Source: Streptomyces afghaniensis 772 (GTDB lineage Bacteria; Actinomycetota; Actinomycetes; Streptomycetales; Streptomycetaceae). Taken from it: a DNA stretch of 35,620 nucleotides. A model generated the notes under the pieces. It searched no databases, was not told where the DNA came from, and was given only the letters and a program-made list of their open reading frames with translations. Each line of letters begins with the position of its first letter. The stretch's first letter is position 1. The translations under genes were made by a program, and so were the position numbers. Positions 1 through 35,620 of the stretch are shown piece by piece. The stretch is from NCBI GenBank assembly GCA_000415505.1, contig KE354488.1, positions 1-35,620 of the forward strand. Reading direction: 5' to 3'.

Positions 1-355
1 GCCCCGTACCAGCACCCCGCCGCACCGAGTGCCGCACCACCACCGGCACGGCCAGCACCGAGCGCAGTCCCTCCACCGCCACCGGGGCGTCGTACTCGTG
101 GCTGATCTGCCGCGACACCGAGTAGTCCGTCACCACGCACGGCCGGGCCAGCACCAGCGTCTTGCCGCCCAGCCCGTTCCCGGACGTCACCACCAGCGAC
201 CGCAGGGCGTGCGTCGCCGTGCCGCTCAGTTCGCTGATGCGCATCCGCTGCCCGGCCTCCATCAGGCCGCCGAAGGCGACCGGAAGGCCGGTGGCGCGCC
301 GCAGCCGGAGCAGCGCGTTGCGTATCTCGACCGCGTCGGACGCGTCTGCTGTCAC
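1..355 (-). CDS. GAF-domain regulator, N-terminal part (runs off left edge)
   Basis: Only the first ~118 codons are present; the gene continues beyond base 1. I chose GTG at 355-353 because a GAAGGGG ribosome site lies about 6 bases upstream. The reading begins MTADASDAVEIRNALLRL and has the pattern of the GAF ligand-sensing domain of actinobacterial regulators that carry a LuxR-type helix-turn-helix at the C-terminus: LPVAFGGL, ISELSGTATHALRSL, GNGLGGK, then ISHEYDAP and LRSVLAVPVVV. The DNA-binding part is outside the window. It is divergent from the acyl-CoA synthetase at 481, so it may control that operon (inference). Oddity: the last few codons (VRRGAGTG) do not look like the family, while a one-base frame change would read GVLVRG, so an indel near the edge is possible. 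Confidence 0.7.
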   Translation of the reverse strand, partial: MTADASDAVEIRNALLRLRRATGLPVAFGGLMEAGQRMRISELSGTATHALRSLVVTSGNGLGGKTLVLARPCVVTDYSVSRQISHEYDAPVAVEGLRSVLAVPVVVRHSVRRGAGTG

Positions 356-480
356 CTGTTCGCCCCTTCACTACGGCTCCCGCGCGGGCGCACCCCCCGT
401 TCGGGGGTAGTGAGACCTGCATCACGGATTACACGATGGCTCGGAGCCGTCCGGCAATGGTCCGGTACCAAGGAGGACAC

Positions 481-2169
481 ATGACATCGGCGACGGAGGC
501 CTTCCGCAGCGCGCGGGACTTCCTGCTGGAACACCGCGAGGACTACGGCACGGCCTACAAGGGCTTCCGCTGGCCCCGTCCCGACTACTTCAACTGGGCG
601 CTCGACTGGTTCGACGAGATCGCGGACGGCAACGCCCGCACCGCTCTGCACATCGTCGAGGAGGACGGCCGCGAGACACAGCTGTCCTTCGGGGAGCTGT
701 CCGTACGCTCGGACCAGTTCGCCAACTGGCTGCGCGCCCGGGGCGTGCGCGCCGAGGACCGGATCCTCGTGATGTTCGGCAACCAGGCCGAACTGTGGAT
801 CATCGCGCTCGCGGCGATGAAACTGCGGGCCGTGGTCATCCCGGCCACCCCGCTGCTCGGCCCCGCCGATCTGCGCGACCGCGTCGACCGCGGCCGGGTC
901 CGGCACGTGATCGCGCGTTCCGAGGACGCGGGCAAGTTCGCCGAGGTCCCCGGCGACTACACCCGCATCGCCGCGACAGAGGCGGGAGACGCAGGAGCCG
1001 TGCCCGAGGGCTGGCTGCCGCTGGACGACGCCTACGGCGCCACCGCCCGCTTCACACCCGACGCCCCGACCCGGGCCGACGACCCGCTGATGCTGTACTT
1101 CACCTCGGGCACGACCGCCCGGCCCAAACTCGTCGAGCACACCCACACCTCGTATCCGATCGGGCACCTGTCGACCATGTACTGGATCGGCCTCAAGCCC
1201 GGCGACGTGCATCTGAACATCTCCTCACCCGGCTGGGCCAAGCACGCCTGGTCCAACCTCTTCGCCCCCTGGAACGCCGAGGCGACCGTCTTCCTGCACA
1301 ACTACACGCGTTTCGACGCCGCCCGTCTCATGGCCGAGATGGACCGGGCCCGGGTCACCACCTTCTGCGCGCCGCCCACCGTCTGGCGCATGCTCATCCA
1401 GGCCGACCTGACGCAGCTGCGCACCCCGCCGCGCGAGGTCGTCGCCGCCGGTGAGCCGCTCAACCCGGAGGTCATCGAGCAGGTCCGCCGGTCCTGGGGC
1501 GTCACCATCCGGGACGGCTTCGGCCAGACCGAGACGGCCGTGCAGGTCGCCAACAGCCCCGGCCAGCCGCTCAAGACCGGCTCGATGGGCCGGCCGAGCC
1601 CCGGCTACCGCGTCGAGCTGCTGGACCCCGTCTCGGGTGCGCCGGGCGCGCGCGAGGGCGAGATCGCGCTCGACCTCTCGGACCGCCCCGTCGGCCTGAT
1701 GACCGGCTACCACGGCGACGCGGACCGCACGGCGGAGGCGATGGCCGGCGGCTACTACCGCACGGGCGACATCGGCGCGCGGGACGAGGACGGCTACATC
1801 ACCTACGTCGGCCGCGCGGACGACGTCTTCAAGGCGTCCGACTACAAGATCAGCCCTTTCGAGCTGGAGAGCGCGCTGCTGGAGCACGAGGCGGTGGCCG
1901 AGGCGGCCGTCGTGCCCGCGCCGGACGAGCTGCGGCTCGCGGTGCCGAAGGCGTACGTCGTCCTTGCGGCGGGCTGGGAGCCCGGCCCGGACACCGCGAA
2001 GGTGCTGTTCGAGCACTCCCGTGAGGCCCTGGCCCCCTACAAGCGCATCCGCCTCCTGGAGTTCGGCGACCTGCCCAAGACCGTCTCGGGCAAGATCCGC
2101 CGCATCGAGCTGCGCGAGGCCACGGCGGCCGGGTCGGACGCCGAGTACCGCGAGGAGGACTTCCGGTGA
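481..2169 (+). CDS. AMP-dependent acyl-CoA synthetase (medium-chain/aryl type)
   Basis: Activates a carboxylic acid with ATP as an acyl-adenylate and transfers it to CoA. The protein is 562 aa, normal for the ANL superfamily. I chose ATG 481 behind AAGGAGGACAC rather than the in-frame ATG at 436. Visible motifs are the P-loop [11 protein letters not shown] (about residue 205), the adenylate motif GFGQTET, the hinge region [21 protein letters not shown] and the C-terminal catalytic lysine in KTVSGKIRR. The N-terminus ([17 protein letters not shown]) resembles medium-chain acyl-CoA and benzoate-CoA ligases rather than acetyl-CoA synthetase; the exact acid cannot be read. Its stop overlaps the GTG of the next synthetase (GTGA), so the two are translationally coupled. 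Confidence 0.9.
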
Positions 2170-3764
2170 CCTCGTACAGTCATGGAACCGGCGATACGGC
2201 TCTGCTCGGCGACACCATCGGGGCCAACCTGGACCGGGCCGTGGCCACCTGGCCGGACCGTGAGGCGCTGGTCGACGTGCCGTCCGGGCGGCGCTGGACG
2301 TACGCGCAGTTCGGCGCGGCCGTCGACGAGCTGGCCTCGGCGCTCCTCGCCTCCGGGGTAGTCAAGGGCGACCGGGTGGGCATCTGGGCGGTCAACTGTC
2401 CCGAGTGGGTCCTGGTCCAGTACGCCACCGCCCGCATCGGCGCGATCATGGTGAACATCAACCCGGCCTACCGCACCCACGAGGTCGAGTACGTCCTCAA
2501 GCAGGCCGGGATCTCCTTCCTGTTCGCCTCCCTCAGCCACAAGACGAGCGACTACCGGGCGATGGTCGACGAAGTGCGGGGCAGATGCGCCGACTTGCGT
2601 GAGGTGGTCTACATCGGCGACCCGAGCTGGGACGCGCTGCTCGGGCGGGGGACTCCCGGCGCCCGGATCACGGACGACGGCCTGTCCTGCGACGACCCGA
2701 TCAACATCCAGTACACGTCGGGCACCACGGGCTTCCCCAAGGGAGCCACCCTCTCCCACCACAACATCCTCAACAACGGTTACTTCGTGGGCGAGTTGAT
2801 CGCCTACACCGAGCAGGACCGGATCTGCATCCCGGTGCCCTACTACCACTGCTTCGGCATGGTCATGGGCAACCTCGCCGCCACCTCGCACGGCGCCTGC
2901 ATGGTGATCCCGGCCCCGTCCTTCGACCCGAAGGCCACGCTGGAGGCCGTCCAGCAGGAGCGCTGCACCTCGCTCTACGGCGTCCCGACCATGTTCATCG
3001 CGGAGCTTAACCTCCCCGGATTCGCCTCGTACGACCTGTCCTCCCTGCGCACCGGCATCATGGCGGGCTCGCCCTGCCCGGTGGAGGTGATGAAACGGGT
3101 GGTCGCCGAGATGCACATGCAGCAGGTCTCCATCTGCTACGGCATGACCGAGACGTCCCCGGTCTCGCTCCAGACCCGGATGGACGACGACCTGGAACAC
3201 CGCACCGGCTCGGTCGGCCGCGTGCTGCCGCACATCGAGGTGAAGATCGTCGACCCGGCGACGGGCGTGACCCAACCGCGCGGCACGGCGGGCGAGTTGT
3301 GCACCCGCGGCTACAGCGTGATGCTCGGCTACTGGAACGAGCCGGAGAAGACCGCCGAGGCCGTCGACGCGGGCCGCTGGATGCACACCGGCGACCTCGC
3401 CGTGATGCGCGAGGACGGCTACGTCGAGATCGTCGGCCGCATCAAGGACATGATCATCCGGGGCGGGGAGAACATCTACCCCCGCGAGATCGAGGAGTTC
3501 CTCCACGCCCACCCCAAGATCCAGGACGTCCAGGTCGTGGGCGTCCCGCACGACCGCTACGGCGAGGAGGTCCTCGCCTGTGTCATCCCCCTGGACCCCG
3601 CCGACCCGCTCACCCTGGACGAACTCCAGACCTTCTGTCAGGGCCGCCTGGCCCACTACAAGGTCCCGACCAGGCTTCAGCTCCTCGACTCGTTCCCGAT
3701 GACGGTGTCCGGGAAGGTACGCAAGGTGGAACTGCGGGAGAGGTTCGCGGGAGGGCAGAGATAG
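2166..3764 (+). CDS. AMP-dependent fatty-acid--CoA ligase (FadD type)
   Basis: Second acyl-CoA synthetase of the pair, 532 aa, started by the GTG that overlaps the previous stop. Motifs: [18 protein letters not shown] (ATP/AMP binding), [28 protein letters not shown] and [20 protein letters not shown], ending with the catalytic lysine in MTVSGKVRK. This is the usual architecture of medium/long-chain acyl-CoA ligases feeding beta-oxidation. The last 88 bases overlap, on the opposite strand, the 3' end of the convergent acetyltransferase at 3677-4189. The substrate is not predictable from the sequence. Confidence 0.92.
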
Positions 3765-4189
3765 AAGAGCTCGGGGTCGCCGTCGTCGAGGCCGTGGACC
3801 AGACCGGCCGGTCGCCAGCCGGCGCTCAGGAGCAGTTGCTGCATGGGCTGGTTGGAGACGTTGGTCGAGGTGAACAGTTTGGGCGTGGTGCACGCGGCTT
3901 CGACGGCCGTGAGAAGCCGCGTGGCCACACCCTGCCGGCGTGCGGCGGGTGCGACCGTCAGCAGGGTGAGGAAGCCCTGTTCGAAGAAGGTGTACTCCAG
4001 CACGCCGTAGCCGACGGGCCCGCGCGCGTCTTCGGCCAGCACCGCCCGGCCCTGCTCGCACCAGCGCCGGATGCCGGCGCGGCGCGCCCGGTCTCCCGCC
4101 GCCGCGATCGGGTCGGTCTCGGTCAGCGCCGTGTGGTCCGACGGCTCGGCGCGGCGCACGACGAGCGTGCCGGGTTCGATGTCGCCCAT
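3677..4189 (-). CDS. GNAT-family N-acetyltransferase
   Basis: About 170 aa, one GNAT domain. The acetyl-CoA binding motif A is seen as [17 protein letters not shown], preceded by the beta-strand [17 protein letters not shown] and followed by ASN-type motif B ([16 protein letters not shown]). Starts at ATG 4189 (MGDIEP), with AGG about 10 bases upstream; ATG 4198 (MRPMGD) is the alternative but its AGG is too close. The C-terminal ~30 residues are encoded antisense to the end of the acyl-CoA ligase gene, an 88-base convergent overlap. The acceptor amine is unknown. It lies head-away from a second GNAT gene but they are not clearly an operon. Confidence 0.8.
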
Positions 4190-4244
4190 GGGGCGCATCC
4201 TGGCAGCAGTGCGGCCGGACCGCGCGCGGATTACCGCGCCTCGG

Positions 4245-4751
4245 TCACAGCGGTGCGCGCATGCACACGCGGGGCCGTCGGTCCAGGCCGTGTTCGGCTT
4301 CCGTCGCGCGGATCCTACGCAGGCCGGGGGTGAGGTCCGCCTCGGACAAGGTGCGGAAGCCGAGGCGGGCGTAGTAGGGCGCGTTCCACGGGACCTCCGC
4401 GAAGGTGGTCAGTGTCAGGGCCGACAGGCCCTCCTCGCGGGCGCGGTCGGCGGCGTGCGCGAGGAGGTGTCGGCCCACGCCCCGGCGCGCGGCGCGCGGA
4501 TGGACCGAGACCTGCTCGATGTGCAGGGCGCCGTCCACGGGTTCGGCGACGAGGTACGCGGCCGGGTGGTCCCGTTCATCCGCCGCGACCCAGCAGCGGC
4601 CCGCCTCGCGGTAGCGCTCCAGTACGTCGAGCGCGGGCGGTTCGTCGTCGGCGATCTCCGGCATGCCGAGGTCGCGGAAGGGGGCACCGGCGGCACGTTC
4701 GATGTCCTGGAGGGCGGGCAGTTCGGCGGCGGTCGCGGGGCGGATACGCAT
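4245..4751 (-). CDS. GNAT-family N-acetyltransferase
   Basis: 168 aa, beginning MRIRPATAAELPALQDIERAA at ATG 4751. Motif A is QVSVHPRAARRGVGRHLL with the RxxGxG/A pyrophosphate loop; motif B is the NAPYYARLGFR region typical of small-molecule acetyltransferases of the RimI-like group. A long in-frame upstream extension to 5693 exists but is antisense to the hydrolase gene and shows no family similarity, so I end the gene at the short start. No strong ribosome site is seen before the ATG, so the transcript may be leaderless. Target unknown; divergent from the hydrolase at 4839. Confidence 0.82.
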   Translation of the reverse strand: MRIRPATAAELPALQDIERAAGAPFRDLGMPEIADDEPPALDVLERYREAGRCWVAADERDHPAAYLVAEPVDGALHIEQVSVHPRAARRGVGRHLLAHAADRAREEGLSALTLTTFAEVPWNAPYYARLGFRTLSEADLTPGLRRIRATEAEHGLDRRPRVCMRAPL

Positions 4752-4838
4752 GGGTTGAGTATGCGGCGCGGTGCACACCGGGACCCGGTGGCTACTCTCG
4801 TCCCTCCACACCGACTTGAACCGCGAGGGGAGCAGACC

Positions 4839-5630
4839 GTGCGCGACGCCGCCGTGACGCCCGAGGGCGAACGGATCCGCTGGGTCGAACTGCCGGGACA
4901 GGAACCGCCACGCGTCTACGTGCACGGCCTGGGCGCCACGTCGCCCGCCTACTTCACTCAGGTCGCGGTCCATCCACTGCTGGCCGGCCGCCGGTCGCTG
5001 CTGATCGACCTGCTGGGGCACGGCATCAGCGACCGGCCGGCGAGCTTCGACTACACCCTGGAAGCACACGCCGACGCGCTCGCCGAGGCGCTCACCGCCG
5101 CCGACGTCACCGGGGCGGAGCTGATCGCGCACAGCATGGGCGGCTCGGTGGCGATCGTCCTGGCCGCCCGGCACCCCCGCCTGGTCTCCCGTCTGGTCCT
5201 GGTCGACGCCAACCTCGACCCGATACCGCGCGCCCCCGGCTCGTCGGGCAGCAGCGGGATCGCCGCCTACACCGAGCAGCAGTTCCTGGCAGGCGGGTGG
5301 GAAGAGGTCCGTGACAGGGTCGGCCCCCACTGGTGGTCCACGATGCGTCTGGCCGGCCGGGAGGCCCTGCACCGCAGCGCGGTCCACCTCGTCCGCGGCA
5401 CCGTACCCACCATGCGCGAACTCCTGCTGGACCTGAAGATCCCCCGGACCTTCCTGCTGCCCGAGGCCGACGGCCCGCTGCCGGGCACCGACGCGCTCTC
5501 CGCGTCCGGGGTGTCCGTCGTCGCGGTCCCGGACTGCGGACACAACATCATGCTGGACAACCCGGAGGCCTTCGCCCGCGTCACCGCGGCGGCGCTCACG
5601 GACTCCCGGTCCGTCCGGCGGTCGACGTAG
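4839..5630 (+). CDS. alpha/beta-fold hydrolase
   Basis: 263 aa from GTG 4839, 6 bases after GAGGGGAG. Classic alpha/beta hydrolase layout: oxyanion-hole motif HGLGATSPAYF (from residue 29), nucleophile elbow AHSMGG (Ser99), and catalytic His in CGHNIML near residue 237; the acidic residue is likely in LLPEADGPLPG. This could be an esterase, lactonase or C-C hydrolase; the sequence does not decide. No signal peptide is seen, so it is likely cytoplasmic. It shares a short divergent promoter region with the acetyltransferase at 4751. Confidence 0.88.
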   Translation: MRDAAVTPEGERIRWVELPGQEPPRVYVHGLGATSPAYFTQVAVHPLLAGRRSLLIDLLGHGISDRPASFDYTLEAHADALAEALTAADVTGAELIAHSMGGSVAIVLAARHPRLVSRLVLVDANLDPIPRAPGSSGSSGIAAYTEQQFLAGGWEEVRDRVGPHWWSTMRLAGREALHRSAVHLVRGTVPTMRELLLDLKIPRTFLLPEADGPLPGTDALSASGVSVVAVPDCGHNIMLDNPEAFARVTAAALTDSRSVRRST

Positions 5631-5664
5631 TCCTGCCGTGCCTTCCACTCGTTCCACGAGTTCG

Positions 5665-6072
5665 TCAGGCGGGCACGCGCTCCGGGTCGGCACCGTCGAA
5701 GGGCGGGTAGGTCCGGTCGCTCATGCGCTCGGCCGCGTCGATGTAGTCGGCGAGGGCGTTCCGGGACCGGGCGAGCGCGGACATCTGGTCGTCCAGCCGG
5801 CGCAGCCGCGACCGCATCGCCGCCAGCAGTTCGGGACACCCGCGCAGCTCCGGGGCCTCTCCGACCGCGCAGGGCAGCAGATAAGCGATGTCCTCCGACG
5901 ATAAGCCGGCACCGAGCAGGTGGCGGATCTGTCTCACCCGCAGGACCGCGCTCTCGTCGTACTCGCGGTACCCGTTCGTGCCGCGGTCCGCCTCCAGCAG
6001 GCCCTGGGCCTCGTAGTAGCGCAACTGATGGGCGTTGACGCCCGTCCGGCGACTCAGTTCCCCGATACGCAT
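5665..6072 (-). CDS. MerR-family transcriptional regulator
   Basis: 135 aa. N-terminal winged helix-turn-helix MRIGELSRRTGVNAHQLRYYE, then GYREYDESAVLRVRQIRHL and a coiled-coil dimerisation helix (ELLAAMRSRLRRLDDQMSAL). There is no metal-binding Cys pattern like that of CueR/ZntR (only two isolated Cys), so a small organic or redox signal is more likely. ATG 6072 is preferred over TTG 6078 because GAGG sits about 7 bases before it. It is divergent from the oxidoreductase at 6123, and the dyad between them is its probable operator. One rare TTA leucine codon lies at 5902-5904, which would make the protein dependent on the bldA tRNA. Confidence 0.9.
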   Translation of the reverse strand: MRIGELSRRTGVNAHQLRYYEAQGLLEADRGTNGYREYDESAVLRVRQIRHLLGAGLSSEDIAYLLPCAVGEAPELRGCPELLAAMRSRLRRLDDQMSALARSRNALADYIDAAERMSDRTYPPFDGADPERVPA

Positions 6073-6084
6073 CGACAACCTCGC

Positions 6085-6116
6085 TTGACCTTCACACCGG
6101 TATCAACGTTGACGAT
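6085..6116 (+). promoter_or_regulatory. MerR-type promoter with over-long spacer and dyad
   Basis: A -35-like TTGACC (6085-6090) and a -10-like GACGAT (6111-6116) are 20 bases apart (19 if the -10 is TGACGA), longer than the normal 17 as in MerR-activated promoters. An imperfect dyad fills the spacer: CCTTCACACC (6089-6098) against GGTATCAACG (6099-6108), 7 of 10 positions paired. Start of transcription about 7 bases after the -10 would fall at or next to the ATG at 6123, predicting a leaderless mRNA. Confidence 0.6.
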
Positions 6117-6122
6117 GCTGCC

Positions 6123-7319
6123 ATGAACAGAACCGACACACCCGTGACAGTCATCGGACTCGGACTGATGGGCCAGGCACTCGCCGGCGCCTTCCTGAAG
6201 GCCGGGCATCCCACCACTGTGTGGAACCGCACGACCTCCAAGGCCGACGGGCTGGTGGCCCGGGGCGCACGGCTCGCACCGACAGTCGGTGACGCGGTCG
6301 CGGCCGGCTCCTTGACGATCATCTGCGTCACCGACTACCAGGCCGTGCGGGAACTGCTCGGCACGAGCGACGTCGAACTCGACGGCACGACGCTGGTCAA
6401 TCTGACCTCGGGCGACTCGGCCCAGGCCCGGGAGACCGCTCGATGGGCCGAGCAGCGCGGCGCCCGCTACCTGGACGGCGCCGTCATGGCCGTACCGCCG
6501 GCCATCGGCACGCCCGAGGCGGTGATTCTGCACAGCGGCCCCCAGGCGGACTTCGACGCGCACAAGCCGACCCTCGACGCGCTCGGCACCGTCACTCACC
6601 TCGGTGCGGACCATGGCCTGGCGTCCCTGTACGACGTGGCCGGACTGGCCATGATGTGGAGCGTCCTGAACGCCTGGCTCCAGGGCACCGCGCTGCTCAG
6701 GACGGCCGGTGTCGACGCCGCGACGTACGCGCCGTTCGCGCAGCGGATCGCCGCCGGTGTGGCCGACTGGCTGCCCGGATACGCCGAGCAGATCGACAGC
6801 GGCTCCTTCCCGGCCGAGGTGTCGGCCCTGGAGACCGACGCGCGGGCCATGGCACACCTGATCGAGGAGAGCGAGGCGGTGGGTGTCAGCGCCGAACTGC
6901 CGAAGCTGTTCAAGGCGATGGCCGACCGCTCGATCGCCGCGGGACACGGTGGTGAGCAGTATCCCGTGCTGATCGAAGAGTTCAGCAGGGCCCCGGGCCC
7001 GCCGACGACTGGACCGGTCCGGGCCTGTCAGGGCGCCCGGTTCTCCGTGCCGGTGGCGTCCAGTGCCCCGGCCGGGGCGTTCACCGGCCGCGGCGTGCCG
7101 GTGAGTTCGAGGACGAACAGCGGGACGCCGAGGGCGTCGGCGCGGGCCCGGGCGTCGTGCGCGTACCCGGCGAGGGAGAAGCAGAGGCAGTCCGCCGACT
7201 CCGTCATGGCCGTCAGCCACAGGCACTCCACGTCCCGCAGGGTCGCGGGGCGCACGGCCGGGTCGACCAGCGCGACGACGCCGCGGGCGGCGAGACCGAT
7301 CCCGGACGGCGGCCGCTGA
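6123..7319 (+). CDS. NAD(P)-binding oxidoreductase, imine-reductase/6PGDH-like, with abnormal C-terminal run-on
   Basis: The first ~285 residues match the beta-hydroxyacid dehydrogenase/imine reductase family: Rossmann loop VIGLGLMGQALAGAF, NADP-type VWNRT, NLTSGDSAQARETARWA and DGAVMAVPPAIGTPEAVIL, then the helical dimer domain ending GEQYPVLIEEF. Homologues normally stop here (about base 6990). Instead the frame runs on for ~110 residues of Ser/Arg/Ala-rich sequence to 7319, antisense to the gene at 7028-7801. None of the three forward frames has a stop before 7103, so a single indel would not restore a close stop. The ATG has no ribosome site and sits at the predicted transcription start. 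It is likely activated by the divergent MerR protein. The substrate is unknown. Confidence 0.82.
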   Translation: MNRTDTPVTVIGLGLMGQALAGAFLKAGHPTTVWNRTTSKADGLVARGARLAPTVGDAVAAGSLTIICVTDYQAVRELLGTSDVELDGTTLVNLTSGDSAQARETARWAEQRGARYLDGAVMAVPPAIGTPEAVILHSGPQADFDAHKPTLDALGTVTHLGADHGLASLYDVAGLAMMWSVLNAWLQGTALLRTAGVDAATYAPFAQRIAAGVADWLPGYAEQIDSGSFPAEVSALETDARAMAHLIEESEAVGVSAELPKLFKAMADRSIAAGHGGEQYPVLIEEFSRAPGPPTTGPVRACQGARFSVPVASSAPAGAFTGRGVPVSSRTNSGTPRASARARASCAYPAREKQRQSADSVMAVSHRHSTSRRVAGRTAGSTSATTPRAARPIPDGGR

Positions 7320-7801
7320 TCCGCCCGCCGGACGCCCCGGTAGCCGAGCCAGCGCAGATAGAGCGCGGCGGCGGTGACGGCGTCGAGCGCGGTACGGACC
7401 GGTACGGAGCGGAAGGGCGGCCGGGCCGCGCCGTCGGCGGCACCGGCTGATGCAGGGGCCCCCTCGACGGCGGCTGCGGCGTGGCGCGGACCGGCCTGGG
7501 CACTCGCGCCCGGCGCCCCGCCCCGCCCGGCCCCGCCCGTCCCCTCCACAACCGGCACCCGCAGCACCACCCCGCACGGGCACCCCACCTCCGGCCGCGG
7601 CCACTCCCCACGTCGGCCGCAGCGCTCGCACCGCACCGTCACCCAGTCGTCCTGCCAGACGCGATGGGAGACGGGCGTCACCGTGCCGTCCCGGTCGAGC
7701 CGCGGGGCGACGGGCGCTCCGCACACGCACGGATACGACGGGGCCGTGAAGCGGTGCTCCCGTCGGCAGGACGGACAGCGCACCGGCACGCTCTCGGCCA
7801 T
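7028..7801 (-). CDS. zinc-ribbon protein with degenerate Mrr-like C-terminal domain
   Basis: 257 aa from ATG 7801 (MAESVPVRCPSC), GGGAG 5 bases upstream; a GTG at 7807 is possible. The N-terminal ~80 residues have four Cys pairs (CPSC, CVC, CERC, CPC), suggesting two zinc ribbons. A low-complexity Ala/Gly linker follows. The C-terminal ~110 residues (LYLRWLGYRGVRRAD, GIGLAARGVVALVDP, LRDVECLWLTA, SLAGYAHDARARADALGVPLFVLEL) recall the Mrr-type restriction-endonuclease fold, but the expected catalytic lysine of the D-ExK/QxK motif reads as Asp in ALVD. It may be a non-catalytic DNA-binding relative; this is inference. No function is known to me. Confidence 0.75.
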   Translation of the reverse strand: MAESVPVRCPSCRREHRFTAPSYPCVCGAPVAPRLDRDGTVTPVSHRVWQDDWVTVRCERCGRRGEWPRPEVGCPCGVVLRVPVVEGTGGAGRGGAPGASAQAGPRHAAAAVEGAPASAGAADGAARPPFRSVPVRTALDAVTAAALYLRWLGYRGVRRADQRPPSGIGLAARGVVALVDPAVRPATLRDVECLWLTAMTESADCLCFSLAGYAHDARARADALGVPLFVLELTGTPRPVNAPAGALDATGTENRAP

Positions 7802-7885
7802 GACCACTCCCGTACGGCGTCACATCGGGACAGCGCGTCCATCGTGCGCCGCCGAACCCCTGCCTGTCCGCCGCTTGCCCGTCTC

Positions 7886-7954
7886 TTGACGCCCTTCACC
7901 CGCCCCGCATACATTCATTCCAGATCGTAGAAGTTACTTTCCACATTACGGAAG
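7886..7954 (+). promoter_or_regulatory. gcl promoter with two tandem 17-bp operator boxes
   Basis: TTGACG (7886-7891), 18-base spacer, TACATT (7910-7915) is a good vegetative promoter. Directly after it come ATTCCAGATCGTAGAAG (7917-7933) and TTTCCACATTACGGAAG (7938-7954), two TTCC-N7-GAA dyads whose starts are 21 bases apart, separated by TTAC. The predicted start of transcription (about 7922) lies in the first box, so a bound protein would block initiation. The same layout occurs before hyi and, in weaker form, the catalase. The likely ligand is an IclR-family repressor such as AllR (inference). Confidence 0.75.
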
Positions 7955-8011
7955 AGCTCACCGCGGGGCGCGACGGGAGTGCGAATCCGACAGCCGAAGC
8001 AGGAGTACTCG

Positions 8012-9796
<1,785 letters not shown>

Positions 9797-9810
9797 CACC
9801 CGCGCAGCCG

Positions 9811-9844
9811 AGGGGCGGTCCGTCCGGGAGGACGGACCGCCCCT
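9811..9844 (+). terminator. perfect 15-bp hairpin after gcl
   Basis: AGGGGCGGTCCGTCC (9811-9825) pairs perfectly with 9830-9844 around the 4-base loop GGGA. It lies 15 bases past the gcl stop. No long T-run follows, as is common for Streptomyces terminators. It can also serve the convergent minus-strand gene ending at 9863. Confidence 0.85.
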
Positions 9845-9862
9845 GTCGCGTTCACGCGTTCA

Positions 9863-10480
9863 CTACCCGCCTCCACCCCCGCAGCCGCCTCCGCCCCCGC
9901 CGCAGGAGGTGTAGCCCGCACTGCCGCCTCCGTACGGACCGCGCGAGTGCTTGAGGAGTCCCTTGCCGCCCACCTCGGCCCGGCGGATCAGCCCTGCCCG
10001 CAGGGCGAAGCGCGGCACCACCAGCCGCAGGGCCGCCTCGCCGTGCAGGGCGACGGCCAGCAGCCGGTCGTGGTCGGTCAGGCCGCGCCTGCTGGCGGGC
10101 AGCGGGTGGTGGAGCCCCAGCTCCCGGACATGGCGGCGCGCGGCGCGCGTGGGGCCGAGCAGCGGGTAGCGCAGCAGGCCCGCCTCCGCGAGCGGGATGC
10201 GCATGAGGGCCACCGCGAGCCGTATGCCCGGATCCTTGACCAACGTCCGCAGACCGGCGGGCTCGTGGAGACAGGCGTGCACCTCCTGGGCCAGGGGAGA
10301 GGGCGGCCGCTCGGCGCTCACGGCGTCAGCGATGCCCGCCCGCATCGTCCCCGGCCGGTCCGCCTCCACCAGGCCCCGCAGATACAGGTCCACCACGGCG
10401 ACGGTGACGGCGGCCCGGGGGCCGTCCCCCAGCAGTGCGATCTCGTGCGGCTCCAGCCGGACCGCCGTACCGTCGCTCAT
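9863..10480 (-). CDS. TIGR04222-type protein with Gly/Cys-rich tail
   Basis: 205 aa from ATG 10480 with GGGGGTGAAG before it. The body is a helical protein of the actinobacterial TIGR04222 type (EPHEIALLGDGPRAAVTVAVVDLYLRGLV; HDRLLAVALHGEAALRLVVPRF). The last ~25 residues are almost pure glycine with two cysteines (SCGGGGGGCGGGGG). In this version the membrane-spanning part seen in many relatives is not obvious. The function of the family is unknown; the glycine/cysteine tail could bind metal or be a disordered surface tail. It is convergent with gcl and not obviously part of glyoxylate metabolism. Confidence 0.75.
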   Translation of the reverse strand: MSDGTAVRLEPHEIALLGDGPRAAVTVAVVDLYLRGLVEADRPGTMRAGIADAVSAERPPSPLAQEVHACLHEPAGLRTLVKDPGIRLAVALMRIPLAEAGLLRYPLLGPTRAARRHVRELGLHHPLPASRRGLTDHDRLLAVALHGEAALRLVVPRFALRAGLIRRAEVGGKGLLKHSRGPYGGGSAGYTSCGGGGGGCGGGGG

Positions 10481-10544
10481 GGCTTCACCCCCCGTGCCGG
10501 GGCCCGCCGCCCCCGTGCCGGCGGGTCCCGTGTGTCGAGAATGT

Positions 10545-10582
10545 GCCCGGCCCCGGGGGCGGTTGAAGCCCCCGGGGCCGGG
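10545..10582. terminator. strong GC hairpin in intergenic gap
   Basis: CCCGGCCCCGGGGGC (10546-10560) pairs without mismatch with 10568-10582 around loop GGTTGAA, plus a closing G-T pair. It lies downstream of the small minus-strand gene ending at 10660 and upstream of the start of the gene at 10480, so it most likely ends the former transcript. Confidence 0.75.
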
Positions 10583-10659
10583 TTCAGAGGTTCATTTGAG
10601 GGTTCCGTACGAGGCGTACGACCGGTGCCGTACGCGCGCCCGCGAAGGGCGGGGCGTGT

Positions 10660-10896
10660 TCACGCCTCGTGGTGCTCCGACAGCCCGGGCCAGTCGTCCG
10701 GGCCGCCGCCCTGCCACTCGACGAGGTCGCTCTCCGCCACGTCGGTGACGTAGAGGTCCGCCAGCCGCAGGATCTCGGCGACGTCGTCGGCGTGCGTGGC
10801 CACGCCCAGGGGCTCCTCGCCCAGGGTGACCCGGCGGGATCCGTCCAGGGCGGGGGGATGGACCACGACATGCGGGTGCTCGGTTGGATGTGCCAT
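10660..10896 (-). CDS. small conserved acidic protein, unknown function
   Basis: 78 aa from ATG 10896 (MAHPTEHPHVVVHPPALDGSRR), with GAAGG just before the start. The protein is acidic, with the block LGVATHADDVAEILRLADLY and ending DWPGLSEHHEA; no Cys motif, signal peptide or membrane segment. The frame is open further upstream, but that part is low-complexity and overlaps a hairpin. I recognise it only as the sort of small conserved protein found in streptomycetes; no function can be assigned. Confidence 0.6.
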   Translation of the reverse strand: MAHPTEHPHVVVHPPALDGSRRVTLGEEPLGVATHADDVAEILRLADLYVTDVAESDLVEWQGGGPDDWPGLSEHHEA

Positions 10897-11205
10897 GCCT
10901 TCAGGCTGCTGCGGCCGGGCCGGTTCCGCACCCGTGGGGCGGCTCGTGGCCGTCCGACGGCGCGAGACTGGGCGCGACAGGACGTTCGCGCCGCCGGACG
11001 GGGTCATGGGGGAGGGGTGGGTATGAGGACCGCGGCGGGTGCGACGGAGTCCGGGACGGGCTTCCCTCAGGTCGAGAAGCCCGTCCGGGTCCTTCACCAC
11101 CGCACTGGCTCGCACTCCGCCGCGGTCCGCGCCCTGCCCGCGTCCGTGCCCGGAGCGACCACCCCTCATCCGGGTCGCCCGGGCGGTCGGACGCGGTCAG
11201 GGAGT
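10897..11205. other. intergenic region between small gene and catalase 3' end
   Basis: 309 bases without a convincing gene. It contains a hairpin, GGACGGGCTTC (11054-11064) with GAAGCCCGTCC (11076-11086), about 120 bases past the catalase stop on the minus strand, a possible catalase terminator. Open frames across it are Arg/Pro/Gly-rich and have no family features. Confidence 0.5.
11054..11086 (-). terminator. candidate catalase terminator hairpin
   Basis: An 11-bp perfect stem with an 11-base loop, lying downstream of the catalase gene on the minus strand. No T-run is present. The distance to the stop (about 120 bases) makes the assignment tentative. Confidence 0.5.
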
Positions 11206-12663
11206 TCAGTCCTCGCGCAGGGCGCGGACCGCCTCCTCCACGCGCCGCCCGTACTCGGGGTCGGCGGCGTGGAAGTGCGCGAGGTTCTTCTCGATCACGT
11301 CGTCGCGGGAGACCTGCGCGAGGCCGCCGGCGATGTTCGCGACCAGGCGGGACTTCTCCTCGGCGGACATCAGCCGGTACAGCTCGCCCGCCTGGAAGAA
11401 GTCGTCGTCCTTGGTGTGCAGGGGCGCCGCGTGGGTGCCCGTGTGGCCGGTCACCGCCAGCGGGGCCGACAGCGGGCGGCCGGTCTCCACCGGGCCGTCG
11501 TAGGAGTTCGGCTCGTAGTTCTTGGCGTACCGGCCCTGGGGGTTGGACGCCATGAGCCCGTCCCGGCCGTAGTTCTCGGCGGTCGTGGCCCGGGGCGCGT
11601 TGACGGCCAGCTGCGTGTGGTTGACGCCCAGGCGGTAGCGGTGGGCGTCCGCGTAGGCGAACAGGCGGCCCTGGAGCATCTTGTCGGGCGAGGGGCCGAT
11701 GCCCGGCACGAAGTTGTTCGGGGAGAACGCGGCCTGCTCGACCTCGGCGAAGACGTTGTCCGGGTTGCGGTCCAGCACCAGCCGGCCCACGCGCTGGAGC
11801 GGGTAGTCGGCGTGCGGCCACACCTTCGTCAGGTCGAACGGGTTGAAGCGGTAACCGTCCGCCTCGGCCGCCGGCATGAGCTGGACGTAGAGCGTCCAGG
11901 ACGGGTGCACACCCCGCTCGATGGCCTGGAGCAGGTCCGTCTGGTGGGAGTTCGGGTTCTTGCCCGCGAGCTCGGCGGCCTGCGCGCTGCTCAGGCAGCG
12001 GACGCCCTGGTTCGTCTTGAAGTGGTACTTGACGAAGAAGGCCTCGCCCCGGCTGTTCGTCCACTGGTAGGTGTGCGAGCCGTAGCCGTTCATGTGCCGG
12101 TACGACGCCGGGATGCCGCGGTCGCCCATCAGCCAGGTCACCTGGTGCGTGGCCTCGGGGGAGTGCGCCCAGAAGTCCCAGACGTTGTCCGGCTCCTGAC
12201 GGCCCGTGAACGGGTCGCGCTTCTGCGAGTGGATGAAGTCCGGGAACTTGACCGGGTCCTTGATGAAGAAGACCGGGGTGTTGTTGCCGACGAGGTCGTA
12301 ATTGCCCTCGGCCGTGTAGAACTTGACCGCGAAACCGCGCGGGTCGCGCACGGCGTCCGCGCCGCCGAGGCTGTCGGCCACCGTCGAGAAGCGCAGGAAC
12401 ACCTCGGTCCGCCTGCCGACCTCGCCGAGGAAGTCGGCGTGGGTGAAGCCGGTGACGTCGTCGGTCACCTCGAAGTGGCCGTAGGCGCCGGAGCCACGGG
12501 CGTGCACCACGCGCTCCGGGATGCGCTCGCGGTTGAAGCGCGCGAGCTTCTCCAGCAGATGCTGGTCCTGGAGCAGAAGCGGGCCGCCGACGCCGGCGGT
12601 GGCGGAGTTCTGGTTGTCGGCGACGGGGGCGCCGGACTCGGTGGTGAGCACGCGCTGCGACAT
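11206..12663 (-). CDS. katA: monofunctional haem catalase
   Basis: Breaks H2O2 into water and oxygen; cytoplasmic. 485 aa from ATG 12663 ([11 protein letters not shown]), with GGAAGG upstream; the longer in-frame start at 12741 would include promoter DNA. The catalase signatures are complete: active-site His in [20 protein letters not shown], the distal Asn region [22 protein letters not shown] in two steps, and the haem-ligand Tyr in [14 protein letters not shown]. Length places it with small-subunit clade 3 catalases. Its place among glyoxylate genes and its promoter, which resembles those of gcl and hyi, suggest it removes peroxide made during purine breakdown (urate oxidase yields H2O2); this is inference. 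The gene symbol is by family, not by proven orthology. Confidence 0.93.
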
Positions 12664-12872
12664 CGTGACCTTCCGTACGAGAGGGCAGCGGAAAAATGTT
12701 TCCGCTTCGTGGAGCCTAGGGTCGGGCGATCGGAGCGTCAACAGTTTGTTGAAGCGGTGGGCATGGGTGGGTCCGGGCGGCGCCGCCCCTTTGGGCGCGA
12801 CAGGACAGGTGTCAGCGGCGACGCCGCCCGGGGTCTGGGGCCCCCGGGTCCAGAGGGGGGGTCAGGAAGACG
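12664..12872. other. intergenic region, catalase promoter and glxR 3' end
   Basis: Besides the catalase promoter this holds the perfect palindrome GGGCGGCGCCGCCC (12775-12788) and a second GC-rich fold around 12834-12854 (TCTGG/CCAGA ends). Either could terminate the hyi-glxR transcript coming from the right. Confidence 0.45.
12678..12741 (-). promoter_or_regulatory. catalase promoter with box(es) like those of gcl and hyi
   Basis: On the minus strand: TTGACG (12741-12736), 17-base spacer, TAGGCT (12718-12713). Overlapping the -10 end is GCTCCACGAAGCGGAAA (12715-12699), then CATT and TTTCC, so a second half-site starts exactly 21 bases after the first box, as before gcl and hyi. The second box (12694-12678) keeps only its left half. 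The placement relative to the -10 matches the other two promoters. Confidence 0.6.
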
Positions 12873-13769
12873 TCAGAGCTGCGCGCCGGAGAGCCGCTCC
12901 ACGGCCCGCAGCAGCGCCGAGTGGTCCAGGCCGCCGTCGCCCTGCGCGCGCAGGGACGCGACCAGCTGGGCGACCACGGCGCCGACGGGCAGGGCCGCGC
13001 CGACATTGCGGGCGGCGTCCGTGACGATGCCCATGTCCTTGTGGTGCAGATCGATCCGGAAGCCCGGCTTGAAGTCCCGGTCGAGGAAGTTGGCCTTCTT
13101 GCGGGTCAGCACGGTCGAGCCGGCGAGACCGCCGTTCAGGACATCCAGGGCGGCCTTCAGGTCCACGCCGGACTTCTCCAGGAAGACCACGGCCTCGGCG
13201 CACGCCTGGATGTTCACGGCGACGATCAGCTGGTTGGCGGCCTTCACGGTCTGGCCGGAGCCGTGCGGGCCGCACAGCACGATGGTCTTGCCGAGCGCCT
13301 CGAAGATCGGCTCGGCCTGGTCGAAGTCGGCCTGCTCGCCGCCGACCATGATGGACAGCACGGCCTCGATCGCGCCGGCCTCACCGCCGGACACGGGGGC
13401 GTCCAGGACGCGGATGTCCTTGTCCTTCGCCGCCTTCGCCAGGTCGACCGAGGTCTGCGGGGTGATCGAGGACATGTCGATCAGCAGGGCGCCGGGCTTC
13501 GCGTTGTCCAGGATCCCGTCGGGGCCGTAGGCGATGGCCTCGACCTGCGGGGAGGCCGGGACCATCGTGATGACGACGTCGGCGTCCCGCACGGCCTCGG
13601 CGATCGAACCGGCGGCCGTGCCACCCGCGGCAGCGAGGCGGTCCAGCTTGTCCCGCTCCAGTGTGTAGCCGGTGACGTCGTAGCCCGCCTTGACGAGGTT
13701 CTCGGACATGGGGGAGCCCATGATGCCGAGACCGATCCAGGCGATCTTGGGAAGGGCGGTGGTGGTCAT
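12873..13769 (-). CDS. glxR: tartronate semialdehyde reductase (2-hydroxy-3-oxopropionate reductase)
   Basis: Reduces tartronate semialdehyde from Gcl to D-glycerate with NAD(P)H. 298 aa from ATG 13769, the family's usual length. Beta-hydroxyacid dehydrogenase motifs: Rossmann loop IAWIGLGIMGSPMSENL, substrate-binding DAPVSGGEAGA (about 120), catalytic lysine region GSGQTVKAANQL (about residue 170) and the cofactor/substrate segment RIDLHHKDMGIV. It begins 25 bases after the hyi stop, so hyi and glxR are one operon. With gcl it completes the glycerate pathway of glyoxylate use. Confidence 0.95.
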   Translation of the reverse strand: MTTTALPKIAWIGLGIMGSPMSENLVKAGYDVTGYTLERDKLDRLAAAGGTAAGSIAEAVRDADVVITMVPASPQVEAIAYGPDGILDNAKPGALLIDMSSITPQTSVDLAKAAKDKDIRVLDAPVSGGEAGAIEAVLSIMVGGEQADFDQAEPIFEALGKTIVLCGPHGSGQTVKAANQLIVAVNIQACAEAVVFLEKSGVDLKAALDVLNGGLAGSTVLTRKKANFLDRDFKPGFRIDLHHKDMGIVTDAARNVGAALPVGAVVAQLVASLRAQGDGGLDHSALLRAVERLSGAQL

Positions 13770-13794
13770 GATGGGGGTGCCTTTCGGTGCGGGG

Positions 13795-14616
13795 TCAGCG
13801 GGGCAGCCAGTCGAAGGCCTCGGCGCTCGGGCGGTCGCCCGGCTTGTACTCGAGGCCGACCCAGCCGTCGTAACCCGCCTTGGTCAGCTGGTCGAGGAGG
13901 TCTTCGAGGGGCAGCGAGCCCGTCCCGGGGGCGCCGCGGCCGGGGTTGTCGGCGATCTGGACGTGGCCGGTCTTCGCGGCGTACCGGTCGATCACCTGCG
14001 GCAGGTCCTCGCCGTTCATGGACAGGTGGTAGAGGTCCATGAGGAAGCGGGCGTTGTCCAGCCCCGTCGTGTCGTTGACCTTGTCGACGACGCCGACGGC
14101 GGCCGGTGCGGACACCAGCGGATACGACGGCGACTCGGGCCGGTTGAGCGCCTCGATCAGCAGGATCGCGCCGATCCGGTCGGCGGCCCGGGCCGCGAGC
14201 ACCAGGTTCTCCAGGGCGAGCGCGTCCTGCTCGGCCGGGTCCACGCCCTCGGCGCGGTTGCCGTACAGCGCGTTGAGCGCCTTGCAGCCGAGAGCGGCGG
14301 CGAAGCCGGCCGCCACGTCGATGTTGGCGCGGAACCTCTCCGACTCCTCGCCCGGGATCGACAGGGCGCCACGGTCGGGGCCGGGCAGCCGGCCGGCGTA
14401 GAAGTTGAGCCCCGTGAGCTGGACGCCGGCGTCCTCGACGGCCTTCTTCAGCGCGTCGAGCTCCGACTGTTCAGGGGTGGGCGAGTCGATCCAGGGCCAC
14501 CACAGCTCGACCGCCGTGAAGCCGGCCGCGGCGGCGGCCGCGGGGCGCTCCAGGAGCGGGAGTTCCGTGAAGAGGATCGACAGGTTGACGTTGAAGCGCT
14601 GGTCTGCGAATCCCAT
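13795..14616 (-). CDS. hyi: hydroxypyruvate isomerase
   Basis: Interconverts hydroxypyruvate and tartronate semialdehyde; an AP-endonuclease-2-type TIM barrel. 273 aa from ATG 14616, preceded by GGAAGGGAG. Recognisable segments: NVNLSILFTELPLLERP, AVELWWPW, GLNFYAG, the metal-binding Glu in LLIEALNRPESPSYPL, MDLYHLSMNGEDL, HVQIADNPGRGAPGTG and the second Glu in WVGLEYKPG. It heads the hyi-glxR operon and is led by a promoter with two tandem operator boxes like those of gcl. Confidence 0.95.
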   Translation of the reverse strand: MGFADQRFNVNLSILFTELPLLERPAAAAAAGFTAVELWWPWIDSPTPEQSELDALKKAVEDAGVQLTGLNFYAGRLPGPDRGALSIPGEESERFRANIDVAAGFAAALGCKALNALYGNRAEGVDPAEQDALALENLVLAARAADRIGAILLIEALNRPESPSYPLVSAPAAVGVVDKVNDTTGLDNARFLMDLYHLSMNGEDLPQVIDRYAAKTGHVQIADNPGRGAPGTGSLPLEDLLDQLTKAGYDGWVGLEYKPGDRPSAEAFDWLPR

Positions 14617-14638
14617 CGGGCCGCGCTCCCTTCCGCTA

Positions 14639-14704
14639 TTTTCGCATTGTGGAAGTTGGTTTCTGCTTAACGGAAGACTGCCGCCGGGTGTCGCGGCTTG
14701 TCAA
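14639..14704 (-). promoter_or_regulatory. hyi-glxR promoter with two tandem 17-bp operator boxes
   Basis: On the minus strand: perfect -35 TTGACA (14704-14699), 18-base spacer, -10 CAGTCT (14680-14675). Then boxes CTTCCGTTAAGCAGAAA (14676-14660) and CTTCCACAATGCGAAAA (14655-14639), 21 bases apart with a 4-base gap. Box-to-promoter geometry is nearly the same as at gcl. Confidence 0.72.
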
Positions 14705-14951
14705 GGGGACGGGAGGCGGGCCGCGCGAGGCGGGTGGGTGAGGTGTGTCCCGCCGCGGCGGGACACCGGCGGGAAGCGCCCCACCCGCCCGCGGCTCATC
14801 GAAAAGGGCTGGACGGAAAGGCCGTGTCCGGTTGTCACCGTCGAATTCGAGCCAGCGCAGGAGCACGGTCTCCGGGAGTCAGGGCTATCCCGCTGACCGA
14901 AAAACGCCCTTCTTCACAAGTAGCGGAAACTTGGTTCGCGGATCATTGATC

Positions 14952-14980
14952 TTGCAGGCCGGAACGGCATCGGTTAGCGT
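14952..14980 (+). promoter_or_regulatory. candidate promoter of the first cluster operon
   Basis: TTGCAG (14952-14957), 17-base spacer, TAGCGT (14975-14980). It would give a leader of about 35 bases before ATG 15021. The surrounding DNA is less GC-rich than the genes, as is usual for Streptomyces promoters. Confidence 0.5.
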
Positions 14981-15020
14981 GTCTGCGCTTTCCAATCCGC
15001 GTCATCAACGGGGGTGGGGC

Positions 15021-15737
15021 ATGAAACCGCGGATCGGTATCACCGCGCGCTTTCGATCGGCAATAGACAGCCATTGTCTGCATGCCGGATATGTCAATCA
15101 CGTCATTCGGGCGGGAGGTATTCCACTCGTCATTCCCTGTGTCGACGACAAGCTCGCCGATGTGTATCTCCCACACCTCGACGGCCTCATGCTCACCGGC
15201 GGTGAGGACATCGACCCCGCCCATTGCTCGGGCGCCGAGAGACAGCCGGACTACCAGTACCAGCCCGGCCGTGACGTCTTCGAAATCCGGCTTGCCGAAG
15301 CGGCACTGGAAGCCGGGCTGCCGGTCCTCGGTATCTGCCGCGGCTGCCAGGTTCTCTACACCGCCACCGGTCATCCGCTCATTTCTCATATTCCTGACGT
15401 CAACGGCGGCAGCGTCGCCCACCGGATTTCCCTGACGGAGACCTCGCGGCACCGCGTGACCCTCACCGAGGACAGCGCCGTCGCGGCGGCGTACGGCCGG
15501 CCCGCCGTGACCGTCACCTCCTACCACCACCAGGGGCTGGGCCCCTTGGCGGCGGACGGTCACCCCTGGCGGGTCACGGCCCGCTCCGACGACCGGCTGA
15601 CCGAAGCGATCGAGCACCCCGGCGAGGCCTGGGCGGTGGGCGTCATGTGGCACCCGGAGCTGCCCGTGGAGGACACCGGCGACCTCGCCGACCCGCTGAT
15701 CTCGGCATTCGTCGCGGCGGCGGGAGGCGAGCGCTGA
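15021..15737 (+). CDS. gamma-glutamyl amide hydrolase / class I glutamine amidotransferase (PuuD-like)
   Basis: 238 aa from ATG 15021 behind GGGGGTGGGG. Single class I amidotransferase-like domain of the gamma-glutamyl-GABA hydrolase (peptidase C26) family: LTGGEDIDPAHCS, nucleophile Cys106 in LGICRGCQVLY, and His211/Glu213 in MWHPELP. Such enzymes remove a gamma-glutamyl group from an amine, or supply ammonia to a partner. No gamma-glutamyl ligase or synthetase partner is visible here, so deprotection of a glutamylated intermediate is only a guess. First gene of the cluster; its stop overlaps the start of the next (TGATG). The 5' half has a lower GC content than later genes. Confidence 0.85.
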   Translation: MKPRIGITARFRSAIDSHCLHAGYVNHVIRAGGIPLVIPCVDDKLADVYLPHLDGLMLTGGEDIDPAHCSGAERQPDYQYQPGRDVFEIRLAEAALEAGLPVLGICRGCQVLYTATGHPLISHIPDVNGGSVAHRISLTETSRHRVTLTEDSAVAAAYGRPAVTVTSYHHQGLGPLAADGHPWRVTARSDDRLTEAIEHPGEAWAVGVMWHPELPVEDTGDLADPLISAFVAAAGGER

Positions 15738-16423
15738 TGTTCGAGGTCCGACGTCTCGGCCCCGAGGACCTCGGCACGCTCCTGGGCCTCCAGGAGCGCA
15801 TCAAGTCCTCGCTCCCCGACCCGGGCGTCTTCCAGACCAGCACGCCCGAGTTCATCTCCTACTGCCTCGCCGACGGCGGGCTCTGCTACGGCGTGACGCA
15901 CGGCTCCGGCACGGTCGCCTACCGGATGGTCTACTTTCCGCGCGACCGGGATTTCAACCTGGCCAAGGACACCCCGCTGCCGCCCTCCGAGTACGCCCGG
16001 GTCGCGCACTGGGACACCATCGCCGTACTGCCCGAATGGCGTGGCCACGGACTTGCCCGGCTGATGAATACCAGAGCCCTCGCCGACGTCGCCGCCCTCG
16101 ACATCCGGCACCTCTACGCCACCAGCTCGCCGATGAATCCGAACGGCGTCGGATCACTGATGCGGGCGGGTTTCCGCCCGGTCCGGCTCGTCACCAAATT
16201 CGGCGGAAAACTGCGCTTCCTCTTCTACCGCCCCACCCCGGCCCCCTGGCCTCCGGTGCGAAACGGGCAAGAGGAGCGGTCCGTCGGCCTCTCCGCCACC
16301 GGCGAACTCGAAAGGGCCTTCCTCGAAGGCTGGGTCGGCGTCCGTCTCGGCGCCGACGACCGGTCAGGCACGAGCCTTTCCCTGCAACGACATTCGCTGC
16401 CCTTCACCGGCGAGCAGCCCTGA
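15737..16423 (+). CDS. GNAT-family acyltransferase
   Basis: 228 aa. ATG 15737 overlaps the previous stop by one base, so the two are translationally coupled. GNAT motif A is WDTIAVLPEWRGHGLARLMN, followed by LYATSSPMNPNGVGSLMRAGFRPV. The N-terminus (MFEVRRLGPEDLGTLLGLQERI) is typical; the ~50 C-terminal residues after FLFYRP are family-poor. It may acetylate an amine in the pathway or act as self-resistance by capping the product; the sequence does not tell. A 44-base gap leads to the next gene. Confidence 0.8.
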   Translation: MFEVRRLGPEDLGTLLGLQERIKSSLPDPGVFQTSTPEFISYCLADGGLCYGVTHGSGTVAYRMVYFPRDRDFNLAKDTPLPPSEYARVAHWDTIAVLPEWRGHGLARLMNTRALADVAALDIRHLYATSSPMNPNGVGSLMRAGFRPVRLVTKFGGKLRFLFYRPTPAPWPPVRNGQEERSVGLSATGELERAFLEGWVGVRLGADDRSGTSLSLQRHSLPFTGEQP

Positions 16424-16467
16424 ACAACACCGGTGGAATTCACGCACCTCTTACCGAAAGCGGAACG

Positions 16468-18267
16468 TTGAAGACGATCATCACCACCCCGAGTTCCGAG
16501 CTGGCGTACTCCGACTTCCTGCGCGACGGAAACATCGTCCACTTCCCCGACCTGGACACCGCGCCCGCCGACGAGCTGCTGTGCGAGGTGACCGCCCACG
16601 GCGCACGGGGCCTGATCATGTCCAGGCGGCCCCCTGAAGCCTTCCTGCGGCACTGGTGCCGGAGAGTGCCCGGGACCACGTACCTGTCGTACGTCACCGG
16701 CACCCCCAGCCGCTCCGCACCCCGGGACCTCGTCGAGTTCAACCACCCCGACGGCGGCCTCGCCTCGATCGCGACGGCCCTGAGCGGCTTCGAGCGGCGC
16801 TTCACCCTCCAGCACGCCCCCGCCCAGCCCGGCTTACCCGCCACGGGCTGCCGCGAGACCGTGCTGATCGGCGCCGGCGTCGTGAACCTGGTGACGGCCC
16901 TGTACCTGTGGCGGGAGGGCTACCGGGTCACCGTCCTCGACCGGTCCCCGGCCCCCGGCGGCGAGCACTGGCGCCGGTACGGCTGCACGCACGCCGGCGA
17001 CGACGCCCGCATGTTCACCTTCACCGAGATGGACGGCTACAACAACCAGGACTTCCACGGCCGTCCGCCGGCGCACTTCCGGCTGCCCGTCGACCACGGA
17101 GGCTGGCTCGCCACCGGCGACCGGCCGCTGTCCGCCCCGGAACGCGCCTGGATCGAGGAGTTCGAACGTGTGCCGTCCTGGCTGGCCCGCGCCTACAACC
17201 AGGACATCTTCGCCTTCACCGCCGAGGCGTTCCACGAGTGGACCGCCCTGCGCCAGGAGCACCCCGGCCTCTTCGAGGACGTCGTCCTCACCGACGGTGT
17301 CCTGCGCCTGTACGCCGATCCGGACCACCACCGGGCCGCCCTCGCCCGGCACCGCGCCCTCGGCGCCCTCGCCCGCGAACTCACGCCCGGGCAACTGGTC
17401 CAGGAGTTTCCGGGACTGACCGGCGCCTTCGAGACGGGCGCCCTGGCCGGCGGGTTCCTCGTGCCCGGCTTCACCGTCGGCGTGCACCGGTTCACGCGGC
17501 GGCTCGTCACGTTCCTCCGGGAACGCGGCGTGGTGTTCCACTGGGACACCCCGGTGCGGTGGGTCCGGCGCGACGGCACGGGAGCCGTGACCGGGTTCGA
17601 CTGCCCGGTGCCCGTACCCGCGGACGCGCACGTCGTCGCCTCGCCCGGAGTCGACGGCCAGGCCCTGCTCATGGGCTCGCCCTGCGAGGGCCGGATCCAG
17701 GGCGTCCTGGGCGGCTGGATGCGGATCGGCAACGAGCACACACGGCTGCCGCACTCGCTGAAGGTCGGCCGCAGGGGCCATGTCACCGAGGACGCCAACG
17801 TGACCGTCGCCCGCGACGGCGACGGCCGGCCGACCCTGATCGTCGGGTCCGGATACGGCTACACGGGCGTCGGCACCGACGCCGACGAGGCCCAGCTGGA
17901 CGCCATCCGGCTCGGCATCATCGACACCATCGAACGGCTCTTCCCCGACCAGGCCCACCGCTCGGCGTCCTCACGGCCCGCCGACAACTACGACTTCAAG
18001 TACTGCGTCCGGCCCTGGACCGCCACGTCACTCGGTGTCTACCACGCGGAGACCACCGCGCACGGCGGCCTCTTCGTCATCAACGGCGGCCACAACACCG
18101 GCGGTTTCGCACAGGCACCCGCCGTCGCCCGGGCCGTCCTCGCCTCCCTCGGCGACCAGCCGCACCCGATGCACGCCCTCTACCACCCGGAACGCTTCAC
18201 CGCCTTCATGACGGACGCGGCATCCGCCGGCACCGCCCCCAGGGCCCCCGCAGCGTCCCGCAGCTGA
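16468..18267 (+). CDS. FAD-dependent amine/amino-acid oxidoreductase (DadA-like) with extra N-terminal region
   Basis: 599 aa if started at TTG 16468, the first start after the previous gene; ATG 16618 is an alternative. The FAD Rossmann loop is late, at about residue 132 (VLIGAGVVNLVTALYLWREG, ending in VTVLDRS), so ~130 residues precede the oxidase core. That extra part (SDFLRDGNIVHFPDLD, HGARGLIMSRRPPEAFLRHW) is not recognised. Core features: GYNNQDFHG, GGFLVPGFTVGVHRFTRRLV, and the C-terminal FAD-binding INGGHNTGGFAQAPAVAR. It probably oxidises an amine or amino acid C-N bond. A TTA codon at 16834-16836 implies bldA dependence. Confidence 0.8.
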   Translation: MKTIITTPSSELAYSDFLRDGNIVHFPDLDTAPADELLCEVTAHGARGLIMSRRPPEAFLRHWCRRVPGTTYLSYVTGTPSRSAPRDLVEFNHPDGGLASIATALSGFERRFTLQHAPAQPGLPATGCRETVLIGAGVVNLVTALYLWREGYRVTVLDRSPAPGGEHWRRYGCTHAGDDARMFTFTEMDGYNNQDFHGRPPAHFRLPVDHGGWLATGDRPLSAPERAWIEEFERVPSWLARAYNQDIFAFTAEAFHEWTALRQEHPGLFEDVVLTDGVLRLYADPDHHRAALARHRALGALARELTPGQLVQEFPGLTGAFETGALAGGFLVPGFTVGVHRFTRRLVTFLRERGVVFHWDTPVRWVRRDGTGAVTGFDCPVPVPADAHVVASPGVDGQALLMGSPCEGRIQGVLGGWMRIGNEHTRLPHSLKVGRRGHVTEDANVTVARDGDGRPTLIVGSGYGYTGVGTDADEAQLDAIRLGIIDTIERLFPDQAHRSASSRPADNYDFKYCVRPWTATSLGVYHAETTAHGGLFVINGGHNTGGFAQAPAVARAVLASLGDQPHPMHALYHPERFTAFMTDAASAGTAPRAPAASRS

Positions 18268-18300
18268 CCACCGCCGCAAGCACGCCAGGAGGCAAGCACG

Positions 18301-19764
18301 GTGTCCCCGCACGAAGAGACCACCCCCCTCGACCCTCCGGACTGGGAGGAGTTCAAGGCCCTGGGCCGGCGCATCGTCGACGACATGGCCGACTACCTCG
18401 CCGGTATCCGCGACCGGCCCGTCTGGCAGCCCGTACCCCCGGACGTCCAGGCCCGGCTCGGCACCGCGCTGCCCCGGACCCCCACGCCCGTGCAGGACGT
18501 CTACGAGGAGTTCCGTACGACGGTCATGCCCTACCCGCGCGGCAACATCCACCCGCGCTTCTGGGGCTGGGCCAACGGCTCCGGAGTGCCCGTCGCCGCC
18601 TACGCCGACCTGCTCGCCTCCGTCGTCAACTGCACGCTCGGCTCGGGCGAGAACGCGGCGATGATGGTCGAGCACCAGGTGCTGGAGTGGCTGAAGGAGG
18701 CCATGCGCTGGCCCGCCGACGGCTCCGGCATCCTCACCAGCGGCGCCTCGATGGGGCAGATCATCGCGCTCGCCGCCGCCCGCCGGGCGAAGAGCGGCAC
18801 GGCGGACATCCGCGGCCTGGGCGCCCTCGCCGACGGCCGGCAGTTCACCGTCTACGGCTCCACGCAGACCCACCACTCGGTGGAGAAGGCCGTCGAACTC
18901 CTCGGCATCGGCGGGCAGTACTTCCGGCAGACACCGGTCGACGCCGCCTTCCGGATCGACACCGGGGCCCTGCGCCGGGCCATCCGTGCCGACCGCGACG
19001 CCGGGCTCCACCCCCTGTGCCTGGTCGGCAACGCCGGCACGGTCAACACCGGAGCCGTCGATCCCCTCGACGAACTGCTCGCCATCGCCCGGGAGGAGGA
19101 CCTCTGGTTCCACGTCGACGGCGCGTTCGGCGCCTTCGCGCAACTGCTGCCCACCCACCGGACCCTGCTGGCCGGGATGAGCGAGGCCGACTCGCTCGTC
19201 TTCGACCTGCACAAGTGGCTGTACATGCCGTTCGACGTCAGCTGCGTGCTGGTCCGCCGGGCCGACGCGCTGGAGAGCACCTTCAGCTCCAGCGCCGACT
19301 ACATCAGCAGCACGGACCAGGGGCCCGCCGCGTACTCCCTCGCCTTCTCCGACCGGGGCGTCGAGCAGTCCCGGCGGTTCCGGGCGCTGAAGGTGTGGTT
19401 CGCCCTCAAGACGCACGGCATCGAGTCCTTCGCCGCGTCGATCGCGGGCAACATCGGCCAGATCGCCCACCTGACCAAACTGGCCGACAGCTCGGACAGG
19501 CTGGAGGTCGTCTCCCGCAGCGACCTCAACATCGTGTGCTTCCGCTATGTGCGGCCGGGCGCCACAGCGGACGAGCTGAACCGTCTCAACCAGGCCGTGC
19601 TGACCCGGTTGCAGGTCGGGGGACTGGCGATGCCGTCCCATACAGTGATCGACGGGAAGTTCGTCATCCGCGTCGCCAACAACAACCACCGGTCGGAGCT
19701 CTCCGACTTCGACTTCCTCGTCGAACAGGTCGTGGCGATCGGCGACGAGCTGATCGCCACGTGA
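18301..19764 (+). CDS. PLP-dependent group II amino-acid decarboxylase
   Basis: 487 aa from GTG 18301, 8 bases after GGAGG. Fold-type I aspartate aminotransferase family, aromatic-L-amino-acid/glutamate decarboxylase branch: PYPRGNIHPRFWGW, SGENAAMMVEHQVLEW, SGASMGQIIAL, PLP-stacking His192 in THHSVEKA, Asp273 in HVDGAFGAF and Schiff-base Lys305 in DLHKWLYMPFD. The substrate is uncertain; relatives act on aromatic amino acids, and some catalyse amine oxidation or aldehyde formation. Lies 33 bases after the FAD enzyme in the same operon. It may decarboxylate an amino-acid building block of the metabolite. Confidence 0.9.
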   Translation: MSPHEETTPLDPPDWEEFKALGRRIVDDMADYLAGIRDRPVWQPVPPDVQARLGTALPRTPTPVQDVYEEFRTTVMPYPRGNIHPRFWGWANGSGVPVAAYADLLASVVNCTLGSGENAAMMVEHQVLEWLKEAMRWPADGSGILTSGASMGQIIALAAARRAKSGTADIRGLGALADGRQFTVYGSTQTHHSVEKAVELLGIGGQYFRQTPVDAAFRIDTGALRRAIRADRDAGLHPLCLVGNAGTVNTGAVDPLDELLAIAREEDLWFHVDGAFGAFAQLLPTHRTLLAGMSEADSLVFDLHKWLYMPFDVSCVLVRRADALESTFSSSADYISSTDQGPAAYSLAFSDRGVEQSRRFRALKVWFALKTHGIESFAASIAGNIGQIAHLTKLADSSDRLEVVSRSDLNIVCFRYVRPGATADELNRLNQAVLTRLQVGGLAMPSHTVIDGKFVIRVANNNHRSELSDFDFLVEQVVAIGDELIAT

Positions 19765-19811
19765 GGGTGACGCCCCGTACGACGCCGGCGGACCGAGGAG
19801 GGGAGACGGAC

Positions 19812-20834
19812 ATGGACCCGACGCAGCGGCGGCGCCGGTCCGTGCCGGCCCTCGTCGGGCTGTCGGCCGCGCTCCTCGCGACGGCCCTGTGGGGCTTCAC
19901 CTTCCTGGGCCCCGCCGCCGTCGAGCCCGTCAACATCTACTACCTCGTCCTCGGCCGGTACGCGGTCTTCGGCCTGATGTCGGCCGCCGTACTGCTGGCG
20001 CGGCCCGGCAGGCTCCGCACCCTGGGGAAGCGTGACGTCCTCAAGGCGATGCACCTGGGCGTCGTGGGATACATCGGCTTCTACCTGCTGCTGTCGATGT
20101 CCGCGTCCGTCGGCGGCGGTGTCCTCGCCTCGGCCATGACCGGTCTGATCCCCGTCATGGTCTCGCTGATCTCCAACGCCGTCGAGAAGGTCTTCGCCTG
20201 GCGCAGCGGGCTGCTGCCCATCGCCGTCATCGCCGCCGGGCTGTTCCTGGTGAACGGCGGTACCGCTTCCCTGGGGACGGCGGGCGACGGGCAGGACCGG
20301 CTCGCGGGTGCGGCGCTCGGGTTCGCGGCGTGTGTGGCCTGGTCGTACTTCGTCATCGCCAACCGGATCATCCTGCGGCGTGCGGCCCGGGTTCCGGACA
20401 ACGCCACGTGGACGGCCTGCATCGGTATCGGCGCGTTCCTCGGCTCCCTCGTCCTGCTGCCGCTGGCCGAGTCCGCCGAGGGCACGTCCCCGTTCGCCGA
20501 CACCGGCACGCTGTGGTCGTTCCTCGCCTGGTGCGCGGCGCTGGCCGTGCTGGGCTCGTGGTGCGCCACGTGGTTCTGGAACATCGCGTCGAAGCGCCTC
20601 CCGGCGACGGTCATGGGCCCGATCATCGGGATGGAGGCGGTGTTCGGAGCCTTCTTCTACCTGATCTGGGAACAGCGCCTCCCCACCGCCCAGGAGCTCT
20701 GGGGCGGCCTGCTGGTCATCGGCGGCGTCTTCTTCAGCTTCCACGTCTTCGACCGCGCCAGACTCCCCCGGCCGGTCCCGGAGCGCTCTCCGCGCGAGAC
20801 CCCGACCGGCCTGGGCGGAGGCGAGGGGCGGTAG
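19812..20834 (+). CDS. EamA/DMT-family transporter
   Basis: 340 aa from ATG 19812 behind GAGGAGGGGAG. About ten hydrophobic helices in two EamA repeats: first repeat begins LVGLSAALLATALWGFTFLG, second begins about residue 165 (LGFAACVAWSYFVIANRI) and ends LWGGLLVIGGVFFSFHVF; the C-terminal tail is Pro/Arg-rich and soluble. Inner-membrane drug/metabolite transporter, most likely exporting the cluster product or an intermediate. Last gene of the first operon. A weak hairpin (GCCCGT/ACGGGC, 20868-20894) follows. Confidence 0.9.
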   Translation: MDPTQRRRRSVPALVGLSAALLATALWGFTFLGPAAVEPVNIYYLVLGRYAVFGLMSAAVLLARPGRLRTLGKRDVLKAMHLGVVGYIGFYLLLSMSASVGGGVLASAMTGLIPVMVSLISNAVEKVFAWRSGLLPIAVIAAGLFLVNGGTASLGTAGDGQDRLAGAALGFAACVAWSYFVIANRIILRRAARVPDNATWTACIGIGAFLGSLVLLPLAESAEGTSPFADTGTLWSFLAWCAALAVLGSWCATWFWNIASKRLPATVMGPIIGMEAVFGAFFYLIWEQRLPTAQELWGGLLVIGGVFFSFHVFDRARLPRPVPERSPRETPTGLGGGEGR

Positions 20835-21069
20835 CGCAGCGGAGGTTCGGAGCCATGAACGGCGAGCGCCCGTAAGCAGACCGGACTCACGGGCTTGGGA
20901 AGCCTTGGGTGTGGCGGGTGCGGAGTGTTTCGGCCGCGCTGGCCGACCGTCGCCTTCGGGCCAGACTCGTGGCCGACGGCTCAACGGCCTGGACCGCGGC
21001 CGGACCCGGTGTCAGACTCCGTCGCGATCACGGCAACCTGTCCTTCCCCGGAGTGAAGGGGGAACCGGC

Positions 21070-21675
21070 TTGGGCAACTCGACCGCGCTGCACGGTGTGT
21101 CCGAACACCCCGTCATCGGAGCCGCTGTCACCCGGCGCACCAGTCTGGTCCTGCCACCCGGCTTTTCCCTGGCGGAGTGGAAACGCGTCGGAAAACACCT
21201 CTTCCTGATAGCGGATTCCTCCTGCTGGTGGCACGGCGACTGGCTCGTGTACGGCCAGGAAAGATATCCCGGCAAGTACCGCCGGGCGATGGAGGAAACC
21301 GGTCTCGATTACAAGACCCTGCGCAACTACGCGTGGATCGCCAGACGTTTTCCGGCCTCCGAACGGAATCCCAGACTCAGCTTCCAGCACCACGCCGAAG
21401 TGGCCTCCCTGGCCCCTGAGGAACGCCGCAGATGGCTGGACCGAGCCGCCCAGGAGGGCTGGTCCCGCAACCGGCTCCGGCACGAACTGCGCAAGGAGCT
21501 TTCCGACTCGTCCGACGTTCGCGAACCACGTCAGGTGCGGCTCCAGTTGCGTACCACCACGGAGCAGGAGTCCGCCTGGACGAGGGCCGCCGAGCGCGAC
21601 GGCCTCGAACTGGCCGAATGGATCACCGCCAGCCTCGATCGGGCAGCCGGACTCGACGACGAGGCCGGGCCCTGA
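21070..21675 (+). CDS. LmbU-family cluster-situated transcriptional regulator
   Basis: 201 aa from TTG 21070, which has GAAGGGGGAA 5 to 8 bases upstream; GTG 21097 is the alternative. The sequence strongly recalls LmbU of the lincomycin cluster: SLVLPPGFSLAEWKRVG, LFLIADSSCWWHGDWLVYG, YRRAMEETGLDYKTLRNYA, RLSFQHHAEVASLAPEERRR and WSRNRLRHELR. LmbU-type proteins are DNA-binding regulators found almost only in antibiotic clusters. It sits between the two halves of the cluster and is its only visible regulator. The C-terminal part (QLRTTTEQESAWTRAAERDG) resembles a ribbon-helix-helix-like segment (inference). Confidence 0.85.
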   Translation: MGNSTALHGVSEHPVIGAAVTRRTSLVLPPGFSLAEWKRVGKHLFLIADSSCWWHGDWLVYGQERYPGKYRRAMEETGLDYKTLRNYAWIARRFPASERNPRLSFQHHAEVASLAPEERRRWLDRAAQEGWSRNRLRHELRKELSDSSDVREPRQVRLQLRTTTEQESAWTRAAERDGLELAEWITASLDRAAGLDDEAGP

Positions 21676-21995
21676 AGGTCCCCGCCCCCGCCGCCCGGGC
21701 CGACTACGGCAGCTTTCGGTCATCCTCGGGCGGCGGCAGGCACCGTCCGGCCCCCTCCCGGAGGCAAGGTCCCCTGGTCGGCAAGGACGGCGAATTCAAT
21801 AAGGCTTGCCTTACCTTCGAGAAAACCAGTCAGCAGTCTTAATGCGATCTCCTTGACGCGTCCGCAATTCCCCCGCCAGTCTTTGCCGAGCCGCGCCCCG
21901 ACCAGCCGCGCTGCTCTTGCGAAACCGAAGCCCTCCGCACGTCAGCGCGAACCACCTTCGGGTACTTCACCGTGAGCATGGCAATGGGGGAACTG
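21676..21995. other. 320-base intergenic region before the ferredoxin
   Basis: No gene seen. The left part is GC-rich and may fold (GGCCGGGC near 21662 with GCCCGGGCC near 21696). The right part is lower in GC and holds the iron-box-like site at 21800-21818. This is probably the promoter region of the ferredoxin/radical SAM operon. Confidence 0.55.
21800..21818 (+). promoter_or_regulatory. iron-box-like site (DmdR/IdeR/DtxR type)
   Basis: TAAGGCTTGCCTTACCTTC matches 13 of 19 positions of the DtxR/IdeR-family consensus (TTAGGTTAGCCTAACCTAA), including the core AGG and ACCT. It lies about 180 bases before the ferredoxin start. Binding of an iron-dependent repressor would link expression of the iron-sulphur genes to iron supply (inference). 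Confidence 0.5.
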
Positions 21996-22331
21996 TTGAC
22001 CTTCGTAATCGCCCAGCCCTGCGTCGACGTCAAGGACAAGGCCTGTCTGGACGTCTGTCCCGTCGACTGCATCTACGAGGGCTCGCGCACCCTGTACATC
22101 CACCCCGACGAATGCATCGACTGCTCGGCCTGCGAACCGGTCTGCCCGGTCGAGGCGATCCACCGCGACACCGAACTCCCCGAGGAGTGGCAGGTGTACG
22201 AGCGGGTGAACGCCGAGTTCTTCACCGCCACGACCGACCTGGGCTCACCGGGCGGCGCCACGGAGGTCGGCCCCGTCGCGGCCGACCACGAGCACATCAC
22301 CGCGCTGCCCCGGTCGGCAGCCCGCACCTGA
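21996..22331 (+). CDS. seven-iron (3Fe-4S/4Fe-4S) ferredoxin
   Basis: 111 aa if started at TTG 21996, which follows GGGGGAAC and gives MTFVIAQPCVDV, the usual N-terminus of actinobacterial FdxA-type ferredoxins. GTG 21972 or ATG 21978/21984 are upstream alternatives without ribosome sites. Cysteines are Cys9, Cys17, Cys21, Cys25 and Cys40, Cys43, Cys46, Cys50 (ACLDVCPVDCI; ECIDCSACEPVCP), the pattern for one 3Fe-4S and one 4Fe-4S cluster. It directly precedes three radical SAM genes, so the likely role is supplying electrons for SAM cleavage (inference). Confidence 0.92.
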   Translation: MTFVIAQPCVDVKDKACLDVCPVDCIYEGSRTLYIHPDECIDCSACEPVCPVEAIHRDTELPEEWQVYERVNAEFFTATTDLGSPGGATEVGPVAADHEHITALPRSAART

Positions 22332-22407
22332 CGCCCCGACGAAACGGTTTCGCTCCGCACCACCGCACGGCACAACTGCCCACCTCCCCCCGACGGAAGG
22401 ACAGTCC

Positions 22408-23844
22408 GTGACGCAGACGACCTGGAACCAGGAACCCCATCCAGCCCGGCTCGAGGAGCGGCTCGACGACGACGTCGTGCGATGTCACCTCAGTCCGCGC
22501 AACTGCCGCATACGCCCCGGACAGCACGGCTTCTGCATGGTGCGCGCCAACCGTGACGGACGCCTGGTCACCCTCAACTACGGGCGTTCGGTGCACGCCA
22601 CCGAGGAGACCATCGAGACCGAGGCGGTCTTCCACTACGCGCCCGGCGCCCGCATCCTCTCCATGGGCAACGTCGGCTGCATGCTCAACTGCGACTACTG
22701 CCACAACTGGAAGACGTCCCAGGCGCGTTACGTCGAGGACAAGGACGTCTACCACTACACGCCCGAGGAAGTCGTCGACATCGCCGTCCGGCACGGCATC
22801 AAGGTCATCTCCTGGACCTACAACGACCCGGTAGTGTGGCACGAGTTCGTCGTCGAGACCGCCGCCCTCGCCAAGGCCGCCGGCATCGTCAACCTCTACA
22901 AGTCCGCGTTCTTCATCAGCGGCGAGGCGATCGAGGAACTCATCCCCGTCATCGACATCTTCTCGGTGTCGATCAAGTCCCTCGACCCGAAGTACTACCG
23001 CAAGATCACCAAGGGCTGGCTGGAGCCGGTGCTGGAAGGCACCGAGCAGGTCTACCGGGCCGGAAAGCACGTCGAGGTCTCCACGCTGATGGTCACCGAC
23101 CTCAGCGACGACGAGAAGACGGCCCGCGAGATGGCCACCTTCGTCGGTGAGCGGCTGGACCCGTCGATCCCCACCCACTTCGTGCGGTTCCACCCCGACT
23201 ACAAGATGACCGACACCATCCGCACGCCCGTGGACCGCCTGGAACGCGCCCGCAAGGTCGCCATGGACATGGGCCTGAACCACGTCTACCTCGGCAACGT
23301 CTACGACACCGAGTCCACCAACACCTGGTGCAGCCAGTGCGGCCTGCTCCAGGTCACCCGGTACGGCCTCAACGCCGACCTGGTCGGGGTGGACGCCGAC
23401 GGCAACTGCGCATCCTGCGGCACCCGCGCCCCCCTGAAGCTGCTGCCGGACGCCCGGCGCCGCAGCAAGGTCCAGGAGCTGCCCGCCGGCGGCGACCTCG
23501 ACGTGGCGTCCTTCGACTGGCACGGCGACGTCCGCGCGCTCCACGTGCAGATGCGCAACGAGTCCGACGCGCCGGCCACCGCCTACACCCGCCGCTACGG
23601 CGATCCGGCCGCGGACGGCAGCTGGGAGATCGTCGAGCTCAAGCCGCAGGAGAGCTTCCGCTACATCGCGGCCAAGAGCACGCCCGACGAGCTCGGCGTC
23701 CAGGTGGCCATCCCGGACCGGTGCACCTCCAGCCTCCACCAGGTCTTCGACCGGGCCCACTTCCCGACCGTGGAGGTGGCCGCCGGGACCCTGAACCAGG
23801 ACGTGTCGCCGCTGCCCCTCTTCCAGCCCGGCACCCGCCGCTGA
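22408..23844 (+). CDS. radical SAM protein, AmrS (AmmeMemoRadiSam)-like
   Basis: 478 aa from GTG 22408 behind GGAAGGAC. Radical SAM cluster motif CMLNCDYC (Cys91, Cys95, Cys98). The N-terminus has the AmrS-type cysteine region CHLSPRNCRIRPGQHGFCMVR (in part: Cys26, Cys33, Cys43), though the usual second Cys (CxLCPH) is Ser here. After the barrel comes a zinc-ribbon-like WCSQCG...CASCG (about 305-340) and a ~120-residue C-terminal domain I do not recognise. The AMMECR1 and Memo partners of the three-gene AmmeMemoRadiSam system are absent. The reaction is unknown; it is probably recruited to biosynthesis. Confidence 0.85.
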   Translation: MTQTTWNQEPHPARLEERLDDDVVRCHLSPRNCRIRPGQHGFCMVRANRDGRLVTLNYGRSVHATEETIETEAVFHYAPGARILSMGNVGCMLNCDYCHNWKTSQARYVEDKDVYHYTPEEVVDIAVRHGIKVISWTYNDPVVWHEFVVETAALAKAAGIVNLYKSAFFISGEAIEELIPVIDIFSVSIKSLDPKYYRKITKGWLEPVLEGTEQVYRAGKHVEVSTLMVTDLSDDEKTAREMATFVGERLDPSIPTHFVRFHPDYKMTDTIRTPVDRLERARKVAMDMGLNHVYLGNVYDTESTNTWCSQCGLLQVTRYGLNADLVGVDADGNCASCGTRAPLKLLPDARRRSKVQELPAGGDLDVASFDWHGDVRALHVQMRNESDAPATAYTRRYGDPAADGSWEIVELKPQESFRYIAAKSTPDELGVQVAIPDRCTSSLHQVFDRAHFPTVEVAAGTLNQDVSPLPLFQPGTRR

Positions 23845-23885
23845 GCCCCGGTCCCGGCACCCGGGGAGACAAGGGGAAGAAACAC

Positions 23886-25391
23886 ATGAGGCACGGAACC
23901 GACTACCGTGTGCTGCCCTTCAGCGACGACACCTCCGCGGTGTTCCTCACCGACAACCACCGGCTGCTGCTGGCCCCGGCCGGCACCGCCGAGCGCCTGG
24001 AGTCCGGCGTGGACAGCCTGTTGCCCCCAGAGCGGCAGGCCTGGGAGCGCATGCGGCAGGCCGTGGGCGCCGACGAGGGCGTCAACCGCTCCCGGCTGCG
24101 GGAGAGTTCGCTCTCCGACGGGGCCGACTTCGCGGTCAACGTCAACCTCACCAACGTCTGCAACCTCGCCTGCACCTACTGCTTCGCGGAAGGCGGGGAC
24201 TACGGCCGGATCACCGAGGCCATGGGCGAGCACTCGATCGCCTGGATCTTCGACTTCATCGAGAGCAACGCCGTGCCCGGACAGCGCGTCCGCTTCGAGT
24301 TCTTCGGCGGCGAGCCGCTGGCGAACTTCGCCGTGATCCAGAAGATCTGCGAGCGCGCCCGGAGCGTCTCCCGGCGGGACGGCACCGAGTTCGTGCACCG
24401 CATCTCCACCAACCTCACGCTGATGCCGAAGGGCATCGAGGAGCTGTTCCGCGAGTACCGCTTCATCGTCTCGGTCTCCATCGACGGCGGTCGCGAGGTC
24501 CAGGACGCCAACCGGCCCTCCAAGAACGGCATGGGATCCTACGACCGGATCATGCGCAACCTCTGGCGGCTGCGGGAGGCGTGCGGCGACGACATCACGC
24601 TGGTGGCGCGGATGACGATCGCCACCGGCGAGCCCAGCCTCAAGGACAGCGTGCACGACCTGTGGCAGCTGGACCTGTTCGACTACTTCCAGATCTACCC
24701 GGGCGTGTACCCGGTGGAGAAGGACACGAAGGTCCCCATCGCCCTCACCCTCGGCGACCGCAAGCTCTCCGAGCCGCAGGGCATCCAGTACATCAACCAC
24801 TTCCTCCAGCCCGGCATCGTCGAGCAGTTCAAGGACTTCCTCCTCCACTACCCGTCCCTCTTCGCACCCGGCAACCGCTTCAAGGGCGTGCTGGAGTACG
24901 AGCGGACCGTGCAGATGGTCACCGAGGGAGCCACCGCCCTGGCCTTCTGCTCCGGCGGCCGGACGTACTACACGCACTCACCCGACGGCAGCATCAGCCC
25001 CTGCCACCGCCTCGTCGGCGACGAGAGCTTCGACGTCGGCACCGGCTCCGAGGGGATCACCCGGGAGCACCCCGAGTGGCGGCGCACCGTCGACGAGCAC
25101 CCCGTGTGCGGGGGGTGCTGGGCCCGCTACCTGTGCGGTGGCGGCTGCCGGCAGGAGAACCACGTGGCCTCGGGGGACGTCAACGTCCTCAACGACGAGT
25201 CGTGCCAGTACCAGCTGATGCTGGCCGAGGAGGTCATCAAGATGCTGGCCAGGTCCACGGCCGACTACCGGGCACGCTCCCGGGACCGGTACGACGACCT
25301 GTTCGTCTCCTGCGGCCGCCCCGTGGTCCCCAACGAGCGGCCCGCCCTGGAACAGCCCACCGGCTACGAGCCCTTCCGGGTGCTCTGCTGA
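23886..25391 (+). CDS. radical SAM/SPASM-domain protein
   Basis: 501 aa from ATG 23886 behind GGGGAAG. Radical SAM motif CNLACTYC (Cys92, Cys96, Cys99), then FEFFGGEPL (SAM-binding GGE), STNLTLM and VSVSIDGG. The C-terminal third is a SPASM/twitch-type region with many Cys: FCSGGRTYY, ISPCHRL, PVCGGCWARYLCGGGCRQENH and ESCQYQ, able to hold one or two auxiliary 4Fe-4S clusters. Most such proteins modify ribosomal peptides or carry out dehydrogenation and C-C/C-S linkage. No precursor peptide gene was found near it, so a small-molecule or carrier-bound substrate is possible. An ~80-residue N-terminal domain precedes the barrel. Confidence 0.9.
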   Translation: MRHGTDYRVLPFSDDTSAVFLTDNHRLLLAPAGTAERLESGVDSLLPPERQAWERMRQAVGADEGVNRSRLRESSLSDGADFAVNVNLTNVCNLACTYCFAEGGDYGRITEAMGEHSIAWIFDFIESNAVPGQRVRFEFFGGEPLANFAVIQKICERARSVSRRDGTEFVHRISTNLTLMPKGIEELFREYRFIVSVSIDGGREVQDANRPSKNGMGSYDRIMRNLWRLREACGDDITLVARMTIATGEPSLKDSVHDLWQLDLFDYFQIYPGVYPVEKDTKVPIALTLGDRKLSEPQGIQYINHFLQPGIVEQFKDFLLHYPSLFAPGNRFKGVLEYERTVQMVTEGATALAFCSGGRTYYTHSPDGSISPCHRLVGDESFDVGTGSEGITREHPEWRRTVDEHPVCGGCWARYLCGGGCRQENHVASGDVNVLNDESCQYQLMLAEEVIKMLARSTADYRARSRDRYDDLFVSCGRPVVPNERPALEQPTGYEPFRVLC

Positions 25392-25458
25392 CGGTCCCCG
25401 CACCGCCCGGTCGCCCCTCCGCCGCCGCACGGCGAGCCTGACAAGGAGCAGCAGCCAG

Positions 25459-26757
25459 ATGGCCGAGAAGATCGTTCGCCGCAACATCCACACCTACCCC
25501 TTCAAGTACCGTAAACCGGACTACGAGGAGTACTTCCGGCCCGAGAACGCCGTGCTCTACCTGCACGTGCCGTTCTGCATCACCAAGTGCGGGTTCTGCG
25601 ACTACACCGTCTACATCAACAAGAACGAGCAGCACTTCGCGCAGTACGTCGACGCCCTGGAGAAGGAGATCCGCGCCTTCGCCGCGAACCGGGTGTTCCC
25701 CGCCTTCCGCGTGGACGCCGTCTACTTCGGCGGCGGCACGCCCGGCATCCTCACCGGCGACCAGACGGCCCGGCTGCTCGACGTGTGCCGCGAGTCCTTC
25801 GAGTTCAACGAAGGGGCGGAGATCGCCCTGGAGTTCGACCCGTCGACGGTGGACGGGGCCAAGATCGCGCGCATGCGCGAGTCCGGCTTCAACCGGCTCA
25901 ACCTGGGCATCCAGGCGTTCGACGACCGCCTGCTGCAGATCTGCAACCGCTCGCACGACCTGGCCACCGCCGAGCGGGCCTACCGGACCATCGTCGACGG
26001 CGGTTTCACCCACACCAACATCGACCTGATCTTCCCGCTGCCCGACCAGTCCCTGGACGACTGGAAGCACAGCGTGGACCGGGCGATCGAGCTGGAACCC
26101 GCCTGCATCACCGCCTACGGCCTGGAGATCTGGCCCAAGACCGCGTTCCACTCCCTGATCAAGTCCGGGAAGATGGCGCTGCCGACGCCCGAGGACGAAG
26201 AGCGCATGTACGAGTACGCCATCGACGCGCTGGAGGCGGCGGGGTTCAAGCGCCGCAGCTCGACGGGCTACTACCACCCCGACCGCTGCGAGGACTACTC
26301 GCGGTTCCTGGAGTACTACTGGCGCACCTGGCCGATGATCGGCTTCGGCGTGTCGTCCAAGAGCGTGATCCACGACCGGCTGTTCGTGAACGTCAAGCCG
26401 CTCAAGCAGTACTACGAGCTGGTGGAGGAAGGAAAGGTCCCGCTCGATTTCGCCACGTATCTCACCAAGGAACAGGAGATGCGCCGGGTCATGATCCGTG
26501 GCCTGAAAATGTGCGAGATCTACCGTCACGACTTCGAGAACCGCTTCGGAGTCACGATGGAGGACGTCTTCGGCAGCGAACTGGAACAGCTTCTCGACAA
26601 GGGCTGGCTGGAAAAGCAGGGGGACGACGTGTATTCGTTGACCCGGGCCGGCCAACTGCTGTCCACGAATGTCTACGAGATGTTCTACGCGCCGGAGGAC
26701 CTGAGTCCCGCGGAACCCGGTGAGGTACGCTTCGGCATATCCGAACTCGTCGAATGA
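25459..26757 (+). CDS. HemN/HemW-like radical SAM protein
   Basis: 432 aa from ATG 25459 behind AAGGAG. HemN-type radical SAM motif HVPFCITKCGFCDY (Cys40, Cys44, Cys47), GGGTPGIL, NLGIQAFDDRLL and THTNIDLIFPLPDQS, followed by a HemN C-terminal domain (about 310-415). It is not true coproporphyrinogen oxidase by context. HemN-like proteins in biosynthetic clusters are often class C methyltransferases or cyclopropane-forming enzymes that use two SAM molecules. It sits third in a row with the AmrS-like and SPASM proteins, 67 bases after the latter. The reaction is not predictable. Confidence 0.88.
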   Translation: MAEKIVRRNIHTYPFKYRKPDYEEYFRPENAVLYLHVPFCITKCGFCDYTVYINKNEQHFAQYVDALEKEIRAFAANRVFPAFRVDAVYFGGGTPGILTGDQTARLLDVCRESFEFNEGAEIALEFDPSTVDGAKIARMRESGFNRLNLGIQAFDDRLLQICNRSHDLATAERAYRTIVDGGFTHTNIDLIFPLPDQSLDDWKHSVDRAIELEPACITAYGLEIWPKTAFHSLIKSGKMALPTPEDEERMYEYAIDALEAAGFKRRSSTGYYHPDRCEDYSRFLEYYWRTWPMIGFGVSSKSVIHDRLFVNVKPLKQYYELVEEGKVPLDFATYLTKEQEMRRVMIRGLKMCEIYRHDFENRFGVTMEDVFGSELEQLLDKGWLEKQGDDVYSLTRAGQLLSTNVYEMFYAPEDLSPAEPGEVRFGISELVE

Positions 26758-26855
26758 CCTGACCGACGGGTGTGCCGCAAGGAGGCGGGGGAATTGGCGC
26801 AAACCCGTTTATCGGGGACCGGGGTGAACGGCGTGGTGCAGCAGGGGAGCAGACG

Positions 26856-27485
26856 GTGAGCGTGATCCCGGCCTGGAGTGCGGGTCTCGGACTCGGTTTC
26901 CTCGTCGCCCTGCCGCTCGGTCCCATCGGACTGCTGTGTGTGCGCAGTGTTCTGCGCAACGGCTTTCTCTGCGGATTCGCCATCGGCCTCGGCGCGGCGG
27001 CCATCGACGTGCTGTACGCCGGCCTCGGCCTCGCGGGTGTCGGCAAGCTGCTGGACATCTCCGTGCTGCGGACCGCGCTCGGGCTCGCCGGTGCCGTGGT
27101 CATGGCGTATCTGGGTTTCCGCTCGGTGCGTTCGGCCTTCCGGGCGAGGAGCGCGGTCGTCGACACCGAGGGCGAGACGGTGCAGCCGTGGGAGGCCTTC
27201 CGTACGGCTCTCACGGCGACGGCGGCCAACCCGGCGACGATCGGCTACTGGGCGGCGGCCTTCGCCGCCGCCACGGCGGCGAACGTCACGGACACGCTCG
27301 CGGACTCGCTCGCCATGCTGGTCGGCGTCGGCTCCGGCACGCTGCTGTGGTTCACCACCCTCAGCATCGGGGCCGTGCTGTTCCGCCGCTGGTTCACCGC
27401 CCGCATGCTCCAGGGAGTGGACCTCCTGGCAGGCGTGGGCGTCATCTTCTTCGGCGGCGTCCTCGCGTACCAGGCCATCGGCTGA
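26856..27485 (+). CDS. LysE/ArgO-type amino-acid exporter
   Basis: 209 aa from GTG 26856, 7 bases after AGGGGAG; the longer frame from 26772 lacks a ribosome site. Six hydrophobic helices with the LysE signature near the N-terminus (LGFLVALPLGPIGLLCVRSVL), then AANPATIGYWAAAFAAAT and a final FFGGVLAYQAIG. Inner-membrane export of amino acids or amino-acid-like compounds; a hydrazino or N-hydroxy amino acid would suit. A strong hairpin follows the gene. Confidence 0.85.
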   Translation: MSVIPAWSAGLGLGFLVALPLGPIGLLCVRSVLRNGFLCGFAIGLGAAAIDVLYAGLGLAGVGKLLDISVLRTALGLAGAVVMAYLGFRSVRSAFRARSAVVDTEGETVQPWEAFRTALTATAANPATIGYWAAAFAAATAANVTDTLADSLAMLVGVGSGTLLWFTTLSIGAVLFRRWFTARMLQGVDLLAGVGVIFFGGVLAYQAIG

Positions 27486-27553
27486 CGGAACGGCGAGGCC
27501 GTGCCTCCCCGCGCACCACACCTGCCGGGTGTTGGTGACGCGCGGGGAGTACG

Positions 27554-27593
27554 GCGGTCCGGCGCGGCCCGGTCCCCTCCGGGGCCGGACCGC
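27554..27593 (+). terminator. hairpin after the LysE-type gene
   Basis: GCGGTCCGGC (27554-27563) pairs perfectly with GCCGGACCGC (27584-27593), with further GC-rich pairing possible inside the 20-base loop. It starts about 70 bases past the stop and probably ends the ferredoxin/radical SAM/exporter transcript. Confidence 0.65.
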
Positions 27594-27757
27594 TCGATGC
27601 CGCCCCTGCGACCCCCGTTCGACCCGCCGTGCCCCTGCCCTCGACCCGCCGGTGCCCGGCACGGCCCTGCCGACCCGGCTGCCGCCCCCACAGCATCCTC
27701 GCAACCGAACCCGTGGCGGCATGGCTGCTCCACCTCCGGGGCTCACGGCTCCACCCC

Positions 27758-27833
27758 TGCGGTGTGGCTCGGCTCCGGGGCCTCGTCGTCGACCTGTTGC
27801 GGTGTGGCTCGGCTCCGGGGGCCTCGTCGTCGA
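27758..27833. repeat. two-copy tandem repeat, 40-base period
   Basis: A ~35-base unit (starting TGCGGTGTGGCTCGGCTCC and ending CTCGTCGTCGA) occurs at 27758-27792 and 27798-27833, the second copy with one extra G. A third, badly decayed copy may begin near 27838 (CTGCGG). Likely slipped-strand duplication in non-coding DNA. Confidence 0.8.
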
Positions 27834-28070
27834 ACCTCTGCGGCCCGGCTTCATCCCGACGGTCTCGTCTCTGCACCCTCGGCGGCCACGCGGCCCCACC
27901 GTGGACGCCCCGTTGCTCCACCGCCGGTGGCCGGACGGCCCGCCCGGTGCGGGCCCGGGCGTTCGCCCTTCGTCGCCGGCCCGCCCTGTACCGCGCCATC
28001 CCGCCCGCCTCTCACCCCCCTCCAGCGAGGTGTTGTGCCCGAGCAGACCGGACGAAGGAGGTCGCCCCGG

Positions 28071-28757
28071 ATGACCGGTACGGCGGAGCGTGTGCACCGG
28101 GCCCTGACGGACGTCGAGATGGCGGCGATCACGGCCGCCGTCGACGCGGTGGGCAGTGTCATGGACCTGGTGCCGGCCACCGCACGGGCCCTGTACACCG
28201 CACTCGCCCCCGGGGCGGTGGCCACCGCGGAGGCGGACCCCGGCCGCGCGGATCCGCCCCGCGCGCGGTTCGCGATACCGGAGACGCAGTGGCTCGCGAT
28301 CGCAGAGACCTGCCTCGCCCGGGCCGAGGCGTTCGGGGCCGGGGTGCACGCCGCGCTCGAGCTGCACCGGGTGATGCCCGCCCGCTACCCGGATCCCGAG
28401 GTGACCGTGGCGCCCCGCCCCCGCGGGGACCACCGGCCGCCCGTCCACGAGCTGTCCGTGACCAGGGAAGCGGCCGACACGATCGGCGCGGCGTCCCGGC
28501 ACTGCGAGCGGCTGGCGTCGTACTTCGGCCACGGCTCCCGCGAGCACACCGAGGCCGTCCGCAGCTGGCAGGGCGGCCTGTCGCAGCTGTTCGCCATGTC
28601 GTTCGGCGCGCGCACCAGGATCGAGCGCGCCGACGAGCTGTCCCTCACCGTCACGTCCGAGACGACGGGCTTTGTCCACGGCCTCCATTTCCGGCCGCAC
28701 CCCGGACCCCGTCCCGCCCCCGCTCCGCAGCCGGGCCGCTGGGAGAGTGTTTTCTGA
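28071..28757 (+). CDS. protein of unknown function inside the cluster
   Basis: 228 aa from ATG 28071, with GAAGGAGG 9 bases upstream, a very good ribosome site; the frame is open much further upstream but that part is the repeat-bearing non-coding DNA. Alpha-helical, Ala-rich, soluble: LTDVEMAAITAAVDAVGSVM, RFAIPETQWLAIAETCLARA, VHELSVTREAADTIGAASRH and a C-terminal beta-like end LSLTVTSETTGFVHGLHF. No metal or cofactor motif and no membrane segment are visible. I do not recognise the family. It is alone between two gaps, so it may be separately transcribed. Confidence 0.65.
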   Translation: MTGTAERVHRALTDVEMAAITAAVDAVGSVMDLVPATARALYTALAPGAVATAEADPGRADPPRARFAIPETQWLAIAETCLARAEAFGAGVHAALELHRVMPARYPDPEVTVAPRPRGDHRPPVHELSVTREAADTIGAASRHCERLASYFGHGSREHTEAVRSWQGGLSQLFAMSFGARTRIERADELSLTVTSETTGFVHGLHFRPHPGPRPAPAPQPGRWESVF

Positions 28758-28827
28758 CCGGCTGGAACAGATCCCCTTCGCCCCGTTGCGCAATGGCCTG
28801 TTTCATATGCGCACCGAACCTGTCAGC

Positions 28828-28875
28828 AGTGTTCACGGGAAACACTCTTGACTGCGAATTCGACGAAGGTAGCCT
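28828..28875 (+). promoter_or_regulatory. promoter with flanking operator-like dyad before the acetamidase gene
   Basis: TTGACT (28848-28853), 16-base spacer, TAGCCT (28870-28875). Just upstream is the dyad AGTGTT (28828-28833) and AACACT (28841-28846) with a 7-base centre, a size usual for dimeric repressors or activators. The region is lower in GC than its surroundings. Confidence 0.5.
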
Positions 28876-28921
28876 TGCTGCGCCTGGAGATGTACGGACC
28901 GCCTCCCGAGGGGAGACGTAC

Positions 28922-29920
28922 ATGGACACCTTCGAATTCGTGCCGTCGCCCGCTCAGCTCAGCTGGACGTTCGGCGGAGTGAAAGCGATTTCCCGATTAC
29001 GTCCGGGAACGACGCTGAGACTGTGGACCGAGGACGCCTTCAGCGGTCTGCTCCACAAGAATTCGCACCTGCCCGGCGAGAGAATCCGGCACGGCAGATT
29101 CAATCCGCAGACCGGCCCTTTTCACGTCGAAGGGGCGGAACCCGGCGACACCCTGGTCCTGCACATCGCCGGACTGACCCCGGCCCGTGACTGGGGCGTC
29201 TCCACCCTCGTCGCCGGATTCGGCGGGCTCACCTCCACCGATCGCACCGCCACTTTGCAGGACCCGCTTCCGGAACGGACCTGGATCTACCAGGTCGACC
29301 CGAAGGCCGAAACGATTCGCTTCGAGGCGGCGGCCGGTGAGTTCGCGGTCGACCTGCCCCTGGCCCCGATGCTCGGCACGGTGGGCGTGGCCCCGCAGGG
29401 CGCGGAGGTGCGCTCCTCGCTGGCGGCCGGCGCCCACGGCGGCAACCTCGACACCCCCGAGATGCGGGCCGGTGCCACCTGCTACCTCGGGGTCAACGTC
29501 GACGGCGCGCTGTTCTCCGTCGGCGACGGTCACTACCGGCAGGGCGAGGGCGAGTCGTGCGGCACCGCCGTCGAGGGCGCCATGAACGTGACCCTCGTCG
29601 TCGACCTGATCAAGGGCGCCGCGCCCGCCTGGCCGCGCATCGAGAACGACGAGTACCTCATCACCCTCGGGAGCGCCCGGCCCCTGGAGGACGCCTGGCG
29701 CGTCTCGCAGGTGCAGATGGTGAACTGGCTGAGCGAACTCCACGGCCTCGACCGGCTCGACGCCTACCAGTTGCTCTCCCAGATCTCCCGCACCCCGCTG
29801 GCGAACGTCGTCGACACCGACTACACCGTCGCCACCAAGGTGCCCAAGGCCCTGCTCCCGGACAGACCCGGGTACGGCGGAGCCCACCGCCGGATGCGGG
29901 AGATCGCCGCCCGCCTCTGA
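28922..29920 (+). CDS. acetamidase/formamidase-family protein
   Basis: 332 aa from ATG 28922 behind GAGGGGAGACGTAC. Features of the FmdA/AmdA family: FHVEGAEPGDTLVLHI, MLGTVGVAPQGAE, GAHGGNLDTPEMRAGATCYL and GVNVDGALFSVGDGHYRQGEGESCGTAVE in two parts, with conserved His and Asp residues of the metal site. These hydrolyse formamide, acetamide or similar short amides to the acid plus ammonia. Here it could remove an N-formyl/acyl group from an amine or hydrazine (inference). A TTA codon at 28997-28999 implies bldA dependence. Confidence 0.88.
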   Translation: MDTFEFVPSPAQLSWTFGGVKAISRLRPGTTLRLWTEDAFSGLLHKNSHLPGERIRHGRFNPQTGPFHVEGAEPGDTLVLHIAGLTPARDWGVSTLVAGFGGLTSTDRTATLQDPLPERTWIYQVDPKAETIRFEAAAGEFAVDLPLAPMLGTVGVAPQGAEVRSSLAAGAHGGNLDTPEMRAGATCYLGVNVDGALFSVGDGHYRQGEGESCGTAVEGAMNVTLVVDLIKGAAPAWPRIENDEYLITLGSARPLEDAWRVSQVQMVNWLSELHGLDRLDAYQLLSQISRTPLANVVDTDYTVATKVPKALLPDRPGYGGAHRRMREIAARL

Positions 29921-30134
29921 GCACCCCGGCCGCGGCACACCGCCCGCGGCGGTCCGGCCACCGCCGTACGGCCCCGCCCGCAGCCCGTGCCCGCCCGGCT
30001 GCCATTCCACGGCTCCGGCGTACTCCCGCAGCCGGTCCCGGGCTGCCCCCCGATCGTCCGGGGCCGTACGGCCGCGGCACGCCCACCCCCGACACACCGC
30101 GACGCCCACACCGACACCGAGATTGGTGGCCACC

Positions 30135-30497
30135 ATGGAAATGCGCAGCCTCGACCGCGGCACGCTGGGGCCGGAGAACGGCTTCTCGCAGCCACTGCTC
30201 CCCTGGTCCGCCCTCAACGCCCCTTTCAAAGGCGCCTGGTGCGTGGTCCACCCGGGGTCCTCGACCACCCGGCACGCCCATCCCGACTACGAGATCTTCA
30301 TCGCCCTGTCCGGCGAGGCGGTCCTCGAATCCAGGGGCGAGCGTGTGCCCTTCCGCGAGGGGGACATCGTCCACTTCCCGCCGGACACGGATCACCAGGT
30401 GCACAACGAGGGGGCGGAGGACTTCCAGATGTACACGGCCTGGTGGACCCCCGAGACCGCCGAGGGATTCCTCGCCCGGCACCGCGGGGAGGCCTGA
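30135..30497 (+). CDS. cupin protein, cupin half of a split hydrazine synthetase
   Basis: 120 aa from ATG 30135 (weak GGTGG ribosome site; TTG 30123 and GTG 30126 are in frame). Single cupin barrel: motif 1 HAHPDYEIFIALSG with metal ligands His47, His49, Glu53, and motif 2 GDIVHFPPDTDHQVHN with His87. Its stop is 3 bases before the MetRS-like gene. In the characterised hydrazine synthetase (Spb40) and its triacsin homologue a cupin domain and a MetRS-like domain are one protein; the cupin rearranges the O-aminoacyl-hydroxylamine ester so that an N-N bond forms. Here the same two parts are adjacent genes. Confidence 0.85.
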   Translation: MEMRSLDRGTLGPENGFSQPLLPWSALNAPFKGAWCVVHPGSSTTRHAHPDYEIFIALSGEAVLESRGERVPFREGDIVHFPPDTDHQVHNEGAEDFQMYTAWWTPETAEGFLARHRGEA

Positions 30498-30500
30498 GCG

Positions 30501-32107
30501 ATGGCAGGGACCTCACCGGGAGGTTCCCGGCCCGCCGTCATCATCGACACCTCACCCACCCCCAACGGCGACCTCCACATCGGGCACCTGGCCGGCCCGT
30601 TCATGTCGGCCGACATCCACGCCCGGTACCTGCGCGCCCGCGGCCGTCCCGTCGTCTTCTCCACCGGGACGGACGACAGCCAGACGTACGTCATGGCCGG
30701 CGCACGCCGCAGCGGCACCACCCCCGAGGAACTGGCCGCCGTCAACCACGCCGCGATCGGACGGACCCTCCGGGCCGCCGGCATCTCCGTGGACGGCTAC
30801 GCCCCCTACGACGACGCCTACCGGGCGAACGCCCTGCGCTTCGTCACCGACCTGTACGACGCGGGCAAACTGGAGTTGCGTACCGTCTCCTTCCCCTGCG
30901 ACGCGCGCACCGGTGAGGTCCTGCTCGAGGGACTGGTCGGCGGCTACTGCCCGGTCTGCGTCACCGAGAGCCGCGGCGGCGTCTGCGAGATGTGCGGCCA
31001 CCCCAACAACTTCGACGAACTCATCGACCCGTGGTCCACCCTGGACCCGGCCGCACCCGTCACCACACGCGAGCACCAGGTGCTGGTGCTGCCCATGGAG
31101 CAGTACCGCAAACGGCTCGCGTCCTTCTACCAGACGCGCGAGTCGGGTCTGCGGCCGCGCACCCTGAAGTTCCTCCGCGAGGCACTGGCCCGGCCGCTGC
31201 CCGACTTCCCGGTCACCTACCCCGTCGCCCACGGGCTGCCCTCGCCCTTCCCGGGCACCGAGGGGCAGCGGCTCAACGCGTGGGTGGAGGGCATCCCGGC
31301 GGCGATGTACTGCACGGACTTCGCCGCCCGCCGGGTGGCCGACCCGCGCGTCGCCGGCAAGGAGCTCTGGCGCCCCGAACACGACCCGGAGATCATCTAC
31401 TTCATCGGCTCCGACATCGTCTACTTCTGGGGCCTCACCCACCTGGCCCTGCTGATGGCCCACGACGGCCGGTACGCCCTGCCCGACCACATCGTCTCCA
31501 ACGAGTTCTACGAACTGGAGGACGACAAGTTCTCCACCACGCGGGGCCACGTCGTCTACATCGACGAAGTGCTCGGCCTCGTCAGCCGCGACGCGTTCCG
31601 GTTCCATCTGGCGCTCACCGGACCGGAGCACCAGCGGACCAACTTCAGCCGGGACGCACTGGTGAAGGTCACGCGGGACCGGCTCGTCGGGCCCTGGAAC
31701 CGGATCGCCGGCGCCCTCGCCCCGGCCGCCGCCGACACCCCCGGCACGCTGCCCGTGTCCGGCCCGGCCCGGCGGCGCGCCCGTGCCGTACTGGACCGGT
31801 TCGTCGACGCCTACGAGATCCAGGGCTACAGCCCGTCCACGGCCGCCGACCTCGTGGTGGCACAGCTGGACCGGCTGGGCAGGGCGACGGCCCGGCTCGC
31901 CGAACTGCCCGCCCCGGCACGGGCCGAGGCCCTCGGCGACCTCTTCCTGGAACTGCGCGTCCTGATCGCCGGCGCCTCGCCGATCCTCATCGACCTCGCC
32001 GAGGAGGCCCGCCGGGCCGGCGGCTGGGACGGCACGCTGGACGAGGCCCTGGCGGACGCCGGCGAGGTCACCGCCTTCCCGGTGCCGTTCCTCGGAGGCG
32101 CCGGTGA
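30501..32107 (+). CDS. MetRS-like protein, ester-forming half of the hydrazine synthetase (3' frameshift suspected)
   Basis: About 535 aa of class I methionyl-tRNA-synthetase-like sequence: HIGH motif at residues 26-29 (NGDLHIGHLAG), a zinc knuckle CPVC...CEMC, IYFIGSDIVYFWGLTHLALL, and DDKFSTTRGH in place of KMSKS. In the hydrazine pathway such proteins use ATP to load an amino acid (glycine in s56-p1) onto the hydroxyl of N6-hydroxylysine instead of tRNA. Oddity: the frame does not stop near 32107. It stays open to 33326, out of frame with the next gene. A one-base shift just before 32105 would use the TGA overlapping the next GTG, the normal coupling. I give that as the likely true end. 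Confidence 0.88.
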
Positions 32108-33372
32108 GCGCCGGGGGAGTGAGCACCGTGCGGGGGACGAACGGGGGCCCGGCCGGAGGGGATCGGCACACGGTGGTGGTGGGCGGCGGCGTGGTCGGAC
32201 TGCTCACCGCGGTGGAATGCGTCCGGGCGGGGCAGCACATCACCCTCCTCGAACGGGGCCCCCTGCCCCACCCCGGCTCCTCCTCCCACGACCGGCACCG
32301 GGTGATGCGGGCCCTGCACCCGCACGATCCCGGCGCCACCCGCGCGGCCGTCACCGCGCACCGGCTGTGGCGGGAGCTGGAGTCACTGCTGGACGGCCGC
32401 TTCCTGTACCGCACGGGCGTACTGACCACGCTGCCGGCGGGGGAGACGGCCTCCGCGGCGGCCGGGCTGACCCGGGCCGGACTCCGGGCACGGGTGCTCG
32501 CACCGCGGCAACTTCCCGAAACGTACCGCCACTTGGCCTTCCCGGCCGGACTGGGCGCCGTCCTGGAGGAGGACACCGGAGTGCTCCTCGCCGACCGGGT
32601 GCTCGGGGCGGCGGTCCGCTGGCTCGGCGCCCACCCCAGGGCCCGGCTGCTGCCGCACACCACGGTCACGGCGGTCGACGCGGCGGCCCGGGCGGTGACG
32701 GTCGAGGACGGCCGGACCCTGCGCGGCGACCGGGTGCTGCTGGCGGCCGGGGCCTGGTCCCGGGCCCTGCTGCCGCCGGTCCTCGCCGGGCGGCTGACCG
32801 TGCACCGGCAGACCATGGTGTACTGCGACCCGCCGCCCCGGGAGCGGGAGCGATGGCGCGGCACCCCCGCCGTGCCCGTCTCCGGCATCCCCTGGGGAGC
32901 CTGGCTGGTCCCGCCGGTCGCCGGCACCCCGCTGAAACTGTCCGCCGACGCGCTGTGCCGCGTCGTGGCCGGGCCGGACGTCCCCGAGCCGGACCAGGCA
33001 CCCGCCGGGGAACCGGCGAGCCGGTTCACCGAACTGGTCCCGGGCCTGCGGCCGGAGTGGGTCGTCGGCACCCGCGACTGCCACTACGTCACCGACGGCA
33101 CATCGGGCGGCACCCTGCTCGCCGACCTCGGCGCGGGAGCCGTCCTCGCCCACTGCGCCTGCGGCGGCGGCGCGTTCAAGTTCGCCCCGCTCACCGCCCG
33201 CACGCTGGCGAGCCGGTTCGGCGGCGTGCCTCCCGCCCCCACCGGACTGCACCCACTGGACCATCCGGTCGCCACCGGCCCGGGCGACCCCGCCCCGACC
33301 CCCACGACACAGGAGACCACGCGTGATCGACTACAACGGCAGAACGTTCCGCAACACCGAGGCGGGCCCTGA
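32104..33372 (+). CDS. FAD-dependent amine oxidase, sarcosine/D-amino-acid-oxidase-like
   Basis: 422 aa from GTG 32104. FAD-binding VVVGGGVVGLLTAVECV near residue 24, ending in HITLLERG; LLAAGAWSRALLP; and a C-terminal GGGAFKFAPL segment. Cys326 in TRDCHYVTDGT is placed like the covalent-FAD cysteine of monomeric sarcosine oxidase (C-x-Y-T). In s56-p1 and triacsin clusters an FAD oxidase of this sort cleaves the lysine-glycine hydrazine adduct to release hydrazinoacetate; its place right after the MetRS-like gene supports that role. The last 50 bases overlap the next gene. Confidence 0.88.
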   Translation: MSAGGVSTVRGTNGGPAGGDRHTVVVGGGVVGLLTAVECVRAGQHITLLERGPLPHPGSSSHDRHRVMRALHPHDPGATRAAVTAHRLWRELESLLDGRFLYRTGVLTTLPAGETASAAAGLTRAGLRARVLAPRQLPETYRHLAFPAGLGAVLEEDTGVLLADRVLGAAVRWLGAHPRARLLPHTTVTAVDAAARAVTVEDGRTLRGDRVLLAAGAWSRALLPPVLAGRLTVHRQTMVYCDPPPRERERWRGTPAVPVSGIPWGAWLVPPVAGTPLKLSADALCRVVAGPDVPEPDQAPAGEPASRFTELVPGLRPEWVVGTRDCHYVTDGTSGGTLLADLGAGAVLAHCACGGGAFKFAPLTARTLASRFGGVPPAPTGLHPLDHPVATGPGDPAPTPTTQETTRDRLQRQNVPQHRGGP

Positions 33373-33703
33373 CGGCACCGCACCCGTGGCCACGTACCAC
33401 CAGGACGGCGACCTCGTGTGGGCGGAGGCCGCCGGGGGCGAGGTCCGCCGCTGCGCCCTGGCCGGGACGTGCGACGCCGACGGCACCATCACCATGGGCT
33501 ACACCCTGGTCCTGCGCAGCGGTGAGATCGCCGTCGGACGGTGCGTCAGCACGCCCGAACGGCTCGACGACGGACGCATCGTGCTGCGCGAGGAATGGGA
33601 GCGCTACCAGCCGACCCCCGCGAAGGGCACCTCCGCCATCGAGGAGATCCCGTCCCACGCCGCTGCCACCAAGCCGACAGAATCCGCACCCGAGGGGGGA
33701 TGA
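33323..33703 (+). CDS. small beta-barrel-like protein, unknown function
   Basis: 126 aa from GTG 33323, behind CAGGAGA. Pattern of alternating strands: MIDYNGRTFRNTEAG, VATYHQDGDLVWAEAAGGEV, TITMGYTLVLRSGEIAVGRC, RIVLREEWERY. Similar proteins are found in databases under the doubtful name n-acetylglutamate synthase, but there is no GNAT fold here; a lipocalin- or MORN-like small barrel fits better (inference). The C-terminal 25 residues look disordered. It lies inside the hydrazine cassette, overlapping the FAD enzyme, one base from the oxygenase, so a binding, lyase or isomerase role in the pathway is conceivable. Confidence 0.78.
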   Translation: MIDYNGRTFRNTEAGPDGTAPVATYHQDGDLVWAEAAGGEVRRCALAGTCDADGTITMGYTLVLRSGEIAVGRCVSTPERLDDGRIVLREEWERYQPTPAKGTSAIEEIPSHAAATKPTESAPEGG

Positions 33704-33704
33704 G

Positions 33705-34688
33705 ATGTCCACCGCCACACTCAGCAGGGTCGACGACCACGTACTCGCCTTCGACGACACCGTGACCAAAGCCGTGCGGGAGACGTCGGAACAACTCATG
33801 GCCGTCGAGGGGCCGGTGGACGGCGCCGCCTGGACCGCGGCGGCCGGCGACGCCTGGCACCATCTGCCGGCGGAACTCCGGCAGGCCGTGAGCCGGTTCC
33901 GCCGCCACTCCGGCGATCAGGGCGTCCTGTTACTGCGCGGACTGCCCGTGGGCGAGGACCTCCTGCCCGACACGCCCGCCACGCTCGACTCCGTCCAGTC
34001 GGAGCCGTCCGTCTCGGCCGCCGTCCTGATGATGATCGCCGGCGGCCTCGGCGACCCGGCCGCCTTCCGGCCGGAGAAGAACGGCGCCCTCGTGCAGAAC
34101 GTGGTGCCGGTGCCGGGCAAGGAGGAGGTGCAGGGCAATCCGGGCTCCGTGGAACTGACCTTCCACACCGAGAACGCCTTCCACGCCCACCGCCCCGACT
34201 TCGTCCTGCTCATGTGCCTGCGGTCCGACCACGAAGGAGTCGCGGGACTGCGCACCTCCTGCATCCGGCAGATCCTGCCGATGCTGAGCTGGGTGGACCG
34301 GGAGGCGCTCTACCGCGCCGACTACGTCACGGCGCCGCCGCCTTCCTTCGGTGGGCGGAACAACCACGTCACCGAGCACGCCGTACTCGTCGGCGACCTC
34401 TTCGACCCCGACCTGAGGGTCGACTTCGCCGCCACCACCACCCGCAGCGGACAGGCCGAACTCGCCATGGCCGAACTGGAGTCGGCCTGCCACGCGCAGG
34501 CCCTGGAGTTCCGGCTGCGGCCCGGGGACCTGGCCCTCGTGGACAACCGGGTCACACTGCACGGACGTACCGGCTACCGGCCGCGCTACGACGGGCGTGA
34601 CCGCTGGTTGCAGCGCACCTTCGTCCTGACCGACCTGCGGCGCTCCCGCCGGCACCGCCCCAACGACGGCAACGTACTGGTCCGGTGA
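33705..34688 (+). CDS. Fe(II)/2-oxoglutarate oxygenase, clavaminate-synthase/TauD-like
   Basis: 327 aa from ATG 33705, one base after the previous stop, with GAGGGGGG upstream. Iron ligands His154 and Glu156 in FHTENAFHAHRPDF and His286 in VTLHGRTGYRPRYDGRDRW; the Arg in RDRWLQRTF binds 2-oxoglutarate. The HxE (not HxD) pattern is that of the clavaminate synthase/AsnO/VioC group, which hydroxylates free or carrier-bound amino acids at unactivated carbons. Next to a lysine-type N-hydroxylase, a lysine-derived substrate is plausible but unproven. Contains a TTA codon at 33930-33932 (bldA). Confidence 0.9.
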   Translation: MSTATLSRVDDHVLAFDDTVTKAVRETSEQLMAVEGPVDGAAWTAAAGDAWHHLPAELRQAVSRFRRHSGDQGVLLLRGLPVGEDLLPDTPATLDSVQSEPSVSAAVLMMIAGGLGDPAAFRPEKNGALVQNVVPVPGKEEVQGNPGSVELTFHTENAFHAHRPDFVLLMCLRSDHEGVAGLRTSCIRQILPMLSWVDREALYRADYVTAPPPSFGGRNNHVTEHAVLVGDLFDPDLRVDFAATTTRSGQAELAMAELESACHAQALEFRLRPGDLALVDNRVTLHGRTGYRPRYDGRDRWLQRTFVLTDLRRSRRHRPNDGNVLVR

Positions 34689-34756
34689 CCGGCCCGAGCG
34701 CGGCCCGGACCGCGCGCACAGTCCGTCAGGCGTCCAAGACACGGGAGATCGGCACA

Positions 34757-35620
34757 GTGGACACCCTTCGACGCGGACCGGACGGCCCGCACTTCGGCTG
34801 TGTGGGCATCGGTGTCGGCCCGGCCAACCTGAGCCTCGCCTCCCTGCTGCACGGCCGTCCCGAGATGACCAGCCTGTTCGTCGAGCGCCGGGAGACCTTC
34901 GGATGGCACGACGACCAGCAGATCGCCGGGGCCACGCTCCAGGTGTCGCTCTTCAAGGACCTGGTGACGCTGGCCGATCCGACGAACAAGTTCTCGTTCC
35001 TGTCGTACCTGCACGACCAGGGCATGATCTACCACTTCGTCAACGCCCAGTTCGACGCCATGCCGCGCCGGGAGTTCCGCAACTACCTGGAGTGGGCGAG
35101 CCGCAAGAACGAGAACGTCACCTTCGGTGAGGAGGTCCTGTCCGTCGACTTCGACGGGGTCTTCGTGATCCGGACCGGCAAGCGGACCCTGACCGCGGAC
35201 CACGTGTCCCTCGGCATCGGCAGCCGGCCCTGGGTGCCCGAGCACGCCCGCGGCCTGCTGGGCGAGTCGCAGTTCCACGTCAGCGACTTCGTGCGGCGGT
35301 CCGGCGGCCTCGGCGGGCGGCGGGTCGGCGTGGTGGGCGGAGGCCAGTCCGGCGCGGAGGCCTTCCTCGACCTGATCTCCCGCCCGGAGGGGGAGCGCCC
35401 GGCCCATGTGGCGTGGATATCCCGGCGCGACAACTTCTTCCCCATCGACGACTCGCCGTTCACCAACGACTACTTCACGCCCTCCTTCTCCGACCACTTC
35501 TTCTCGCTCGACCGCGCCCAGCGCGAGGCGTTCAACGACCGGCAGCTCCTGGCCAGCGACGGTGTCTCGCCCGCCACCCTCAAGGAGATCTACCAGCGCT
35601 GCTACACCCGCCACTTCGTG
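34757..35620 (+). CDS. lysine/ornithine N-monooxygenase (SidA/IucD/PvdA family), truncated by right edge
   Basis: 288 codons present from GTG 34757, preceded by GGGAGATC; no stop before the window ends, so ~130-150 residues are missing. Flavin-dependent N-hydroxylating monooxygenase: FAD loop GIGVGPANLSLASLL, substrate region LVTLADPTNKFSFLSYL, NADPH loop VGVVGGGQSGAEAFLDL, and DDSPFTNDYFTPSF. It hydroxylates the side-chain amine of lysine or ornithine. In this context (MetRS-like, cupin and FAD oxidase upstream) it should supply the N6-hydroxylysine for N-N bond formation rather than a siderophore hydroxamate. No siderophore synthetase is visible in the window. Confidence 0.92.
   Translation, partial: MDTLRRGPDGPHFGCVGIGVGPANLSLASLLHGRPEMTSLFVERRETFGWHDDQQIAGATLQVSLFKDLVTLADPTNKFSFLSYLHDQGMIYHFVNAQFDAMPRREFRNYLEWASRKNENVTFGEEVLSVDFDGVFVIRTGKRTLTADHVSLGIGSRPWVPEHARGLLGESQFHVSDFVRRSGGLGGRRVGVVGGGQSGAEAFLDLISRPEGERPAHVAWISRRDNFFPIDDSPFTNDYFTPSFSDHFFSLDRAQREAFNDRQLLASDGVSPATLKEIYQRCYTRHFV

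What the first reader, a model, noticed from the sequence alone, without database searches (positions are those of the whole stretch)
30135..35620. Hydrazine (N-N bond) forming cassette with the cupin and MetRS parts as separate genes
Seen: cupin (His47/His49/Glu53/His87), MetRS-like protein with HIGH motif, sarcosine-oxidase-like FAD enzyme and lysine-type N-monooxygenase in one run. Known: in s56-p1 (Spb38/Spb40) and triacsin (Tri26-28) pathways these activities make N6-hydroxylysine, join it to glycine and release hydrazinoacetate, with cupin and MetRS fused in one protein. Inference: this window encodes a split hydrazine synthetase. The split form would allow each half-reaction to be studied alone.
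Basis: partly seen in the sequence, partly recalled or inferred. Interest (0 to 1): 0.9.

Follow-up and report, generated by a model that had tools for sequence, protein, structure and literature searches.

The report
Hybrid split hydrazine-making gene cluster
A bacterial gene cluster, probably from Streptomyces, carries the known two-protein machinery that joins two nitrogen atoms, but with an unusual second oxidase and extra tailoring genes that may let it release free hydrazine or build an unknown hydrazine compound.

Summary
In detail: a Zn-type cupin (H47/H49/E53/H87), a MetRS-like protein with HIGH, a sarcosine-oxidase-like FAD enzyme (DAO2) and a lysine-type N-monooxygenase (NMO) lie in one run. 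[quoted passage not shown] The split form is not new: standalone pairs are published (Zhao 2021; albofungin Afn8/Afn9), and 28 of 37 related loci here are split (sample biased).

What seems new lies around it. Nine genes (amidase, cupin, MetRS, DAO2, avidin-fold protein, AsnO-like oxygenase, NMO, second FAD oxidase DAO3, exporter) keep their order in 4 of 4 genomes from two families. The block mixes two lineages: cupin to AsnO match split-synthetase clusters; NMO and DAO3 match fused-synthetase, azaserine-like clusters. The oxidases form two supported clades; of the loci examined only this block carries both. Published family members cut either the lysine-side or the alpha-carbon-side C-N bond, so two oxidases could release free hydrazine. 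That step and the product are inferred. Three radical-SAM genes upstream belong to a separate block.

The parts
28922..29920 (+). FmdA/AmdA-family amidase, first gene of the nine-gene block
   Evidence: PF03069 6.3e-26; best solved match 5ubu acetamidase/formamidase 2e-62; in 4 of 4 genomes of the block, 0 of 31 other synthetase loci within the stretch held
30135..30497 (+). standalone cupin, N-N bond-forming half of the synthetase
   Evidence: ligand set H47/H49/E53/H87; Cupin_2 1.2e-17; matches RHS1 structure 5uqp at 1.1e-8, and 4rd7, 4mv2 more closely
30501..32105 (+). MetRS-like half of the synthetase (residues 1-535; the frame stays open to 33324)
   Evidence: best solved match PyrN C-terminal domain 9l8v; AF2 pLDDT 89.3; frame
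32119..33372 (+). DAO2, sarcosine-oxidase-like FAD oxidase of the split-synthetase lineage (ORF opens at 32104)
   Evidence: PF01266 4.9e-28; clade with split-lineage oxidases, 95/99; start from L009 alignment
33323..33703 (+). 126-aa avidin-fold protein found beside many split synthetases
33705..34688 (+). AsnO-like 2-oxoglutarate oxygenase, predicted L-asparagine (or close analogue) 3-hydroxylase
   Evidence: 2og5 asparagine oxygenase 355.6 bits, next match 138.2; TauD 5.5e-17
34685..35620 (+). NMO, flavin N-monooxygenase of the azaserine-like lineage (continues on C383, L005)
   Evidence: PF13434 5.1e-84; 61-62% identical to NMOs of L098/L099, 26-33% to NMOs of split-synthetase clusters
15021..21675 (+). 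accessory genes C26 hydrolase, GNAT, FAD oxidase DAO1, PLP decarboxylase, EamA exporter, LmbU regulator; shared with L009 only among the three relatives
   Evidence: families; in L009 these six lie directly before FmdA; an LmbU relative also lies beside the radical-SAM block in G124
21972..27485 (+). probably NOT part of the hydrazine block: ferredoxin, three radical-SAM genes, LysE exporter
   Evidence: found without hydrazine-block genes in the stretches held of G124 and G231, absent between LmbU and FmdA in L009

Best explanation
A hydrazine-forming operon with a split synthetase. The NMO makes an N6-hydroxylysine-type hydroxylamine. The MetRS-like protein, using ATP, activates a second amino acid (probably small) and esterifies it to the hydroxylamine. 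The cupin rearranges the ester into an N-N bond. One or both FAD oxidases then cut the dipeptide-like hydrazine. DAO3, ortholog of the oxidase beside the NMO in azaserine-like clusters, most likely cuts the lysine C6-N bond. DAO2, from the other lineage, acts on the other side or on the released hydrazine. The AsnO-like oxygenase supplies or tailors an asparagine-type unit, the amidase handles an amide, and the TauE-family protein exports. Shown here: gene content, order, homology, hybrid origin. Inferred: every reaction and the product.
For: PyrN domain is the nearest structure of the MetRS-like protein by sequence and fold. The cupin has the ligand set found across the aligned cupins. The NMO keeps the Lys and Asn (KDLVT, TND) that 6xbb, 7us3 and 5o8p lack and MbtG and KtzI keep, so an amino acid substrate is likely (the residues' role, and that the first three act on diamines, are recalled, except putrescine for 7us3). 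NMO/DAO3 relatives lie in an azaserine-like cluster (L099), and the products of nngKLM of the related N-nitroglycine cluster gave hydrazinoacetic acid in vitro (PMC13274452 abstract). Nine genes in order in 4 of 4 genomes.
Against: No enzyme was assayed. The NMO lacks the third substrate-contact position (ASD in place of TNY), though its azaserine-like relatives lack it too. The amino acid partner cannot be read from the pocket: PyrN (Glu) has Arg, azaserine-like proteins His, this clade Trp at that position. Genuine MetRS follow PyrN closely in the fold search (5urb 3.9e-34 against 6.0e-36), and E. coli MetG scores the window protein (98 bits) above either piece of the C353 MetRS (74.7, 69.4). 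In this genome DAO3 is in two frames and the MetRS-like frame has lost its stop. The C353 MetRS is in two frames as well, which points to assembly error but does not prove it.
Confidence: 0.78

Rival explanations
1. Two oxidases, one product: DAO3 makes the hydrazino acid (e.g. hydrazinoacetic acid), and DAO2 oxidises it on to a hydrazone or diazo/azo product rather than cutting the second C-N bond.
For: Azaserine-type paths go through oxidation of a hydrazine to a hydrazone (PMC13061610 passages; PMC13274452 section 15). DAO2 and DAO3 are distinct clades.
Against: In split-lineage loci DAO2 is the FAD oxidase found near the synthetase and no DAO3 was found (14 of 19 loci with DAO2, 0 of 19 with DAO3, within the stretch held), so there it probably does the cleavage itself.
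Confidence: 0.3
2. Intramolecular route: the synthetase uses asparagine or 3-hydroxyasparagine, and the freed hydrazine closes on the side-chain amide, helped by the amidase, to a pyrazolidinone.
For: AsnO-like oxygenase and amidase in 4 of 4 genomes of the block; no ligase, NRPS or PKS family among the nine genes.
Against: The MetRS-like pocket has Trp310 where PyrN has Arg, suggesting a small side chain; L048 and L051 have AsnO but not this amidase in the stretch held.
Confidence: 0.12
3. An ordinary azaserine/s56-p1-type hydrazinoacetate cluster whose other genes are incidental.
For: Same NMO and DAO3 families as an azaserine-like cluster.
Against: The nine-gene order, with amidase, DAO2, avidin-like protein and AsnO, is kept in Streptomyces and Actinokineospora, and left flanks differ; no NRPS, ACP or GNAT among the nine.
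Confidence: 0.15
4. MetRS-like protein is a housekeeping or resistance MetRS beside an unrelated cupin.
For: Class I MetRS fold; NCBIfam methionine-tRNA ligase models match.
Against: Its best ligase model scores 196.5 bits against a cut-off of 587, whereas the pieces on C353 score 444.8 and 183.6 with another ligase model; PyrN is closer than MetRS structures.
Confidence: 0.02

Closest known systems
PyrN (pyrazomycin) and standalone RHS1 with its MetRS-like partner (Rhodococcus jostii), Zhao et al. 2021, PMC8664883 (passages and sections 10 and 12 read)
   Same: MetRS-like plus cupin; metal-site residues at the same positions; RHS1 is split as here
   Different: Those use glutamate; the pocket Arg of PyrN is Trp here; RHS1 has Asp where this cupin has the first His
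Azaserine / N-nitroglycine / s56-p1 / triacsin NMO-FAD oxidase-fused synthetase cassettes (PMC11705231 passages; PMC13274452 abstract and section 15; S. lavendulae pSA3239 as the annotated example, L099)
   Same: NMO and DAO3 are orthologous to and adjacent like those of L098-L104
   Different: There the synthetase is fused (3 of 3 checked) and no DAO2 was found (0 of 8 loci); here the synthetase is split and of the other lineage
Albofungin abf/afn genes (cupin, tRNA synthetase, FAD oxidoreductase, lysine monooxygenase; PMC9469721 passages, PMC11705231 passages)
   Same: Separate cupin and MetRS-like genes; free hydrazine reported as proposed by its authors
   Different: Hydrazine is moved by an asparagine-synthetase-like transferase there; no such family among the nine genes; sequences not compared here
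AsnO, L-asparagine oxygenase (2og5)
   Same: 355.6 bits over 310 residues, next match 138.2
   Different: AsnO serves a lipopeptide synthetase (recalled); here it lies in a hydrazine operon without an NRPS

Membership tests
Cupin/MetRS hydrazine synthetase | MetRS-like part nearer to PyrN-type domains than to tRNA-charging MetRS | tested here: met
   187.4 against 138.2 bits; Foldseek rank 1
Cupin/MetRS hydrazine synthetase | Cupin with the family's metal-site positions filled | tested here: met
   H47, H49, E53, H87; RHS1 has Asp at the first
Cupin/MetRS hydrazine synthetase | Loss of anticodon recognition residues | tested here: met
   N391/R395/W461 of E. coli MetG not kept; alignment at about 25% identity, so weak
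Cupin/MetRS hydrazine synthetase | Nearby N-hydroxylase | tested here: met
   NMO from 34685
Cupin/MetRS hydrazine synthetase | ATP-dependent N-N bond formation | not testable with these tools
   needs assay
s56-p1/triacsin/azaserine cassette (NMO, FAD oxidase, fused synthetase) | cupin and MetRS in one protein | tested here: not met
   different ORFs in window, L008, L009, L010
s56-p1/triacsin/azaserine cassette (NMO, FAD oxidase, fused synthetase) | orthologous NMO followed by orthologous FAD oxidase | tested here: met
   NMO and DAO3; the link to Spb39/Tri27 themselves is by gene order and azaserine-like context, their sequences were not held
Housekeeping MetRS | passes curated methionine-tRNA ligase cut-off | tested here: not met
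   196.5 bits against 587; 158.3 against 336.35
Avidin | avidin barrel fold | tested here: met
Avidin | biotin binding | not tested
   a shared fold shows no function

The most novel reading that the evidence does not exclude
The operon is a free-hydrazine factory. Two FAD oxidases of opposite regiochemistry, one from each hydrazine-synthetase lineage, cut both C-N bonds of the lysine-amino acid hydrazine and release N2H4. The avidin-fold protein holds a reactive intermediate. The amidase then moves the acyl group of AsnO-made 3-hydroxyasparagine onto hydrazine, giving a 3-hydroxyaspartate beta-hydrazide antimetabolite.
Probability: 0.15. Interest if true: 0.8.

Novelty: new variant of a known kind. 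Interest (0 to 1): 0.5.

Why it matters
Free hydrazine has been proposed for albofungin, but the review passages I read give no complete enzymatic route from a cupin/MetRS synthetase to it (a different, nitrous-acid-based route to hydrazine units is known for fosfazinomycin and kinamycin, PMC6133997, abstract start seen in a listing). Published oxidases of this family cut either the C-epsilon side (Spb39) or the C-alpha side (Apy10) of such hydrazines (PMC11705231). An operon that keeps one oxidase of each of two clades makes the two-cut idea directly testable with four or five purified proteins. The avidin-fold partner, found beside 13 of 19 split synthetases here, is an unnamed component.

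Tried and rejected
Split architecture as the novelty: rejected. Radical-SAM genes as part of the pathway: rejected, since the block occurs alone. NMO as a diamine or histamine hydroxylase, suggested by the NCBIfam match TIGR04439 (207.5 bits for the window part, cut-off 700) and by 6xbb/7us3 as nearest structures: judged unlikely, since Lys and Asn are kept where those have Ser/Ala and Leu. Reading the amino acid partner from the pocket: undecided. The amidase as a rare marker: relatives at 53-59% occur in 95 of 391 other genus genomes, so only its place in the block is informative. DAO1 as a third synthetase oxidase: its place on the tree is on a long branch and unsure. Search for papers on Plu4264 gave two that merely mention it (listing only). 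Searches for this gene set or product in print found none in the held open library; most subscription papers are not held.

Caveats on counts. The 37 loci were found with a split query, so the share of split forms is biased. L101-L105 were fetched by NMO similarity, so there only the presence of DAO3 and absence of DAO2 is informative; L105 is a weak member (MetRS 25%, DAO3 41%). Absence of a gene means absence within the 4-25 kb held. The scan uses six exact peptide patterns and finds close relatives only. The L010 NMO row is missing. Within the split-lineage oxidases BLAST scores go down to 26.9 bits because of L050, whose place on the tree is unsure; the window's DAO3 entered the tree as its first piece only. 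Flanks are not all unlike: the genes right of TauE in the window genome recur in S. natalensis L010 (72-81%) but not in L008, and L009 ends there. The avidin-like genome search used a model 13 of whose 16 rows come from the same genomes, so 13 of its 17 strongest matches are its own rows. These mends did not change my odds.
Full report
The genes. Cupin (30135-30497), MetRS-like (from 30501), a FAD oxidase I call DAO2 (probable start 32119, to 33372) and NMO (34685 to the window end) lie on one strand with short gaps or overlaps. Between them are two genes that it did not mention: a 126-aa protein (33323-33703) and a 2-oxoglutarate oxygenase (33705-34688). The window is the whole contig C783. 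Contig C383 of the same genome begins with its last 240 bases and carries the rest of the NMO, a second FAD oxidase DAO3, read there in two frames (36083-36718 and 36700-37131 in joined numbering), and a TauE-family exporter.

Is it a hydrazine synthetase? Yes, as far as sequence can tell. The MetRS-like protein matches the solved PyrN MetRS-like domain 9l8v (named as such) at 187.4 bits, and 9vq4, whose aligned sequence is the same, at 187.3; the best other entry is a MetRS at 138.2. Foldseek with the predicted model (pLDDT 89.3) again ranks PyrN first (E 6.0e-36, TM 0.86), with genuine MetRS close behind (3.9e-34). The protein is far below the curated cut-offs of methionine-tRNA ligase models and does not keep the E. 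coli methionine-pocket or anticodon residues (a weak alignment). Another MetRS is encoded on C353, in two pieces that match a methionine-tRNA ligase model at 444.8 and 183.6 bits over consecutive parts of it. E. coli MetG itself scores the window protein (98 bits) above either piece (74.7, 69.4). The cupin's H47, H49, E53 and H87 align with the family. Zhao et al. found Asp63, His65, Glu69 and His103 at the zinc of RHS1 (PMC8664883 section 10).

The split is known. Zhao et al. state that these enzymes sometimes exist as two standalone proteins, and assayed a standalone cupin. A review reports albofungin Afn8/Afn9 and lists several pairs. In 37 loci examined with HMMs, 28 have cupin and MetRS in different ORFs, 4 are fused, and in 5 no cupin was found (biased by a split query). 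Split cassettes also sit on plasmids of Deinococcus and Pantoea.

A conserved nine-gene block. The one scan of genome contigs found three loci with MetRS at 71-85% identity: Actinokineospora enzanensis (L008), Streptomyces sp. HD (L009) and S. natalensis (L010). All three have FmdA-cupin-MetRS-DAO2-small-AsnO-NMO-DAO3-TauE in this order. Left of FmdA, no window gene was detected in L008 or L010, and their neighbours there are of different families. Right of TauE, L010 shares two genes with the window genome at 72-81%; L008 does not, and L009 ends there. L009 has in addition C26-GNAT-DAO1-PLP decarboxylase-EamA-LmbU directly before FmdA, as in the window but without the radical-SAM genes. Those radical-SAM genes occur without block genes in G124 (96-98% identical, in the same neighbourhood of genes that I named by eye as purine catabolism, with an LmbU relative) and in G231. 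They are therefore probably a separate block. In 295 genus genomes the next nearest MetRS-like protein is only 57-58% identical.

Two lineages in one operon. In 19 split-type loci (L048-L066), 14 carry DAO2 and 0 carry DAO3. In 8 loci of the other type (L098-L105), 8 carry the window-type NMO (they were chosen by it) and DAO3, and 0 carry DAO2; four further loci (L067-L070) carry neither oxidase. L098, L099 and L100 have a weak cupin match within the same 665-769-aa protein. L099, on the S. lavendulae plasmid pSA3239, lists among others KASIII, an iron-containing redox enzyme, acyl-CoA dehydrogenase, P450, NRPS, AMP-binding protein and GNAT. This is much of the inventory described for azaserine and N-nitroglycine clusters (PMC13274452 section 15). 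The window NMO is 61-62% identical to those of L098/L099 but 26-33% to the NMOs of split-type loci. A tree of 24 FAD oxidases puts the window-clade DAO3 with the azaserine-like ones (100/99) and the window-clade DAO2 with the split-type ones (95/99); between-group BLAST scores reach 42.4 bits at most, within the azaserine-like group they are 148 or more, and within the split-type group 26.9 or more, L050 being an outlier. The four genomes of the block carry both. The block is thus a hybrid: synthetase, DAO2, avidin-like protein and AsnO from one lineage, NMO and DAO3 from the other.

What two oxidases could do. The review says Spb39 cuts the C-epsilon-N bond to give hydrazinoacetate, and Apy10 of the same family cuts C-alpha-N instead. 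If DAO3 is Spb39-like (order and azaserine context; not tested against the sequence itself) and DAO2 has the other regiochemistry (inference), both cuts free hydrazine. The albofungin authors are reported to propose free hydrazine too. This is the most interesting reading, and unproven.

Tailoring genes. The oxygenase matches AsnO (2og5) at 355.6 bits against 138.2 for the next match, so L-asparagine or a close analogue is the likely substrate. Related oxygenases at 55-57% lie in L048 and L051. The amidase belongs to FmdA/AmdA. No ligase, NRPS or PKS family was found among the nine genes, so acyl transfer by the amidase to a hydrazine is a possible joining step (inference).

Amino acid partner. 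At the position of E. coli MetRS H301, PyrN (Glu) has Arg, the azaserine-like proteins (glycine, by the literature) His, and this clade and most of the split lineage Trp. Trp favours a small side chain, but this is not a test.

Frames. DAO3, the end of the MetRS-like gene and the C353 MetRS, which should be essential, all show frame breaks in this assembly, whereas L008, L009 and L010 have DAO3 in one frame. Assembly error is the likelier cause, not shown.

Verdict. The hybrid two-oxidase block with AsnO, amidase and avidin-fold partner was not found in the library searched. It is a new variant of a known kind.

Noticed in passing
window 21972-27485: Ferredoxin, AmmeMemoRadiSam-like, SPASM and HemN/ChuW-like radical-SAM genes and LysE form a separate block, 96-98% identical in G124 without the hydrazine genes and 80-93% (radical-SAM genes 87-93%) in G231; function unknown.
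   Followed up: partly
window 33323-33703: Avidin-fold small protein found beside many split hydrazine synthetases, without a family model.
   Followed up: yes
window 30501-33324: MetRS-like frame lacks a stop before DAO2 and stays open for 941 codons; one base differs from L009 near 32110.
   Followed up: partly
L005 703-1751: DAO3 of the window genome is in two frames, whereas L008, L009 and L010 have it in one.
   Followed up: partly
L106 771-2209 (G000 C353): The genome's other MetRS is also in two frames, which hints at assembly errors.
   Followed up: partly
L010 3029-7312: DAO oxidase, 2-oxoadipate dioxygenase and aldehyde dehydrogenase lie just upstream of the block in S. natalensis; they could dispose of aminoadipate semialdehyde from lysine-side cleavage.
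   Followed up: no
L005 2680-4560 and L010 17580-19370: Two genes on the opposite strand right of TauE (an FMN-dependent dehydrogenase in L010, and a small protein) are shared by the window genome and S. natalensis at 72-81%.
   Followed up: no
window 30135-30497: Solved cupins 4rd7 and 4mv2/4q29 (plu4264) match this cupin much better (3.8e-35, 5.4e-29) than the characterised RHS1 (1.1e-8), so they may be standalone N-N forming cupins.
   Followed up: no
window 28071-28757: 228-aa protein without Pfam or NCBIfam match; a 69% relative follows the radical-SAM block in G231.
   Followed up: no
G000 C641:22012-23037: A third MetRS-like stretch in the same genome, 24% identical to E. coli MetG.
   Followed up: no
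L064, L065: Two N-monooxygenases flank a MetRS-like synthetase with DAO2 but no cupin was found with the HMM in the stretch held.
   Followed up: no
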